A program made the position numbers and the translations under genes. Shown one piece after another: positions 1 through 64,000 of a stretch of DNA of 64,000 bases. The stretch spans positions 496,001 through 560,000 of the forward strand of contig NZ_JAINWA010000003.1 in NCBI RefSeq assembly GCF_021021555.1. Reading direction: 5' to 3'. Position 1 is the stretch's first letter. Each line of letters starts with the position of its first letter. Origin of the DNA: Teretinema zuelzerae. Lineage in GTDB: Bacteria > Spirochaetota > Spirochaetia > Treponematales > Treponemataceae. The notes beneath the pieces were generated by a model. The model made no database searches. It had not been told where the DNA came from and was given only the letters and a program-made list of their open reading frames with translations.

Positions 1-519
1 AACCAGCGCGAGATCCGGAAAAAAGCCGTTCGCCGCTGTACAGGGCATATAAACGATGCCCGCGTAACCGCTCGCGCCGGATGCGGCCGGGCCGGCGGCT
101 CCCGCCATGACAGAGCCGTCGACATAGACCGGATAGGCCGGATCCTGAACGCATACCTTCGCGTCCGGCCCGAAAAGATACTGCAGCCTGCCGATGTCGC
201 ATTTCGCTCCGTCGGAAATAAAAACTTCGTCAGCGCTTACGCGGTTTTCATATAATACTTCTGCGATTTTCGCTCGAAGGGCCGCAAGCCCGGTTTCGTC
301 GCCGTAGCCTGAATAGCCTTCGGGTGTGCCCAGGCGGGAAACCTCCGCATGAAGAGCCGAGACGATATGGGGAGTGAGAGGCTCCGTTGTGTTTCCGATC
401 CCGAGACTGATGATCTTCGCCTCAGGATGCGCTTTCGCGTATGCGGCGCGGCGTTTCGAGATCTCGGGGAAGAGGTAGCCGGATGAAAGATTCGCGATCC
501 GGGGATTTCGTTTCAGCAT
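1..519 (-). CDS. dapL: LL-diaminopimelate aminotransferase, C-terminus cut by window edge
   Basis: PLP-dependent aminotransferase that makes LL-diaminopimelate directly from tetrahydrodipicolinate in lysine and peptidoglycan precursor synthesis. The visible 173 residues start MLKRNPRIANLSSGYLFPEI and contain LGIGNTTEPL, YSGYGDETGL, FISDGAKCDIGR and DPAYPVYVDGSVMAG. These match the N-terminal half of DapL, including the GAKCD and DPxYPVYVD blocks. The PLP lysine would lie beyond position 1. The ATG at 517-519 follows GGAGA on the minus strand. It sits 43 bp after the SGNH gene on the same strand and may be the last visible gene of the ilvD-led run. Confidence 0.9.
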   Translation of the reverse strand, partial: MLKRNPRIANLSSGYLFPEISKRRAAYAKAHPEAKIISLGIGNTTEPLTPHIVSALHAEVSRLGTPEGYSGYGDETGLAALRAKIAEVLYENRVSADEVFISDGAKCDIGRLQYLFGPDAKVCVQDPAYPVYVDGSVMAGAAGPAASGASGYAGIVYMPCTAANGFFPDLALV

Positions 520-562
520 GGGACTCTCCGTATTATTTCAAGATTTGAGCGAAATATACCAT

Positions 563-1756
563 CTATTCCGGAAGATGGGCAACTGGCAGTTCCGAGAAGG
601 CGAAGTCTGCCGAGAGGCGTTTGAACAGCGGGCTCATGGCAAGCTGGCCTCCTTCAACCGTAAAGTGGCTGCCGTCTTCCGACATGATCCGGATAATCTT
701 GCCTTTAAAATCGACAGAATCGGTATAGGGTATTTCGTTTTTACCCAAAAATTCCCGCAGAGAAACGCGGGTGACGAGATCGGGGCTGTATTCGGAGGCG
801 ACCTCTGCCTGCACCCGGTCAACGGCGGCCAGATTCTGCGCGTAGGCTTGGCTTTTCACCAGAGGCATTTCTATCCAGTAGAGGCGAGAACCATAGAGCA
901 GCGCGACGTCGATCAAATCTCGGCATTTTTTGCGGTAGGCCTCGTTCCATTCTTCCGTGCCCTTCACCATCACCCGGCCTTCGTCGTTCCAGAAATTCTG
1001 CCAGTCGTTCATTCCGAGCATCATGATCACCGCGTCGCGGGGGGAGGAAGAGAGCGTATCGGCGAGCTTCGATTTCCAATTATAATAATCGCCGCGGATT
1101 ATGCCCGACGAGTGGATCGCGAGAAATTCGACGTCTACGGGAGAATCCTTTCCGGCGAGGCGGGAAAGCCCCGAGCCGAGGCTGAAAACCTGAGAATCGC
1201 CGAACATGAAAACGCTTAAGGGATTTTGGGACGAATGGACAAAGGATTTCGATCTTTCAACCGGTGAGGCGGGCGGGTTTTCAGCGTTTGAGATCGGAAG
1301 CGAGCCTGAGGAAGACTGTTCCGCGGGACTCTGCAGGACGGTTTCAGGGGATGACAGCTCACCTTGCCGGGCGGGCGGAGACAGCACGTCCGGGGAGAAG
1401 GAAGAGGAGGCGTTTGTTTCGATTGAAGCCGCCGATGAAGAAGGAAGGCTTTCTGCCGGCTGCCTCCGGTTGAAGTAGCGCGAATCCCAGGAGGGATGAT
1501 TTTCCAGGCCGGCGGTTTTCAAATACGCGGAGCGAACGAGCGGCACCGCGCAGTCTAAAGTGGTTTTGCCGGCATGGTGAGAGATAAGATCCGTGAGCGA
1601 AAGCAGGACTGCGCGAACGTGAAGGTCGCTGATCCGGGAAGCGGGAATCCAAAGATCCTTCGCGCAGAATAGTGAAGCGAAAACCGCGGTCAACAGCGCG
1701 AAAAGAAGGGTTTTATTTACGGAATAGAAGCCGTCTGAAGGAGCGATTATGCGCAT
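563..1756 (-). CDS. SGNH-hydrolase-like membrane protein, partner of the MBOAT acyltransferase
   Basis: About 397 residues. It has one N-terminal membrane segment (about 15-31), a Ser/Pro-rich linker (about 101-175), then an SGNH-type domain: FMFGDSQ (about 184-189), a LGMND block, and DGSHFTVEGG near the C-terminus, which supplies the Asp/His pair. The nucleophile block is GDSQ, as in DUF459/AlgX-like proteins. These usually work with MBOAT proteins to transfer acyl groups to extracytoplasmic polymers. The start at 1756 is chosen over an upstream in-frame codon at 1819 because CAAGGAG lies 6 nt before it and it clears the MBOAT stop by 16 bp. The substrate is not known. Confidence 0.75.
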   Translation of the reverse strand: MRIIAPSDGFYSVNKTLLFALLTAVFASLFCAKDLWIPASRISDLHVRAVLLSLTDLISHHAGKTTLDCAVPLVRSAYLKTAGLENHPSWDSRYFNRRQPAESLPSSSAASIETNASSSFSPDVLSPPARQGELSSPETVLQSPAEQSSSGSLPISNAENPPASPVERSKSFVHSSQNPLSVFMFGDSQVFSLGSGLSRLAGKDSPVDVEFLAIHSSGIIRGDYYNWKSKLADTLSSSPRDAVIMMLGMNDWQNFWNDEGRVMVKGTEEWNEAYRKKCRDLIDVALLYGSRLYWIEMPLVKSQAYAQNLAAVDRVQAEVASEYSPDLVTRVSLREFLGKNEIPYTDSVDFKGKIIRIMSEDGSHFTVEGGQLAMSPLFKRLSADFAFSELPVAHLPE

Positions 1757-1772
1757 GGATAACTCCTTGAAC

Positions 1773-3206
1773 CTAGAATTGGAAATAAATGAACGGGGCA
1801 ATTCCCGCCATCGAAACAACGGACAGGAAGGCGAAGAAAAGGGCCGCGGCGAGAGCCTTCACCGGAAGAGGCAGCGCGCGGTATGCGCGGAACATGACGG
1901 AGAGTACAGACCGGGGGACTGCGTGCATGGCGAGTCCCGCCGTGACGAGAATCACGTTGACAGGCGAAAACTGAAGCGGCGAGAAGCCCTTGAAATTGAG
2001 AAGGGAACGGAAGAAAAGGCCTGCCTGGCCGAGAGAAGCCGAGCGGAACACGATCCAGCTCGCATAGGTGAAGGCGAAGGTTCCGCACACTTGCAGAATT
2101 CTCTTGCCGGGAACGGGAGAAGGAGCCGTTCCGTAATTGAAGGTTCGCTCCAATGCGAGGGCGGCTCCCTGCATGGCTCCCCACAGCAGAAAGGTCCAGG
2201 AAGCTCCGTGCCAGAGGCCGCCGAGCAGCATGGTGGCGAAGAGAGCAAGAAGGGTTCTCGCTGTCCCGAACCGGGATCCGCCGAGGCTGAAATACAGATA
2301 ATTTCTCAGCCATGAGGAAAAGCTGATGTGCCACCGGCGCCAGAAATTGGTGACTGACCACGAGGCGTAGGGCGAATCGAAGTTCGCGGGAGTATGAAAA
2401 CCGAGAAGCAAGGCGATGCCGACCGCCATGTCGCTGTAGCCGGAAAAATCGCAGTAAATGACGACGGCGTAGGCGAGTCCGGCTAAAAACACATCGAGAG
2501 CATGGAACGCGAGGGGATCGAGAAAAACGGGGTCGACCAGAAGCGTCGAAAGATAATTGGCGAAGACCATTTTCTTTAAGAGGCCGAGCATGATATGGAG
2601 GACGGCCCTGTCGAGCTCGATCGGTCGCGAGCCGAGTTCGAGACCCGAGCCGATCGCGCGGGTCATGTCGGGAAAGAAATCCTCGGCATGAACGATCGGA
2701 CCGGAAGCGACCTGGGGGAAGAAGGAAAGATAGTTGAGAACGTCGAGACAGGATTTCACCGCGGGCATCTTGCACAGATATACGTCGAAAACATAGCTCA
2801 TCGCCTTGAACGTATAAAAGGAAATGCCGACCGGCATGACGACATGAAGAAGAGGAAGCAGAAAGCCTCCGCCGCTCCTGGCGAACAGAAGCCCATTCAA
2901 AGAGTCCGCGAAAAAATCGTAGTATTTAAAAAAGCCGAGAAGGGCGACGTTGAAAACGACCGAGAGAACAAGAAACGCCTTTCGTTTCAGATGGTCGCGG
3001 TTCAAGCCGACGAGAAGGCCGAAACCGTAATTCGCTGCCGCCGAGGCGGCGAGGATGAAACAAAACCGCCAGTCCCAAAAGGCGTAAAAGAGGAGGCTGG
3101 CGGCGCAGAGGAACAAGCGGCGTTCAAGGTTCCTTCTGAATACATAGTGGAAACCGATGAACACCGCGAGAAAAAAGAATGCGAATCCGAAAGTTGGAAA
3201 AACCAT
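1773..3206 (-). CDS. MBOAT family O-acyltransferase (AlgI-like)
   Basis: A 477-residue polytopic membrane protein. It carries the MBOAT signature: WRRWHISFSSWLRNYLY and, further on, LLGGLWHGASW with the conserved active-site histidine (WHG). The family (AlgI, PatA, DltB) moves acetyl or other acyl groups across the inner membrane for O-acylation of surface polysaccharide, peptidoglycan or teichoic acid. It starts 6 bp after the ilvB stop, and an AGAGGA site overlaps that junction. It precedes an SGNH partner, the standard MBOAT/SGNH pairing. Its place directly behind ilvB in one operon is odd, because the two functions are unrelated. Confidence 0.88.
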   Translation of the reverse strand: MVFPTFGFAFFFLAVFIGFHYVFRRNLERRLFLCAASLLFYAFWDWRFCFILAASAAANYGFGLLVGLNRDHLKRKAFLVLSVVFNVALLGFFKYYDFFADSLNGLLFARSGGGFLLPLLHVVMPVGISFYTFKAMSYVFDVYLCKMPAVKSCLDVLNYLSFFPQVASGPIVHAEDFFPDMTRAIGSGLELGSRPIELDRAVLHIMLGLLKKMVFANYLSTLLVDPVFLDPLAFHALDVFLAGLAYAVVIYCDFSGYSDMAVGIALLLGFHTPANFDSPYASWSVTNFWRRWHISFSSWLRNYLYFSLGGSRFGTARTLLALFATMLLGGLWHGASWTFLLWGAMQGAALALERTFNYGTAPSPVPGKRILQVCGTFAFTYASWIVFRSASLGQAGLFFRSLLNFKGFSPLQFSPVNVILVTAGLAMHAVPRSVLSVMFRAYRALPLPVKALAAALFFAFLSVVSMAGIAPFIYFQF

Positions 3207-3212
3207 GTTCCT

Positions 3213-4916
3213 CTAGGATTGTGCATCCAAAAGCAATTCGTCAATAGGTTTTCCTGCGGGAACCATCGGAAATACCATTTCATCGATGTCCATGTAGCAG
3301 TCGATCAGCGCGGGCTTCCGCTCCGCGAGGGCCTGATCGAAGGCGGACACGAATTCGGCTTCTGTTTTCGCCCTGAAGCCTCGGATGCCGAAGGCGTCCG
3401 CGAGCTTGACGAAATCCGGCGGACGATCGAGCGTGGTGGCCGAATAGCGCTTGTCGTAGAACATCTTCTGCCACTGGCGGACCATGCCGAGGGTGCCGTT
3501 GTTCGCGACGATGATGATCACCGGCAGATTGTAATGCGAGATCGTCGCAAGCTCGTTGAGGTTCATGCGGAACGAGCCGTCTCCGGCGATATGAACCACG
3601 GTGCGGTCGGGATTTCCCGCCTGGGCGCCCATAGCGGCGCCGGTTCCGTAGCCCATGGTGCCCAAACCGCCCGAGGTCAGGAAGGTGCGGGGCTTGGAGA
3701 ACGGATAAAACTGGGCGACCCACATCTGATGCTGGCCGACCTCTGTCGTAATGATCGCGTCGTCCCCTACCCGCTCGTGCACCGACTCGAGAACGAAGCG
3801 GGGATGAAGCGAGGTTTTCCGCGAATACATCGCGGGAATGTGGGTTTTCCACTCGTCGACGCTGTCGTTCCAGCCGTCGCGGGGGCGAGCGGAAACGAGA
3901 GATACAAGCGAGGCGAGAATTTCCTTGATGTTTCCGTTCAGACAGGCCTGTGTGGGCATGTTTTTATTGATTTCAGCCGGGTCTATGTCGATTTGGAGGA
4001 TCGAGGCGGAACGGGCGAATTTTTTCGGATCGGAGATGACGCGGTCCGAAAATCGGGCGCCCACCGCGATCAGAAGATCGCATTGATTCGCCGCTGTGTT
4101 CGAAGCCTTTGTTCCGTGCATTCCGATCATGCCGGTGCACAGGGCATGCGGAGCGGGGAAAGCCGTTTTGCCCATCAGAGTGACCGAGACCGGCGCGTTG
4201 ATTTTTTCCGCCAGAGCGCGAAGCTCCCCGGACGCGTCGGAGATGACCACGCCGCCGCCGACATAGAAAAAGGGGCGAGCCGATTTTGATATCAGGGCTG
4301 CTGCATCCGCTATCGCCCGGGGACTGGCTACCGGAATTTTAACGTTCGTGCGATTGACGGCCGGAGTATGAACCGAGCCGACCGGCGCCGCAAGAGGAGT
4401 CCACTCGGCAGAAGCCGCGGTGATGTCCTTGGGAATATCGATGAGAACCGGGCCGGGCCTTCCGGACCGGGCGATATCGAAGGCTTCCCGGACTACTCCG
4501 GCGAGTTCGTTCACGTCGCGCACGATGTAATTATGCTTGGTGATACTCATGGTGATGCCGGTAATGTCGACTTCCTGAAAACTGTCCTTGCCTAGAAGAT
4601 GGGTCGGAACGTTGCAGGTGATGGCGACCATCGGAACCGAATCCATGAAGGCGGTGGCGATGCCGGTGACGAGATTGGTGCAGCCGGGACCGCTTGTGGC
4701 CAGGACGACGCCGACTTTTCCGGTCGAGCGGGCGTACCCGTCTGCGGCGTGGGCCGCGCCCTGTTCATGAGCGGTGAGGATGTGCTCTATCCGGTCGGAG
4801 TTCTTATACAATTCGTCGTAAATATTGAGTATGGTTCCGCCCGGATATCCGAATACGGTTTTTACGCCCTGCTCCGCAAGGCACTCGATCACAATTTTCG
4901 CTCCAGTATATTTCAT
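3213..4916 (-). CDS. ilvB: Acetolactate synthase large (catalytic) subunit
   Basis: A 567-residue ThDP enzyme that condenses pyruvate to acetolactate, or pyruvate plus 2-oxobutyrate to acetohydroxybutyrate, for Val/Leu/Ile synthesis. The N-terminus [20 protein letters not shown] is followed by [15 protein letters not shown], the catalytic-glutamate region [13 protein letters not shown], and the ThDP/Mg motif [12 protein letters not shown]...[11 protein letters not shown]. Length and order fit the biosynthetic (AHAS) rather than the catabolic form. The ATG at 4914-4916 overlaps the ilvD stop in an ATGA junction, which implies translational coupling. The in-frame extension to 5006 lies inside ilvD and is rejected. 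The regulatory subunit ilvN is 8 kb away in another operon. Confidence 0.95.
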
Positions 4917-6571
4917 GACAATACAGCTCCCGTATCCGCGCTGGATACCATTTTTGCGTATCGGGCCAGGAAGCCCTTGGTAACTTTGGGTTCGGGAGCC
5001 GTCCATGCGGCTTTTCTCCGCTCGAGCTCCTCGTCCGCTACTTCAAGCTTGATTGAGTACGCGTTTATATCGACGGCGATTATATCGCCTTCCTCGACGA
5101 AGGCGATCGGTCCGCCCACTGCGGCTTCGGGCGAGCAGTGGCCGATCGAGGCTCCCCTGGTAGCGCCGGAAAAGCGGCCGTCGGTGATCAAGGCGACTTG
5201 CTTATCAAGCCCCTGTCCGGCGAGAGCCGCGGTAACGGACAGCATTTCACGCATTCCCGGGCCGCCTCGCGGGCCTTCGTATCTGATGACCACGACGTCT
5301 CCGGCTTTTATGCGATTGTTCATGACCGCCTTGAAACAGTCTTCTTCGGAATTGAAAACGCGCGCCGGTCCTGAATGTTTGAGCATTTCAGGGGCGCAGG
5401 CCGATCTTTTCACGACGCAGCCGTTCGGCGCGAGGTTGCCGAACAGGATGGCGATGCCGCCGGTCGCGGACCAGGGATTGTCGGAGGGACGGAGGACAGC
5501 CGGATTTTTATTGCGGGCATTCTTGATGTTTTCCGCGATCGTCTTGCCGGTAACCGTAAGCAGATCGGTATGAAGGATTCCCTTTTTATCCAATTCCGCA
5601 AGCACCGCCTGAATGCCTCCGGCTTCGTCGAGATCCTCGATGAAGGAGTCTCCGGCGGGAGCAAGGCGGCAAAGGTTCGGAGTGGTTTCGGAAATTTCGT
5701 TAATCCGGCGAAGATTGATTTTTACGCCGGCTTCATGAGCGATCGCGGGCAGGTGCAGGATCGTGTTGGAGCTGCAACCCAGGGCCATATCGGCCGCCAA
5801 AGCGTTTTCGAAGGCTTTTTCGTTCATGATCTGCCGGGCGGTAATGCCCTTTTCGAACATGTCCATTACGGCCATGCCGGCCTTTTTCGCAAGCGCGATG
5901 CGGGCTGAGTATACCGCGGGAATCGTGCCGTTTCCGGGAAGGCCCATCCCGAGAACCTCGGTGACGCAGTTCATCGAGTTGGCAGTGAACATGCCGGAAC
6001 AGGAGCCGCAGGTAGGGCAAGCGCACATTTCCATCTCGCTGAGTTCTTCTTCGCTCATTTTTCCGGCGGCTACCGATCCGACGGCTTCGAACATATTGGT
6101 TAGCGACAGCCGTTTGTTTCCGTATTTTCCGGCAAGCATCGGGCCTCCTGAAACAAACACGGTGGGAAGATCGAGGCGGCCCGCGGCCATGAGCATTCCG
6201 GGAACGACCTTGTCGCAGTTCGGTATCATCACGAGCGCGTCGAATGCATGGGCGGTCGCAACGCATTCGATGGAATCCGCGATGAGCTCGCGGGTGACGA
6301 GCGAATACTTCATGCCTTCGTGATTCATGGCTATGCCGTCGCATACGCCGATCGCGGGGAATTCCATCGGAGTTCCGCCCGCCATTCTGATGCCGGCTTT
6401 AACCGCGTCGACGATCGCGTCAAGATGAATATGACCGGGAATAATCTCGTTCTTTGAATTGACGACTCCGATGATCGGCCGCGCCATTTCTTCGTCCGTA
6501 TAGCCCATTGCCCTGAAAAGCGAGCGATGCGGAGCCCGCTCGATACCCTTCTTCGTTCTTTCGCTTCTCAT
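4913..6571 (-). CDS. ilvD: Dihydroxy-acid dehydratase
   Basis: About 552 residues. Fe-S dehydratase that converts 2,3-dihydroxyisovalerate (and the methylvalerate homologue) to the 2-keto acid in Val/Ile synthesis. Cluster-ligand contexts are visible: [16 protein letters not shown] and [18 protein letters not shown]. The C-terminal [16 protein letters not shown] block is also typical. Two ATGs are adjacent (6574 and 6571). The second is preferred because AGGAGG then lies 6 nt upstream instead of 3. It is the first gene of the ilvD-ilvB-MBOAT-SGNH run. Its upstream region is shared with a divergent XRE regulator and holds repeated CCAATAG boxes and a CTTTCAG/CTGAAAG inverted repeat. Confidence 0.95.
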
Positions 6572-6589
6572 CATATTCCTCCTGAACCG

Positions 6590-6609
6590 CTTTCAGACTC
6601 TGCTGAAAG
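6590..6609. repeat. Inverted repeat CTTTCAG-N6-CTGAAAG upstream of ilvD
   Basis: A perfect 7-bp inverted repeat just upstream of the ilvD ribosome-binding site, in the ilvD leader. The same two arms recur at 7135-7156 in or near the small ORF. It could be an operator or an RNA hairpin in the leader; the sequence alone does not decide. Confidence 0.4.
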
Positions 6610-6625
6610 TGCAATGTTAATTCAT

Positions 6626-6659
6626 CCAATAGATGTTTGCGCAGAATTTGAACCAATAG
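6626..6659. promoter_or_regulatory. Two direct CCAATAG boxes, possible operator for the XRE regulator
   Basis: CCAATAG occurs at 6626-6632 and 6653-6659, 27 bp apart start to start. The second copy fills the end of the spacer of a possible regulator promoter (TTGCGC 6637-6642, N17, TTTACT 6660-6665). The first copy is just upstream of its -35. That placement suits an autoregulatory site that also lies upstream of ilvD. Binding by the adjacent regulator is inference. Confidence 0.35.
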
Positions 6660-6677
6660 TTTACTAACGGTACAACT

Positions 6678-7010
6678 ATGAAGCAATCTTACAACGTCAA
6701 ACAGATAGTAGGAAACAATCTGCGCAAGATCCGAAACCGCCGGAAACTCTCCCAGCTTGACCTTTCGGATCGTACCGGCAGATCTCTGACCTACATAAAC
6801 AATATTGAAAACGGAAAGAAGTTTCTTTCCGAAAAAACCCTGCAATTGCTTTGCACCGCGCTCGAAGCCTATCCTTTCGAATTCTTTTTAACAGACGATA
6901 TCCCGAATCTCGACCAGGCATACGAAATACAAAAAGAACAGGAAAAAATGCTGAACGATCTGAATGAAGTACTCTCCAGATATCAAAGAAAAGGAGAGAA
7001 TTCAGACTGA
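6678..7010 (+). CDS. XRE-family helix-turn-helix regulator
   Basis: A 110-residue protein with a lambda-repressor-like HTH at about residues 9-63: NNLRKIRNRRKLSQLDLSDRTG and YINNIENGKKFLSEKTLQLLC, the usual five-helix pattern. The C-terminal 45 residues are charged and probably helical, possibly for dimerisation. It is divergent from ilvD with about 100 bp between the starts, so it is a candidate regulator of the ilv run and of itself. No Shine-Dalgarno site precedes the ATG. A TTTACT -10 ends 12 nt before it, so the leader would be very short. The ligand is unknown and its role in branched-chain regulation is inferred from position only. Confidence 0.8.
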   Translation: MKQSYNVKQIVGNNLRKIRNRRKLSQLDLSDRTGRSLTYINNIENGKKFLSEKTLQLLCTALEAYPFEFFLTDDIPNLDQAYEIQKEQEKMLNDLNEVLSRYQRKGENSD

Positions 7011-7025
7011 AACAAGGACAGCGAA

Positions 7026-7232
7026 ATGTTAAAAAAAATCGTCGCCCTGTATAATCGTCCAGCAAAAAAAACCGGCGGATTTCTTGTCCGTTCTGCCGGC
7101 GTTCAAACCGGCAGGGGAATGAATCCCTTCAAGTCTTTCAGAAACCACCCTGAAAGGATCGAGATTTCCCCGGAGCCGGCGGAAGAAACCCTTCTCGATC
7201 CGAACTCCATGGAAAACAGTCTTGAACACTAA
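7026..7232 (+). CDS. Possible small protein of 68 residues, unknown
   Basis: Starts 15 bp after the XRE gene with an AAGGA-like site upstream. It begins MLKKIVALYNRPAKKTGGF, is basic in the N-terminal half and acidic at the C-terminus. No family is recognised. The DNA contains two inverted repeats (7093-7114 and 7135-7156), so the stretch could instead be a structured 3' UTR or small RNA. The opposite strand is also open for 66 codons, which weakens the coding case. Confidence 0.3.
   Translation: MLKKIVALYNRPAKKTGGFLVRSAGVQTGRGMNPFKSFRNHPERIEISPEPAEETLLDPNSMENSLEH
7093..7156 (+). repeat. Two inverted repeats inside the small ORF
   Basis: CTGCCGG-N8-CCGGCAG lies at 7093-7114 and CTTTCAG-N8-CTGAAAG at 7135-7156. 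The second has the same arms as the ilvD-leader repeat at 6590-6609. Neither is followed by a T run, so these are not ordinary terminators. Confidence 0.4.
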
Positions 7233-7247
7233 TTAAAACGATCCGAG

Positions 7248-8342
7248 TCAGAGCGCTTTCAGCGCCTCGACGACGAGGTCGCCCATTTTCTTCGTACCGA
7301 CAAGCTTATCTCCGAGGCGCGAACGGGCCTCGGCACCACCGGCGATATCCCCGGTGCGCCAACCGGCGTCCAATACCTTTTCGACAGCCGCTTCGATCGC
7401 CGCCGATTCCTTCTCCATCGAAAAAGAATACCGCAGCATCATCGCGCAGGTGAGAATCGTCGCGAGAGGATTCGCGAGATCCTTCCCGGCGATGTCGGGC
7501 GCCGAGCCGTGGATCGGCTCATAGAGGCCGGGGCCCGAGTCGCCGAGGGATGCTGAGGCGAGCATGCCGATCGAGCCGGTGATCTGGCTGGCTTCGTCGG
7601 ACAAGATGTCGCCGAACATATTGCTGGTAACTATGACGTCGAACTGGCGGGGATTGCGGACAAGCTGCATCGCGGCGTTGTCGACGTACATGTAGGAAAG
7701 CTCGACTGTCGGATAGGAGGCCTTCATGGCCTCGGTTACTTCGCGCCAGAGGCGGCTTGTTTCGAGAATATTCGCCTTGTCTACTACGCACAGCTTGTTT
7801 TTCCGCTTCATTGCGGATTCGAATCCGATCTTTACGACCCGCTCGATCTCTGGAATGCTGTAGGCTTCGGTATCCCAGGCGGCGGTATTATCCGCGTTTC
7901 TGCCGCGGTCGCCGAAATAAATCCCGCCGGTCAGTTCGCGGACGATCAGAATATCCAGGCCGTCGCCGACTACTTCGCTCTTCAGGGGGCACGCGTCCGC
8001 GAGCTGGCGGAACATGAGGGCGGGCCGGAGATTAGCGTACACCTTCATGCCGGCGCGCAGTCCGAGCAGGGCTTTTTCCGGACGCTTCGAGCCGGGAAGA
8101 GTATCCCATTTCGGGCCGCCGACCGCGCCGAGAAGCACTGCGTCGCTTGCGAGGCAGGCGTCAAGGGTCGCCTGAGGAAGGGGTTCGCCGGTCGCGTCGA
8201 GGGCGGCTCCGCCGGCGAGAACCGGCGTATACGAGAACGAATGGCCGAACTTTAATCCGACGGCGTCGAGCACGCGGCATCCTTCGCGCACGATATCAGG
8301 TCCGATTCCGTCTCCCGGAATAGTTGCAATTTTGCAGTTCAT
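7248..8342 (-). CDS. leuB: 3-Isopropylmalate dehydrogenase
   Basis: About 364 residues. NAD-dependent oxidative decarboxylase of 3-isopropylmalate in leucine synthesis. It may also act on the methylmalate of the citramalate route. The start [18 protein letters not shown] is followed by [29 protein letters not shown], and the metal site in [30 protein letters not shown] fits LeuB rather than isocitrate dehydrogenase. The ATG at 8342 sits about 9 nt after GAGGTG; a TTG at 8348 is too close to the site. It is 94 bp downstream of cimA. A weak TTTACA-N18-TATTGT promoter may lie in that gap. Confidence 0.94.
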
Positions 8343-8436
8343 GTTCAATCACCTCTTTAAGTATTTATAAAGTAATGCAGTCTGGTTAAATACAATACCC
8401 TTTGAACCGGTTGTTTGTAAAGACCGCGCAGGGTCA

Positions 8437-10068
8437 TTACAGATACGCGCGAAAACGCTTTTCCACGTCCGTAATCAGCTTGTATTCGAAGGAATCCACC
8501 AGGGCAAGCCAAGACGCCTCGATAAGGTCGCTTGAAACTCCTACCGTAGTCCACACTTCCTCGCCGTCGGTCGATTCGATCAATACGCGCACCTTCGCGG
8601 CAGTCGCGCTGCGCGAATCGAGAACGCGAACCTTGAAGTCGGTGAGGCGAATCTGGCGCACGCCGGGATAGAAGCGTTCAAGGCCCTTTCTGAGCGCGCA
8701 GTCGAGGGCGTGGACGGGACCGTCTCCTTCGCCGGCGGTTATGGCCATTTCCCCTTCGACGCCGATTTTCACCTGGGCGAACGCGGTGCAGGTCACGTCG
8801 TCGATCGGCTGTTCGCCGATTATCTTGTAATAATGAAGGTCGAAGAAGGGTTTGTATTTGCCCATATTCTTCCTGACTAACAACTCGAAGCTTCCCTCGG
8901 CGCCTTCGAACTGATAGCCTTCGTGTTCAAGCTCTTTCACCCTGGCGACGATCTGCGCAGCCAGAGGGGTGTCCTTCTTGATGTTCGGATCGAATTTGCG
9001 GATCTTTTCTATAATCATGGAGCGGCCCGCAACCTCGCTCATAAGGAAGGTGCGTTCGTTGCCCACGGCATCAGGCGGCACATGCTCGTAGGCGGTAGAG
9101 TTCTTGGTGACCGCGTCGATGTGCATTCCGGCCTTATGCGCGAAGGCATTGTGCCCTACGAAGGGCATGCCGCCTTCGAGGTTGATGTTGGCTATTTCCG
9201 CGATTCGGCGGGCCACAGGAGTAAGATCAGCGACGCGCCCGGCAGGAATACAGGGAATATGCATCTTGAGCTCGAGGTTCGCGATGATCGTGGAAAGATT
9301 GGCGTTGCCGGTTCGTTCGCCGAAGCCGAGCATCGTTCCCTGCACCTGGACAGCACCTCCCTTGACGGCGAGAATCGAGCTCGCGACAGCCATGCCGGTG
9401 TCGTTGTGGCAGTGTATTCCGACCGGGATGCCGAACTCGGCGACCACTTTTTCCGTCATTAATTGTATGTCGTCCGGAAGAGTGCCTCCGTTCGTGTCGC
9501 AAAGAACGAGAGCCGAAGCCCCGCCTTCAGCAGCCGCGCGAAGGGTTTCCATCGCGTAGCCGGGATTGGAGCGGAACGCATCGAAGTAATGCTCTGCGTC
9601 GTAAAATACCGTGCGGCCTTCGCCGACCAGAAACGCGACGGTGTCGCGGATCATGGCGAGGTTTTCTACCAGCGTGGAACGGAGAATTTCAGTAACATGG
9701 AAATCCCAGGTTTTTCCGAAGATGCACACATATTCGGTACCGGCCGCGAGGAGGCTCCGGAGGTTCTGGTCGGACGAGGCGTCAATGTCCTTCCGCCTGG
9801 TGGAACCGAAGGCGACCAGATGGGAATTGGAAAGTTCGATCTTCTTCACTTCCTCGAAAAACTCGAGGTCCTTCGGATTAGAACCGGGATTGCCTGCTTC
9901 AATAAAAGCTACTCCGAGTTCGTCCAGGGCGCGGACGATGTGCAGCTTGTCCTGGACGGAAAAGCTGATCCCCTCGCCCTGGGCGCCGTCGCGCAGAGTC
10001 GAATCGAATATATGAACGTTTCTGAGCAGCCCGTTTTTATCCTGCGCTCCGTCTTTTTGATCCTTCAT
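8437..10068 (-). CDS. cimA: (R)-citramalate synthase
   Basis: A 543-residue HMGL-like acyltransferase that condenses pyruvate and acetyl-CoA to citramalate, giving threonine-independent isoleucine. The N-terminal catalytic barrel has FDSTLRDGAQGEGISFSVQD, the metal-binding HCHNDTGMAVA and GTMLGFGERTGNANL. These variants (GAQGEGI; GFGERTGNANL) distinguish the CimA subfamily from LeuA (GEQAPG; GLGERAGNAAL in the neighbour). The C-terminal 130 residues form the LeuA-type regulatory domain. The ATG at 10068 is 10 bp after the leuA stop, with GAGGAG 6 nt upstream, so it is co-transcribed with leuA. Confidence 0.92.
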   Translation of the reverse strand: MKDQKDGAQDKNGLLRNVHIFDSTLRDGAQGEGISFSVQDKLHIVRALDELGVAFIEAGNPGSNPKDLEFFEEVKKIELSNSHLVAFGSTRRKDIDASSDQNLRSLLAAGTEYVCIFGKTWDFHVTEILRSTLVENLAMIRDTVAFLVGEGRTVFYDAEHYFDAFRSNPGYAMETLRAAAEGGASALVLCDTNGGTLPDDIQLMTEKVVAEFGIPVGIHCHNDTGMAVASSILAVKGGAVQVQGTMLGFGERTGNANLSTIIANLELKMHIPCIPAGRVADLTPVARRIAEIANINLEGGMPFVGHNAFAHKAGMHIDAVTKNSTAYEHVPPDAVGNERTFLMSEVAGRSMIIEKIRKFDPNIKKDTPLAAQIVARVKELEHEGYQFEGAEGSFELLVRKNMGKYKPFFDLHYYKIIGEQPIDDVTCTAFAQVKIGVEGEMAITAGEGDGPVHALDCALRKGLERFYPGVRQIRLTDFKVRVLDSRSATAAKVRVLIESTDGEEVWTTVGVSSDLIEASWLALVDSFEYKLITDVEKRFRAYL

Positions 10069-10078
10069 TCAGCTCTCC

Positions 10079-11614
10079 TCACAATTCCTGTCCGAGTTCG
10101 AAGGTCATCGCGTTGATGGCCGACAGATACGCCTTGAGGGTTGATTCCACGATATCCGTGGATACGCCTGAACCGTTCCAGGAGCGTCCGTCGCGGGAAA
10201 TGCGGATATGCGATTCGCCCTGAGCGTCGGCTCCGGTATCTGTGGCGTCTACGATCTGAAGGGAGAAATCCTCCAGTTTGATTTCCGAGCCGCCGATTAT
10301 CTTGTCCACCGCATTCAAGGAAGCGTCGACAGGGCCGTCTCCAATGGAAACTTTTTCCACCCGGGTTCCGTCTTTCATGACGAGGCGCACCACAGAAGTA
10401 GCAGTTATTGAAGAACCGGAATTGATGACGAAGCGGTCGAGCTTGTAGGTTTCGGGAATTCCGCCGGAAGAACCGGTAACGAGGGCGTCGATATCCCGGT
10501 CGGAAACGGTTTTCTTTTTATCGGCGAGAACCTTGAACTCTTCGAACAGAGAGGCCAGCCGTTCTTCGCTTACGCGGTGTCCGAGGTACACCAGGCGCTC
10601 CTCGAAGGCATGGCGTCCGGAGTGCTTTCCAAGAACCATCTTGTTGTGCGGGAGGCCGATGGACTCCGGCGTCATGATTTCGTAGGTCGCGCGGTTCGCC
10701 AGCACGCCGTGCTGATGGATTCCGGATTCGTGCGCGAAGGCGTTTTCGCCGACGACGGCCTTGTTCGGCTGGCTGCGTACGCCGGTAGCCTTGGAAACTT
10801 TCTTGGAAGCCTGCCATATCTGGGTCGAATCCACCCGCGTCGTCATGTTGTAATAATCCTTGCGGGTATAGAGATTCATGACGATTTCCTCGAGCGCGGC
10901 GTTTCCGGCGCGTTCCCCGAGGCCGTTTACGGTGCATTCGATCTGATCGGCGCCGGCCATCGCGGCGGCAAGGCTGTTTGCCACGCCGAGACCGAGATCA
11001 TTATGGCAGTGAACCGATATGACGGCCTTGTCGATATTCGGAACATTATTCTTGATGCCGCGGATGAGAGCCGAGAATTCCTCGGGAACCGCATAGCCTA
11101 CCGTATCGGGGATATTGACGGTGGAAGCTCCCGCGTTGATGACGCCTTCGATAACCCGGTACATGAAGGCCGGGTCCGAGCGGGACGCGTCTTCCAGGGA
11201 GAACTCGACGTCGCCGCACAGATTGCGGGCATAGGCGACCATTTTAACCGCCTGTTCGTACACCTGGTCGGGAGTCTTTTTCAGCTTGTATTCCATATGC
11301 AACGGACTCGTCGCCAGGAAGGTGTGTATGCGGGGGCTTTCAGCGTCGCGGATCGCGTTCCACGCGGCGTCGATATCCTTTTCCAGGGCCCGGGACAGGG
11401 ATGCAACGGTTACGCCCTTTATTGAGCGGGCGATAGCCTGGACGGACTGAAAATCTCCGGGACTTGCTATGGCAAAACCGGCTTCGATAATATCTACGCC
11501 CAGCCGCGCAAGGCTCTCCGCAACTTCAAGCTTGTCCTGCAGATTCATGCTGCATCCGGGGGCCTGTTCGCCGTCGCGCAAGGTCGTATCGAAAATCTTG
11601 ATCTGTCGTGCCAT
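10079..11614 (-). CDS. leuA: 2-Isopropylmalate synthase
   Basis: About 511 residues. It condenses 2-ketoisovalerate with acetyl-CoA as the first committed step to leucine. Motifs: IFDTTLRDGEQAPGCSMN, EDASRSD, HCHNDLGLGVANS, GLGERAGNAALEE, and the subdomain block HESGIHQHGVL. The C-terminal regulatory domain (about 390-511) is where leucine binds in the family. The ATG at 11614 follows AAGGAG at 8 nt; an in-frame GTG at 11623 overlaps the site. It is first in the leuA-cimA-leuB run and divergent from an AAA ATPase gene across an AT-rich 149-bp gap. Confidence 0.95.
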   Translation of the reverse strand: MARQIKIFDTTLRDGEQAPGCSMNLQDKLEVAESLARLGVDIIEAGFAIASPGDFQSVQAIARSIKGVTVASLSRALEKDIDAAWNAIRDAESPRIHTFLATSPLHMEYKLKKTPDQVYEQAVKMVAYARNLCGDVEFSLEDASRSDPAFMYRVIEGVINAGASTVNIPDTVGYAVPEEFSALIRGIKNNVPNIDKAVISVHCHNDLGLGVANSLAAAMAGADQIECTVNGLGERAGNAALEEIVMNLYTRKDYYNMTTRVDSTQIWQASKKVSKATGVRSQPNKAVVGENAFAHESGIHQHGVLANRATYEIMTPESIGLPHNKMVLGKHSGRHAFEERLVYLGHRVSEERLASLFEEFKVLADKKKTVSDRDIDALVTGSSGGIPETYKLDRFVINSGSSITATSVVRLVMKDGTRVEKVSIGDGPVDASLNAVDKIIGGSEIKLEDFSLQIVDATDTGADAQGESHIRISRDGRSWNGSGVSTDIVESTLKAYLSAINAMTFELGQEL

Positions 11615-11748
11615 AAGTAACACTCCTTCAATGTGATAGCGAAAATGTACCCGGTTTGCCCGACCCCATCAATACAAAATCTTGCATAGTCGTGTAATTT
11701 TCGTCTTATATAATTAATTTAAATCTGGTAATTTTTTTAATTGTTTAT

Positions 11749-11754
11749 TATAAT
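11749..11754 (+). promoter_or_regulatory. -10 box TATAAT for the AAA ATPase gene, leaderless layout
   Basis: A consensus TATAAT ends 9 nt before the ATG at 11764 and no Shine-Dalgarno sequence fits between. No good -35 is seen 17 bp upstream. The predicted transcript start is at or within about 3 nt of the start codon. Confidence 0.5.
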
Positions 11755-11763
11755 TGACAAATA

Positions 11764-12990
11764 ATGCAAATCAATAGAGAAAAGCTGCTGACGGAAGCTA
11801 TCTCCATGAGAAACGAGTCCAAAATCATTCTCATTACCGGAACGCACCGATCAGGCAAGTCGACATTTCTTGGACAGATAGCGCGGGAACTGCGCTCCGT
11901 ACGCCCTCCGCTGCGCATCATTCAGGCAAGCGGTTCGGAAAGAATCCGAACGGGAGCCGATCTTCTCGGCGAGGTCCGTTCGCTCGGCGTCGGGCCGTCA
12001 GCCCTCCTCATCGACGACGCGGACAGAATCGAGGGATTAATCGAAGCCGCGTCGCAGATCATCCGAAAGTATGAAACGGTGATCTATCTTACCGGACGAA
12101 GAACAAAACGCCTGGAAACAGCGGGCAGAAAAGCGTTCTCCCCCTACTTTGCCGCAGTTCGCCTGTATCCCGCCGGCTACCTCGATTATCTGAACGCGCT
12201 TGAGCTGCAGGACTCCCGGGTGCACTTCGAATCCTTTCTGAAAACAGGAGGGCTTCCCGACTGGATGAATCTCCCGCTGTCGCTTCCCGGCAGGGACATC
12301 TACCTTGAATCGCTCGGGAATTCGTTCTTGCTTACCGAGGTACTCGAGGCCCGGGGCATCAGAAATCCGGCTCATGTACGCATGCTGCTTGAAACGCTCG
12401 CGCGCTCCGCGGGAGAGCCGCTGCCGGCGCGCGAAATCGCCCTGGCGCTTGCCGCACGTATGGCGACTATCTCGCCGCAATCGGTATTGGAATATCTAAA
12501 AGCATGCGAAGAAGAGGGATTGATCGAGTCACTTCCGGTATGGGATATCACGCGCAAAAAACTGCTGGATACGGCCTCGGCATGGTATTTTACCGATTGC
12601 GGACTCCGCTTCCCCTACGCAAACGCGGCGGCGAAAAACGAAGCGGATAAAGCTTCTCAAACCGCCGTCTATAATCATCTAACACGGGAGGGATGGACGG
12701 TCTACCAGGGACGGGTCGATCTGTCCCGTCAAATCAAGGAAACCATCCAGTTCGTGTGCGAACGGGGAGGAAAACGGCTGTACATACAGATGACCGGCTC
12801 GTCCGAAGGCGAGGCCGAACGAATCAGAAAACAAAAAGCCCTGCTCGCGGCGAGGGACGCATGGCCGAAATATATAATAGGCGCCGAAAACGAGGGCGTA
12901 AGTCCTGAGGGAATCGGAAGAATCCGAGTCCGCACGTTTCTTGCCGCGGAACCGGGAGACGCGCTTTTGACCGAACGGTCGGCGAAATAA
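11764..12990 (+). CDS. AAA ATPase with DUF4143-type C-terminal domain
   Basis: A 408-residue ATP-binding protein. Walker A is GTHRSGKST (about 26-34) and the Walker B-like strand is SALLIDDADRIE (about 78-89). A winged-helix-like segment follows (about 210-270). The C-terminal domain has WYFTDCGLRFPYANAA and a nuclease-like fold core, as in the DUF4143 family of orphan ATPases. Cellular role unknown. It stands alone, divergent from leuA and convergent with ilvN. The start lacks a ribosome-binding site but has a TATAAT box 9 nt upstream, so the mRNA is probably leaderless. Confidence 0.8.
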   Translation: MQINREKLLTEAISMRNESKIILITGTHRSGKSTFLGQIARELRSVRPPLRIIQASGSERIRTGADLLGEVRSLGVGPSALLIDDADRIEGLIEAASQIIRKYETVIYLTGRRTKRLETAGRKAFSPYFAAVRLYPAGYLDYLNALELQDSRVHFESFLKTGGLPDWMNLPLSLPGRDIYLESLGNSFLLTEVLEARGIRNPAHVRMLLETLARSAGEPLPAREIALALAARMATISPQSVLEYLKACEEEGLIESLPVWDITRKKLLDTASAWYFTDCGLRFPYANAAAKNEADKASQTAVYNHLTREGWTVYQGRVDLSRQIKETIQFVCERGGKRLYIQMTGSSEGEAERIRKQKALLAARDAWPKYIIGAENEGVSPEGIGRIRVRTFLAAEPGDALLTERSAK

Positions 12991-12996
12991 ATAAAA

Positions 12997-13024
12997 GCCC
13001 CTCGGCGAACGAATCGCGAGGGGC
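12997..13024 (-). terminator. Rho-independent terminator after ilvN
   Basis: Stem GCCCCTCG/CGAGGGGC of 8 bp with a 12-nt loop, followed on the minus strand by TTTTATTTATTT. It lies 30 bp past the ilvN stop and terminates the thrA-aro/phe-ilvN operon. On the plus strand it also sits just after the AAA gene stop but lacks a T run there. Confidence 0.85.
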
Positions 13025-13054
13025 CTGAACATAATCGATTATCGAAGGAAGCCT

Positions 13055-13546
13055 CTATTCAAGAACTGTTTGGCCGCGCTCCATCGCCGTCAGGCCGGTT
13101 CGCACCAGCTCGAGAATTCCGAAGGGCTCCAAAAGTTTGATCAGTCCTGCGATCTTTTCCTCGCTGCCGGTCGCTTCGATGACAAGGGATTCGGTCCCCA
13201 CATCGACGATGCGCGCGCGGAAGATGTTCGCGGTTTCAATGACGCCGACTCTGCTTGTGCCGACGGCGGAAACCTTGATGAGCGCGAGCTCGCGGACAAC
13301 GGTCGCAGACGGGTCGCACTGCCTGATGGACACGACTTCGACCAGTTTGGCCAGCTGTTTTTCAATCTGCTCCAGGATATATTCGTCCCCGCGAACGACG
13401 ATCGTCATGCGGGAGCGTTCGCTCTTTTCCGTGACTCCGACGGTAAGGCTGTCGATATTATATCCGCGGCGGCTGAAAAGACCGGAAACGCGGCTTAGAA
13501 CGCCGGAATGATTTTCCACCAAAACCGAAATAACGTATCGTTTCAT
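13055..13546 (-). CDS. ilvN: Acetolactate synthase small (regulatory) subunit
   Basis: A 163-residue protein of usual IlvN/IlvH length. The N-terminal ACT domain (about 1-75) reads YVISVLVENHSGVLSRVSGL and RRGYNIDSLTVG, the valine-binding signature. A second ACT-like domain follows (about 80-160). It confers valine feedback control on IlvB, which is encoded 8 kb away. The ATG overlaps the preceding TAA by one base (TAATG), and AAGGAG lies inside the upstream gene, so translation is probably coupled. It is the last gene before the terminator at 12997-13024. Confidence 0.95.
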   Translation of the reverse strand: MKRYVISVLVENHSGVLSRVSGLFSRRGYNIDSLTVGVTEKSERSRMTIVVRGDEYILEQIEKQLAKLVEVVSIRQCDPSATVVRELALIKVSAVGTSRVGVIETANIFRARIVDVGTESLVIEATGSEEKIAGLIKLLEPFGILELVRTGLTAMERGQTVLE

Positions 13547-15513
13547 TATATCTCCTTCGCGCTGTAGAGGCCGAGAACCCGAACGCCCTGTACTATGCCG
13601 TTATCCTGACTGATTTTCTCCATTTCTGCAAGTGCGGAGCGGATTCTTTCGGCGGAGACCACGCTCGAACCGACGCCCTCAGGAAGGGATACGTTCGCGT
13701 AGAAGCGGTATCTCCAGGGTTCTCCCTGGATGGGCCTGGATTCGAGCTTGGTGAGGTTAAGCCCGTGCTTCATGAAAAGACCGAGAGCCGAATGGAGAGA
13801 TCCGGGTTCGTTCGCCGTCGAGAAGATGACAGAGGCATGGTTCGGAGCGTCGCAGACGACCTCTCCCGAGCGGGCGATGACGACGAAGCGGGTATAGTTG
13901 CGGGGATCGGTTTCGATGCCGGATTTGAGGGCGTCGAGGCGGTACAGCGGACCGGCGACGTCGCTCGCGATCGCGGCCTTCGATGGATCGCCCGAAGAGG
14001 CAACCAGTTCCGCGGCAGCCGAGGTGGATTCGGTTTCGATATGCTTCCAGTGGGGATATTTCGCGAGAAATTCGGAACACTGGGCGAGGCCCTGCGGATG
14101 CGAATAGACGGTTTCAATGCCGTCGATCGAGGCGCCTTTCACCGCGAGAAGAGAATGTTCGATGCGCAGCGTCGCTACTCCGATTATTTCAATATCCTCG
14201 TAACGGGCCAGGTTATCGTAGTTTTCGTATACCGAACCGGCAAGGCTGTTCTCTATCGGCAGCATCCCCGTATCGGCCCGGCCGTCCAGAACGGCGTTTA
14301 TCACCTCGCGGAAATTCTGTACGGGAAGAGAGGCCGCATCGTCGTCGTAGTATCTGCGGATAGCCTGTTCGGCGTATGCTCCCCTGCCCCCGGCATAGGC
14401 GCACACGGAAGGCCCGTTTTTCCTGCCGGCGACGGCCGCAGCGGCGTTTTGAGACTGAGCGGCGGTTCCGGGAACGGAAAGCTTGCCCTGAAGCCGGCGT
14501 CGGGAAACCGAGCGGCCGACGACCGGAGCGAGGACTTCGATATCGCGCATCATCTTTTCGAACTGGGCGGGATACAGGGACTGGGCGCCGTCGGAAAGCG
14601 CGCACTCGGGGCAGGGATGCACTTCGACGATGAGGCCGTCCGCTCCGGCGGCTACGGCGGCGAGGCCCATCGGGGGAACCTTGTCGCGAACGCCGACGGC
14701 ATGGCTCGGATCGACGATAATGGGAAGATGAGTCAGCGAGCGGAGCACCGGAATGGCCGAAAGATCGAGGGTGTTGCGGGTCGCCTTTTCATAGGTGCGG
14801 ATTCCCCGTTCGCAGAGAATCACGTCCTCGGTTCCGCTTGCCAGCAGGTATTCCGCCGCCATCAACCATTCCTCGATCGTAGCGGACAGGCCGCGCTTCA
14901 GGATGACCGGGCGTCCGAGTGCTCCGACCTTTTTTAACAGCTCGAAGTTCTGCATGTTGCGGGCGCCGATCTGATACACGTCTACATAGTCGATCATGGC
15001 GGGAATATGTTCGGACGAGACGATTTCAGTTACGACGGGAAGGCCGTACGCGTCGCCGGCTTCGCGGAGAATCTTCACGCCTTCTTCGGCCATGCCCTGG
15101 AATGCATAGGGGCTCGTCCTCGGCTTATACGCGCCGCCGCGAAGCATGACGGCCCCGGACTCGGCCACGCGGGCGGCTGATTCCATCATTTGTTCAAGGC
15201 TTTCAACCGCGCAGGGGCCGGCGATAACCGACACGCGGTTTCCGCCGATCTTCACGCCGCGTACGGAAACGACGCTGTTGTCGCGCTTAAATTCGCGCGA
15301 AGCCATTTTATAGGGCTTCGATATGGGAATGACGCGCTGAACGCCGGGAAGTATTTCCACCTCCCGGGGATCGATCCCCACCCGTCCTACGGCGCCGAAA
15401 ATAGTTTCTTCGTCTCCGGCAATCTCATTCACCCGCAGAGAATTTTTTTCCAAAAAGGTTCTGATGCGCTGTTTGTCGTCGTCGCGGATATTCTTTTCAA
15501 GTACGATTACCAT
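13546..15513 (-). CDS. DAHP synthase-prephenate dehydratase fusion
   Basis: A 655-residue fusion. Residues about 1-70 are the ferredoxin-like N-terminal domain of type Ib DAHP synthases. Residues about 75-340 form the catalytic barrel: SVIAGPCAVES, LRGGAYKPRTSPYAFQG, IGARNMQN, KRGLSATIEEW, LPIIVDPSHAVG and ADGLIVEVHPCPE. A roughly 30-residue Ala/Gln-rich linker leads to a prephenate dehydratase domain (about 372-560): YAGGRGAYAEQAI, LPIENSLAGSVYENYD and NYTRFVVIA, which holds the catalytic TRF. The C-terminal ACT domain (about 565-650) has the Phe-binding KLESRP block. No chorismate mutase domain is present. It joins the first shikimate enzyme to a late phenylalanine enzyme. The start overlaps thrA by 7 nt, with AAGGAC upstream. 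Confidence 0.93.
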   Translation of the reverse strand: MVIVLEKNIRDDDKQRIRTFLEKNSLRVNEIAGDEETIFGAVGRVGIDPREVEILPGVQRVIPISKPYKMASREFKRDNSVVSVRGVKIGGNRVSVIAGPCAVESLEQMMESAARVAESGAVMLRGGAYKPRTSPYAFQGMAEEGVKILREAGDAYGLPVVTEIVSSEHIPAMIDYVDVYQIGARNMQNFELLKKVGALGRPVILKRGLSATIEEWLMAAEYLLASGTEDVILCERGIRTYEKATRNTLDLSAIPVLRSLTHLPIIVDPSHAVGVRDKVPPMGLAAVAAGADGLIVEVHPCPECALSDGAQSLYPAQFEKMMRDIEVLAPVVGRSVSRRRLQGKLSVPGTAAQSQNAAAAVAGRKNGPSVCAYAGGRGAYAEQAIRRYYDDDAASLPVQNFREVINAVLDGRADTGMLPIENSLAGSVYENYDNLARYEDIEIIGVATLRIEHSLLAVKGASIDGIETVYSHPQGLAQCSEFLAKYPHWKHIETESTSAAAELVASSGDPSKAAIASDVAGPLYRLDALKSGIETDPRNYTRFVVIARSGEVVCDAPNHASVIFSTANEPGSLHSALGLFMKHGLNLTKLESRPIQGEPWRYRFYANVSLPEGVGSSVVSAERIRSALAEMEKISQDNGIVQGVRVLGLYSAKEI

Positions 15514-18029
15514 GTTATTGTCCTTAATATGTCTGCGAATACGCCGGACGCGGTTACATCGGCGCCGGCTCCGTACCCTCTGATCACCAGGGGTATGGGC
15601 GAATAATACTTCGTCGTGAAGACGAATGCGTTCTCTCCTCCGCGGATGGCCGCAAGGGGATCCGCGAGAAGGGCTTCGACCGGTCCGACGCGGGCGGTTC
15701 CCTTCGAGCCGTCGATGGAGGCGGCGAAGCGGAGCACCTTTCCCGATGAGGAGAGGGCCTGTATGCGTTCGGCGAACCAGGCATCCGCGCGGGGAAGACG
15801 TTCCAGAAATTCCTGCACCGATCCGGACGAATCAAAATCAGGGGGGAATACCGAGTCGATGCGGACATCGGAAAGCTCAAGCTCCAGCCCGGCTTCGCGC
15901 GCGATGATGAGGGCCTTCCGCGCCACATCCATGCCGGACAGGTCGTCCCGCGGATCAGGCTCCGTAAAGCCTTTTTCGCGGGCTTCGAGAACCGCCCGGG
16001 AGAAGGAGGCTCCTTCGTCGAGCCGGCCGAAGATATACGACAGAGAGCCGGACATGATGCCGGAGAACGCCGTCAGCGAATCTCCCGATTTCAGCATGTT
16101 CCGGAAGGTATCGATGACGGGAAGCCCCGCGCCGACGTTCGTCTCGTACAGGAAGCGTTTGCGGCTCGCTGCGGCCGTCTTCCTCAGCTCGCGGTAATAA
16201 TCCATTGTAAAGGAATTCGCGCGCTTGTTCGGAGTAATGACGTGCATGCCGGCGCGCAGTACGTCGCAATACCGCTCGGGCAAGGCTCCGGTCGCGGTGC
16301 AGTCCACGAATACCGGATTCAAGGGCTGCTCTGCCTTTACGAAGGCGATGATATCATCCACGGAGGTATGAGTCTGCGCCTGGTCGAGCAGATCTTTCCA
16401 GCCGTCCAGAGGAAGTCCTTCCTTGTTCAGAACCATCCTGCGGGAATTGGCGATTCCCCATACGCGCAGATCGACGAAGCTTTTGCGCAATTCCTCCTGC
16501 TGGCTGCGAATCTGATCGAGGAGCTTTCCGCCGACTACGCCGAGGCCGAAAAGAAACAACTCGATGGTTTGCATGGTATTGAAAAAGAAACGATGCGCAA
16601 TGCGGACAGCCTTGTCGCCGTCCTCGCCGGAAACGACGGTGCTGATCGAACGCTCGGAAGACCCCTGCGCGATGGCATGGATGTTGATCCCTCCGAACGC
16701 AAGGGAAGAAAAGAAAGTTCCCGCGACGCCGCGGCGTTCTTTCATGCCGTCGCCGACGATCGACACGATCGACATCCCTTTTTTAACGGAAATTTCGTCG
16801 ATCAGGTGTTCGCGAATTTCCAGGGCGAATTCTTCCTGAAGGGCGAATTTGACATCGTGGTATTCGGTCCCCCGTACGCAAAAGCTGATCGTATATTCGG
16901 AACTCGATTGGGTGATGAGGAGCACCGACACTCCGGAGCGGCCGACGGCGCCGAAAACGCGGGCGGCTGTTCCCTGCTTTCCCTTTAAGCCGGCGCCGGA
17001 AACGCTTACCAGGGCGACGTCCTTTAGGCAGGTTACGCCCCGGACGGGACCGGCGGCGGGATCGGAGGCGATCGAATCAGAGGCGGCGATGCGGGTTCCG
17101 CGCGCGGTCCGGTTGAAGCTGTTCAAACTCCATGTTTCGATCCTGCGGGCGGCTATCGGCATGATGGTTTTCGGATGAAGAACCTTCGATCCGAAGAAGG
17201 AGAGCTCCATGGCTTCCTCGTAGCTGATGTCGCTTACGAGAACTGCGTCTTTTACAATTCTCGGATCCGCGGTATAGATGCCGTCCACGTCAGACCAGAT
17301 CTCCAGCTTATCGGCGTTCAAGCCCATTGCGTAGAGAGCCGCTGAAAAATCCGAGCCGTTCCTGCCCAGAAGAGATTGCTTTCCGGAGGAGTCCGACGCG
17401 ATGAAGCCCGCGGCGAGCAGAATCGGCTCGGAAGAGCTGCGATAGGAAGAAAGAGCCGATTCTATTTTTTCATAGACCGGATCGCCTTCTGTCAGGCGGC
17501 CTTCAGTCCATATTATCGATCTGCTGTCCAGAACCGCCGGCGGCAAGGATTTCGCCCGCAGGAGTTCGGCGAAAATGGGCACGCATAGCCGTTCGCCCAA
17601 CCCCATTATTCTCGCCTCGACGGATTCAGGGCATTCGCCGAAGGAAGCAACGGCTGAAAGAAGGCGTTCATATTCTTCGAATATCGCATCCAGAGCGGCG
17701 AGAACGCCGGTTTTATTGTAACCGGCAACAGACAAAGCAAGAGAATCCAGTATCGCGGCATGCGTTGTCTTTACCGAAAAAACCGCATCGGCGGCGCTGG
17801 TAAAACCGTCTGTGCTGGTAGTTGCCGCGGGTCTGGCCGACGCGGCAGGAGCGCCGGAAAGAGAGAGCGCAAAAGAAATACTGTCCTGAAGGCGGTTAGA
17901 AACGCCTCCGACAGCTGAAACGACAACACCGACCCGTTCCTTCCGGGCCCGGTCGCGGATAATGTCCACAGCGGAACACATCCGGTCGGCGCTTCCCATG
18001 GAAGTGCCGCCAAATTTCATAACCAGCAT
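15507..18029 (-). CDS. thrA: Bifunctional aspartokinase/homoserine dehydrogenase
   Basis: About 840 residues. The N-terminal aspartokinase starts MLVMKFGGTSMGSADR and includes GRNGSDFSAALYA and WSDVDGIYTADPR. Two ACT domains follow (about 310-460; VSVSGAGLKGKQGTAARVF and VSIVGDGMKERRGVAGTFF). The homoserine dehydrogenase begins with the NAD(P) motif FLFGLGVVGGKLL (about 465) and has ETNVGAGLPVIDTF and GIMSGSLSYIF. It catalyses the first and third steps from aspartate to threonine and supplies semialdehyde to lysine via DapL. A 30-residue Ala/Ser/Thr-rich insert lies at about 60-90. The ATG at 18029 follows GAGG at 5 nt and is preferred to a GTG at 18035. Confidence 0.95.
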   Translation of the reverse strand: MLVMKFGGTSMGSADRMCSAVDIIRDRARKERVGVVVSAVGGVSNRLQDSISFALSLSGAPAASARPAATTSTDGFTSAADAVFSVKTTHAAILDSLALSVAGYNKTGVLAALDAIFEEYERLLSAVASFGECPESVEARIMGLGERLCVPIFAELLRAKSLPPAVLDSRSIIWTEGRLTEGDPVYEKIESALSSYRSSSEPILLAAGFIASDSSGKQSLLGRNGSDFSAALYAMGLNADKLEIWSDVDGIYTADPRIVKDAVLVSDISYEEAMELSFFGSKVLHPKTIMPIAARRIETWSLNSFNRTARGTRIAASDSIASDPAAGPVRGVTCLKDVALVSVSGAGLKGKQGTAARVFGAVGRSGVSVLLITQSSSEYTISFCVRGTEYHDVKFALQEEFALEIREHLIDEISVKKGMSIVSIVGDGMKERRGVAGTFFSSLAFGGINIHAIAQGSSERSISTVVSGEDGDKAVRIAHRFFFNTMQTIELFLFGLGVVGGKLLDQIRSQQEELRKSFVDLRVWGIANSRRMVLNKEGLPLDGWKDLLDQAQTHTSVDDIIAFVKAEQPLNPVFVDCTATGALPERYCDVLRAGMHVITPNKRANSFTMDYYRELRKTAAASRKRFLYETNVGAGLPVIDTFRNMLKSGDSLTAFSGIMSGSLSYIFGRLDEGASFSRAVLEAREKGFTEPDPRDDLSGMDVARKALIIAREAGLELELSDVRIDSVFPPDFDSSGSVQEFLERLPRADAWFAERIQALSSSGKVLRFAASIDGSKGTARVGPVEALLADPLAAIRGGENAFVFTTKYYSPIPLVIRGYGAGADVTASGVFADILRTITW

Positions 18030-18170
18030 ATACACCTCGTCGATACGATAGCGTTTCTTACAGAATCGCTTCCGTACACAATACCTGATAAGGTTGCATT
18101 AGTTCTAGGGGGCGATTTGCATATTTATGCATTTAAATTGTATAAATTATATAAGCGTTATATAAAAAAA

Positions 18171-18210
18171 ACCGCCGCGAGGGATAAGCGAGAAAATCCC
18201 ACGCGGCGGT
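18171..18210 (-). terminator. Strong hairpin with T run, terminator or thrA attenuator
   Basis: Outer arms ACCGCCGCG/CGCGGCGGT (9 bp) and inner arms GGGAT/ATCCC. On the minus strand eight T residues follow. It probably ends the histidine kinase-response regulator transcript. Because it lies 140 bp before thrA, a role in attenuation of thrA cannot be excluded. Confidence 0.8.
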
Positions 18211-18301
18211 CTTATAAAAAAAGAAAAAGAAAGTTTTTTACCTCGATGTTTTACTTAAGCCAATCATACGCAATGAAAAGCCTGTTGTCTTGAGAGTGGC
18301 C

Positions 18302-18351
18302 TCCCGAGATTTGCACGGTATCTTCGGGAGTTTTTCCCAAACATCGGGAGT
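18302..18351. repeat. One CTCCCGA and two TCGGGAG arms, mutually exclusive hairpins
   Basis: CTCCCGA at 18302-18308 can pair with TCGGGAG at 18325-18331 or at 18345-18351. On the plus strand each right arm is followed by T residues (five and three). On the minus strand this is two left arms competing for one right arm, just beyond the response-regulator stop. Confidence 0.5.
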
Positions 18352-18361
18352 TTAGGATGTT

Positions 18362-19033
18362 TTACATGCGCGAACCATTATTTTTCGCGTACACAACCAG
18401 TTCATACCGGTTTTTCAGCCCGAGCTTCTGATAAATAATCGAGATATAGTTTTCAACTGTTTTTAGTTTTATGCCCATCGTCTCCGCTATCTCCGCGTTG
18501 GTCATATTGCGGGATGCGAGACTAAACACCCTGCCCTCTTGAAAGGTCAACTGGTCGTGGGGCTGTTCGTCGGTTTGATCGTTGCGAAAGCTGAAGGTTT
18601 TACGGGTAAGCGCATAACGGGCCAGATGAATCTTCAGCGCCTGGCCGTCGAGATAGGGATTTCCCGTAAACACGGCATCCAAAGCGGCGAGAACCTCCTC
18701 TGACGGAGACGACTTTGAGACATAGGCAAGGGCGCCGGTCTGCAATGCGGTTTGAATATATTCCGCCGTTACGTGCATCGAATACATGATGCACCGCAAA
18801 TCCCCCCGCTGTTCGAGCAGAGAACGTACCAATTCTATGCCGTCACGGTCCGGCAAACTTATGTCTATAATGGCGGCGGCCGGTTTAAATGACTGATCGG
18901 CAAAAAGAGCCCAGGTTTCCTTTGCGGATCCGGCTTCGCCTATCACCCGCCACTCCGAGTTCTGTTCGAGAAAGGATTTCAATCCCTCGCGAAGCATTGC
19001 GTGGTCGTCTACAAGCAGCACCGTCTTTTCCAT
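18362..19033 (-). CDS. NarL/LuxR-type response regulator
   Basis: A 223-residue protein. The receiver domain (about 1-120) has acidic pocket VLLVDDH, phospho-acceptor D57 in IIDISLPD, and the conserved lysine in YVSKSSP (K107). The LuxR-type HTH (about 158-215) reads LTFQEGRVFSLAS, MTNAEIAETMGIKLKTVENYISIIYQKLG. It is the output partner of the kinase encoded 29 bp upstream on the same strand. The ATG follows GGAG at 4 nt. In the HTH the usual LTxRE is replaced by LTFQE, a minor change. Target genes unknown. Confidence 0.92.
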   Translation of the reverse strand: MEKTVLLVDDHAMLREGLKSFLEQNSEWRVIGEAGSAKETWALFADQSFKPAAAIIDISLPDRDGIELVRSLLEQRGDLRCIMYSMHVTAEYIQTALQTGALAYVSKSSPSEEVLAALDAVFTGNPYLDGQALKIHLARYALTRKTFSFRNDQTDEQPHDQLTFQEGRVFSLASRNMTNAEIAETMGIKLKTVENYISIIYQKLGLKNRYELVVYAKNNGSRM

Positions 19034-19062
19034 ATAACTCCATCCTGCGAAACGTTTTCGTG

Positions 19063-20340
19063 TTATTTTTTCGAATTATACAGGGGAATCGTCACCGAAA
19101 CCGATGTGCCCCCCTCGATTTTATTCACGATCTCAAGCTCGCCGTTCATCAGCTTCGCGCGTTCATTCATCCCTTTTATGCCGTAGCGCCCGGAAAGTCC
19201 GCCGTCCAGAAAACGCCTGCCGATGCCGGAGCCGTTGTCCTCTACCAGAATGGAAAGGCGCGAATCTCCGATCAGAGTAAGCTGGACCAGAACCTCGGTG
19301 GCGCCTGAATGTTTACGCACATTGTTCAGGGATTCCTGAATAATGCGATAACAGTTAATGCCCTTATCGTTCGGCAGAACGATGTCGCCGGATACGAGGA
19401 AATGGCAAACCAGTCCGGTTTGGTCCCTGAATTTTCCGCATAAATCGGCTATCGCCGCTTTCAGGCCGAGGTGTTCTAATTCGGGAGGACGAAGCTCCTG
19501 GCAGACTTCCCTGATCTGTTCGACAGACCGGGATTCAAGAGCCACGATCGACGCCAATTCCGCCGATATCTGACCAGCGGGTATTCCCGAAGCCCCGGAC
19601 GACGAGATTAACCGGCCCAGCGTGTCCGTTTTAAGGCGGATATACAGCAGATCCTGCGCGAGGGTATCATGAAGCTCCCGCGCCAGAGCGACTCGTTCGG
19701 CCTCCTGGGCGTGGATCATGCTTCGCGCGAAACGGGCCGTCACCGCCTCGCTTTGAAGAGACAGGGACAATCGGGATCTGAACAGCAGAATGATGAGAAC
19801 TATGAAAGCGATCAACAGCACAAAAAAGGACAGAAGAACCACGTACTGGCGGGATTTCGCGGTCGCCATGGAAAGGCGTGCGGAAAGATACTGATTCATG
19901 AGCTGGTTAATGCGGAGCTCCGAGGAAAACAACGTTTCACGGGAAGCCGACTGGTCGAGGGAAGAGCGGAAATCCCATAAAAAAGAATCCAGCGCATAGG
20001 CGAAAGTCCTGAAGCCGTCGTCCTGCGTCCGTTGAAGTGAAAACGAATCCGAATGGCGATAATCGATGAGGGCGAGACGGAAACGGTCTATTCCCTTTTT
20101 GAGGGCTTCTACGTTGCCCTGCGTCTCCCACTCGGAAAAACAAGTCTGATACTCCCGCCATGAAAGGATGAGAGGATCGGGAATCGACTGGTGCTCCTGA
20201 GAAAAATAAAAGGAAACCGGAGTCGGCGGATATCGAGCAGGCTCAGCCGCATGGATGCCGGTAGAAAACAAACAAACCGACGACAGGGACAAGATGAGAA
20301 AAACATACAATATAGACCCTCGCGCGGTCTTTTTTATCAT
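19063..20340 (-). CDS. Membrane sensor histidine kinase, NarX/LiaS type
   Basis: About 425 residues. A signal-anchor segment (about 8-28) is followed by an extracytoplasmic, mostly helical region of about 140 residues, a second membrane segment (about 170-190), and a HisKA_3 domain with phospho-acceptor histidine in ALARELHDTLAQDL. The HATPase has the N box IIQESLNNVRKHS, G1 VEDNGSGIG and YGIKGMNERA. It phosphorylates the adjacent NarL-type regulator. The ATG at 20340 has a TATTAT box 6 nt upstream and no Shine-Dalgarno site, so a leaderless transcript is likely. The signal sensed is not evident from the sensor region. Confidence 0.9.
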   Translation of the reverse strand: MIKKTARGSILYVFLILSLSSVCLFSTGIHAAEPARYPPTPVSFYFSQEHQSIPDPLILSWREYQTCFSEWETQGNVEALKKGIDRFRLALIDYRHSDSFSLQRTQDDGFRTFAYALDSFLWDFRSSLDQSASRETLFSSELRINQLMNQYLSARLSMATAKSRQYVVLLSFFVLLIAFIVLIILLFRSRLSLSLQSEAVTARFARSMIHAQEAERVALARELHDTLAQDLLYIRLKTDTLGRLISSSGASGIPAGQISAELASIVALESRSVEQIREVCQELRPPELEHLGLKAAIADLCGKFRDQTGLVCHFLVSGDIVLPNDKGINCYRIIQESLNNVRKHSGATEVLVQLTLIGDSRLSILVEDNGSGIGRRFLDGGLSGRYGIKGMNERAKLMNGELEIVNKIEGGTSVSVTIPLYNSKK

Positions 20341-20346
20341 CCCGAT

Positions 20347-20352
20347 ATAATA
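20347..20352 (-). promoter_or_regulatory. -10 box TATTAT 6 nt before the kinase ATG
   Basis: Read on the minus strand. No convincing -35 is seen. The position implies a leaderless mRNA for the kinase-regulator operon. Confidence 0.4.
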
Positions 20353-20440
20353 GCACAAAAATCAAAATACAAGTATAACGGAAAGTGAAATCAAACAACG
20401 TTTCTTCGAAACGGCCGTAATCCATTCCGGGAGAAAACAC

Positions 20441-21235
20441 ATGAGCTGGCTACCTCGCATTAAAATTCGGGAAAACCGCAAATCCGGAGGGAACGCGCAG
20501 GACGCGATCGAAGCAAAGCCGGACGACATACTCATACCCTCGTCCCGCAGGCTCGGTTCCTGCATCACGCACCGGCCGGACATTGTCTGGATTGATAGCG
20601 ATTCGACCAGGGAAGCGATACTCGCGAAAATCAGGGAATATCCGGGATACCATCATTTTCCCGTCTGTTCGGGCACCATCGATTCGGTTATCGGAGTTCT
20701 TCCGGTCCGCGATTTTCTGGATTCGCTGCTCATGGCCGAATGGCCCGCGCTGAAAACCCTCGTCAGAAAGCCGCTGTATCTTCCGGAAACGGTCAGCATC
20801 CGCAAAGCCCTGCTGCTCCTCCAGGAATCCCGATGCAGGATGGCCTTCATCATCGATGAATACGGCGGGATCGAGGGACTGGTCACGAGAAACGGACTTA
20901 TCAGCGAGCTTATCGAAGAAACCTCGGCCGATCTAACCGCGAGCGACCCTGAAATACATGAAAGAAGCGACGGAAGCTACCTCATCGGCGGCCAGGTGCG
21001 TATGGAGGAAGTGTCGTCCGTCATCGATCTTCCCCCGACCGCGCGGGAAGGCCACGAGTACTATACGCTCGCCGGATACATACTCTCCCTGAACGGGAGC
21101 ATTCCCAAAACGGGAGACATCATCGAATCGGGGGCCTGGAGATGCGAAATCGTGGACATGGACGGCCACCGCATCGATAAGGTGCTGATCTCGAAAATTC
21201 CCGGCTTCGACGGCGAAGAGGATGTGCCGGAATAA
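20441..21235 (+). CDS. CorC/TlyC-like CBS-domain protein
   Basis: A 264-residue soluble protein. Tandem CBS domains span about 30-165 (FPVCSGTIDSVIGVLPVRDFL; RMAFIIDEYGGIEGLVTRNGLI). A CorC_HlyC domain spans about 180-262 (DGSYLIGGQVRMEEV and GHEYYTLAGYILSLNGSIPKTGD). The DEYGG motif is typical of CorC and of the spirochaete TlyC proteins. The CNNM (DUF21) membrane domain of larger relatives is absent, as in E. coli CorC, so the protein would need a separate membrane partner. GGGAG lies 8 nt before the ATG. Proposed role in Mg/Co handling is by family only; haemolysin labels for this family are historical. Confidence 0.85.
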   Translation: MSWLPRIKIRENRKSGGNAQDAIEAKPDDILIPSSRRLGSCITHRPDIVWIDSDSTREAILAKIREYPGYHHFPVCSGTIDSVIGVLPVRDFLDSLLMAEWPALKTLVRKPLYLPETVSIRKALLLLQESRCRMAFIIDEYGGIEGLVTRNGLISELIEETSADLTASDPEIHERSDGSYLIGGQVRMEEVSSVIDLPPTAREGHEYYTLAGYILSLNGSIPKTGDIIESGAWRCEIVDMDGHRIDKVLISKIPGFDGEEDVPE

Positions 21236-21240
21236 GGCCG

Positions 21241-22530
21241 CTACAGCTTTCGCTGGCGGAATCGCGAAACAAGGCGGGCAAGGGACGAGGCGATAGCGAT
21301 GCCTACCGCTATGGATGCCGCTGCGGTAAGGGTGCTGAACGCTTTCTGGGCGGCCGCGTCCCCATGGCCGAGCACCACCTCGAACATGGTCTGATACATC
21401 CCGCCGCCGGGTACGAATGGAATAATACCCGGCACGATGTACACAGTCGCCGGTTTCCGCGCTACGACCGCGGTGAATTCCGCGCAGAGCCCGACTATGA
21501 GCGCCCCTGACAGATATCCGGCAAACTGATTTCCCAATTCATGAGACACGAACAAATACACGATCCAGCCTGCCGCTCCGAATAGGGCCGCCCACAGAAT
21601 GTCGTAGCGGGTTATATGGTAAAACCAGGCGAAAGCCGCCGTCGCGAGAAAGGCCAGGGCGAAGGAAGCCGGAGGCGCCGTAAGATAGGTCAGATCGGAA
21701 ACTCCCGGAAGCGAGGGAATGAGAAGCAAGCCGCCTGCCGCTCCGAGGGAGAGCGCTGAAGCGATGACGAAGGCTTCCAGAAGCCGGGCGGAGCCCGCGA
21801 CAAGGTCCCCGGATATGATGTCCCGAATCGCGTTTACAATGGCGAGGCCGGGCACCAGGGTCATCAAAACCGAAATGCTCACGTTGCCCGCCCCGGGAAC
21901 CAGCGCCGAGAGGGCGGCGAGGCCGGAAGCGAGAGACACCATCAGACCGCCGATGATGGTGACGATGAAGCTCGAAAGCCTGAGGCTGTTCAGGGCGAAC
22001 AGAAGAACGCGCAAGCAGGCGCCGATTACAAACGCGCAGGCTGCCTCGGCCGGAGACCCGTTGAACATGAACGAAAAACAATAACAGGAGAGGGCGGTAG
22101 CGAAGATGACTCCCGCCTTGCCGTGGAGAGGTTCGTTCCTGATTCGCCGAAGCACCGTTTCGGCCTTTCTCAAATCGGCCGGACGGTCCCGATGATCGAC
22201 AAGGCGGTGCGAAAGTTCGTTCACGCGGGCTATGCGGCCCAGATTGATGGAGCGGTCCTGAACCCGTTCGATCCGGGTGCGGCTTTGATTGCGAGAATCC
22301 ACGCAGGTCAGCATGACGACAGTGGGCGTTACGAAGGCAGAAGCATGGGCCGCCCCGAGAGAACAGGCGACGGTTCCCATCGTTTCCTCGGCCCGATAGG
22401 TTTCGCCTCCGCTTTGAAGGATAATCAGGCCGGAGTCGAGGGCTATATCCAGAATTCTGTCTTCGTTAGTGCGAATTCCGTCGGTTTGAGCGGAGTGCGT
22501 ATCTGTATCCGTGCGCGTAGTTTCAGGCAT
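21241..22530 (-). CDS. ThrE-type threonine/serine exporter (YjjP-YjjB fusion)
   Basis: A 429-residue inner-membrane protein. Residues about 25-260 match the DUF1212/YjjP half (LQSGGETYRAEETM, GLAALSALVPGAG). Residues about 285-425 match the DUF3815/YjjB half (ARKPATVYIVPGIIPFVPGG, GMYQTM). About ten hydrophobic segments are seen. The family exports threonine and serine or small dicarboxylates. It is 31 bp downstream of the HD-GYP gene on the same strand, and no Shine-Dalgarno site precedes the ATG, so translation may rely on read-in. A threonine-export role would fit the nearby thrA operon but is inference. Confidence 0.88.
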   Translation of the reverse strand: MPETTRTDTDTHSAQTDGIRTNEDRILDIALDSGLIILQSGGETYRAEETMGTVACSLGAAHASAFVTPTVVMLTCVDSRNQSRTRIERVQDRSINLGRIARVNELSHRLVDHRDRPADLRKAETVLRRIRNEPLHGKAGVIFATALSCYCFSFMFNGSPAEAACAFVIGACLRVLLFALNSLRLSSFIVTIIGGLMVSLASGLAALSALVPGAGNVSISVLMTLVPGLAIVNAIRDIISGDLVAGSARLLEAFVIASALSLGAAGGLLLIPSLPGVSDLTYLTAPPASFALAFLATAAFAWFYHITRYDILWAALFGAAGWIVYLFVSHELGNQFAGYLSGALIVGLCAEFTAVVARKPATVYIVPGIIPFVPGGGMYQTMFEVVLGHGDAAAQKAFSTLTAAASIAVGIAIASSLARLVSRFRQRKL

Positions 22531-22561
22531 GGTTATTTTTACGCCGAGCGGCAGGCTCGGG

Positions 22562-24325
22562 TCAATCGGGTTGATCCTTATACATCGCGCCGATTTCCCT
22601 GAAAACGGTCTCGACTTCCAGAAAAGCCGTTACTACGTCCGGATCGAACTGGGTTCCGCTTCCTTCGCGGATGATCGAAACGGCCAGCTCGTGGTCGTAG
22701 GCATGCTTGTATACCCGAACGGTCGTCAACGCGTCGTACACATCCCCAATGGCCATAAAGCGCGCTTCAAGCGGAATGGCGGTTTCGCGCAGCTTTTCAG
22801 GGTAGCCCCGCCCGTCCCAGCGTTCATGATGGCTATATACGATGGCGAGAGCCGTCCGCATAAAAAGCGGGTCGCCCATCTCGACATCGACTCGCTCGAG
22901 AGCTTCCTTCCCGTATACGGTATGCTTTTTCATTATTTCAAACTCTGCTTCGCTCAGTTCTCCGGGCTTCAGGAGGATGTGGTCGGGAATGGCTACCTTT
23001 CCGATGTCGTGAAGAGGAGCGCACTGCACCATCAACGCGACATAATTGGAATCGAGCCGGCGGTCGGGAAAACGCTTCATATACGCATTCGCCAGCACGT
23101 CGATGTATTTTTGCGTGCGCAGAATGTGAAGGCCGGTTTCATTGTCCCGCTTTTGCGCCAGCGACGCGAGACTCGAAACCACCAGAAATTTCGTTTTTTT
23201 CAGCTCGTCATGTTCCCGGTGGATAGCTTCGACCAGATTATTGTAGCGATCCTGAAAGTCGGCCAGTTCGCCGGCGCATTCGACGTATATCCGGGACGGA
23301 TCCGCGGAAGAGCCGGATATTTCCAGGGCGAGAGACATGGTGCGCAGAGGAATCAGAACCCAGCGCCGGGTAACGAAGAGAGCGACGAAGAAGGAGAGAA
23401 ACAAAACGCCGCTGAGCAGCAAAAAACGCGCGCGCATGACGGAAGAGACTTCCGACTCGACGGCATCAAGCGGAAGCCATGCAGAAAGACGCCCCAGCGG
23501 TATGCCGACTTCAAGAGAAAATCTGTACCACTCCTCGTTCTTCTCTATTTTAAACGGACCCGAGGACGAGAGCGTTGCGAATCTGTCGGATACACCATCC
23601 ATTCCGGAACGGGAATCGTTTCCCGATATCAAGACCGTATTCTGATGGTCGGTAATCTCGAGAAAACCGCCATGAGGAAGAAACTGTTTTTTAACGCGGC
23701 GCGACAGCTCCTCCAGGGTTACGTCGATTCCAATTACGCCGAATACGGTCCCGGTCGAATCCTGAAGAGTCCTGACGACTCCGATGTTCACGTCCGTATT
23801 CGTTACCGATTGATACGGCCGAGTGAAAACGACGACTCCCGGCTGTTCGACGGCGCTCCGATACCAGGGACGCGAGCGCGGATCGTAACGGCTCGTTCTG
23901 GTGCGGGGATGAGAGCGGACGAAGGCGCCGTTTTCGCGGCCCATATACACGGAACTCACGGCGGGATGGCTCGACTTCCAGGAGGAAAAGGTTTCTATGA
24001 TGCTTAATTCAGCCTGCGAATACTCGTACTTGAAAGTTTCAGGATCGGCGTAGAGAAAAGAAGTGAAAGACTCGTCGTTTCTATTTCGTACGGCGGGGCA
24101 GGACGAAAGGAATTGCAATCCTTCGGCGAGGGATTTGAAGAAAAAATCCATATCGGTCCGGGTATCTTCCAGCTGGGTAACATACTGGTCCGAGTAACGG
24201 GAAAACACCTCGTTCCGCACAGATACATCGGTTTGGATGAACAGAATTGCGGTTAAAAACGCATACGACAGAATAAAGGCCGCCATGAGACGGATATTGA
24301 GCGACTGCTGTTTATTTATTTTCAT
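22562..24325 (-). CDS. HD-GYP cyclic-di-GMP phosphodiesterase with periplasmic Cache sensor
   Basis: About 587 residues from MKINKQQSLN. TM1 is at about 10-32. The extracytoplasmic dCache-type region (about 35-300) includes RPWYRSAVEQPGVVVFTRPY and GVIGIDVTLEELS. TM2 is at about 305-325. The HD-GYP domain (about 395-580) contains HILRTQ, HDIGKVAIPDHILLKPG, HHERWDGRGYP and IGDVYDALTT. All motif residues needed for catalysis (HD, GYP) are present. It is expected to hydrolyse c-di-GMP in response to a small ligand. The start at 24325 has a very good promoter (TTGACA-N17-AATACT) ending 9 nt upstream and no Shine-Dalgarno site. The extension to 24394 is rejected. Confidence 0.92.
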   Translation of the reverse strand: MKINKQQSLNIRLMAAFILSYAFLTAILFIQTDVSVRNEVFSRYSDQYVTQLEDTRTDMDFFFKSLAEGLQFLSSCPAVRNRNDESFTSFLYADPETFKYEYSQAELSIIETFSSWKSSHPAVSSVYMGRENGAFVRSHPRTRTSRYDPRSRPWYRSAVEQPGVVVFTRPYQSVTNTDVNIGVVRTLQDSTGTVFGVIGIDVTLEELSRRVKKQFLPHGGFLEITDHQNTVLISGNDSRSGMDGVSDRFATLSSSGPFKIEKNEEWYRFSLEVGIPLGRLSAWLPLDAVESEVSSVMRARFLLLSGVLFLSFFVALFVTRRWVLIPLRTMSLALEISGSSADPSRIYVECAGELADFQDRYNNLVEAIHREHDELKKTKFLVVSSLASLAQKRDNETGLHILRTQKYIDVLANAYMKRFPDRRLDSNYVALMVQCAPLHDIGKVAIPDHILLKPGELSEAEFEIMKKHTVYGKEALERVDVEMGDPLFMRTALAIVYSHHERWDGRGYPEKLRETAIPLEARFMAIGDVYDALTTVRVYKHAYDHELAVSIIREGSGTQFDPDVVTAFLEVETVFREIGAMYKDQPD

Positions 24326-24334
24326 TCTGCGTGA

Positions 24335-24363
24335 AGTATTGTCCGGTCCGCCCGGGTTGTCAA
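24335..24363 (-). promoter_or_regulatory. Promoter of the HD-GYP gene, leaderless layout
   Basis: -35 TTGACA (24358-24363), exact 17-nt spacer, -10 AATACT (24335-24340), then 9 nt to the ATG. The best -35 in the window. It lies back to back with the icd promoter. Confidence 0.7.
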
Positions 24364-24366
24364 ACC

Positions 24367-24395
24367 TTGCCGAAGGCCGAAGATTCCGGTACACT
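24367..24395 (+). promoter_or_regulatory. Promoter of icd
   Basis: -35 TTGCCG (24367-24372), 17-nt spacer, -10 TACACT (24390-24395). The predicted start near 24402 gives a leader of about 37 nt that contains the AAGGA ribosome-binding site. Confidence 0.6.
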
Positions 24396-24438
24396 CGGAA
24401 AAACTGCTGCGAAAACTCACTTACACAAGGAATGCATG

Positions 24439-25638
24439 ATGGCCAAGATTGCGATGAAAAATGCTATCGCCGAACTTGACGGCGACGAAATGACCCGCGT
24501 CCTGTGGGGCGTCATAAAAGAAAAGCTGATACTGCCTTTTGTCGATCTTAAGGCGGAGTACTTCGATCTCGGCCTGAAGGCCAGGGACGATTCCGACGAC
24601 CGCATCACCTACGAATCCGCGGAGGCCATCAAACGGCTCGGAGTCGGCGTCAAATGCGCTACCATCACCTCGAACGCCGCGCGCGTGGAAGAATACAACC
24701 TCAAACAGCTTACCCCCAGCCCGAACGGAATCATCCGGGCTGAACTTGACGGCACCGTATTCCGCAAGCCCATCCTGGCCGCAAACATCAAGGGAACCGT
24801 TAGCTGCTGGCAAAAGCCGCTCGTACTCGGCCGCCACGCCTACGGCGACGTCTATAAAAACTGCGAAATGTCCGTCGACGGCCCGGGAAGGGCAGAACTC
24901 GTGTTCACCGCGCCCGACGGCACGGTAACCCGGAAAACCATCATGGAAATGAAGGGGCCGGGAGTGCTTCAGGGCATGCACAACCTCGACTCCTCGATAG
25001 AAAGCTTCGCGCGGGCGTGCTTTTTCTACGGGCTTTCCGAAAAGATCGACGTCTGGTTCGCGACGAAGGACACTATTTCCAAAACCTACGACGGCAGATT
25101 CAAGGAAATTTTCCAGAAAATCTACGACGCTGAATTCAAAGCCCGCTTCGAGGCCGCCGGAATCGAGTACTTCTACACCCTCATCGACGACGCCGTCGCC
25201 CGCGTCATGCAGTCGAAGGGCGGCTTCCTGTGGGCCTGCAAGAACTACGACGGAGACGTCATGAGCGACATGGTCGCCTCCGCCTCGGGCTCTCTGGCGA
25301 TGATGACGAGCGTCCTGGTCTCGCCCGACGGAAAGTTCGAATACGAGGCGGCTCACGGCACTGTTCAGAGGCATTACTATAAATATCTCAAGGGCGAAAA
25401 AACCTCGACGAACCCGGTCGCCCTCATATTCGCCTGGACCGGAGCGCTCGCGAAGCGCGCAGAGCTCGACGGCACCGCAGACCTCGCCGATTTCGCCGCG
25501 CGACTCGAGAAAGCGACCCTCGGATGCATCGAAGACGGAATCATGACCGGCGACCTCGCGAAGATCGCCTCTCCGGCTGCAACGGAAGTGCTGGATAGCT
25601 GGCAGTTCATCGACCGCATCGCTGATCGCCTGAAGTAA
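24439..25638 (+). CDS. icd: NADP-dependent isocitrate dehydrogenase
   Basis: A 399-residue protein of the eukaryote-like dimeric IDH class (about 400 residues), not the E. coli type. It starts MAKIAMKNAIAELDGDEMTR, continues WGVIKEKLILPFVDL, and has TSNAARVEEYNLKQ, ANIKGTVSCWQKPLVLGRHA, LIDDAVARVMQSKGGFLWA and the nucleotide-binding AAHGTVQRHYYKYLKGEKTS. It converts isocitrate to 2-oxoglutarate with NADPH formation, supplying glutamate carbon. Two ATGs are tandem (24436, 24439). The second gives a 7-nt spacing from AAGGA. Upstream in-frame codons lie in the leader. Confidence 0.93.
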   Translation: MAKIAMKNAIAELDGDEMTRVLWGVIKEKLILPFVDLKAEYFDLGLKARDDSDDRITYESAEAIKRLGVGVKCATITSNAARVEEYNLKQLTPSPNGIIRAELDGTVFRKPILAANIKGTVSCWQKPLVLGRHAYGDVYKNCEMSVDGPGRAELVFTAPDGTVTRKTIMEMKGPGVLQGMHNLDSSIESFARACFFYGLSEKIDVWFATKDTISKTYDGRFKEIFQKIYDAEFKARFEAAGIEYFYTLIDDAVARVMQSKGGFLWACKNYDGDVMSDMVASASGSLAMMTSVLVSPDGKFEYEAAHGTVQRHYYKYLKGEKTSTNPVALIFAWTGALAKRAELDGTADLADFAARLEKATLGCIEDGIMTGDLAKIASPAATEVLDSWQFIDRIADRLK

Positions 25639-25656
25639 CAGGAGTTTCCGGCCGCC

Positions 25657-27348
25657 CTATTCTATCTCGATATCAGGGCCTTCGGGCCCCGGAAACACGG
25701 TAACCTCGCAGGCTTCCATGCACACATTCTCGAGGAAAAACTCAAGATCCATCGCGTCGCCTGAAAACAGATCCTCCGGATGCCAGGAAAGCTGCAGGCG
25801 CGAGGTTTCGCCTTCCGCTAACGCCCGGGTCCAGGCGCCGTTGAGGGCTACAATGTCCGCCATGAGATTCTCCAGCGACCCCTTCCCTTTTTCCCTCAGC
25901 TTCGTTCGGCAGAATTCGATTTGCATCGCTTGGGCCTCCGCATGAGAGTATTCGCGGCTTCCGTCGTCGCCCGAGGACGCAAGATAGGCGCTGAAGTCCT
26001 GGAAGAACTGGGAGGGTTTGAGCTTCAATACGCGGAGAAGGGATAAAAACCAGGTGACGGCGCGGCCCTGCGAGTAAAAAACGTCGCAAGCGCGGGCGAG
26101 AGAAGCGGCCTTCGCAAGATCCTGAGGCGCGCATTTCGACGTGGATTCGACCGAATACGGCGGATCCTTTTGAAAAACCAGGCCGAGGGCGGAAGCGTCG
26201 TCGTATAGCGCGGTTCCGGGAAGAACGGAAAGCCTGAAAATTTCCAGATTGTTGGGATACAGGGATATTGCGTAATCGAGCGAGGTGCGGAACGAGGAAA
26301 GAGTGTCGCCGGGGAGGCCGTACATAAGATCAAGGCCGAAGACAACGCCCGAGTCGTTGAGCATCGCTATGCGGCGGGAAAAGGTCTTGAGATCAGAAGG
26401 GCGGTTCACCGCCTTCAAAACATCGGGATTCGAGCTCTGAAGACCGATTTGCAGGGAACAGGGAATACGAGAAAAGGCGTTCACCAGATCTTTGTCGAGG
26501 AGCTCCGCGCGCACCTCGAAATGGAAATGAATCCCGCTTGTCTTTTTTTCGATCAAATCCAGCAATTTGAGCGCGCGGTCCCGCGAAGCGTTGTAGGTGG
26601 GGTCGAGCACGAACACCCGTTCGACTCCGTTTTTCGTAAAATGCTCGAGTTCCTTTTCCAGCCGCTCCAGAAGAAAGGCCCGGATGCGCTTTTCTCCGCG
26701 GGACTCGTAGCAGTACGAGCAGGAATACGGACAGCCGCGGGCGAGCTCCCAGAGAGCGCCTCGATGCGCGGAAAAGCCTTCGCAGGCGGAAAGGGTTCCG
26801 TCGAGCCAGGGAGAAGAAAGCTTCGCGGGATCCGTTGCGACGCAGCGGTTAGGCGCGAGGACGGACTCGGAAACGGATTCGCTTTTTCTCCAGGCGGTTA
26901 ACAGGGCGACCGCCGAGGACTCGCCTTCTCCCGAAAGAAGATAGCGGAAGGGATGCTTGAGCGAGGCGACAATTCCCGAAGTCACCTCCGGACCGCCGGC
27001 GAACAGCAGAATGTCGGGACGGAGGGAGGAAAGCGCGCGAGCGGCCGCTTCAAGGGCGGGCCGGCTCCACACATAGAGGGAAAAGCCGACTGCCGCGGGA
27101 GTACCGTCGTTCGGCAGGAGGGAAGCTAAGGATTCCGCGATGAGAGCGCCCTGCTCTGCGGCGGTTTTACCTGCCAACTGAGGGCTTTCCATGCAGAAAT
27201 CGCTCAGAACTGGATGAACGCAACCGGATAAAAAGGTGTCGGCCTTTACGGCGGAAGCGATGCAGGCGGCTCCCAGGGGGAGCGCCTGAAACGAAGATTG
27301 GACTTGCAGCGAGACAAAGGCCGCGACTGCTTTCGGGGTTGCATTCAT
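25657..27348 (-). CDS. Radical SAM protein with B12-binding-type N-terminal domain
   Basis: A 563-residue protein. The N-terminal 150 residues resemble a B12-binding Rossmann domain (PLGAACIASAV; LLFAGGPEV; YLLSGEGESS). The radical SAM core starts with ELARGCPYSCSYCYESRGEKRI (CX3CX2C about 212-219) and has HFEVRAELLD, LQIGLQSSN and FGLDLMYGLPGDT. The C-terminal about 170 residues are a DUF4080-like helical region. The canonical DxHxxG cobalamin motif is not seen, so B12 binding is doubtful. The substrate is unknown. The ATG lacks a Shine-Dalgarno site; a TAGACT box ends 6 nt upstream, so the mRNA is probably leaderless. Confidence 0.85.
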   Translation of the reverse strand: MNATPKAVAAFVSLQVQSSFQALPLGAACIASAVKADTFLSGCVHPVLSDFCMESPQLAGKTAAEQGALIAESLASLLPNDGTPAAVGFSLYVWSRPALEAAARALSSLRPDILLFAGGPEVTSGIVASLKHPFRYLLSGEGESSAVALLTAWRKSESVSESVLAPNRCVATDPAKLSSPWLDGTLSACEGFSAHRGALWELARGCPYSCSYCYESRGEKRIRAFLLERLEKELEHFTKNGVERVFVLDPTYNASRDRALKLLDLIEKKTSGIHFHFEVRAELLDKDLVNAFSRIPCSLQIGLQSSNPDVLKAVNRPSDLKTFSRRIAMLNDSGVVFGLDLMYGLPGDTLSSFRTSLDYAISLYPNNLEIFRLSVLPGTALYDDASALGLVFQKDPPYSVESTSKCAPQDLAKAASLARACDVFYSQGRAVTWFLSLLRVLKLKPSQFFQDFSAYLASSGDDGSREYSHAEAQAMQIEFCRTKLREKGKGSLENLMADIVALNGAWTRALAEGETSRLQLSWHPEDLFSGDAMDLEFFLENVCMEACEVTVFPGPEGPDIEIE

Positions 27349-27354
27349 GGCCTG

Positions 27355-27383
27355 AGTCTACACCGGAAGAGAGCGTTTGGAAA
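27355..27383 (-). promoter_or_regulatory. Promoter of the radical SAM gene, leaderless layout
   Basis: -35-like TTTCCA (27378-27383), 17-nt spacer, -10 TAGACT (27355-27360), 6 nt to the ATG. No ribosome-binding site. Confidence 0.5.
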
Positions 27384-27386
27384 AGA

Positions 27387-28424
27387 TCACAACAGGGGGA
27401 TGCCCGCCTGAGCGCAGGAGTCCTTCATCTTGTCCGGCCATACGGAAACCTGGGTTTCTCCGATATGGGCCTTCCTGAGGAAGAACATGCACAGCCTCGA
27501 CTGCCCGATGCCGCCGCCGATGGTGAGAGTCAAACCGCCGGACAGAAGGGTTTTATGGAACCACAGCTCGGCGCGTTCAGGGCAGCCGCGGTATTCAAGC
27601 TGTTCCTTGAGCGTTTCGGGGCTTACCCGGATGCCCATCGAAGACAGCTCCAGCGCCTGTCCGTGGACCTTGTTCCATACCAGCAGGTCGCCGTTCAAAC
27701 CGCGATTGCCGTTCCCGGTCTCGGTAATCCAGTCGTCGTAGTCGGGAGCGCGTCCGTCGTGGAGGCTGCCGTCCGCCAAAGCGTGTCCGATGCCGATGAT
27801 GAAAACGGCCCCGTGCTTGCGGCAGATTTCCGTTTCCCGTTCCTTCGCCGTCATTCCCGGATACATCGCGAAAAGATCCTCGGCGTGGATGAAGGTTATT
27901 TCCTCCGGCAGCTCGGGCGCGATGCCCGAATAGTTATCGTAAATAAAGAACTCGGTCCGTTTGAGACAGCGGTATATTTTCCGTACGACGTCGCGAAGGA
28001 AATCGATGGTACGATCGGTTTCGTTCAAGGCCATCTCCCAGTCCCATTGATCGACATAGAGCGAATGGATGTTGTCCAGCTCCTCGTCGGCCCGGATGGC
28101 GTTCATGTCGGTGTATATGCCGAAGCCGCGCGGCAGGCCCATTTCGGTGACCTTCACCCGCTTCCACTTCGCCAGCGAGTGGACGATCTCCAATTCCTGT
28201 TCGTTCATATCCTTGACGGGAAAATGAACCGGTCGCTCCACGCCGTTCAGGTCGTCGTTCAAACCCTTGCCCTTCGGCACGAATAAAGGGGCGGTCACTC
28301 GGGTGAGATTCAATTCGGTCGACAACGCAAGCTGGAAAAAATCCTTGATCCTGACGATGGCCTGCTCGGTTTCCTTGACGGAAAGAAGGGGTCGATACCC
28401 GGCGGGAACAAACAATTGCGACAT
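27387..28424 (-). CDS. asnA: Aspartate-ammonia ligase (ammonia-dependent asparagine synthetase)
   Basis: About 345 residues. It makes asparagine from aspartate, ammonia and ATP and is related to class II aminoacyl-tRNA synthetases. Motifs: TRVTAPLFVPKGKGLNDDLNG, VEVVHSL-like EIVHSLAKWKR, GIYTDMNAIRADE, LYVDQWDWE and the C-terminal GGGIGQSRLCMFFL, the class II motif 3 region. The ATG at 28424 follows GAGGTG at about 6 nt. The extension to 28505 is rejected because it crosses the divergent promoter region. It is divergent from the acyltransferase gene. Confidence 0.94.
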   Translation of the reverse strand: MSQLFVPAGYRPLLSVKETEQAIVRIKDFFQLALSTELNLTRVTAPLFVPKGKGLNDDLNGVERPVHFPVKDMNEQELEIVHSLAKWKRVKVTEMGLPRGFGIYTDMNAIRADEELDNIHSLYVDQWDWEMALNETDRTIDFLRDVVRKIYRCLKRTEFFIYDNYSGIAPELPEEITFIHAEDLFAMYPGMTAKERETEICRKHGAVFIIGIGHALADGSLHDGRAPDYDDWITETGNGNRGLNGDLLVWNKVHGQALELSSMGIRVSPETLKEQLEYRGCPERAELWFHKTLLSGGLTLTIGGGIGQSRLCMFFLRKAHIGETQVSVWPDKMKDSCAQAGIPLL

Positions 28425-28498
28425 ACAATACACCTCGATAAGAAATTGGATACAGAGCTGGTATTCTACCGCACAGATTCGGGCTGAGTCCAGTGATC

Positions 28499-28527
28499 TT
28501 GCCAATTTTCACGGCTGCCTTTACACT
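28499..28527 (+). promoter_or_regulatory. Promoter of the acyltransferase gene, leaderless layout
   Basis: -35 TTGCCA (28499-28504), 17-nt spacer, -10 TACACT (28522-28527), then 7 nt to the ATG at 28535. Almost the same boxes as the icd promoter, but without a leader. Confidence 0.65.
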
Positions 28528-28534
28528 GGATTCT

Positions 28535-29872
28535 ATGTACACACCACAGATTGACCCGTTTGCAACCCTTGATCTGCCGGAGACCCATCTCAACCTGCCG
28601 GTAATATCCTTTTTCAGAAACATAGTCACCCCCTACGCGCGTTCGCTGAAATTCAACGAACCGGAAATACTCCATCCCGAACGCCTCCTTTCCGCATGGA
28701 AAGACTTTTCCGATAAAAAAACGCGGCTCATACTCGGATTTCGCCACGCCTACGGTGATGATCCGCAGATGATGGTATACACTATCCACCATGTTCTTCC
28801 GAAGCTCGGGCGGAAAAACCGCGCCCGACTGCCGCGCCTGACGCACGCGCATTTTATTTACGGGTCGGAGGTTCCGCTCTGGTCGGGGCCCTTCGTACGC
28901 TGGCTGCTTCCGCGGGCGGGAGCCGTGCCCGTGGGGCACGTCCACATGGACTCCAAGGGCATGACCCGCATTCGCAAGATGATCAGCGGAGCCGACTTTC
29001 CGATCGCGCTCGCACCCGAGGGCCATGTGACTTACGCGAGCAAACGGGTGCTCGAACTGGAAACAGGAACCGCGCGGTTCGGCTTCTGGGCTATGGAGGA
29101 TTTGGAAAAGCAGGGAAGAACGGAAGAGGTATGCATTCTTCCGGTATCGACGCACTACCGCTACGCCGATTCCAGCAGGAAAATTCTGTCGCGCTATATC
29201 GCCGAAATGGAGAAAATCTGCGGCCTCCCGTGCCGAAGCCGGGATCGCGAACCAGCTTCGCTCGCAGAACGGCTGAGCGGCCTGGGAAGCGCGATCGAAA
29301 CAAGGCTTCGCTCATGGTACGGCAAGACGGCGCCTCTGCCGGAAGGCGCCGAGCAGAAGGATCTCAGGGACGCGGCGCTCGCTCAGGCTGAGCATATTCT
29401 GAGAATCGAAAGTCCGCAGGGCGAGCGCGCGATGGCGAGGCTGTACCGCATACGGGCGAAGGCATGGGACGGCATATTCCGCGAAGACCTGGACGGAATG
29501 GACGGCCTTCAAAGGGAACTGGCGAGGCGAACCTGCGGCGAAGCATGGTTCGCCATGCGGCACATGGAGCTCGCCGAACTCCTTGAATACGTGCCGCTTT
29601 CCGGAGTAAGCCCGGAGGCGCCGCTCGAAGACCTGTGGGAGACCGCTGACAACTTCCGGGACTACCTCGAGCGGATCAAGGGCGGAACCCTCCGCAACCG
29701 GGCGCCTCGGGCCATGAGAACTCCGGTCATCGTTCCGGGAGAGCCCATCCGCATCAACGACTGGGCAGAACTCTACGCAAGGGATAAAAAAGCGGCGCTT
29801 CAGGCCGTGACCGATAGAATAAAAGAAGAGTATGAAAAATGCATAAAGGAGTACCTGCATGAGTTCGGCTAA
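28535..29872 (+). CDS. PlsC-like acyltransferase domain protein
   Basis: About 445 residues from MYTPQIDPFATLDLPETH. The acyltransferase core has an HX4D-type catalytic motif in GFRHAYGDDP (about 72-77), FIYGSEVPLW, and APEGHVTYAS in place of the usual FPEGTR block. The C-terminal half (about 230-445) is helical, charged and not assigned. The family acylates lysophosphatidate or related lipids at the inner membrane, but the divergent blocks make the acceptor uncertain. The start at 28535 has a promoter ending 7 nt upstream and no Shine-Dalgarno site. It overlaps the following symporter gene by 14 nt, so the two form an operon. Confidence 0.75.
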   Translation: MYTPQIDPFATLDLPETHLNLPVISFFRNIVTPYARSLKFNEPEILHPERLLSAWKDFSDKKTRLILGFRHAYGDDPQMMVYTIHHVLPKLGRKNRARLPRLTHAHFIYGSEVPLWSGPFVRWLLPRAGAVPVGHVHMDSKGMTRIRKMISGADFPIALAPEGHVTYASKRVLELETGTARFGFWAMEDLEKQGRTEEVCILPVSTHYRYADSSRKILSRYIAEMEKICGLPCRSRDREPASLAERLSGLGSAIETRLRSWYGKTAPLPEGAEQKDLRDAALAQAEHILRIESPQGERAMARLYRIRAKAWDGIFREDLDGMDGLQRELARRTCGEAWFAMRHMELAELLEYVPLSGVSPEAPLEDLWETADNFRDYLERIKGGTLRNRAPRAMRTPVIVPGEPIRINDWAELYARDKKAALQAVTDRIKEEYEKCIKEYLHEFG

Positions 29873-31193
29873 ATTATCATTGCGAGTAAAGGCCGGTTTC
29901 GGCATCGCGGATCTGGGGGGAAACCTCTTTTTTACCGCGATGGGCTTCTGGGCCCTGAATTACCTGACCGACACGGTCGCCCTTCCGGCCGCCGCCGCGG
30001 GCTTCGCCATCATGATCGGAAAATTCTGGGACGCCGTTACCGACCCGCTCGTCGGCTTTCTTTCCGACCGCACTAAAAGCAAAATGGGAAGACGGCGGCC
30101 GTGGATACTCTTCGGTTCGATACCGATGGCCCTGTCCATGTGGTACTTTTTCACCAAGCCCGGCGTCTCCGGCGCGACGGAGCTCACCGTCTGGGCCACC
30201 TTCGCCCTCTGCCTCCTGAACACAGCCTACACCCTGGTGAACATCCCCTACTCCGCCCTTACCCCCGAACTGACCGACGATTACCACGAGCGCACCAGCC
30301 TCAACGGCTTCCGCTTCGGCTTCGCGGTCGTCGGAACGATACTCGGCGCGGCCATCGTGCTGCCGATAGTAAACGCGCTGCCGGACAAGGCTTCGGGGTT
30401 CTCTGCCGCGGGAGCCGTGATGGGTTTCATCATGCTCGCGACCGCCCTCGTCACCTTCTTTTCGGTAAAAGAGCCGTCGCACGAAACGCGCGAAATTCCG
30501 GCTCAGGGTTTTCTGAAAACCTACCTGGAAGTATTCAGGAACAAGGCCTTCGTCGTTCTCATCCTCGCTTACGCCTGCAACATCATCGCGATCAACTTCC
30601 TGCAGGGAATTCTGGTGTATTACTTCAAGTACGTGTACCTGGCGGAATCCAGGACGACCGCGGCGATGGTGATACTGCTGGTGATTGCCATGTTTTTCAT
30701 CCCGGTTTCGGTACCGGTCTCGAAGCGCATCGGTAAAAAGCTTACCTACCAGATCGGCCTTGCCGCGCTCGCGGCTACCTGCATGATCCTCTTTTTCGCC
30801 GGCCACATTCTCGGCATGAATTTCTTCATCGCCATGATGGGACTCGCGGGAGTCGGGCTCGGGCTCACCTACGTCGCGCCCTGGGCCATGGTGCCGGACG
30901 CGATCGAATGGGACGCGGTCAATACCGGAAGCCGGAAAGAGGGTTCGTACTACGGAATGTGGACCTTTCTTTCTAAATGCGGCCAGGCTATTTCCATCGG
31001 AGCTTCCGGCCTTATTCTCGGGCTGAGCGGCTACGCCGCCGAAACAACGCTCGGACCGAAGGCCATCTTCGCGATACGGCTGATCCTCGGCCCGGTTCCC
31101 GCGGCGGTATTCATCGGAGCGATCCTCATTCTTTCCGCTTACCCGATCACCGAGAAAATCTATAATGAAATGATGAAAAAACGCTCGTCCTAG
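29859..31193 (+). CDS. GPH-family (glycoside-pentoside-hexuronide) cation symporter
   Basis: A 444-residue protein with about 12 membrane segments. Signature blocks: FGIADLGGNLFFTAMGFWALNYLTD, WDAVTDPLVGFLSDRT, SKMGRRRPWILFG, and NIPYSALTPELTDDYHERT. These are typical of MelB/GPH transporters, which carry sugars or glycosides with Na+ or H+. The substrate cannot be told. The ATG follows AAGGAG at 7 nt and lies inside the end of the acyltransferase gene. The stop overlaps that of the convergent amrS by 4 bp. Confidence 0.9.
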   Translation: MSSAKLSLRVKAGFGIADLGGNLFFTAMGFWALNYLTDTVALPAAAAGFAIMIGKFWDAVTDPLVGFLSDRTKSKMGRRRPWILFGSIPMALSMWYFFTKPGVSGATELTVWATFALCLLNTAYTLVNIPYSALTPELTDDYHERTSLNGFRFGFAVVGTILGAAIVLPIVNALPDKASGFSAAGAVMGFIMLATALVTFFSVKEPSHETREIPAQGFLKTYLEVFRNKAFVVLILAYACNIIAINFLQGILVYYFKYVYLAESRTTAAMVILLVIAMFFIPVSVPVSKRIGKKLTYQIGLAALAATCMILFFAGHILGMNFFIAMMGLAGVGLGLTYVAPWAMVPDAIEWDAVNTGSRKEGSYYGMWTFLSKCGQAISIGASGLILGLSGYAAETTLGPKAIFAIRLILGPVPAAVFIGAILILSAYPITEKIYNEMMKKRSS

Positions 31194-32116
31194 ATGTTTC
31201 CGCAGTATACGTAGCGCAGGTTCTCGCGGGCAATGTCCGCGAGAGCCATCAGAGCTGGAGCCTCTATGCTTCCCGGAGCGGCCATCTTCCAATCCGGATG
31301 ATGGCGGTTGAGATGGAGAGGTATGCCGCTCCCGAGAGAGGCGACCCAGGCCGAAAGCGCGCGTATCTCCTCGGGATCCGAGTTGTGTCCGGGGATAACC
31401 AGGGTCGTCAGCTCCAGATGGCAGCGCGGAGACGAACGGGCGACCGCTTCGATGGTCTTTTTCACCGGAGACAGCGCTCCCCGGCATATAAACCGATAAA
31501 ACGAATCGGAAAAAGCCTTGAGATCGATATTCATCGCGTCTACCAGGGGAAGAATTTCGGCAAGCGGCTCCGGATTTATGTAGCCGTTCGTCACGAGAAC
31601 AACCTGAAGCCCCTTTTCGCGGGCTAACACCGCCGAATCCCTGACATATTCGAAATTGACGACCGGCTCGTTATACGTGAAGGCAAGCCCGATGTTTCCC
31701 CGGGATTGAAGCGCGAGAGCCTCGGAAACTAGATCGCCGGGACTGAGCCTCGTCGACCCGGGAATGATCGGAGCAGCGAATCCTTCATCTTCCTGAGCCT
31801 CTATCCAATCCCGCGAAATCGCGTGATTCTGGCAAAAACGGCACTCAAGATTGCATCCCCACGAGCCTGCCGAAAGTATTTTCGATCCCGGGTAGAACCG
31901 GGCCAACGGCTTCTTTTCTATAGGATCGAGGGCGAGCGCCGATACGCGGCCGTAGCCGAGCGGCTCCAAATCCCCCGACCGGTTGAAGCGCACGCCGCAG
32001 AACCCGGCCGAACCGGGAGGAATCCTGCAGCGGCGCGGACACAGAGAGCATTCCACGGTACCGTCCGGAAGGGTTTCCTGCCAGGAGCAGGATCGATGCG
32101 CGCTGTCGCCGTTCAT
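31190..32116 (-). CDS. amrS: AmmeMemoRadiSam-system radical SAM enzyme
   Basis: A 308-residue PflA-like radical SAM protein. An N-terminal Cys-rich segment (ECSLCPRRCRIPPGSAGFCG) precedes the cluster motif GCNLECRFCQNHAISR (CX3CX2C). LAFTYNEPVVNFEYV, VTNGYINPEPL and NIDLKAFSDSFYR are the typical AmrS blocks. The substrate of this conserved system is unknown. The ATG overlaps the stop of the preceding MEMO/AMMECR1 fusion (TGATG), so the two proteins are translationally coupled. Confidence 0.93.
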   Translation of the reverse strand: MNGDSAHRSCSWQETLPDGTVECSLCPRRCRIPPGSAGFCGVRFNRSGDLEPLGYGRVSALALDPIEKKPLARFYPGSKILSAGSWGCNLECRFCQNHAISRDWIEAQEDEGFAAPIIPGSTRLSPGDLVSEALALQSRGNIGLAFTYNEPVVNFEYVRDSAVLAREKGLQVVLVTNGYINPEPLAEILPLVDAMNIDLKAFSDSFYRFICRGALSPVKKTIEAVARSSPRCHLELTTLVIPGHNSDPEEIRALSAWVASLGSGIPLHLNRHHPDWKMAAPGSIEAPALMALADIARENLRYVYCGNI

Positions 32117-33519
32117 CAGCGATGCCTCTCAACGGTGAAGCGCTCCATATCGAAGTGCTCGTCCGGCCCGATTCCCGCCTTCCGGCACGCGATCGCCAGC
32201 TGTTCCTCGACTGTGTCGACTCCTTCGAGATCGGGGAGCAGAAGACCGCGTTTATAGCCTGAAGACACGATTACTCCGTAGCGGGACGGATCGAGCTGAG
32301 AACGCGAAGCGATTTTTTCGGGTTCGGACAGAATATCTACGCTGATTTCCAGCTCGGCAAGCTCTTCCGGCCGCACTGGATCGAAGCGGGGATCCTCCGA
32401 GCACGCGGAGACCGCGTTTCGCATTATTTCGGATTGAAGGGTCTCGCGTACGGGCGAAATAGTGCCGATGCAGCCGCGCAGGGCTCCGTCTTTTTTCAGC
32501 GACACGAAGCAGCCGGCCCGCGCCGGAAATTCTCTCTTCTCAAGTTTCAGAAAGGCCGAGGGGTCGGGGCAATTCCCCGTGCGCACAAAGGATTCTATGG
32601 TCGTCCGGGCAATGCGGACAGGATCCGAACAGCTTGCTGAAGACAGGCAAATCCCGGCTACGGCATAGCCGATGCCGAAGGGCGCTTCGTAGGATGACAG
32701 CGTCGAGCGCAGGCCTTGAGGGAGCGAATCGGAGGGCGAAAGTCCGTTGTCGGCATAGAGGGCTCCGAGAGCCGTGAGAAGGGAATCAAGCCCGCATTCG
32801 GCCGCCGCTTCCCGGAAAGACGAGGGGAGATCAAGAAGCCGGGAAAAGTCGCCCGACTCGAAGGCGCCGGTTACGAGCCGGTCGAATTGCTCGCCTTCGG
32901 CTGCCATGCCGTACGGGCTTTCCGCGGAAACCTTGTGCGAAAGATCGCCGCTCGCTATGACGCATACCCGCCTTCCGGCCGAACGGGCGGCGGCCGCGAG
33001 AGCGCTTCCGGCCTTCCAAACCTGCCGGGGCGTGCCGAAGGCCGGAGCGATCGCGACAAGGGCGGCCGAGGGGCAGGCCTTCCTGAGCCAGTACAGCGGA
33101 ACCAGAACTCCGTGATCGAGAGACGCCCCTCCGTCTATCCGGTCCATCAATTCCTGCCCGGGCCAGCCGGAGGCGATGCCGAGCGACCGGAATTCCCCGA
33201 CGCACTCGCGAAGATACTCGGTGTCCTGAAACGCCGAAAGAGCGAGCGCGGGAGCGCCGAAGCGCTCGAAGGTGCCCGAAAGGATCCTGTTGTCGTAGGC
33301 GAAAATCCAGTCGGAAAACCGGGGAGCGTGCGGGGAAATAATGACGATCGTTTCAGTATCAAGAGATGCCGCAATGCCCGCCGCCTTGCGGCATGCGTCG
33401 ATGGTCGCCCGGGCCGCTTCTTCCCGGCCGTTGCCGATCTCCCGCAGGATCACCGGAGGATGAGGGAAGAGAAATACTGCGCTTATGCGGCCGTTACGGT
33501 CGTCGACACGATCTTTCAT
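32116..33519 (-). CDS. MEMO-like/AMMECR1 fusion protein of the AmmeMemoRadiSam system
   Basis: A 467-residue fusion. The N-terminal about 285 residues are class III extradiol-dioxygenase/MEMO-like: FLFPHPPVILREIG, IIISPHAPRFSDW, LDHGVLVPLYWL and VIASGDLSHK carry the His-rich site. The C-terminal about 170 residues are AMMECR1: GCFVSLKKDGALRGCIGTI with the hallmark LRGCIG, then FDPVRPEELAELEISVDIL and QLDPSRYGVIV. Its neighbour supplies the radical SAM partner. The ATG has TATACT 6 nt upstream and no Shine-Dalgarno site, so the operon is probably transcribed as a leaderless mRNA. Confidence 0.9.
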   Translation of the reverse strand: MKDRVDDRNGRISAVFLFPHPPVILREIGNGREEAARATIDACRKAAGIAASLDTETIVIISPHAPRFSDWIFAYDNRILSGTFERFGAPALALSAFQDTEYLRECVGEFRSLGIASGWPGQELMDRIDGGASLDHGVLVPLYWLRKACPSAALVAIAPAFGTPRQVWKAGSALAAAARSAGRRVCVIASGDLSHKVSAESPYGMAAEGEQFDRLVTGAFESGDFSRLLDLPSSFREAAAECGLDSLLTALGALYADNGLSPSDSLPQGLRSTLSSYEAPFGIGYAVAGICLSSASCSDPVRIARTTIESFVRTGNCPDPSAFLKLEKREFPARAGCFVSLKKDGALRGCIGTISPVRETLQSEIMRNAVSACSEDPRFDPVRPEELAELEISVDILSEPEKIASRSQLDPSRYGVIVSSGYKRGLLLPDLEGVDTVEEQLAIACRKAGIGPDEHFDMERFTVERHR

Positions 33520-33525
33520 ATCTCA

Positions 33526-33531
33526 AGTATA
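33526..33531 (-). promoter_or_regulatory. -10 box TATACT 6 nt before the MEMO/AMMECR1 gene
   Basis: Read on the minus strand. TTGTCA lies 20 nt upstream, which is too far for a standard -35. The 66-bp gap to the divergent GGDEF gene holds both promoters. Confidence 0.5.
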
Positions 33532-33550
33532 TGATACCGACAGAAAAAAA

Positions 33551-33579
33551 GTGACAAGAGCGAGGAAAAACCGTACAAT
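33551..33579 (+). promoter_or_regulatory. Promoter of the GGDEF gene, leaderless layout
   Basis: -35 GTGACA (33551-33556), 17-nt spacer, -10 TACAAT (33574-33579), 6 nt to the ATG at 33586. Confidence 0.6.
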
Positions 33580-33585
33580 CTGTGT

Positions 33586-34707
33586 ATGACCGGCTCATCA
33601 GATATTCTTGCTCAATTCAACCGCCTCGAACAGGCCGGAGCGATAGACACCCTCGGGGAACTCCGCAGGGAGAACAGAGAGCTCGACCGCATCATCACCG
33701 ACGCGGCGCTCATGGTTTCCTACACCGACGTAAACTCCATGCTTTCGTTCGTCATCGGCCGCCTGCTCGACCACTTCATACCCCAGTTTCTGGCCTTTCT
33801 GGTCCATCCTCCCCGGGGCGAAAAGCTGAGGCAATACTGCTACCGCAATCTGAAAGAAAGCGAGGATATGATAGATCCCCTGTACTACAATCTCATGAAG
33901 GAACGCTTCACGAGGAACCCGGCGCCGGCTACCTTCGCTGAAATCGCGGAGGAATTGGGGCAGGACCTCTTCGGAGACGATATCCGCTCCCTCGGCCCCG
34001 ATCAGATTTACCCGATGGCCGGCATCGGCGGAGTCTGGGGCATCGTCATCCTGGGAAAAAAGGTCGTGGGAGACTCGTGGACGGAGCTCGAGATGAAATA
34101 TCTCGATCGCATGTTCCGCTTCCTTTCGGTTTCAATGCAGAACGGGCTTCATTACGAAAGCTCGATAACCGATCCGAAAACCGGCCTGTTCACCCATGAT
34201 TACTTTGTGCGCCATCTCGATGAAACCGTCGCCCTGTGCCAGCGCCATAAACGAACCGCCGGCATTCTGATGATGGACGTGGATCATTTCAAGAAATTCA
34301 ACGACACCTGGGGCCATGTAACCGGCGACGTCGTTCTCATGCGGATGGCGAAAGTTCTCAAGCAAACGACCCGGGCAGAAGACTGCGTAGCCCGCTTCGG
34401 CGGAGAAGAGTTCTCCGTGCTGATCTCCGAATGCACCACCGAAGGCCTCATGACCGCGGCGGAGCGCATCAGGACAGCCGTGGAAGCCCTGCGCATCCAT
34501 GTGGACGGCCAGGTTCTTTCGGTTACCATCAGCATCGGCGCGAGGCTGATAGAGCCTGCGGGCGACACCGGATCGCTCATGCTCATCGGGGACGCGGACA
34601 AGGCCCTCTACGTATCGAAGTCAGAAGGACGGAACCGCTCGAGCCTCTACATGAGCGGGCTGCTCGACCGGGCAGACTACATCAGGACCTTCAAGAATAC
34701 TATTTGA
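33586..34707 (+). CDS. Diguanylate cyclase with GAF-like sensor domain
   Basis: A 373-residue cytoplasmic protein. A short coiled region (about 10-35) leads to a GAF-like domain (about 40-180). The GGDEF domain follows (about 190-355): DPKTGLFTHDYFVRHL, MMDVDHFKKFNDTWGH, and ARFGGEEFSVLIS as the active site GGEEF. It makes c-di-GMP, opposing the HD-GYP enzyme encoded at 22.6-24.3 kb. No I-site RXXD is apparent upstream of GGEEF, so product inhibition at that site is unlikely. The start lacks a Shine-Dalgarno site and has a -10 box 6 nt upstream. It is divergent from the MEMO/AMMECR1 operon. Confidence 0.9.
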   Translation: MTGSSDILAQFNRLEQAGAIDTLGELRRENRELDRIITDAALMVSYTDVNSMLSFVIGRLLDHFIPQFLAFLVHPPRGEKLRQYCYRNLKESEDMIDPLYYNLMKERFTRNPAPATFAEIAEELGQDLFGDDIRSLGPDQIYPMAGIGGVWGIVILGKKVVGDSWTELEMKYLDRMFRFLSVSMQNGLHYESSITDPKTGLFTHDYFVRHLDETVALCQRHKRTAGILMMDVDHFKKFNDTWGHVTGDVVLMRMAKVLKQTTRAEDCVARFGGEEFSVLISECTTEGLMTAAERIRTAVEALRIHVDGQVLSVTISIGARLIEPAGDTGSLMLIGDADKALYVSKSEGRNRSSLYMSGLLDRADYIRTFKNTI

Positions 34708-34764
34708 TCGGAGCCGAACCTTCCGCCCGGACGGCGCATTCATGCGCGCGTTCATGGATTCGCC

Positions 34765-34770
34765 TATACT
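34765..34770 (+). promoter_or_regulatory. -10 box TATACT before the 111-residue unknown gene
   Basis: It ends 18 nt before the ATG at 34789, leaving a leader of about 12 nt with only a weak GGA. A three-codon ORF (ATG GAA CCA TGA, 34781-34792) overlaps the start codon. Confidence 0.4.
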
Positions 34771-34788
34771 CAAGGTACGGATGGAACC

Positions 34789-35124
34789 ATGAATAAACGT
34801 CAATTCGAAGGCGAAGTTTCCCAGATCGTCAGGATGCTTTCCGAGCACGCCTATCTTCAATATTCCCCCGCATCTCAAAAAGAATACTCTCAAAAAATCG
34901 CCGCGGCCTGGGTGCATTTCCAGGAACTCATGCTCCGCGCCACCCATGTGCTTCTGCCCGAAGACCTCGAAGCGGCAGAAGATTTTTCCCTTGTCCGCAA
35001 GGGAACGGCCCACGAAGTGTATCGGCTCTTGAGCCGCGCGGCCGGACGCCATGGACGGAAGGGCGAACAGGAAACGGAAGCGCTTTTCAGAACGGCCGAA
35101 GAGCGGTTGAAGCTGATGCGCTGA
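34789..35124 (+). CDS. Unknown protein of 111 residues
   Basis: Starts MNKRQFEGEVSQIVRMLSEH and is predicted helical throughout, with charged and alanine-rich stretches (EYSQKIAAAWVHFQELMLRA; EVYRLLSRAAGRHGRK). No membrane segment, signal peptide or known motif. It stands between the GGDEF gene and a metallophosphoesterase on the same strand, each with its own apparent promoter. Codon use matches its neighbours, so it is probably a real gene. No function can be proposed. Confidence 0.7.
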   Translation: MNKRQFEGEVSQIVRMLSEHAYLQYSPASQKEYSQKIAAAWVHFQELMLRATHVLLPEDLEAAEDFSLVRKGTAHEVYRLLSRAAGRHGRKGEQETEALFRTAEERLKLMR

Positions 35125-35172
35125 ACCAGCCGTTTTTTTGAAGGAAAGAAGCCCTCGGGAGCCCGGGTGCGC

Positions 35173-35178
35173 TATACT
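35173..35178 (+). promoter_or_regulatory. -10 box TATACT 7 nt before the metallophosphoesterase
   Basis: No clear -35. GGAG occurs in the 7-nt gap but only one base from the ATG, too close to act as a ribosome-binding site. Confidence 0.45.
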
Positions 35179-35185
35179 CTGGAGC

Positions 35186-36274
35186 ATGAAGTATTCAGAG
35201 TTTCATCAGTTTTTCCGCAAATTCTTGTCCGAGTGCCCGGAAGAAGAACTTGATCCGGCGCGATCCTACGTCTTTCTCAGCGACCTTCACATGGGGAACG
35301 GCGGCTCCCGCGACGACCTGGTCCGCCACCGGGCCCTGATGGAAAACTCGCTCGCGAAGTGGTACCTGGAACAGAACTACATACTGGTTTTGAACGGAGA
35401 CATCGAGGACAGCAACAAATTCCCGCTCCACTCTATACGAAGCGCCTGGAAGGACCTCCTCGAGATATTCGGTGAGTTCGCGAAACGGGGAAATCTGCGA
35501 AAAATTGTCGGAAACCACGACTACGAGCTGTTGGTCGAAAGAAACTACCCATGGAAATTATATGAAGGACTGGTATTCAAGTTCGGCAGCCGTAAAATCT
35601 TCGCCTTCCACGGCCATCAGGCGTCGAACCTCTATGTGGCCTTCGACTTTCTCTCTCGCTTCCTTATACGCTGGTTCCTGCGCCCTCTGCACATCAGAAA
35701 CATCACCGTTTCGCGCGATTCGCGCCGGCGCTTCAGAACCGAGAAACGCATCTACCGGGCGGCGCTTGACTCGGGAATCGTGGCGATAGCGGGACACACG
35801 CACCGGCCGCTGTTCGAGTCGATGTCGAAATTCGACCACCTGAAGCTCCTGCTTGAAAACCTCTTGAGCGTGTATGTGAACGCGCCGGAAGAGAAAAAAG
35901 AAGAACTCGAACGGCAGATTCTCCTGTACCGAAGGGAGATGGAGGAGCTTGCCCGCGTGAAGGAAAAAAAGAGGAAAACGCAGAGCCTGTACGGCGACGG
36001 ACCATTCCTCCTGCCGTGCCTGTTCAATTCGGGAAGCGCGACGAGCAAAAACGGATTCAATGCGCTTGAAATCCGGAACGGGATCATTTCTCTGGTGTAC
36101 TGGACAGAGGGTCGGGACAACAGACCGTATATTCTGGAAGAGAGCAGGGAAAGCGGAACGGTGGACGGAAGGTTTTTCCGCTACACTCTCCAGTCGGACG
36201 CCCTCGAGGCGGTATTCACCCGGCTCGAACTCCTGGGGGATTTTCCCTCCGGAGCCGACGAACCGGGAGAGTAA
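35186..36274 (+). CDS. Calcineurin-like metallophosphoesterase
   Basis: About 362 residues from MKYSEFHQFF. All five motifs of the fold are present: SDLHMGNG, NGDIED, GNHDYE, FHGHQ and AGHTHRP. The protein is larger than LpxH (about 240) and has a 60-residue charged helical insert after AGHTHRP (KKEELERQILLYRREMEELA) and a C-terminal beta-rich tail. It may belong to the UDP-2,3-diacylglucosamine hydrolase-like group, but the substrate is not certain. The start at 35186 is chosen over 35138 because the earlier codon lies upstream of the -10 box. Confidence 0.85.
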   Translation: MKYSEFHQFFRKFLSECPEEELDPARSYVFLSDLHMGNGGSRDDLVRHRALMENSLAKWYLEQNYILVLNGDIEDSNKFPLHSIRSAWKDLLEIFGEFAKRGNLRKIVGNHDYELLVERNYPWKLYEGLVFKFGSRKIFAFHGHQASNLYVAFDFLSRFLIRWFLRPLHIRNITVSRDSRRRFRTEKRIYRAALDSGIVAIAGHTHRPLFESMSKFDHLKLLLENLLSVYVNAPEEKKEELERQILLYRREMEELARVKEKKRKTQSLYGDGPFLLPCLFNSGSATSKNGFNALEIRNGIISLVYWTEGRDNRPYILEESRESGTVDGRFFRYTLQSDALEAVFTRLELLGDFPSGADEPGE

Positions 36275-36281
36275 CGAACGG

Positions 36282-36323
36282 ACCGGATCGCGTTTTCTGC
36301 GATCGGCTGCCGAACAGCCGATC
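36282..36323. repeat. Two adjoining hairpins between convergent genes
   Basis: GATCGC-N7-GCGATC is followed immediately by GATCGGCTG-N5-CAGCCGATC (36301-36323, 9 perfect bp). They lie between the metallophosphoesterase and ffh stops. No T run follows on either strand, so they may block transcript ends rather than act as standard terminators. Confidence 0.5.
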
Positions 36324-36338
36324 GTCCCGGCAAACTGC

Positions 36339-37697
36339 TTACCGGCTGCCCATGCCCGGAAAACCGCCCATTCCGCCCATCTGATTCATGAGCTTCTGCG
36401 CGAGGCCCTTGTTCTTGGCGAACTTTCGCATGGTAAGGCGGGTCTTTTCGAACTGCTTCAACAATTTATTCACTTCCGCGACCGAGGTTCCCGAGCCCTT
36501 GGCGATGCGTTTACGCCGGGAAGGCCCGATGATCAGGTGATTGTTGCGTTCTTTTTTCGTCATGGACTGGATGATCGCTTTCTGGGCCTTCATCGCCTGC
36601 GTGTTGATGTCGGCTTCGCTGATCTGGCCGGCCATGCCGGGAAGCATATCGAGCATAGACTGGATCGAACCCATCTTGCCCATCTGCTCGAACTGGTCGA
36701 GCATGTCCTGCAGGGTGAAATTCTCGCTCGCCATCTTCTTTTGAAGACGGGCGGCTTCCTCGAGGTCCATCGTCTCCTGGGCTTTTTCGACCAGGCTGAC
36801 GATGTCGCCCATGCCGAGGATGCGGCTCGCGATGCGCTCGGGATAAAAGGGTTCGAGGTCCTCGGTTTTTTCGCCGACGCCGACGAAAAGGATGGGCTTG
36901 CCGGTGATGGTTTTAAGCGACAAGGCGGCGCCGCCCCGGGCGTCTGAATCGAATTTGGTCAGGATGACGCCGGAGAGCCCCACCTGTTCGTCGAAGGATT
37001 TCGCGATTTCGACGGCGTTCTGGCCGGTCATGGAGTCCGCGACCAGAAGGGTTTCCACAGGATCAACCGCTTTCTTGATGCGGCCGATCTCGTCCATCAT
37101 CGCTTCGTCGATCTGGAGGCGGCCGGCGGTATCGACGATCAGAACGTCGTGGCCGTTCTTCTTTGCGAAGGCGAGAGCGTTCTTCGCGACCTTCACCGCG
37201 TCCTTCGTGTCCTCGCGGTAGACGGCGACGCCGATCTTCTCTCCGAGTATCGAAAGCTGTTCGACGGCGGCGGGGCGGACCAGGTCGCACGCGGCGAGCA
37301 GGGGCTTCCTGCCCTCTTTTAAAAGGCGGGCGGCGAGCTTCGCGGCGCTGGTTGTCTTTCCGGAGCCCTGGAGGCCCAGAAAGAGGATGACGGATTGGGT
37401 GTCCGGACCCTTCAGACGGAGATCGGTTTTCGAATCTCCCAGGAGGGCGACCATGCGGTCGTGGACGATTTTAACGAACTGCTGGCCCGGATCGACGGCG
37501 CGCAGAACCTTTTCGCCCTTGGCTTCTTCGATGGTCGCGTTGACGAACCGGCGCACGACGCGGAGATTTACGTCCGCGTCGAGAAGAGCCATTTTTATTT
37601 CTTCAACCGCGTCCTCGATATTTTTTTCCGTGATGGAAGCCTTGCCGCCGATCTTTCTGAAAATATCGCTGAACGCGGTGGTGACTTTTTCGAGCAT
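36339..37697 (-). CDS. ffh: Signal recognition particle protein Ffh
   Basis: A 452-residue SRP GTPase. The N domain (1-90) is followed by the G domain with GLQGSGKTTSAAKLA, DTAGRL and TKFDSDARGG, and a Met-rich M domain (about 300-440; MLDQFEQMGKMGSIQSMLDM, QMGGMGGFPGMG) that binds signal sequences and 4.5S RNA. SRRKRIAKGSG is the conserved RNA-binding loop. It starts 3 bp after the gpsA stop, with GGAG inside the gpsA end, so it is in the gpsA operon. Confidence 0.96.
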   Translation of the reverse strand: MLEKVTTAFSDIFRKIGGKASITEKNIEDAVEEIKMALLDADVNLRVVRRFVNATIEEAKGEKVLRAVDPGQQFVKIVHDRMVALLGDSKTDLRLKGPDTQSVILFLGLQGSGKTTSAAKLAARLLKEGRKPLLAACDLVRPAAVEQLSILGEKIGVAVYREDTKDAVKVAKNALAFAKKNGHDVLIVDTAGRLQIDEAMMDEIGRIKKAVDPVETLLVADSMTGQNAVEIAKSFDEQVGLSGVILTKFDSDARGGAALSLKTITGKPILFVGVGEKTEDLEPFYPERIASRILGMGDIVSLVEKAQETMDLEEAARLQKKMASENFTLQDMLDQFEQMGKMGSIQSMLDMLPGMAGQISEADINTQAMKAQKAIIQSMTKKERNNHLIIGPSRRKRIAKGSGTSVAEVNKLLKQFEKTRLTMRKFAKNKGLAQKLMNQMGGMGGFPGMGSR

Positions 37698-37700
37698 CGA

Positions 37701-38756
37701 TTAAATCTCCATTCCGTCGAGAATTTCCTGGATGAACTGGGCAGGCTGCATTTCCTTGTTCAAAATACGGAACAGGCCGTTGCAGATCGGGAGGCGGAGG
37801 TTCCGCTCCTGCGCGATCTGATGCACGTATTTGCAGGCGACCGCTCCTTCCGGGAGGTAGCCGATTTCTGAAATGCGGGCGATAAGATCGTCGAGATCGG
37901 AGAACTTGTCGAGAATGTTTTTCTGGATGATGTCGTGCCCGAATCGGCGGTTTCTTCCGTATTTGCTGCGGCAGGTAACGTCGAGGTCGCCGACACCCGA
38001 AATGGAAGTAAAGGTTTCAGGATGGGTCGCGCCCATCGCCCGGCCGATGATCTGAATTTCGTTCAGGCCGGCAGCTAAAAGGAGGGACTCGGTGTTGTCG
38101 CCGAAAACGTCGGACTTTTCCGCGATCGCGTCCAGACAGCCGAAGGCCACCGCGACCACGTTTTTCGCGGCGGCGCAGATCTGCACGCCGATGACGTCGA
38201 AGCTGGAATACACCAGGAGGCCCTTCGAGCGGAGCGCCTCTCGAAAGCGGATCGAATTGCGGGGATTTTCGCAGGCGGCGACGAGGCCGGTAACCTTGCC
38301 CATCGCGACTTCCTCGGCGTGGCTCGGACCGGCGATGTACACCAGATTCTTCTTGTAGGATTCGGGGAGGACGCCCTCGAGCGTTTCGAGAATGAGCTTG
38401 GGAGATCCCTCCGAGGGAATGAAGCCCTTGGTGAGGATGCCGATGCAGGTAGAGCCGTCCGCGATGTTCGGAACATCCAACAGCCCTTTCATGGTTCTCG
38501 CGAGATAGAGCGACGGGCTCGCCAGGATGAGAAAGTCCTTCCCGGAGGCGACTTTCTTGATGTCGGCGGAGGCCGTCAGATTTTCCGGAGCGATAAATCC
38601 GGGGAGGAATTTCTTGTTTTCGTGAACAGTATTGATAGACTCGACGACGTCGGCTTCAAGAGCCCACAATTCAACTTCCTGGCCCTTTTTCGCCAGGGAG
38701 ATGCCCATGGCGGTACCCCAGGCGCCCGCGCCGATAATTCCGATTTTTTGGCTCAT
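37701..38756 (-). CDS. gpsA: Glycerol-3-phosphate dehydrogenase [NAD(P)+]
   Basis: A 351-residue protein. NAD(P)-binding IGIIGAGAWGTAMGISLAKK, LILASPS, TKGF, the catalytic lysine region GPSHAEEVAMGK and CAAAKNVVAVAFG, and the conserved GVGDLDVTCRSKYGRNRRFG. It makes sn-glycerol 3-phosphate for phospholipid synthesis. AAGGAG lies 7 nt upstream of the ATG. First gene of a gpsA-ffh pair. Confidence 0.95.
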   Translation of the reverse strand: MSQKIGIIGAGAWGTAMGISLAKKGQEVELWALEADVVESINTVHENKKFLPGFIAPENLTASADIKKVASGKDFLILASPSLYLARTMKGLLDVPNIADGSTCIGILTKGFIPSEGSPKLILETLEGVLPESYKKNLVYIAGPSHAEEVAMGKVTGLVAACENPRNSIRFREALRSKGLLVYSSFDVIGVQICAAAKNVVAVAFGCLDAIAEKSDVFGDNTESLLLAAGLNEIQIIGRAMGATHPETFTSISGVGDLDVTCRSKYGRNRRFGHDIIQKNILDKFSDLDDLIARISEIGYLPEGAVACKYVHQIAQERNLRLPICNGLFRILNKEMQPAQFIQEILDGMEI

Positions 38757-38790
38757 TTCATGACTCCTTCTCTAGTTCAAAACAGCGCGG

Positions 38791-39240
38791 TCAATACCAC
38801 GCCGCGTTTCCGTCATCCCAGGAGACGATTTCATTCGGCTGGAAGAACAGCTTCAATTCGCGTTCCGCGCTCTCGGGAGAGTCTGAGGAATGGATGATAT
38901 TCAAGTTCGTATGCAAACAAAAATCCCCCCGGATGGTTCCCGGAAGCGATTCGCAGACGGCGGTCGGCCCGCATATTTTACGCACCAGCTGGACCGCTTC
39001 GTCGCCTTCGATCACCATAGCGACGACCGGACCGGAAATGATGTACTGAATCAAACCGTCGTAAAAGCTCTTTCCCTTGTGCTCGGCGTAATGAGTCGCG
39101 GCGAGAAGGGGCGGAATGGTAAGAATCTTCATTCCTACGATCTTCAAGCCCTTCCGCTCGAAACGCGCGAGCACTTCGCCCACGATCCTGCGCTGAAGCA
39201 CGCCCGGCTTCAGCATGGCAAAGGTTCTTTGAATTGCCAT
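38791..39240 (-). CDS. ndk: Nucleoside diphosphate kinase
   Basis: A 149-residue protein from MAIQRTFAMLKPGVLQRR. The active-site histidine lies in NIIHSSDSPESAERE; the usual motif is NIIHGSD, so one Gly is Ser here. RxxxGDFC (TIRGDFCLHT) and other blocks are normal. It balances NTP pools. The start at 39240 follows GGAGG at 9 nt; the longer frame to 39342 overlaps the DMT gene and is rejected. TATAAT at 39274-39279 (minus strand) gives a 28-nt leader with that ribosome-binding site. Confidence 0.94.
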   Translation of the reverse strand: MAIQRTFAMLKPGVLQRRIVGEVLARFERKGLKIVGMKILTIPPLLAATHYAEHKGKSFYDGLIQYIISGPVVAMVIEGDEAVQLVRKICGPTAVCESLPGTIRGDFCLHTNLNIIHSSDSPESAERELKLFFQPNEIVSWDDGNAAWY

Positions 39241-39274
39241 TTCTATAGTCCTCCAAAATAATTGTCCTACTGTA

Positions 39275-40114
39275 TTATATTCTGCGCGCTTTGAGAACCG
39301 TCCGGGCCGCGATGGCGCCCAGAATGATCGCGCCGCCGGCAACCGCGCGGGTACCCGGCAATTCGCCCCAGAACAGGGCCACCCACACCGGGTTCATAAC
39401 CGGTTCGATCATGGTGATCAGGGAGCAGGAAACGGCCGATACGCCGCATATTCCGCGCGAGTACAAAATGGAGGGAATTCCCATCTGAAAAACGCCGAGC
39501 AGGGCGAGGCCGAGCAGTCCGGCGCCGTCGGGAGGGCCGGAACGGATCATGAACGGAAGCGACACCGCGAAGGTGATCAGATGCGCCAGCATGAATGAAT
39601 CGGCGGGCCGTTCGTTTTGCTGGCGGCGCATGAAAACCGCCGTCATGGCGAAGGTTACTCCCGACGCGATCGCGAGCGCGTTGCCGAGGGCGGAACCGGG
39701 AGCGAGATCGTCGAAAAAGAAGAGCACCATGCCGCCGAGCACCGCGGCTACGGCGAACCAGTCGAAGCGGGTAACTTTTTCGTCGGGCAGCAGCCAGAGG
39801 CCGAGCAGGATGATGTACACCGGTTCCACATACTGCAGCAGCACCGCGTTCGCGGAAGTCGTCAGCTTGTTCGCCGTAACGAAGAGGATCATGGTGGCGC
39901 TGTACGAAAAAGCGGCGAGGATCTGGTTCGCGGAAAACGTGAATTTCGGGCGCTTCAGCAAAATGAGCATGGTGACGAAGCCGAACAGGCTCCGTCCGCC
40001 GGCTATCGCGAACGCGTCCCATTGGACGAGTTTTATTAAAATCCCCGCGGTGCTCCAGAGAGCCGCGCAGAGGACGAGGGATCCGATCGCGGACCCCCTT
40101 GTCTCACGCATCAT
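39275..40114 (-). CDS. EamA/DMT-family transporter
   Basis: A 279-residue protein with about 10 membrane segments and two EamA halves (about 10-135 and 145-275). LQYVEPVYIILLGLWLLPDEKV and ITMIEPVMNPVWVALFWGE are the paired EP motifs at the end of each half. The family exports amino acids or other metabolites; substrate unknown. Tandem ATGs at 40114 and 40111; no good Shine-Dalgarno site. It is 19 bp after malic enzyme on the same strand. Confidence 0.85.
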   Translation of the reverse strand: MMRETRGSAIGSLVLCAALWSTAGILIKLVQWDAFAIAGGRSLFGFVTMLILLKRPKFTFSANQILAAFSYSATMILFVTANKLTTSANAVLLQYVEPVYIILLGLWLLPDEKVTRFDWFAVAAVLGGMVLFFFDDLAPGSALGNALAIASGVTFAMTAVFMRRQQNERPADSFMLAHLITFAVSLPFMIRSGPPDGAGLLGLALLGVFQMGIPSILYSRGICGVSAVSCSLITMIEPVMNPVWVALFWGELPGTRAVAGGAIILGAIAARTVLKARRI

Positions 40115-40133
40115 AAAAAACTCGGTCCGCTTC

Positions 40134-41633
40134 TTACTTCAAAGCCCGGGCCGAACGGGCCGCGGAAAGAGCGTACTCGAGAGCCTCGTCCAGAAGATCC
40201 TGCGGAACCTGGGGAACGGCGCCGGAGTTTTCGAGCATGCGGCTCACCGAGCGGGCGGCGTCGATATCGGCGCGGGCGCGGTCGTGCACCTCGTCCCAGC
40301 TCATCGTTACGCGTGCGACGCCCTCTTCGATCGCCTTCATGGCGACGTCGGCCGCTTCCACGGCGAACACTTCCGTGTCCTCCATGGTCACTACGATATG
40401 CTCTGTGTCTATGCCCTTTTTCTCCGAATAATCGGCGATCGAATGCGCGCAGGCGATTGCCATTGAATCGGTGATTTTGCGGCTGCGAACCAGCAGCGCC
40501 CCTTTGAGGATTCCGGGGAAGCACACCGAGTTGTTCACCTGGTTCGGGAAGTCCCCGCGGCCGGTGGCGACGATGAATGCGCCCGCTTCCTTGGCCTCGT
40601 GCGGCCAAATTTCCGGAACTGGATTCGCGCAGGCGAACACGATGGATTTCTCGGCCATCGAAGCGACCCACTCCTTGCGCACGGTTCCCGGTCCGGGAGT
40701 TGAAAGCGCGATGAGCACGTCGGCGCCCTTCACCGCTTCTTCTATCGAAGAAACGCGAGCGGGGTTGGTGGAGAGGCAGAGTTCCCACTTCCGGTAGTAG
40801 CGCGTGTCTTTTTCTACGTCGACGCGGCCGGCATGGAGCGGTCCGCGGGAGTCGCAGATAATCATTTTAGCGGGGTCCCCGCCGTCCGCGAGGATGAGGC
40901 GGGCGATGGTAGTGTTGGAGGCTCCCGCTCCGAGGAGGACGATTTTCGCCTGGGAGAGGGTTTTACCCGCGAGCTTGAGGGCGTTTAAAAGGCCGGCGAG
41001 CGTGATGCAGGCGGTTCCCTGAGCGTCGTCGTGCCACACGGGAATGTCGCAGACTTCGCGGAGCTCGTCGAGCACCTTGAAGCAATCCGGCTGGCTGATG
41101 TCCTCGAGATTGACCGCTCCGACCGACGGCTGGAGCATGCGCACGAATTCGATGATTTTATCGGGATCCTGGGAGCCCGCCTTCATGCCCTTTTTTTCGG
41201 CTTCGTCTGCACGCACCTTCGAATCGACGCAGAGCGCGATGGAATCGACGCCGCCGAGGTATTTCATCAGCATCGCCTTGCCTTCCATAACGCCGAGTCC
41301 GCCGGGCGGAGTGCAGTCGCCGTCGCCGAGCACGCGGGTCGAGTTGCTGACGACCGCGACGAGGTTGCCGCGGTTCGAAAGAGTGAAGGATTCGTCGTTG
41401 TCGTCGCGGATCGCCGTAGAGACGGCGGAAACTCCGGGGGTGTACCAGACGTTGAACCAGTTGAATCCTGAAAGCCCGCATTTGGGAACGGTTTGCATCT
41501 TCCCGCCGTAAAAACGGTGAGCCAGCAGGGATAGCCGCTTCAGGAACAGGGTTTTTGCCTGGGCTTTTTCAGCCTCGGAAAAGTCCGCCGGAAATACATC
41601 GGAAAGATTATTCAGGGTTGGTTCGAGTTTCAT
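40134..41633 (-). CDS. NAD(P)-dependent malic enzyme
   Basis: A 499-residue protein. The N-terminal malic domain has FNVWYTPGVSAVSTAI, LSNRGNLVAVVSNSTRVLG and PVWHDDAQGTACITLAGL with the metal-binding acidic pair. The Rossmann domain has KIVLLGAGASNTT, CDSRG and FACANPVPEIWP. It decarboxylates malate to pyruvate, giving NAD(P)H. Here it may feed pyruvate to acetolactate and citramalate. The N-terminus to about residue 60 has no clear counterpart in short bacterial forms. A TATGCT box lies 12 nt before the ATG and no ribosome-binding site is seen. Confidence 0.9.
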   Translation of the reverse strand: MKLEPTLNNLSDVFPADFSEAEKAQAKTLFLKRLSLLAHRFYGGKMQTVPKCGLSGFNWFNVWYTPGVSAVSTAIRDDNDESFTLSNRGNLVAVVSNSTRVLGDGDCTPPGGLGVMEGKAMLMKYLGGVDSIALCVDSKVRADEAEKKGMKAGSQDPDKIIEFVRMLQPSVGAVNLEDISQPDCFKVLDELREVCDIPVWHDDAQGTACITLAGLLNALKLAGKTLSQAKIVLLGAGASNTTIARLILADGGDPAKMIICDSRGPLHAGRVDVEKDTRYYRKWELCLSTNPARVSSIEEAVKGADVLIALSTPGPGTVRKEWVASMAEKSIVFACANPVPEIWPHEAKEAGAFIVATGRGDFPNQVNNSVCFPGILKGALLVRSRKITDSMAIACAHSIADYSEKKGIDTEHIVVTMEDTEVFAVEAADVAMKAIEEGVARVTMSWDEVHDRARADIDAARSVSRMLENSGAVPQVPQDLLDEALEYALSAARSARALK

Positions 41634-41661
41634 GCCGGACAGAATAGCATAGAAACCGTTC

Positions 41662-43413
41662 TTACTTCAACTGAGAAAGCGTTTCGTTCATGGCGGCTCC
41701 CGAATCCTTCATCGATTCGGCCTGCTGCTTGAATTCGCCCATTACGTCCTTCAAACCGTCGAGCATGAGGGACAACGCGGTAACGCCGTCGAATACGCGG
41801 CTGGAAATCATGTCGAGTTCGCGCATCGAATGGGCGATTGCCCCGGCGCCTTCGGACATGCTGCCGGCGTTTTTCGTCACGTTCTGCGACACCTCGCCCA
41901 GCGTTTTCATGGTGTCGCGCACCTGCTTGCTGTCGCGATCCGAACTGACGAGGGCGTCGGCGAAGTTTTTAATGGTGCTGTACACGATGCCGATATGCGA
42001 CGCGATGTCTTCGAAGGCCTGTTCCAGGTCGCCGCTCGAAGAGGCCATCTGCGTGATGTTGTCTACTATTTCTTCTATTGAACTGCCGATTTCGCGGGAG
42101 CTTTCCGAGCTTGCCTCGGCGAGCTTGGTGATTTCCTCGGCGACTACTGCGAAGCCCTTGCCCTGGTCTCCGGCGTGGGCGGCTTCGATGGCCGCGTTGA
42201 GCGCGAGCATGTTCGTCTGCTCGGCGATGTTCTCGATGACGGAGGCCATGCCGTTTATGCGCGAAATGCTCTCGCTGATGAGGGTGATTTTCTGGTAGGT
42301 CGACGAGAACAGCTGCTGGCCCTGGTCGGATGAGCGTACAAGATCCTGTATGACCTTTTCGTCCCGATGAAGATCCTCCGCCATGTCGCTGATCACGCCG
42401 ATCATGCCGTCCACCGAGGACATCGAGCCTTCCACTACTTCCTTCTGGTTCATGATGCCGGCGTCCAGACTGTTGAGCCCGGTGGTTACCCGGTCGAGGC
42501 CGGTTTTCACGATCTTCACCTGCTCCTCGAGGGTGATGACTTCGTTTCGGATGCTTTCGATGAAACCGTCCACCACCTCGAAGGTCGAGGAAGTGTTGTC
42601 CAGGGACGACGAGAGATTCGTGCTTGTTTCAAGCGTGCGCGAGGCCTCGGCCTTTACCGAGGAAACAAGGCGATGCACCGATTTGACGAAGTCTCCCATG
42701 CGCGAGACGGCGTCGTTTCCCGGCTTCTCCGACAGCTCGACGGCGCAGGAGCTGAAGTCGCCGTTGGACATGCATTCAAGCAGGGAGGTTACCTGCCTGG
42801 TCGCCCGGGAGACCGAGCGGGAGAGAAGCCATACGGCGAACAAACCCAGCAGCCAGGTCGAGACGATGATTCCGGCGGACACCATGAAGGAGAGAATCCG
42901 GTAATCGAGTATGCGTTCGTTCAAGGCCGCAAGCGCGTCTGCGAGAAGGCCGCGGAACGAATCGATGCGCGACGAAAGGGCGTCCGCGGACAGGTACCAG
43001 GACGCGCGAAGGCCCTGGTCGGACGGATCGCCCGAAAGATCCTCGTAGCCGGGAAGCACGCGCGAGGAGCGCGACAGAAGGTCTGCCAAATCGGCGGACG
43101 AGGACAGTTCGGCTATAAGTGCTTCGTTGCCGAAGGCGAGAAGATCGCCGGGAGAAGCGAGGCGGGAGGCGGAATCCTGCACGGATTGCAAGGAGGCCGC
43201 GAGGGCTTCCCGGCGGCTTGGAGCGGGGGCCGAAACCGAGCGGTAGAGCTCGGTCTGAAAATCCGAAAGGGAGCCGTCGAGCGCGACGAGAACATCGTGC
43301 GAGCGCTGGATGCGGTTAGCCGGAGACACGACGAGAAGAAATGCCCCTGCCGTACAGCACAGAAGAAAAATAAGCGAAACAGAAAAGAGCGTTATCTTAA
43401 AACCGGTTCTCAT
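41662..43413 (-). CDS. Methyl-accepting chemotaxis protein
   Basis: About 583 residues from [12 protein letters not shown]1 is at about 8-29, with a periplasmic region of about 140 residues that is mostly helical. TM2 is at about 172-195, with a HAMP-like linker ([23 protein letters not shown]). The signalling hairpin tip [28 protein letters not shown] is close to consensus. The C-terminus has no NWETF methyltransferase tether. The start at 43413 follows AAGGG at 7 nt; the extension to 43488 crosses into divergent sbcD. Ligand unknown. Confidence 0.92.
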
Positions 43414-43423
43414 ACGCCAACCC

Positions 43424-43452
43424 TTTACAGAAAGCTGCTTTGTTTTTACAGT
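43424..43452 (+). promoter_or_regulatory. Promoter of sbcD, leaderless layout
   Basis: -35 TTTACA (43424-43429), 17-nt spacer, -10 TACAGT (43447-43452), then 6 nt to the ATG at 43459. No ribosome-binding site. Confidence 0.6.
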
Positions 43453-43458
43453 GTCGGT

Positions 43459-44793
43459 ATGAAACTGCTCCATACCGGCGACCTGCATCTGGGAAAGACC
43501 CTACATGAAACTCCGCTGATCGACGATCAAAAAAGCATGCTCGAGCAGCTCATCGCGGAACTGGCCCGGGACGACTACGCCGCCCTGCTGATCGCGGGAG
43601 ACATTTACGACCGGACGATTCCGGGCGCGGACGCCGTCGAACTGTTCAGCTCGTTTCTGGGAAATCTGCGGACGCGCTTTCCGGATCTGGCGGTATGCTT
43701 TATCCCCGGAAACCATGATTCCGCTCAAAGGCTCGGCTTCGCGGACACCATCCTGAAAACCCGGAACATCCATGTCGTAAGCGACCCCGAACAATCCTTC
43801 CACCCTCTTATTATAACCGGAAAAACCGGCGAGCGTACAGCTCTATTTCTGCTCCCCTTTCTCGCGGCGGGAACCCTCTCGCCTGAAAAGCTCAAAGAAG
43901 AAAACGGCGAAGCCGCCGACGCACAGCAAACAACAAGAATCGCGCATGCCGCGACGGAACCGAAAGCCGGGGAATTCGACTTTGGATCGAAGGACGACGA
44001 TGCAAGCCGGACACGGAGCGACAGCGGCGCCGGTAACGATGAACATCAGGCGTTGATGAGCCAGGGGGAGCTTGCCGCCGAAGCCTCCCGCCGTTTTTCG
44101 CGCGTCCTGTCCACGCCTGAAATGAAACAAGTCCCGACGGTCCTGGTCGCCCACCTGTATACGCAGGGAGGACTCCAATCCGATTCCGAGCGGGCGTTTC
44201 TGGGAACCGCGGAGCGGGTATCTCCGGAACTCTTCAGGGATTTCAGCTACGTCGCGCTGGGGCACCTCCACCGCCCGCAGAAGGCCGCCGAGCGGATGTA
44301 CTACGCGGGCTCGCCGCTCGCCTACTCCTTCGACGAGGCCGGAGACAGGAAGGCCTTCCTGAAGGTGGAAATCGACTGCGCCGCGCCGGGTTTTCCGGCC
44401 ACGGTTACGCAGATTCCCGTAAAGCCCGATCGGGCCGTGGTGCGTCTTTCCGGAGCCTTCGAGGATTTCTATTCAAAGACGACGCACGACCGGCACGCGG
44501 CCGATTACCTTGAAATCACATTGACGGACGAGGGAATGGTGGCGAACCCGATGAACCTCCTCCGTCCGAAGTTCCCCTGGCTTTTGAGCATCCGGCAGGG
44601 ACAGTGCGCCTCCGGTGCGCAGGGATCGAACGGAGACGGTGACGCAGGAAGGGCGGAACCGGCGGCGGCCGAAGCGAAACGGGACCCGGCGGCCGACTTC
44701 GACGCTTTTCAAATCATGCTCAGAGGGGAAGCGGACCAGCAAAAAAGCGGTCTATTTCGAACCCTTTTAAAGGAGGCTTCCGATGAGGCCTGA
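43459..44793 (+). CDS. sbcD: Nuclease SbcCD subunit D (Mre11-like)
   Basis: About 444 residues from [20 protein letters not shown]. Phosphoesterase motifs: GDLHLGK, AGDIYDR, PGNHDSA, VLVAHLY and ALGHLHRPQ. An insert of about 55 polar, low-complexity residues ([18 protein letters not shown] and on) sits between PFLAAGTL and the HLYTQGG region, and another Ala/Gly/Glu-rich insert lies near the C-terminus. With SbcC it processes DNA hairpins and double-strand ends. The open frame extends far upstream only as antisense to the chemotaxis gene. It overlaps sbcC by 11 nt. Confidence 0.94.
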
Positions 44794-47700
44794 ACAGCTT
44801 ACCCTCGTCAACATCGGGCCCTTTCAGGGAACCCATCGCATCGATTTTTCGGTTCTCGGAGACATCTTCCTGATATTCGGCAAAACGGGGGCGGGCAAAA
44901 CGACGCTCTTCGACGCGCTTTCCTACGCCTTTTACGGAGACGTTCCCGGAGCCCGGAGCGGAAATCCGAGATCGATGCGGAGCCACTTCGCCCTCGACGG
45001 CGAGGAAAGCTCGGTCGAACTGATTTTCTCCCTGAGCGGAAAAAAATACCGCATCACTCGTATTCCCCCGAACGAAAAAATCGGGGTGAGGTCCGGCAAA
45101 ATTCAGGCGGTTCCGGAAGAAGCCGCGCTCGACGAATGGAGGGACGGCGGATGGATGAGCCGGACTTCGACGAATAAAAGCGACACGGACAAATCGATTC
45201 TTTCGCTCATCGGCCTTTCGGCGGAGGAATTTTCCCGGATAGTGCTCTTGCCCCAGGGCGAGTTCGCGCGCTTTCTCAGGCAAAACTCGGCGGAGCGCAA
45301 GGAGGTGCTTTCAAAGCTCTTCCCGGTGGACTCGTACGCCCGCGTGATCGAGATCGCCCGTTCGCGCGCGCGGGACGCGGCGGCCGCCCTGAAAGAAACG
45401 GAGCAAAACCTCGCTTCGCTCCGGAAGGAGGAAGACGCGCTCCCGGAGGGCCGGTCGAAGGAACAGGCCGCAGAAGCCCTGGCGTCGCTGCGGATCGCGC
45501 GCGACGCTTTGCGCAGACAGTACGCCTTGCGTTCGGAAACGGTAGCGGAGGCCCGCGCGGCTTCGGAGCGGAAGCGCCGCATCGGGGAGCTCGAAGAAGA
45601 GAAAAAACTCCTCGATTCGCGCAAGGACCTGCTCGACGGTCTGGCCGCGCGCGTCCGCTCGTCGCGGAAAGCCCGGCCGCTCGCTGAGACGGCAGACCGC
45701 CTGGACGGCGAAAAAAAGAAGGGAGCTGAGCGGGAGCGGGAGATCGCGGAAACAGAAAAAGAATTGATCAAAACTGCCGAGATCCTTTCCGGCCTCGAAG
45801 GCAGGGAAGCGGAAACCGCCCGGCTCGCCGCCGAGCGAGAAGAGCTCGCGCTCAGAAAGGAACGCCTGCGCATCGCGATCGATATCGCGGAAAAAATAGA
45901 AGAGTCGGGAGCATCCCTCTCCGAAATGAAGGCGGCGCTCGCACAGGCGAAAAAAGACGAAGAGGTCCAAAAGACCGTTCTCGATGACATAACGGAAAAA
46001 CTCGCGCTATTAGAAAAAGACGCGGGGAACCTCGACCGGTACGCGCAGGAACTCCAGGACGCGCGCGACGCCCTCGAAGAAACGAGACGAGCGAACGCGC
46101 TCGCGGAGGACTGCGAACGCGAGCGGAAGGCCGCAAGCGCGCATCAGGCGGCCTATGAGAAGGTGCTCGCCGAGCTGGAAACTGCCCAGCGCGACGCGGA
46201 AATCGCCCGCGCGGAACTCGACGATCTCAGAGAGGGAGCAAGACGCGCAGAGAGGGAGAGCGCGGCGGAACAGCTGGCGGAAAACCTCGCTCCCGGGATG
46301 CCCTGCCCCGTGTGCGGCTCGCTCGAGCACCCTGCTCCCGCCGCGAAAAAGGCCGCCGCGATTCCCTGGGCCGAGCGGATCGCCGCCGGAGAGCGGAGAC
46401 TCGAAGCGCTCCGGAAAAAACTGACGGAACTGCAACGGGAAACCGCCGCGCGTGAGGCTGGAATGAAGGCCGCCCGCGAGCGGCTCGGCGAACTGCTTCC
46501 CGGAAACGCGTCCTGCGCAGCCCTTCCCGCCCCGGAAGAAGCCGCGAAACTGCTTGCCGACGCCGTTACCCGGGCGAACGCGGCCGCCGAGCGCGCGGGA
46601 AAGGCGCGTACAGCCTGGAGAGAAAGCGAAGCCCTCAGGCAAAAAAGAGAGGCCGCCCAACGGGAAGCGGAGCGGATCGGCGCCCGTAAAACAGACATTA
46701 ACGCCCGCGCCGCGGAAGCGAAGGCCGCCCTCGAGGCGGCTCGCGGACGCTGGAAAGAAGCCGGGCTTGAAGAAGGAACCGACGCCGGCGAAGCCTTCGA
46801 GCAATGCGCCTCGCGGATGCTGGAAATAGAACAGGAAATTTCGTCCCGCCGGGAACGGCTCGAGAACGCGGGAAAACGGAAAACAAGCCTCGAAGCCACC
46901 CGTGAAGCCCTTAAAAAGGCGATGGAAGAATCCCTTCCGGAAATTAAGCGGCTGGAAACGGACTTTGCCTCCGCGGCGGCTGCAGCCGGTTTTCCGGACG
47001 GCGAAGCCGTGCGAAACGCCCTGTTGTCGCACGAAGAAGAAGAACAGGCGGATCGCGAAATCGCCGCGTGGAACGAAAAGAGGCACTCCCTCGACGGCAG
47101 CCTCGAGCGGCTGAAAACCGAGCACTCGCTGTGGAAGGGTCCGTCCGAGGCGGAGGCTCTCGCCGCCCTTGGAGAAACGGAACAGGCGATGCGGGAGGCC
47201 GACCGGGAATTAGAAAAAAACACCGCCGCCCTGGCCGCCCTCGAAAACCTCGAACGGCGCAGGTCGGTTCTGGAAGCCGAACGCGCGGAACGCTCGCTCA
47301 CCGCGGGCCGCCTGCAATCCCTTTCCGACGATCTTTCCGGCAACAATCCGGCGCGCGTGAGCTTCGACGCGTGGATTCTGGGAATGTATCTCGAAGAAAT
47401 CACCGCATACGCGAACCTCAGGCTCGAGCGAATGAGCGAAGGCCGCTACCGCATCCAGCTGAACGGCTCCTACCGCAGGGGAAACGCCCTTTCGGGCCTT
47501 GAACTGGAGATCGTCGACGCGTGGACGGGAAAGGTCCGCCCTTCGGCAACGCTTTCAGGCGGAGAAACCTTCATGGCGTCCATCAGTTTGGCGCTCGGAC
47601 TCGCGGACTCGATCCAGAGCCGCTCGGGCGGAATCCAGCTCGACGCCATCTTCATCGATGAAGGCTTCGGCTCCCTCGACGAGTCGAGCCTTGAGCGGGC

Positions 47701-47845
47701 GGTGACCATATTGGACGAAATCAGGGGAAGCCGCATGGTCGGCATCATTTCCCATGTATCCGAATTGCGCACGCGCATCCCCGCCCGGGTGGAAATCGTC
47801 AAGACCGGCACCGGATCGCGGATAGAACAGGGAGAACCGGAATGA
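44783..47845 (+). CDS. sbcC: Nuclease SbcCD subunit C (SMC-like ATPase)
   Basis: A 1020-residue SMC-like protein. Walker A GKTGAGKTTLFDALSYAFYG lies near residue 35. Long coiled coils (about 180-500 and 530-850) flank the zinc hook CPVCGS near residue 510. The C-terminal ABC signature TLSGGETFMASISLALG and the Walker B/D-loop IFIDEGFGSLDESSLE complete the ATPase. It partners SbcD in ATP-dependent nuclease action. AGGAGG lies 6 nt before the ATG. A TGA/ATG (ATGA) overlap couples it to pncB. Confidence 0.95.
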   Translation: MRPEQLTLVNIGPFQGTHRIDFSVLGDIFLIFGKTGAGKTTLFDALSYAFYGDVPGARSGNPRSMRSHFALDGEESSVELIFSLSGKKYRITRIPPNEKIGVRSGKIQAVPEEAALDEWRDGGWMSRTSTNKSDTDKSILSLIGLSAEEFSRIVLLPQGEFARFLRQNSAERKEVLSKLFPVDSYARVIEIARSRARDAAAALKETEQNLASLRKEEDALPEGRSKEQAAEALASLRIARDALRRQYALRSETVAEARAASERKRRIGELEEEKKLLDSRKDLLDGLAARVRSSRKARPLAETADRLDGEKKKGAEREREIAETEKELIKTAEILSGLEGREAETARLAAEREELALRKERLRIAIDIAEKIEESGASLSEMKAALAQAKKDEEVQKTVLDDITEKLALLEKDAGNLDRYAQELQDARDALEETRRANALAEDCERERKAASAHQAAYEKVLAELETAQRDAEIARAELDDLREGARRAERESAAEQLAENLAPGMPCPVCGSLEHPAPAAKKAAAIPWAERIAAGERRLEALRKKLTELQRETAAREAGMKAARERLGELLPGNASCAALPAPEEAAKLLADAVTRANAAAERAGKARTAWRESEALRQKREAAQREAERIGARKTDINARAAEAKAALEAARGRWKEAGLEEGTDAGEAFEQCASRMLEIEQEISSRRERLENAGKRKTSLEATREALKKAMEESLPEIKRLETDFASAAAAAGFPDGEAVRNALLSHEEEEQADREIAAWNEKRHSLDGSLERLKTEHSLWKGPSEAEALAALGETEQAMREADRELEKNTAALAALENLERRRSVLEAERAERSLTAGRLQSLSDDLSGNNPARVSFDAWILGMYLEEITAYANLRLERMSEGRYRIQLNGSYRRGNALSGLELEIVDAWTGKVRPSATLSGGETFMASISLALGLADSIQSRSGGIQLDAIFIDEGFGSLDESSLERAVTILDEIRGSRMVGIISHVSELRTRIPARVEIVKTGTGSRIEQGEPE

Positions 47846-49272
47846 ACGCGAATCCTCTTTTTACCGATTTTTATGAACTGACGATGGCCCAGGGATACTG
47901 GAAAAAGGGCTTGAACACGCAAACGGTCTTCGACATGTTTTTTCGCCGCCCTCCCTTCGGCGGCGGGTTCTCCGTATTCGCCGGACTCGATCCGCTTCTG
48001 GACACGCTGGAAAACCTGCGTTTCGGGACGGACGACATCGAGTACCTTTCCAGCCTCGGGATCTTCGAGCGGGGATTTCTCGACTACCTCTCCGGTTTCC
48101 GCTTTACCGGAGACGTGCTCGCGATGAAGGAAGGCTCGCTCGCCTTCCCGAACGAACCGCTCGTGCGCGTCCACGCCAACGCGATCGAGGCCTCCGTCAT
48201 CGAGGGGCTGCTGTTGAACATCGTCAATTTCCAGACGCTGATCGCGACCAAGACCGCGCGGATCTGGCTCGCGTCGCGCCGGGGCTCGCTGATGGAATTC
48301 GGGCTGAGGAGGGCTCAAGGCTTCGACGGAGCCATGAGCGCAAGCCGCGCGGCGTACATCGGAGGGGCCGCGGGAACGAGCAATACGCTCGCCGGGAAAA
48401 CCTGGGGCATTCCCGTTATGGGCACCATGGCTCACGCCTGGGTGATGAGCCACCCCGACGAGAAAACAGCCTTCAACGCCTATGCCGAGCAGTATCCGGA
48501 CAAGTCCGTCTTCCTCAGCGACACCTACGACACCCTCGGTTCGGGGATAGAAGCCGCGATCGACGCGGGAAAAAAGCTTGCCGGGAAGGGAAAAAACTTC
48601 GGGGTGCGCCTCGATTCCGGCGACATCCAGTATTTGAGCGTCGCGGTCAGAAAGGCCCTCGACGAGGCGGGACTGACGAAGGCGACCATTACCGTATCCA
48701 ACGAGCTGACCGAAGAAATCGTCGAGTCTCTGGTATTGAACGGCTCTCCGATCGATTTCTGGGGAGTCGGCACCCACATGGTGACCGGCGGAAGCGAATC
48801 GTCCCTTACCGGAGTCTATAAGCTTTCGGCGAAGACGGGAGCCGACGGACGACTGGAGCCGGTCATGAAGCTGTCGGAAAATCCGGAGAAGGCGACGAAT
48901 CCGGGAGTCAAACAGGTATGGCGGCTCTACAACGAGGACGGCAGCATGGAAGCGGACATCCTCGCGCTCGAAGGCGAAGAGATTAAAACCGGCCGCGAAA
49001 TGCGATACTTCCACCCGACGAATCAGGGGCAGAGCTTTACCTTCGCCCCGGCGAGCGCGGAAGCGCTTCTCCAGCCGGCGATGCGCGCAGGCAAACGGCT
49101 CCGCGCTCCCGCCCCGCTTGCGGAGATCCGGGCCTGGGCCGGAGCTCAGTTCGACCGCATCGACCCTACCTATCTCAGGATACTCAATCCCCATGTCTAC
49201 AAGGTATCGCTGACTGAAAACCTTCGGGACATGAAATGCGGATTCATCGCGGAATACGGCAGGCAAAAATGA
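47842..49272 (+). CDS. pncB: Nicotinate phosphoribosyltransferase
   Basis: A 476-residue enzyme of NAD salvage that joins nicotinate and PRPP. Blocks: LFTDFYELTMAQGYW, FFRRPPFGGGFSVFAGLD, EFGLRRAQGFDGAMSASRAAYIGG, the histidine region MGTMAHAWVMSH, RLDSGD and WGVGTHMVTG. Length fits the PncB type 2 group. The start overlaps the sbcC stop by 4 nt, with GGGAG upstream. Why a salvage enzyme shares an operon with a nuclease is unclear. Confidence 0.95.
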   Translation: MNANPLFTDFYELTMAQGYWKKGLNTQTVFDMFFRRPPFGGGFSVFAGLDPLLDTLENLRFGTDDIEYLSSLGIFERGFLDYLSGFRFTGDVLAMKEGSLAFPNEPLVRVHANAIEASVIEGLLLNIVNFQTLIATKTARIWLASRRGSLMEFGLRRAQGFDGAMSASRAAYIGGAAGTSNTLAGKTWGIPVMGTMAHAWVMSHPDEKTAFNAYAEQYPDKSVFLSDTYDTLGSGIEAAIDAGKKLAGKGKNFGVRLDSGDIQYLSVAVRKALDEAGLTKATITVSNELTEEIVESLVLNGSPIDFWGVGTHMVTGGSESSLTGVYKLSAKTGADGRLEPVMKLSENPEKATNPGVKQVWRLYNEDGSMEADILALEGEEIKTGREMRYFHPTNQGQSFTFAPASAEALLQPAMRAGKRLRAPAPLAEIRAWAGAQFDRIDPTYLRILNPHVYKVSLTENLRDMKCGFIAEYGRQK

Positions 49273-49274
49273 CC

Positions 49275-49303
49275 TTGTTTCCCGGTTTTAAACGTCCTAT
49301 ACT
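49275..49303 (+). promoter_or_regulatory. Promoter of the cyclase gene, leaderless layout
   Basis: -35 TTGTTT (49275-49280), 17-nt spacer, -10 TATACT (49298-49303), 8 nt to the ATG at 49312. It overlaps the end of pncB by no more than a few bases. Confidence 0.65.
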
Positions 49304-49311
49304 GTAATGAT

Positions 49312-50727
49312 ATGGAAAATCTAAAAAGCGACGCAGCTGAAAAAGTCATCGATCCTGAACTCATAAAAAAAATCGAGGAATTCTATCTTCCGCGCCATCT
49401 GGTAAAGGCGATATACGACATAGGAGACATACCCGCTTCCTCTCAGGAAACCCAGGTAGGAGTCGGCTTCATCGACATCGCCGATTACACCCGCCTTTCC
49501 CGCTATCTCAGCCCCAAGGAAAACCAGATCCTTCTCAACGGACTCTACACCGCGTTCCAGATCGTCCTGGTCCGCCACGGCGGCTTCCTCAACAAGATCG
49601 AGGGAGATTCCATGATGTTCCAGTTCGACGACATCCTGGACAAAAAGCTCTGGGACAAGGACAGAAAAGAGCGCATCGCCATCGTCGCGAGGGAGCTCTT
49701 CTACACCTGCGTCGAAATGCAGCGGGTGTGCATCCTGTTCAACCAGGCCCACGACGACTTCCTCGAACAGTACGCGACTCCCGAGGCGAAGCAATGCCTC
49801 GACGAAGCCTTCAAGATCATCACCCAGCTCAGGTGCAAGGACGATATATCGTCGACCCTGTTTGCGTTTTTCCAGATCCGCATCCGAATCGGCGCGAACA
49901 TTGGCGAGGTGACGATCGGAAACTTCGGCCCCGAGGGCGCCAAGCAGTGGGACGTGATCGGAATGCCGGTCATCAACGCGAAACGGATGGAAAGCACCGC
50001 GCCGATCGGCGGCTTGCGGATATCGGACGAGTTTTATCAGATACTGGAAGAAAACGGCATCACCGAGGACTACTGGATCCATTTCCGCAAGGAAGCCGAA
50101 CGGATGCACAGCGTCTACCGCGACATCGAGCGGGATGAACTGTTCAAATTTCGCGAAGTGGTCATCCACGAAAAGCACGGGGCGATCTACCGGACCTACA
50201 GCGTCCAGGTGTACCCCGGATTGCCGGAATCCCTGAGCCGCCAAACCATGGCCCTTCTCAATCACGGAGAAAAGGGAGTGGCAGAAATCGTCGAGTTCTT
50301 CCGCTACTACCGGGCGAACCATTTCATCATCGACGAGCTCGAACGCATGCTCGCGGCCCAGGGCGTGGTATTCCGCAAAAAGGAGATCATCGACCTCATC
50401 TTCTCCAAGCTGAATAAAAGCACCAAGCCCAAGAGCGAGCTGAGCCTTTTCAAGATTTTCTCCTACATGGACCGCTATCTGGACTTCGTGCAGAAAAAGC
50501 CGGAATCGCAGGATTTCCCGGACTTCATCAGCTACGGCCAGTACACGGCGACCCTGAGGGAGCAGTTCATCGAGAATTTCGAAACCCAGAAACGCATCCA
50601 GCTCCAGAGAAGCTGGTTCATCGGAGTCGTCGTCCCCCTCGCCTACGCGAGCCTCGAAGCATCCTTGCTCGAATTCCAGCACCGCAGCGAGGAGCTCGAG
50701 GAAGCCGAAGAACTGCTGGACGAGTGA
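49312..50727 (+). CDS. Class III nucleotidyl cyclase domain protein
   Basis: A 471-residue soluble protein. The cyclase homology domain (about 45-285) has metal aspartates D55 in FIDIADYTRLS and D99 in KIEGDSMMFQF. Adenine-selecting K95 and D214 (QWDVIG) and transition-state R225 are also present. At the position of the usual Asn in NxxxR there is Ile221, with Asn shifted to 222 (PVINAKRMES). An insert of about 60 residues (105-180) separates the two metal regions. The C-terminal about 180 residues are helical and unassigned. It may make cAMP, but the missing Asn leaves activity open. The start has no ribosome-binding site. Confidence 0.85.
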   Translation: MENLKSDAAEKVIDPELIKKIEEFYLPRHLVKAIYDIGDIPASSQETQVGVGFIDIADYTRLSRYLSPKENQILLNGLYTAFQIVLVRHGGFLNKIEGDSMMFQFDDILDKKLWDKDRKERIAIVARELFYTCVEMQRVCILFNQAHDDFLEQYATPEAKQCLDEAFKIITQLRCKDDISSTLFAFFQIRIRIGANIGEVTIGNFGPEGAKQWDVIGMPVINAKRMESTAPIGGLRISDEFYQILEENGITEDYWIHFRKEAERMHSVYRDIERDELFKFREVVIHEKHGAIYRTYSVQVYPGLPESLSRQTMALLNHGEKGVAEIVEFFRYYRANHFIIDELERMLAAQGVVFRKKEIIDLIFSKLNKSTKPKSELSLFKIFSYMDRYLDFVQKKPESQDFPDFISYGQYTATLREQFIENFETQKRIQLQRSWFIGVVVPLAYASLEASLLEFQHRSEELEEAEELLDE

Positions 50728-50736
50728 ACGGACCGA

Positions 50737-51456
50737 TTACGGCAGGTAGGCGGGTTTTACGTTGCGGAGGGCTTCGAAGAGGCGGGTTTTTTCGGCGTAG
50801 CTGCCGCCGGTGAGAGCGTCGAGCTTGCCGCGGGCGGATTTCCGGCCGGAGTTATCCTGATACTCGCAGGTGCAGGTGCTGGAAATGTAGCCCGATTCCG
50901 TCGCGTGGCGGACGATCATGGGGATGTCCGCGAAGCATAGCGGCCGGATCACCGTGACCGGATATTTTTCGTATTTCAGACGGGGCGGCATCGTGGACAG
51001 CTCGCCCTTCTGCAGGGCGTTCATGAGCAGGGTTTCCAGAATGTCGTCAAGATGATGGCCGAGGGCGATCTTGTTGAAGCCTTCGCGGATCGCGTATTCA
51101 TTGAGTTCGGTGCGTCGCTGGGTCGCGCACCACCAGCAGTTCATCTTTCTGCCGGGCTTGAGCCGGCCCAATACCGACACGTCTATCGTATGTAGAGGAA
51201 CGCCCCACGCGCGAAAACGCTCGACGAGCTCGGGAGCGAGGGGCGAGCCTATCTCCGTCGCGACGTGGACAGCCTCAACGGAAAAGCGCGGCCCGCCGTG
51301 GCGCGCGAGGCGCAGCAAGCGGGAGCCGAAGTATTCTACGAGGGCGGTGGAATCCTTTCCGCCGGACGCGCCGATCAGGATGCGGTCGCCGTCTTCTATC
51401 ATGTCGTATTCGGCGACGCCGTGGTCGATGACGCTGAAGAGTTTTGGATTAGCCAT
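50737..51456 (-). CDS. TtcA-like PP-loop ATPase (tRNA thiolation type)
   Basis: A 239-residue protein. PP-loop ILIGASGGKDSTALVE (SGGKDS about 31-36). Cysteine pairs are in MNCWWCATQRR and STCTCEY, positions where TtcA-family proteins hold an Fe-S cluster and transfer sulfur to a base. LGHHLDDILETLLMNA is the conserved adenylation block. E. coli TtcA is about 310 residues, so this is a short form. It could thiolate a tRNA cytidine or uridine; the target is not certain. A TATAGT box ends 6 nt before the ATG, with no Shine-Dalgarno site. Confidence 0.85.
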   Translation of the reverse strand: MANPKLFSVIDHGVAEYDMIEDGDRILIGASGGKDSTALVEYFGSRLLRLARHGGPRFSVEAVHVATEIGSPLAPELVERFRAWGVPLHTIDVSVLGRLKPGRKMNCWWCATQRRTELNEYAIREGFNKIALGHHLDDILETLLMNALQKGELSTMPPRLKYEKYPVTVIRPLCFADIPMIVRHATESGYISSTCTCEYQDNSGRKSARGKLDALTGGSYAEKTRLFEALRNVKPAYLP

Positions 51457-51462
51457 GAGCCG

Positions 51463-51468
51463 ACTATA
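51463..51468 (-). promoter_or_regulatory. -10 box TATAGT 6 nt before the PP-loop gene
   Basis: Read on the minus strand, in the 41-bp gap after the DUF523 gene. No clear -35. It suggests the PP-loop gene has its own leaderless transcript. Confidence 0.4.
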
Positions 51469-51497
51469 ACAGAAATGACGGCCTTCCGTCTCGCTCT

Positions 51498-52508
51498 TCA
51501 GTCCTCCACGCTCTCCGGGACGTCGCCGGAGAACTCGGTCGCCTCCGGGTCAGCCTCGTCCGCCCCCGAGGAAGCGGCTTCGTCCCGCCTGCGGTACCTG
51601 ACGGGAGAAGAGCCGAACAGCACGCCTTCCCGGGACGCGAGAATTTCAAGAGACAGGCATTCCCGCGCTACGGCGAGCACGCCCCGCTCGTCGGTGGGCA
51701 TCAGGACGGACTGGTTTTCCAGAGCGAAGCGTTTGCGCAGGAATACGTAGTTTTTCCACAGGGATTGCTTGATCTTCCGGGGCTCGGAGGGAGTGCGAAG
51801 GAGATCAAGGACTTCAGTTTTAAGAGACTCCCTTGCGGCGGCGTCGAGCGTATTGACGGCGGCGATCCTTCGCCCGATGCCGTCTGCCTTCGAACGCGAG
51901 AGTTCCTGGCAGAGGAATTTGAGCACGTGCCAGCTTTCCACGACAACGGAGGGGCCGGTCTTTTGATCGGAGAAATCCCTGGATTCGAGCCACACCCAGG
52001 CGAACATCCGCCTTCGCCAGTCCCACCAGCGGAGGGGGCTTTGCATATCCTGGGCGGGAATGAGGAAAAAGCCGCGCGAGAGGAGGAGGGAGCCGAAGAT
52101 TCCCGGCGGGTGGCCGAGGCGCTTGTTTTTCAGCGAGGTGCGGTAGACTCCGCAGCTGGGGCTTCCTTCCATGAAGACGAACACTTTCACGCCGCCGCGG
52201 ACGAGGGTGTCGAGGCAGGCGGCGCAGCCGGCCTTCATTTCGGAGCCGACGTCGCGGCCGCCGCGGGTTTTAAGGGAAGCAGTTCCCTTCCAGAAATCGT
52301 CGCCGTTGCCGCCGCGAAGGCTCACGGGGCTGCGGGGAACTCCGAGGCCGCTCATCGCCTCCGGGCACACGGGATGCCACACGAAGTCGCCCCGCTCCCT
52401 CCCGATGAAACGGGTCGAGTCGAGGCCCTTGCCGTTATAGCGCACCGGAGCGCCGAACTGGCAGGCGGAAATGCCGATCTGGATTTTTTCGTCGATGAGA
52501 GGTTCCAT
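51498..52508 (-). CDS. DUF523/TudS-like protein with long C-terminal extension
   Basis: About 336 residues. The N-terminal about 145 residues match DUF523: IGISACQFGAPVRYNGKG, WHPVCPEAMSGLGVPRSPVSLRGG and FMEGSPSCGV, giving three conserved cysteines that in the TudS group hold an Fe-S cluster for 2-thiouracil desulfuration. The C-terminal about 190 residues (WDWRRRMFAWVWLESRDF and on) are not assigned; they might be a diverged YbgA/DUF1722-like part. The ATG at 52508 follows AAGGAG at 6 nt, preferred to a TTG at 52514. It starts 2 bp after the DUF2974 stop, so the two are co-transcribed. Confidence 0.75.
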   Translation of the reverse strand: MEPLIDEKIQIGISACQFGAPVRYNGKGLDSTRFIGRERGDFVWHPVCPEAMSGLGVPRSPVSLRGGNGDDFWKGTASLKTRGGRDVGSEMKAGCAACLDTLVRGGVKVFVFMEGSPSCGVYRTSLKNKRLGHPPGIFGSLLLSRGFFLIPAQDMQSPLRWWDWRRRMFAWVWLESRDFSDQKTGPSVVVESWHVLKFLCQELSRSKADGIGRRIAAVNTLDAAARESLKTEVLDLLRTPSEPRKIKQSLWKNYVFLRKRFALENQSVLMPTDERGVLAVARECLSLEILASREGVLFGSSPVRYRRRDEAASSGADEADPEATEFSGDVPESVED

Positions 52509-52510
52509 GC

Positions 52511-53620
52511 TCAACTCCTTTTTTTCCGTTCAGGTTCTTTAGCGACCAGATTCCTGGTCGCGGTTTTAAAGAGAAGGCCCGCGGTGTCCACGAGCATCGA
52601 GCGGGTTTCCGGATCGACGTTCTTGAAGGTTCTGATCATGGTGCGCGTGTGCTTGAGCCAATCGGAGGCGAAATCCCGCAAGGTGTGGGCCTTGGTGACT
52701 GTGACGATCTCCCAGAGGGAATCGATGAACAGCTCGCGTTTTTCCGGATCGACGGCCGCAAGCCAGTCGCGTATGGTGCGGTCTATGAAACGGCTCGAAT
52801 CGTCCACCGTATCCACGCGGACGAAGTCCGGCCCTTCCACCGACCATGAGTACGGATCGTGCTGGAGGATGCCGGAGACGCTGCTCGAGACGATCGTATA
52901 TTCTTCCTGATGCTCCAAAAGCATGCCGATGATCGAAGACTCGGGAACGAAGGCAAAAAGCCGGTTTTCTAATCGTTTAAATCCCGGGCTTGAGAGAACC
53001 GACGCGTCGAAGCCGGGGCCGTCGTTGTTGTAGACGCTGTGTATCCGCTTCTGGATGCGGGGATGCGCGAAGGCTGAAGAATACACGGCGAGGTTTCCGC
53101 CCTTGGAGTGCCCGCCGACGTAAAGGGGACCGCGGTAAGAGGAGGCGACCCGCTCAAGGTACGACAGGGCTTCCGTCTGGGCGGGTACCGGGCACATGAA
53201 GCTCATGTTGAAGTCTTCCTTCCAGCCGACCAGGGAAAGATCGGTTCCCCGGAAGGCGGCGAAAACGCTTTTTTTTCCGAAGCGGAAGCTGATGGCGGAA
53301 AACTGTTTTTCCTCCGCGAGGTCTGTACGGTTTACATAGGCGAAGGGAACCGTTTGGCCGAAGCGCCGGGAGAGGCCGCATACGCGCAAAAGCTCAAGAT
53401 CCATTACGCTGCGGATTTTATCCTTCGGCACCTCCCGCCGCTGAAATTCGCGGGCGATCTCCGACAGGTCGGCGTCGGCGCGCTTGGAGCCGGAATCGAC
53501 GAGGCCGTCGAAGGGGAGATAGGCAAGGACGCTGAAAATGAGGGCGTCTACGGGATTGAGGGGAGATTGTGAAAAGCTCAAATCCCCCCGCCAGCGCAGG
53601 TAATCGAAAATCGTCGTCAT
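52511..53620 (-). CDS. DUF2974-type alpha/beta hydrolase
   Basis: A 369-residue cytoplasmic protein. It starts MTTIFDYLRWRGDLSFSQSP, typical of DUF2974. The nucleophile elbow is GGHSKGGNLAVYSS (GxSxG) and FAAFRGTDLSLVGWKEDFNM resembles the oxyanion region of class 3 lipases. Substrate unknown. A TATACT box on the minus strand lies 24 nt before the ATG, and a GGGGAGG ribosome-binding site lies between. It is divergent from the cobalamin riboswitch. Confidence 0.85.
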   Translation of the reverse strand: MTTIFDYLRWRGDLSFSQSPLNPVDALIFSVLAYLPFDGLVDSGSKRADADLSEIAREFQRREVPKDKIRSVMDLELLRVCGLSRRFGQTVPFAYVNRTDLAEEKQFSAISFRFGKKSVFAAFRGTDLSLVGWKEDFNMSFMCPVPAQTEALSYLERVASSYRGPLYVGGHSKGGNLAVYSSAFAHPRIQKRIHSVYNNDGPGFDASVLSSPGFKRLENRLFAFVPESSIIGMLLEHQEEYTIVSSSVSGILQHDPYSWSVEGPDFVRVDTVDDSSRFIDRTIRDWLAAVDPEKRELFIDSLWEIVTVTKAHTLRDFASDWLKHTRTMIRTFKNVDPETRSMLVDTAGLLFKTATRNLVAKEPERKKRS

Positions 53621-53695
53621 ACGGTAAAAGCCTCCCCGGCTTCAAGTATACTTCACAAATCGCTGATTTTGTTAAAAACACGACGAGGCCTTCCC

Positions 53696-53724
53696 TTGAC
53701 GAGGGCGGAGAAAGCGGATAGGTT
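53696..53724 (+). promoter_or_regulatory. Promoter of the cobalamin riboswitch transcript
   Basis: -35 TTGACG (53696-53701), 17-nt spacer, -10 TAGGTT (53719-53724). The predicted start near 53731 is just before the conserved riboswitch core. Confidence 0.55.
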
Positions 53725-53730
53725 TGCGGT

Positions 53731-53940
53731 GGTTCATTTCAAAGGAAGGGGGTGAAAATCCCCCGCTAAACCCGTAACTGTGAATGGGGACGATTCCGTC
53801 GAGGAAAGCCACTATCGCCGTTGCGACTCGAAGCCGTCGGCTTGCGGGACGCGACAGGATGGGAAGGCTGCACGGAAAAGGACGCCGGGAGAAACCCTCC
53901 CGCAGACACCCATGAGCCAGGAGACTTTGGTGACCGACCA
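53731..53940 (+). ncRNA. Cobalamin (AdoCbl-type) riboswitch
   Basis: The leader contains the class hallmarks in order: AAAGGAAG and GGGTGAAAATCCC, then CGGTAACTGTGAA-like text (cccgtaactgtgaatgggg), GCCACTATC, GGGAAGG, and the 3' B12 box GAGCCAGGAGACT at 53914-53926. About 45 nt separate the box from the ATG of the lipoprotein gene, and no T run is present. Control is therefore more likely at translation initiation, with GGTG after the box able to pair near GGAGACACC. High B12 should repress the lipoprotein and receptor genes. Confidence 0.9.
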
Positions 53941-53983
53941 GCAATTTCAGATCCGCGGGCATACGGAACTGAATGGAGACACC

Positions 53984-54544
53984 ATGAAAAAGATCTCTTC
54001 CCTCCCCCTTGTTCTGGCAGCGGCCTTCGTCGCCGCGCTCAGCTTCGCTTCCTGCTCGTTCGACGCGAACACGGACGATCCGATAACCATTCCCGGAGCG
54101 CTTGAAGATTTCCCCGCGCTCGTCGGAACCTGGAACGCCTCGAGTTCATCAGACAAATACGTGTTGACGGACTCGACGTTGACCTATCACGATTATTCCG
54201 CCGGCGCGCCGGTCGCGTATACAGCCGATATCGAAAACCTCCGTTTTATCGATACCGAAAAAACAAGCGGCTATCTGACGGTGAAAATAACGGATGTAAA
54301 CGAAGAGCTTACCTACGTATGGGACGGGGTTTCGTATCCGTCCTACACGCTTGAGGTCGGCACATTCATTTGCGTGTATTGGAAGAATCTTGATTCTGTT
54401 GCCGGTTCGGTGCAAATGGCGACGCCGTATAAATACGGCAGCAACTGCGACGGACTCGACACGACAGCGGAAGCTGAGGCCGAATACACCGTGGAGAACG
54501 AATACTTCGGAATGACCGGCGCCTACGTCCGTGCGAATGATTAA
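53984..54544 (+). CDS. B12-riboswitch-controlled lipoprotein, unknown family
   Basis: A 186-residue protein. The signal peptide has a lipobox ending FASC, with the lipidated Cys at 24. The mature part begins with LVGTWNASSSSDKYVLTDST, a lipocalin-like GTW start, and is rich in beta-forming Tyr/Thr/Val stretches (YTADIENLRFIDTEK; EELTYVWDGVSYPSYTLEVG). Two Cys occur in the mature part (FICVYW; NCDGLD). No family is recognised. GGAG lies 5 nt before the ATG. As the first gene behind the riboswitch and overlapping the receptor gene, it is likely to take part in corrinoid capture at the outer membrane. Confidence 0.8.
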   Translation: MKKISSLPLVLAAAFVAALSFASCSFDANTDDPITIPGALEDFPALVGTWNASSSSDKYVLTDSTLTYHDYSAGAPVAYTADIENLRFIDTEKTSGYLTVKITDVNEELTYVWDGVSYPSYTLEVGTFICVYWKNLDSVAGSVQMATPYKYGSNCDGLDTTAEAEAEYTVENEYFGMTGAYVRAND

Positions 54545-56513
54545 AGTCCGAATGCCCCGCCTCGCGCGGGCGGGGCTCTGTATTGGTTTTTTAATCGCCG
54601 CGCCCGGCTTCGCCGAGCTTAGCGAAGCTCTGCCGGCCGGCGATTACACTTCCGGAAGCGAGATTTTCAACGAAGAAGATTTTCCGCTTATATACGGCGA
54701 CGGCCTGACGGTCGTGAGAAAGGCTCAGGTTACCGAAGACGCCCGGGTCTTGAACGAACAAGAGATACGCGAAATCAAGGCGGCAGACCTGGGAGAGCTT
54801 TTGGAAAAAGGCTTATGTATTGCGATCACGAGGAACGGCGGCTACGGCATGGTAAGCACGCCGAACCTGAGGGGATTCGGGTCGGGGCGGGTCGCGGTGC
54901 TCGTAAACGGAATCCCGGTAAACTCGGCCCAGAACGGATCCTTCGATCTCTCTTCTATAAATCCCGCCGCCGTCAGAAAAATCGAGGTTTCCCGGGGCGG
55001 AACCGACTCGCGCTTTACCGCGAGCGGGGCGATCGGCGGAACAGTGAACATTATTACGGGAACCGGCAACGACCCGGCCGCTCCGGACGGCTCGATCGGA
55101 TTCAGAGCGGGAGCGTCGAACACGGCCCAGCTGCCGGCCGGAGAAACGGAAGACTACGCCGACACTCAGAATATCAATGTCGCGGTAAACGGAAAAAGCG
55201 GAAGACTCGAGTGGTCGGCGGACGCCTTCGCGAACAAGGCGGGAAACCATTACCGCTACGCGGACTCGCTGGGAAGGACGCTCCGCCTTGAGGGGAGCGA
55301 GGTTCTCGACGCGGGATTCCAGGGACGGGCAGATTTCAGAGCGACAGGAGCCGCGCGGATAACCGCGAACGGAAGCCTGTACTTCGCGGACAAACACAGC
55401 GCGGGGAAAATGAACAACGCCGATTCAGGCATTCAGGGAGACGCGCAGAGCCGGGAATCGGTTTCCGCCTCGCTCATCGGCTTTCCGTTCGCCGCAGCGG
55501 ACACCGAAGCGACCGCCTCTCATGCGTGGACGCGCATGGACTGGGAAGACGGGTCGGGAAAATCCCGGCACGACCTAAACACCGCGTCTTTCATAGCGCG
55601 GCTGGCATGGTACGCCCGGGAAACGACAACCATTCACTTCGGAGCCGAGCTCGCGGGCAACGTTCTGGACTCGACGAATCTGGGATCAGGAATCAGCGCG
55701 ATAGACGGAGCCGTCTGGACGGGAGGCGAATGGAAGCCGGAGAAGGCCTTCCTTGCGCATCCGTCGCTCAGGCTCGCGTACAGCGCAGGCGACATTGTGC
55801 CCATACCGAAAATAGGACTGGCCTGGTTCGGCGACAGCGGCTTCACGCTGAAAGGGAACGCGTTTCGAGTCTACAAAAGTCCCTCCTTCAATGATCTATA
55901 CTGGTCTTCCGATGTCTGGGCCGAAGGCAATCCGGATCTCAAGCCGGAACACGGAGCGGGTGCGGACGCGGTAGTCGAGTATGCGGGGAATTCTGGTTTC
56001 GAGGCGGAAGCGAGCGCGCACGTTTCGCGGCTTTCCGACGCGGTAATATGGAGCCCGGAGGGGACAAAATGGAAGCCGATGAACGCAGGCGATGCGGTGT
56101 ACTGGGGGCTCGACGCGCGGGCTGAATGGAAGGCGTCAAAACGGTTCAGGTTTGCCGGCGACTATTCGTACCTCGATTCGCGGGTGCTCACCGACGGCAG
56201 AAGCTTTTCCGACGGCAAACGCATGCCGTACCAGAGCAGGCACCGGGGCGGCGGAGAAGTCAGAGCGCAGTTCGCGCGCTGGTCGGGTTCGGTACGCGGA
56301 AACTGGCTGGGGAGCCGCTTCACCGCCATCGATAATCTGACGGAGCTGCCGGGAGTGTTCACGGTTGATTCGGGAATTACGGTGAAGGCGGGAAACGGGG
56401 TCGAGTTCTCCGTGACGGGGAGGAATCTCGGAGGGGCGGAATATGTTCTGGTGGAGGGATATCCGTTGCCGGGGAGAACAATAACTCTTGGGGTACAGTA
56501 TACCTACCGGTAG
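54537..56513 (+). CDS. TonB-dependent outer-membrane receptor, BtuB-like
   Basis: About 658 residues. The signal peptide ends near GFLIAAPGFA. The plug domain (about 50-180) has LGELLEKGLCIAITRNGGYG, NLRGFGSGRVAVLVNGIPVN and KIEVSRGGTDSRFTASGAIGGTVNIIT. A roughly 22-strand barrel follows, ending GRTITLGVQYTYR. The last residue is Arg, not the usual Phe. A TonB-box-like segment may be DGLTVVRK. Position behind the B12 riboswitch makes corrinoid import the likely function. Start uncertain: the ATGs at 54537 and 54552 lack a ribosome-binding site, and the first overlaps the lipoprotein stop (coupling). Confidence 0.88.
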   Translation: MIKVRMPRLARAGLCIGFLIAAPGFAELSEALPAGDYTSGSEIFNEEDFPLIYGDGLTVVRKAQVTEDARVLNEQEIREIKAADLGELLEKGLCIAITRNGGYGMVSTPNLRGFGSGRVAVLVNGIPVNSAQNGSFDLSSINPAAVRKIEVSRGGTDSRFTASGAIGGTVNIITGTGNDPAAPDGSIGFRAGASNTAQLPAGETEDYADTQNINVAVNGKSGRLEWSADAFANKAGNHYRYADSLGRTLRLEGSEVLDAGFQGRADFRATGAARITANGSLYFADKHSAGKMNNADSGIQGDAQSRESVSASLIGFPFAAADTEATASHAWTRMDWEDGSGKSRHDLNTASFIARLAWYARETTTIHFGAELAGNVLDSTNLGSGISAIDGAVWTGGEWKPEKAFLAHPSLRLAYSAGDIVPIPKIGLAWFGDSGFTLKGNAFRVYKSPSFNDLYWSSDVWAEGNPDLKPEHGAGADAVVEYAGNSGFEAEASAHVSRLSDAVIWSPEGTKWKPMNAGDAVYWGLDARAEWKASKRFRFAGDYSYLDSRVLTDGRSFSDGKRMPYQSRHRGGGEVRAQFARWSGSVRGNWLGSRFTAIDNLTELPGVFTVDSGITVKAGNGVEFSVTGRNLGGAEYVLVEGYPLPGRTITLGVQYTYR

Positions 56514-56612
56514 GTATAGAAAGCCAGCTTGACATATATTTCCTTCTATACCTACCGGTAGGTATAGAAAGCAAGCTTGACATCTATCCCTCTATACCTA
56601 CCGTTCGGTATA
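56499..56612. repeat. Three tandem copies of a 20-bp palindrome in a 46-48 bp unit
   Basis: TATACCTACCGGTAGGTATA, a perfect palindrome, occurs at 56499-56518 and 56547-56566. A variant with only the outer six bases of each arm kept lies at 56593-56612. Each is followed by GAAAGCMAGCTT, the first two continuing into GACAT. The first copy includes the stop codon of the TonB receptor gene, and the tail of the third reaches the stop of the msrA frame, so the array fills the whole convergent gap. It could be an operator set, a transcript-end barrier or a mobile-type repeat. Confidence 0.85.
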
Positions 56613-56623
56613 GAAAGCAAGCT

Positions 56624-57126
56624 TTACTCGCCCTCCCCCAACGGAACGCCCGCCCTCGAAGGATCGACATGGCAATACCCCATCGGATTCTTCTCAAGAT
56701 ACCGCTGATGATATTCTTCCGCCGGATAAAACTCCCCGGCGGGAGCAACTTCGGTTGTCACCTCGCCGCGGAACCGCCCGGCAGTTTCATACCCCGCTAT
56801 CAACTCCCGCGCTATCCCCTCCTGCTCGCCGTCCAAAAAGAACACCGCCGACCGGTACTGCGTCCCGCGGTCGTTCCCCTGGCGGTTCAGCGTCGTCGGG
56901 TCATGGATCCTGAAAAAGTGCCTCAGCACATCCCGATAACTCAGCGCCTCAGGATCGAAGCGGATTCTCACCGCCTCCGCATGCCCCGTCTCCCCCGAAC
57001 AAACAGACCGGTAATCAGGATCATCCGATCGCCCGCCCGTATAGCCGACAGCAGTATCCAGCACTCCCGGAACCCGCCTGAAATATTCCTCCAGGCCCCA
57101 GAAGCATCCCCCGCCACGATCGCAGT
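56624..57126 (-). pseudogene. msrA: Methionine sulfoxide reductase A part, out of frame with msrB
   Basis: This frame encodes a full MsrA domain: the catalytic GCFWGLEEYF, then VPGVLDTAVGYTGG, YRSVCSGETGHAEAV, HDPTTLNRQGNDRGTQYRS and YPAEEYHQRYLEKNP. It has no start of its own before the catalytic Cys: an in-frame TGA lies just upstream and the first start-like codon (GTG at 57064) is after the Cys. The preceding msrB frame reads TAIVAG and then shifts. One extra G in the run at 57108-57112 would give TAIVAGGCFWG and join both. Either a broken fusion, a sequencing error, or a slippage site. Confidence 0.85.
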
Positions 57127-57549
57127 CCCTTCAGCCTCCGGCACGAACCGGAGCGCCGCCGAATTAATGCAATACCTCAAGCCCAGCGGAACCGGCCCGT
57201 CGTCGAAGACATGGCCCAAATGCGAGCGCGACGAACTCGACACCACCTCGGTCCTGACCATTCCATGCGAATAATCCGGCTTTTCGCTCAGCGCGTCCTT
57301 GAACGCCGGCTGCGAAAAACTCGGCCACCCGCACGACGACTCGAATTTATCGTCGGACGTAAACAGCAGCTCTCCGCTCAACACGTCGAGATAAAAACCC
57401 TTCTCCTGATTATTCCAATATGCGTTGCTAAAAGGCGGCTCGGTGCCCTGCTCCCGCGTCACGCGGTATTGCTCGGCAGTCAGCCGCGCGCGAATCTCCT
57501 CATCGGAAAGCGAAAAAGTCTTTCTTCGCCGATCGCCCTTGTTATCCAT
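56968..57549 (-). CDS. msrB: Methionine-R-sulfoxide reductase B, with out-of-frame tail
   Basis: 193 residues as read. MsrB spans about 10-140: FSNAYWNNQEKGFYLDVLSG, SSCGWPSFSQPAF with the resolving Cys73, and LGLRYCINSAALRFVPE with the catalytic Cys127. No zinc CxxC pairs are present. It reduces methionine-R-sulfoxide in proteins. From residue 148 on (DASGAWRNISGGF and further) the sequence is the wrong frame of msrA, so the last about 45 residues are not a natural domain. A fused MsrB-MsrA protein of about 310 residues is the expected intact product. Confidence 0.9.
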   Translation of the reverse strand: MDNKGDRRRKTFSLSDEEIRARLTAEQYRVTREQGTEPPFSNAYWNNQEKGFYLDVLSGELLFTSDDKFESSCGWPSFSQPAFKDALSEKPDYSHGMVRTEVVSSSSRSHLGHVFDDGPVPLGLRYCINSAALRFVPEAEGTAIVAGDASGAWRNISGGFRECWILLSAIRAGDRMILITGLFVRGRRGMRRR

Positions 57550-57609
57550 AGCTTACTCCTCAGAGCGTAATATACTGAGAAAATCGCAAAAAGAAAGCGT
57601 TAATAAAAA

Positions 57610-57665
57610 AGGGGAAGAACCTCGACCCGCTGAAGTGCGAAACCTGAGCCTACGCGTCTTCCCCT
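57610..57665 (-). terminator. Probable terminator after the esterase gene
   Basis: Arms AGGGGAAGA and TCTTCCCCT (9 bp) are separated by a loop of about 38 nt. On the minus strand TTTTTTATT follows. The loop is long for a standard terminator, but the position about 65 bp past the stop fits. Confidence 0.55.
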
Positions 57666-57729
57666 CCGCGCGCACACGGTCGCGCGCTACCCTATCTTTG
57701 AAAAGTCGAAGCCGATGCAGTACAGCGTT

Positions 57730-59289
57730 TCATTCGCCGTGAACGAACAATTCCCAGAGCGAATAGCCCCACTCCGAACTTCTTGCCATGCCCCGTATGC
57801 GGAGGTACCGAGCCGGCACGGGAGAGAACTCGACGCTCTCGATTCCGCCTTCGCCGCCGTTTTTCTCGAAGGCCAGCGACCAGGATTCCCCGTCGGCGGA
57901 TACCTCTATCGCATAGCGCTTCGCATACGCCGTTTCCCATACGAGTGTGGCTCCCGACACCGTATGAACGGAGCCGAGGTCGACCGTAAGGCTCTGGTCG
58001 TCAGTCCAGCCGCTGCTCCACCTCGTGAAAAAATCTCCGTCGACCGCATACCGCGCTTCGTATTGTTCTTCCTCGGCCTTTGTCGAAACAGCTCCCGCGG
58101 CGGGAATCATCGAGGCATTCCCGCCCGCCGCGGCGCCGCCTGACGCGGGAGCTGTTATCAGCACGAAGGGATTGAGGGTCGAACTCGCGGCCGAACCGTC
58201 GTTCAGATACGCCTTTGCGCTGAGCCGGTGGACTCCGCGCACCGCGGGCGTCCACTGAAAAGCCCACGGTTTTGATTCAACCGAGCCGACGAGGCTCCCG
58301 TTGGAAAAATACGAAACCTTTTCCACCGACTCGGCGTTTTCAAGTTCGCACTCCAGCTCGACAGCGCTTCCGAAGCCGAAAGCGACCGGAAGCGATTCGG
58401 ACCGCATGCGGATACGGCTTGGACGCGGGGGATGGTTGTAGAAAAAATCCGCGATCATGTCGCTCGCAAGACGGGGCCACTGGTGCCCGGCGGCGGGATA
58501 AAAAAGACTCGCCGTATCGCAGCGCTCTCCCTTCCAGACAGTCCCCTCGATGCCGTGCGCGTCATAAAATATGACTGGACCGTCCGACACGCCGTTTACG
58601 CGCTTCCAGAACTCGACGGAATCTTGAGCGGAAAGCATGTTCCACTCCCCGACCCCGTCGAAGGGCACGTCCTCGTCGTTCCGCGAATGGATATGCAAAA
58701 CGGATACCGGCTCGAGGTCATCGCGCGGAGCGTCGGAGAAAACGCAGCCGGCGACCGGAGCGATCGCCGCGAATTTTCCGGGAAGACAGGCGGCAAGCTG
58801 GTACGCTTTGATTGCTCCTGCGGAATGACCCGCGGCATATATCCGTGCGGAATCGATGGAATACTTTTTCTGAAATTCGGAGATCATAGAGTCGAAGAAC
58901 GCGGTATCGTCCGGCGATTCCCATCGCCTGTTCTTCCCGTCAGGATACACCATGATGAATTCGAGATCCTCGGCCATAGCGTCGAACGATGCAGTCTTCC
59001 GCATCGAGGCCCCGGTACCCGAAGCTCCGTGCAAAACGAACACGAGCGAATACGGCCTCGTTCCGTCATAGAGAGGAGGCACATGCATCGCGCCCCCTCT
59101 TCTCCTGCCGTTTACCTCGATCTCGAATCTGGTGGCGTTCTCCGTCACGGACAAACCGGTAAGTGCAGGTTTCCGGGCGCAGGAATAGAAAAGACTAAAA
59201 GACAACGCGAGACAAACGGAACAGAGCGTCCTGAAGAGAGAGCCATGAACCGTTTCCGGGCGGCGGATTTGCGCTGCATCATGGGACAT
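57730..59289 (-). CDS. Lipoprotein alpha/beta esterase with C-terminal F5/8 type C (discoidin-like) domain
   Basis: About 519 residues. The signal peptide has a lipobox ending LFYSC. The hydrolase domain (about 45-285) is of the PHB-depolymerase/LpqC type: FVLHGASGTGASMR, nucleophile AAGHSAGAIKAYQ, Asp region SRNDEDVPF and His in AAGHQWPRL. An Ig-like segment (about 290-375) and a Gly/Ala-rich linker precede a carbohydrate-binding discoidin-like domain (about 390-519; DGDFFTRWSSGWTDDQSLTVDLG). Likely a surface esterase acting on plant or microbial polysaccharide side groups. The second ATG (59289) is preferred: AAGGAG lies 6 nt before it, but abuts the first ATG at 59295. Confidence 0.88.
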   Translation of the reverse strand: MSHDAAQIRRPETVHGSLFRTLCSVCLALSFSLFYSCARKPALTGLSVTENATRFEIEVNGRRRGGAMHVPPLYDGTRPYSLVFVLHGASGTGASMRKTASFDAMAEDLEFIMVYPDGKNRRWESPDDTAFFDSMISEFQKKYSIDSARIYAAGHSAGAIKAYQLAACLPGKFAAIAPVAGCVFSDAPRDDLEPVSVLHIHSRNDEDVPFDGVGEWNMLSAQDSVEFWKRVNGVSDGPVIFYDAHGIEGTVWKGERCDTASLFYPAAGHQWPRLASDMIADFFYNHPPRPSRIRMRSESLPVAFGFGSAVELECELENAESVEKVSYFSNGSLVGSVESKPWAFQWTPAVRGVHRLSAKAYLNDGSAASSTLNPFVLITAPASGGAAAGGNASMIPAAGAVSTKAEEEQYEARYAVDGDFFTRWSSGWTDDQSLTVDLGSVHTVSGATLVWETAYAKRYAIEVSADGESWSLAFEKNGGEGGIESVEFSPVPARYLRIRGMARSSEWGYSLWELFVHGE

Positions 59290-59353
59290 ATTCATCTCCT
59301 TTTTTTTTCGATCCGGGAGCGCTGAAGATCAAGGGTTCCTGAAGCCTTCGTTT

Positions 59354-61852
59354 TCATTCTCCCGCGCTGACAGTTATTCTTACGCTCGACGAACGTCCGT
59401 TCGAGTCGACCGCGGTAACCAGATGCGTTCCGGCGGCCGGAAGCCAGAACAGTTTTCGGCCCGGCTCCGCGCGGCCGACGAAGACGGAATCGGCGAACCA
59501 GAACAGTTCCGAAGAGTCTGCGTCGCAGGCCGCATGGAGGACGAGCGTTCTTCGAGATTCGCCTCCCGAACGGATCACGTAGGCGGTATTAGCCAGCGGA
59601 GAAATAATATCGGGGGGGAAGCCCGCGCCTCGCGAGTCTGATCCGGAAGAGCCGGGTTCGTAGGGAGGAGGAGAAAGCCGCGGGAGGCCGGCTTCGGCGA
59701 AGAGGGACAGAAGGTCGCTCGGCCAGAATTCGCGGACTTCGCGGACAACCGGCCCGCCTTCCCCGGCGTCGGTTCTGTAGCCGGTCCGCGTATCGATATT
59801 GATCGCCCGGTGAATCCTGCATGCGGCAATGGGCGAAACGCCGGGGATGTACCAGGAAGAAACAGTTTTCGGGCAATCGGGACCCGGAAGAGCGCCCGAT
59901 ACGGGGCATACCTCGACTCGCGAAACATTTTCAGGATAGGGCTCGGCGAACAACCTTTCTTCCGGAGGCAGGGCGGCGAGCAGGGCGTCTGCGATGTTGA
60001 ACAATAGAGGCGCCGCCATGCTGCGGCCCAAAAAGGCTGAATTCCCCTGCCCGTCGAAATTGCCGATCCATACCGCGATAACGAAGGGACCGGCGACCGC
60101 GACGCTCCAGGCGTCCTTGAATCCAATCGATGTGCCGGTCTTGTACGCTACCGGAACGTCAGCGGCGGTGAGCGACCTCGAGGCGACGGGAAGTTCGTTG
60201 CTCTCGAGCATCCTCAACGTGATGAAGGCCGCTTCTCCGGTAAAAAGAGGTTGTCCGTCCGAAGCGCTGCGAGCCGGAAATATTGACGGGGTTCTGAATC
60301 TGCCGCCGTTCGCGAGCGCTCCGTACAGACCGGCCAGTTCGTTCATCGTAAGCTCGGCGCTGCCGAGGACGAGAGACAGGCCGTAGTAGTCCCTCCCCTT
60401 CAATCCGGAAACGCCGGCGCGTTCGAGCAATCCGTAGAGGTCGTCGTCGCGCGGACCGCCTTTTCCTTCAAGCAAATCACGGGCAAGAGAGATAGCCGGA
60501 ATATTCCTGCTGTCGGTCAGAGCCTTTTGAGCGCTCACCGGTCCGGCGAAATCGCCGCGGAAATTATCCGGAGTATATTCGTTAAAACCCGTCGGCGTGT
60601 CTTTGAGCATTGTCGCCGGATGAACGAGTCCGCGGTCGAGAGCCAGGGCGTACACAAAGGGCTTCAGGGTCGAACCGGGAGAACGCTTGGAAAGCGTTCC
60701 GTCGACCTGTCCTGAAATCGCGTCGTCGGACCATCGGGCCGAACCGGCCGACGCCCTTATTTCCATCGACGAACGATCCGCTACAAGCACCGCTCCGTTC
60801 GAAACTCCGATCGCTCTATTGCGCTCGATCCAGCGTTCAAGCTCGCGTTCAGCAGTCTTCTGCATGCCTGAATCGAGGGTGGTTCGAACCAGGCCGGAAG
60901 TCGAAGGCGCTCCCCGCTTTCCCGGAAAAGAGCCGGCTTCCGCGGAGCGCTGTTCCCGATACGCTCGTTCCGCGAAGTGCGGAGCGGAAAACGGAAAGGC
61001 GCAGACCGCGCGGACGGGCAAATCGAGTGCGAACCGGGAATCGGCGTCTTCAGGATGATCGCGAATCCAGGAGTCGAAAAGAGCGTTCCGGGCGGCGAGG
61101 GTTTCTTCCGGAACGAACCCGCTGCGCGGCCTGCGGTCGACCGGATCCTGCGGGAGCACCGCAAGGATGAGAAGTTCCGAGAGGTCCAGGGCAGACGCTG
61201 GTTTTCCGAAGTAGAACCAGGAGCCTGTCTGAAAGCCCTCGATGTTTCCGCCGACCGGCGCGAGATTGAGATAGGCCTCGAGTATGCTTTTTTTGCTGTA
61301 GCAGAGATCCATGGCAAGGGCCGATGCGATCTGCCTGAGTTTCCCGGAAACCGTATCCGTTTTGATGCCGTACGCGAGACGGACGACCTGCATCGTGATG
61401 GTCGACGCTCCCATGCGCCTGCTTTTGCGTAGCCAGGTTTCGCGGGCGGCGCGAACAAGGGATACGGGATTCACGCCCGGATGCGCGTAAAAAAAGCGAT
61501 CCTCCTGCAGGAGAATCGCGTCCACGAATGCCGGCGGAAAATCCGCGACCCGCGTCCGTATGCGATATTGGCCGTCCGCCGAAGGAAACACGCGCAGCAG
61601 AGCGCCGTCCCGGTCAGCGTACGCGCGCGAGAACGCGGTGTTTTTCAGAATATCGCCGGAGATGCGTTCGCGCGCGACGAATGCGGTTGCAATGAGCGCG
61701 CAGAACGCCGCGGCGAAAACCGCGACGCGAGCCGCTCGACGCGGCGCAAACGGAAAGCCGCGCCGCGCGGGGTCGCGTCGCGCGGGGTCGCGTCGCGCGG
61801 GATCGCGTTTGCGAATCCCCTTGCTATGGGAATCAGCGCGCACCGATTTCAA
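59354..61852 (-). CDS. pbpC: Penicillin-binding protein 1C
   Basis: About 832 residues. A basic N-terminus with three RRDPA-type repeats (about 16-31) is followed by a membrane anchor (about 43-60). The glycosyltransferase domain has QEDRFFYAHPGVNP (catalytic Glu117) and RRMGASTITMQVVRL. The transpeptidase has S394-T-L-K397, SRN (448-450) and KTGTS (571-575). A C-terminal BiPBP_C-like domain (about 735-830) fits the 1C class. It polymerises and may crosslink peptidoglycan. The start is uncertain: TTG 61852 and GTG 61843 overlap the upstream gene, there is no ATG in the region, and no ribosome-binding site is seen. Confidence 0.93.
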   Translation of the reverse strand: MKSVRADSHSKGIRKRDPARRDPARRDPARRGFPFAPRRAARVAVFAAAFCALIATAFVARERISGDILKNTAFSRAYADRDGALLRVFPSADGQYRIRTRVADFPPAFVDAILLQEDRFFYAHPGVNPVSLVRAARETWLRKSRRMGASTITMQVVRLAYGIKTDTVSGKLRQIASALAMDLCYSKKSILEAYLNLAPVGGNIEGFQTGSWFYFGKPASALDLSELLILAVLPQDPVDRRPRSGFVPEETLAARNALFDSWIRDHPEDADSRFALDLPVRAVCAFPFSAPHFAERAYREQRSAEAGSFPGKRGAPSTSGLVRTTLDSGMQKTAERELERWIERNRAIGVSNGAVLVADRSSMEIRASAGSARWSDDAISGQVDGTLSKRSPGSTLKPFVYALALDRGLVHPATMLKDTPTGFNEYTPDNFRGDFAGPVSAQKALTDSRNIPAISLARDLLEGKGGPRDDDLYGLLERAGVSGLKGRDYYGLSLVLGSAELTMNELAGLYGALANGGRFRTPSIFPARSASDGQPLFTGEAAFITLRMLESNELPVASRSLTAADVPVAYKTGTSIGFKDAWSVAVAGPFVIAVWIGNFDGQGNSAFLGRSMAAPLLFNIADALLAALPPEERLFAEPYPENVSRVEVCPVSGALPGPDCPKTVSSWYIPGVSPIAACRIHRAINIDTRTGYRTDAGEGGPVVREVREFWPSDLLSLFAEAGLPRLSPPPYEPGSSGSDSRGAGFPPDIISPLANTAYVIRSGGESRRTLVLHAACDADSSELFWFADSVFVGRAEPGRKLFWLPAAGTHLVTAVDSNGRSSSVRITVSAGE
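61764..61808. repeat. Three 15-bp direct repeats in the pbpC N-terminus
   Basis: CGCGCGGGGTCGCGT at 61764-61778 and 61779-61793, and a copy with one mismatch at 61794-61808. In-frame on the minus strand, each adds five residues (RRDPA type) to the cytoplasmic tail of PBP1C. The copy number could vary between strains without frameshift. Confidence 0.85.
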
Positions 61853-64000
61853 TCGGCGGCTGGCTCTTGTACGCCGTCACAGACCGGTCGTACATTGCTT
61901 CGGCGAACAGCGGAGGAACGGCGAACTTTCCAGGATTAACCGCGCGAACAGAATAGACGAGGGTTTTGAGGCCGCCCTCGACGGTGCCGTAGAAGACAAC
62001 CCGATCCTCGCGAATATCGGTATAGTCGGGTTTCCAGGTCGAAGCGAGCGACGGTTGCCTGACGGAGGCGATGTCGGGCTCGAAGCCGGCGGGCAATAGA
62101 TCAACAATCGCCACGTCCCGGACGGTTTTTCCGTTCGTCGTGCGCAGGCTGATCTTTACGCGCACTTCGTCGCCGGTTTTAATCGAAGTCAGCTTTGCTC
62201 CCTTCGCGTCGACGAACTCGCGGAGAATTTCGAGGCCTTCTTTCACCTCGGAAGAAGGCAGGGTTTCGTCGAAGCCGGCGGTCGTCGCCTGATAAAAGAG
62301 CGGCTGCTTTCCTCGGTTCTCGATTTCCAGCTCGGCTGCGTTCGGCGGATAGGCGGCGCTGCGCAGAATGTCCCCGGCAAGCTCCAGAGAGGATCGCGCC
62401 TTGTCGGCGTCGAGCCAATCGACGGTTACCGAGCCGCTTTCGGCCGAAGGCATCCGATCGAGATAGCTTTCGATCGCCATGAGGGCGTGGTTGGCGGAAA
62501 GCGAAGAGGCTTGTTTATGCGAAAGATCCGCCGCGATCGCCTCCAGAAGTTCAGGACCGATGTCTTTCAGACGCGCGGGGAAGTGGCGAGCCGTGATATC
62601 AAGATAAACGGACCGGTAGCACAGGGAATCGGCATACAGCGAATCTTCCGGGTTGCGGAGTTCTTTTTTGACTGCGGACAACAGACGGCCCGCTTCGAGA
62701 TCCTGCCGGAGAATCGCGGAGGTTCCGGCGAGGAAGAGACCGGCGTATCCTTCGGCAGCGTCCTTGTCGGCCTTCATGTCCTTGCGCAGTTTTTCAATAT
62801 ACGGGGTCGCGATGGTGCCGCTCCGCGCGAGCAGATAACAGGCGAACGAACGGTTCGCAAGGGCATACCAGCCGGTATCGCTCGAATTCGCGACCTGAGC
62901 TACGCCCCTGAGCGCGGCGTTGTACAGCGTGTCGCTGACGTAGTAGCCGTGGTCCCGCGCATCGATGAGGAAGAGCGTGCAGTAGTTGTTGAGATACAGC
63001 TCCGTCGCAGATTCCGACGTCCACACGCCGATGGTGCCGTCCTCGCGGAGGCGGGACTGCAGAACGGAGACGGCCGCGTCGATCTTCGACCGCGCCTCTT
63101 CCGGATTAAGGCCGAGCTCTTTCACGAGGTTCGGATACAGGAAGGGCCAGGTCGCGCTCGCGATCTGCTCCGAACACATGTACGGATAGTTTTCCAGATA
63201 GAACCACAGTCCTTTCGCGAGACCCGTCGGCAGATACGAAACGCTGGCGTCCCGTACGGCGAATTCGTCGCGCACTCTGCGTTCGAGCTTGACCCGCTCT
63301 GTGCCGCCGCGGACTACTCCGGTAATCACGCTGGTCCGGTAGGGCACCGCAGGCCGTACGCTGAGAGAGGCCGCGGCGCTCGAAGTTTCTCCGGCGCCGG
63401 AGGCGGTAAAGACGATTTCCGCGTTTCCGCAGACGTCGAGGGCTTTGACGCGGAACGAAACGGTCTCGTCCCCGCCTTCGGGAATCGCGAGGTCGAAGGA
63501 CGTTTCTCCTGCGACGGCGAGTCCGGATTCAGGGTGGGCCGTAAGCCGAACCTTCGCTCCGCTTCCCGAACCGTCGACCGTATTCGTAACGGTAACGGAT
63601 ACGCCGAACTCGTCGCCCGGAGCCGCCATGACCGGCATGTTCGGCACGACGACGAAGGGAGCCTTCACGGTGAGTTTCTGCTCAGCTGAACCGATGGTGT
63701 CGCCGGAGACGGCCACCGCCATGACGCGCACGGTGCCGTTGAACCAGTCGGGAACGCGATAGACGAGAGAGCGTGTCTCGGGCCCTGAATCGACGATCCC
63801 CGACCAGTAGGCGACGGGAACGTTCTTTCTGCGCTTGAAGGGATTGAGGTTTCTGCCGAGTTCTTCCGCCATGGCGTCTCCCCCGACCGCGCCGATGGTG
63901 CGCAGGATGTTGAACTCGGGAAGCACGAGATCCATGATCTGCTGAGTGCCCACTTCGAGGGCCCGCTTGCGGAAGAAGAAGGAAAGGGGATCGGGTGTCT
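61833..64000 (-). CDS. Bacterial alpha-2-macroglobulin, N-terminus beyond the window
   Basis: 722 codons are visible and the frame is open to the right edge. The thioester motif is intact as CSEQ in YPYMCSEQIAS, followed by an alpha/alpha-barrel complement-like region (about 230-500 of the visible part; YWS, WTSESATELYLNNYCTLFLID). A C-terminal receptor-binding-like domain (YRSVYLDITARHF; VRDVAIVDLLPAGFEPD) completes it. The family traps periplasmic proteases and is usually paired with pbpC, as here: the pbpC start overlaps its stop by up to 20 nt. The protein should be periplasmic and lipid-anchored, but that part is missing. Confidence 0.93.
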   Translation of the reverse strand, partial: TPDPLSFFFRKRALEVGTQQIMDLVLPEFNILRTIGAVGGDAMAEELGRNLNPFKRRKNVPVAYWSGIVDSGPETRSLVYRVPDWFNGTVRVMAVAVSGDTIGSAEQKLTVKAPFVVVPNMPVMAAPGDEFGVSVTVTNTVDGSGSGAKVRLTAHPESGLAVAGETSFDLAIPEGGDETVSFRVKALDVCGNAEIVFTASGAGETSSAAASLSVRPAVPYRTSVITGVVRGGTERVKLERRVRDEFAVRDASVSYLPTGLAKGLWFYLENYPYMCSEQIASATWPFLYPNLVKELGLNPEEARSKIDAAVSVLQSRLREDGTIGVWTSESATELYLNNYCTLFLIDARDHGYYVSDTLYNAALRGVAQVANSSDTGWYALANRSFACYLLARSGTIATPYIEKLRKDMKADKDAAEGYAGLFLAGTSAILRQDLEAGRLLSAVKKELRNPEDSLYADSLCYRSVYLDITARHFPARLKDIGPELLEAIAADLSHKQASSLSANHALMAIESYLDRMPSAESGSVTVDWLDADKARSSLELAGDILRSAAYPPNAAELEIENRGKQPLFYQATTAGFDETLPSSEVKEGLEILREFVDAKGAKLTSIKTGDEVRVKISLRTTNGKTVRDVAIVDLLPAGFEPDIASVRQPSLASTWKPDYTDIREDRVVFYGTVEGGLKTLVYSVRAVNPGKFAVPPLFAEAMYDRSVTAYKSQPPIEIGAR

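Follow-up and report, generated by a model that had tools for sequence, protein, structure and literature searches.

The closest described systems are the controller proteins of type II restriction-modification loci. These autoregulatory proteins have leaderless C transcripts, paired dyads and boxes of the form GACT-tat-AGTC (PMC4824078); a second source gives the AGTC core (PMC5282649). C.AhdI, C.BclI, C.PvuII, C.Esp1396I and C.Csp231I are small XRE-fold proteins with paired dyads in their own promoters, those of C.Csp231I being separated by an 18-nt spacer (PMC4824078). A third report describes C.Kpn2I as a transcription roadblock near overlapping divergent promoters (PMC6237814).

The locus described here lies in a 64-kb stretch of DNA (the whole of which is called the window below) from the 3.62-Mb, three-contig genome of Teretinema zuelzerae. 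On the minus strand, family profile matches give the gene order leuA, cimA, leuB, ilvD, ilvB. The leuB stop and the ilvD start are 673 nt apart, and the plus strand of this interval, antisense to both genes, carries an XRE-family regulator gene followed by a 68-aa ORF. The features of the region, promoter elements being predictions, are:

4913-6574, minus strand: ilvD, dihydroxy-acid dehydratase (TIGR00110, E 8.5e-238), divergent from the XRE gene
6590-6609: CTTTCAG-N6-CTGAAAG inverted repeat before ilvD; overlaps site A; unconserved
6598-6614: site A, a 17-bp dyad related to site C, just before ilvD; judged eroded in the window, where it reads CTCTGCTGAAAGTGCAA
6626-6632: distal CCAATAG, found in the window only
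6637-6642, plus strand: XRE -35, TTGCGC (TTGCNN at the same position in all seven promoters compared, spacer 17)
6648-6664: site C, the 17-bp dyad TTGAACCAATAGTTTAC, from promoter alignments and a block pattern search
6659-6675: possible extra site GTTTACTAACGGTACAA, 11 bp from site C
6660-6665, plus strand: XRE -10, TTTACT, ending 12 nt before the ATG
6678-7010, plus strand: XRE-family regulator, 110 aa (Pfam HTH_3, AlphaFold2 model, alignment)
7026-7232, plus strand: small ORF, 68 aa, following the XRE gene and containing the second CTTTCAG repeat
7135-7156: CTTTCAG-N8-CTGAAAG inverted repeat, inside the 68-aa ORF
7248-8348, minus strand: leuB (TIGR00169, E 5.1e-147)

The interpretation that appears reasonably likely is that of a small stand-alone XRE autoregulator, with its promoter in 6575-6677, which may also repress ilvD.

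Among 118 family genomes, the 68-aa ORF has no convincing homologue beyond the genome it comes from (the best such match reaches E 0.019), and four family libraries give no match to it. By eye, unlike, basic small ORFs with Shine-Dalgarno-like starts follow the XRE gene in four other members of the genus. Further along the window, a minus-strand promoter-like site, TTGATT-16-TATAAT (11747-11774), precedes leuA and is a possible start of a leuA-cimA-leuB transcript; three such sites occur in the region against 1.1 expected. A plus-strand 408-aa ORF (11764-12990), ATPase-like by eye, runs antisense between the gene for the acetolactate synthase small subunit and leuA, and has no NCBIfam match at E 1e-10. 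A cobalamin riboswitch (RF00174, 58.3 bits) lies on the plus strand at 53742-53927.

The regulator matches Pfam HTH_3 over residues 15-68 (E 4.6e-10; 39.8 bits against a curated cut-off of 23) and is 37-47% identical to six aligned relatives, the stretch S-x-T-[FY]-[IV]-N-N-I-E-N being common to all seven proteins of the group. Its AlphaFold2 model (mean pLDDT 86.7) comprises the HTH domain and one long C-terminal helix, residues 78-107, with no second domain. Only HTH families pass the Pfam cut-offs, no ligand-binding domain of the RAM or ACT type being found, and no NCBIfam model passes at all. Because the model holds an HTH and a single long helix, with no ligand domain, direct sensing of amino acids by this protein appears unlikely; the original prediction had suggested a local control circuit for branched-chain synthesis, and a response to branched-chain amino acids is left unsupported by these results. 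The closest solved structures in the PDB, by sequence and by structure, include C.BclI and C.AhdI. ClgR and other stand-alone HTH_3 regulators have the same fold by Foldseek and by a structural second look. In the second look ClgR and many other XRE-fold proteins scored alike, with only residues 4-75 widely covered, so that the fold alone decides little. The regulator is set apart from ClgR by its score of 29.9 bits against a ClgR model cut-off of 170 and by a different genomic setting. Viral relatives were found at eight loci, with 34-44% identity over part of the protein.

Unlike controller proteins, the regulator is a 110-aa protein with a 30-residue C-terminal helix, encoded within a cluster of genes for branched-chain amino acids. 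At six loci of the group the immediate neighbours of the regulator gene are ilvD and leuB, at a seventh they are pth and mazG, and none of these is a restriction or modification gene. Since no such gene adjoins and the box differs (see below), the window protein is, on this comparison, controller-like in plan but is not classed as a controller protein.

Seven promoters of the group, five from the genus and two from Brucepastera parasyntrophica, align without gaps as site A (17 bp), 33 bp and site C (17 bp). Site C spans most of the spacer of the XRE promoter and five of the six bases of the -10, which reads TTTAAT in five promoters, TGTAAT in G006 and TTTACT in the window. The commonest form of the site is TTRAACCAATAGTTTAA; five of the seven fit AACCAATAGT and the others read ACACCAATAGT and AAGCCAACAGT. 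A block pattern derived from these promoters, TTTGC-N8-TRNRCCAAYAGTKTAM, was searched in 274 family genomes and matched exactly seven places in six genomes, all of them the known promoters; outside these, one match with one mismatch was found, with no XRE gene nearby. A scan for promoter-like sites in 6300-7800 returned none (1.0 expected); the -35 of the XRE promoter is weak. The -10 ends 6, 6, 6, 7, 10, 12 and 13 nt before the ATG in the seven promoters, and for this reason the XRE mRNA is predicted to be leaderless or nearly so, like the controller transcripts (PMC4824078). The possible extra site ranks second among the matrix hits in the 64 kb (12.2), a rank to be read against a matrix drawn from the same sites and a reversed control that reaches 13.8; it is not seen in the other six promoters.

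The core of site C is the proximal CCAATAG (6653-6659), one of the motifs in which the original prediction had seen a control circuit shared by the XRE gene and ilvD. As it stated, CTTTCAG/CTGAAAG repeats lie before ilvD and downstream of the regulator, and two CCAATAG copies flank the likely XRE -35. Comparison with the corresponding regions of relatives, which it had proposed as a check, separates these motifs: the proximal CCAATAG is conserved, and the repeats and the distal CCAATAG, taken there as shared control elements, occur only in the window. The proximal box is invariant in the five promoters of the genus that have the regulator, and reads CCAAYAG in all seven promoters of the group (CCAACAG in one); the distal box is absent from the four other promoters of the genus, which have CCACCGG, CCCTTGG, CTACTGG and CTGTTGG instead. 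CCAATAG is not enriched in the 64 kb (two copies on both strands, 3.7 expected). The CTTTCAG/CTGAAAG repeat has two matches in the window against none in 100 shuffles, and three places genome-wide (the third at C1:1495555) against one for a reversed control. It was ruled out as the operator, none of the 10 related loci searched carrying it; four of those loci lack the regulator. Thus, one motif of the original prediction is conserved, so that its own ground for refutation, that neither would be, does not apply; most of its motifs are private to the window genome.

Site A begins exactly 50 bp upstream of the start of site C. Its clearest form, TTGTACTNNNAGTACAA, is found in G006 and G010. The spacing was evaluated with a matrix built from the C sites only, the tested row being omitted, over 181 offsets and with 2000 shuffles per promoter. 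Offset 50 ranked first of 181 in six of the seven promoters, the window being the exception; the best of 181 was bettered in 0 (G011), 2 (G007), 19 (G006) and 178 (G010) of the 2000 shuffles, and in 17 and 113 for the ilvD-linked and pth-linked copies of Brucepastera, respectively. The top offset in the window is 27, which is the distal CCAATAG, while offset 50 comes only fourth and 1455 of the 2000 shuffles do better; on these grounds the window's site A is regarded as eroded. It contains CTGAAAG, the right arm of the CTTTCAG-N6-CTGAAAG repeat, and scores 10/14 against a consensus drawn from the same sites. The four members of the genus without the XRE gene have best consensus hits before ilvD of 9-11/14 at scattered positions, and by score alone the window site is no better than these.

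Counted from the centre of site A, the ilvD start lies at a variable 25-40 nt in six species, the A-C distance remaining constant at 50, and the Brucepastera paralogue beside pth and mazG retains both sites although it has no ilvD. For these two reasons the pair, judged from its sequence, belongs to the XRE promoter and is fixed to it, not to ilvD. The dyads recall those of controller proteins in that three of the seven A sites have an ACT-N3-AGT core resembling the GACT-tat-AGTC box (PMC4824078), flanked however by T/A instead of G/C; the complete GACT-tat-AGTC box was not found among the A and C sites of the seven promoters. The 50 bp between starts, with 33 bp in between, also differs from the 18-nt spacer reported for C.Csp231I (PMC4824078). 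No wider regulon was seen in six genomes, the dyad not being enriched away from this locus: the pattern TTRNACYN3RGTNYAA occurs at 12 places, against 19 for the pattern read backwards. Seven of the 12 are at the XRE locus; the three of the window genome are all elsewhere, since its own sites miss the strict pattern.

Full-length ilvD (at least 81% identity) is present in nine of 12 genomes of the genus, and in five of these (the source genome, G006, G007, G010 and G011) the XRE gene is divergent from it. In the other four, leuB ends 17 (G009), 30 (G004), 66 (G002) and 83 nt (G005) before ilvD, and nothing matches the regulator profile at E 1e-15. Brucepastera parasyntrophica, a member of the same family, has the same ilvD-XRE-leuB layout, which is thus found in six species and two genera; the related loci are named Treponema or Spirochaetales, and the family is the Treponemataceae. 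The second Brucepastera XRE gene (L054, 4980-5312), beside pth and mazG, is the sister of the ilvD-linked copy (94/92); with the A/C pair kept there, the regulator gene and its promoter appear to have been transferred as a unit. Set against seven relatives from other family genera, the regulators cluster together (96/95, with a program warning of long branches). On an ilvD tree of 21 rows, G031 being left out, the XRE label needs four changes (three to five in bootstrap trees), a value as low being reached by 52 of 500 shuffles; well-supported branches force at least two. The four changes point to more than one gain or loss of the XRE gene beside ilvD and, together with its absence from four of the nine ilvD-bearing members of the genus, indicate that the link is not essential. 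The leuB-ilvD gap was read for 10 of the 21 rows, Brucepastera not among them; in the five XRE-bearing species so measured it is 584-721 nt, with the XRE gene antisense within it. In two members of the genus without the XRE gene (loci L037 and L042, before position 1501), a hairpin seen by eye and an extended -10, TGCTATACT, lie between leuB and ilvD, because of which ilvD may have its own promoter there.

The conserved paired-dyad promoter is probably autoregulatory, the XRE regulator probably controlling its own gene. Because site C overlaps the XRE promoter, the simplest reading is negative autoregulation, in which XRE dimers would occupy site C and shut off the gene; binding at site A, with or without looping to site C, would tune this control. 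Control of ilvD by the regulator is possible. The same occupancy might, with less certainty than for autoregulation, also lower ilvD-ilvB transcription, either by masking an ilvD start at or close to site C or by blocking polymerase arriving from leuB. C.Kpn2I offers a precedent for a roadblock near overlapping divergent promoters, but its site lies inside its own coding region and it controls restriction-modification genes (PMC6237814). An extended -10 in the ilvD direction overlaps site C in four of six species (TTTAAT, TTTAAT, TTTAAG and TGTAAT), the two without it being the window's and G007, a raw count with no shuffled control and one that the dyad itself favours; it is this overlap that makes joint repression of the XRE gene and ilvD from site C possible. 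The level of ilvD expression might then be set by the amount of regulator rather than by a bound amino acid, again a less certain step.

The main competitor of this interpretation, a credible though clearly less probable one, is that sites A and C act on the XRE gene alone, with ilvD a bystander that owes most of its transcription to read-through from leuA-cimA-leuB. Its likelihood overlaps with that of the favoured reading, the autoregulatory part being common to both. Since the pth/mazG-linked paralogue of Brucepastera has both sites at 50 bp in the absence of ilvD, an explanation of the pair does not require ilvD. Neither the window nor G007 yielded a good ilvD promoter, leaving none that is clear in the window, and the 17-83 nt between leuB and ilvD in the four XRE-less members of the genus look operon-like. 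Against it, the XRE-ilvD neighbourhood recurs in six species of two genera, and read-through becomes less sure where the longer gap, with its antisense XRE gene, parts leuB from ilvD. The local XRE-ilvD circuit of the original prediction is plausible by its recurrent layout and by a promoter block with one CCAATAG that, but for one other place in 274 family genomes, is confined to these promoters; the conserved dyads, however, are attached to the XRE promoter.

Three further explanations are improbable. That a regulator other than the XRE protein binds A and C seems quite unlikely: the block sits at the group's promoters in two genomic settings, plus one other place, and all seven proteins share the S-x-T-[FY]-[IV]-N-N-I-E-N stretch. 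Hardly more plausible, and if anything slightly less so, is repression of ilvD, via the CTTTCAG and CCAATAG boxes, by an XRE protein acting as a sensor of branched-chain amino acids. The position of the gene between leuB and ilvD would suit such a circuit, as would the lack of a T-box, none having been visible to the original prediction and none being found by Rfam search, either across the window at the gathering threshold or, with E up to 5, in 3000-18500. However, the repeats and the distal box are confined to the window, the protein passes only HTH families in Pfam and none in NCBIfam, its model lacks a second domain, and the conserved sites keep a constant position relative to the XRE promoter. 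Least probable of all is an RNA-hairpin role for site A within the leader of ilvD, acting on translation or attenuation. Of 42 cells, 90.5% pair in the ilvD sense versus 81.0% in the other, through G-U pairs, and the window has a 7-bp hairpin of its own at site A; but 76 of 500 shuffles reach the pairing value in the ilvD sense, as do 25 of 500 for the opposite sense, folding of the window leader is no better than that of shuffles (z -0.03), no U run follows site A in the sequences, and it is the A-C distance, not that from A to ilvD, which is constant. A terminator or attenuator reading of the region was also rejected, 6300-7800 holding two terminator-like sites against 2.0 expected.

In the openly available literature, as far as it could be accessed, nothing turned up on how these spirochaetes regulate branched-chain amino acid synthesis or on an XRE-ilvD circuit. 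It is conceivable, if doubtful, that a controller-like switch no longer tied to restriction-modification became lodged between leuB and ilvD in a single lineage of the Treponemataceae. There, a two-operator loop or roadblock of fixed geometry would determine branched-chain gene output through regulator concentration and not amino acid sensing, the whole regulator-plus-promoter module being copyable elsewhere, as in Brucepastera. If the favoured reading of a stand-alone autoregulator is true, the locus would represent a controller-protein-like autoregulatory module outside restriction-modification. Brucepastera parasyntrophica, which carries both an ilvD-linked and a separate copy, is an organism in which control of the regulator gene only and control of ilvD would be directly distinguishable.
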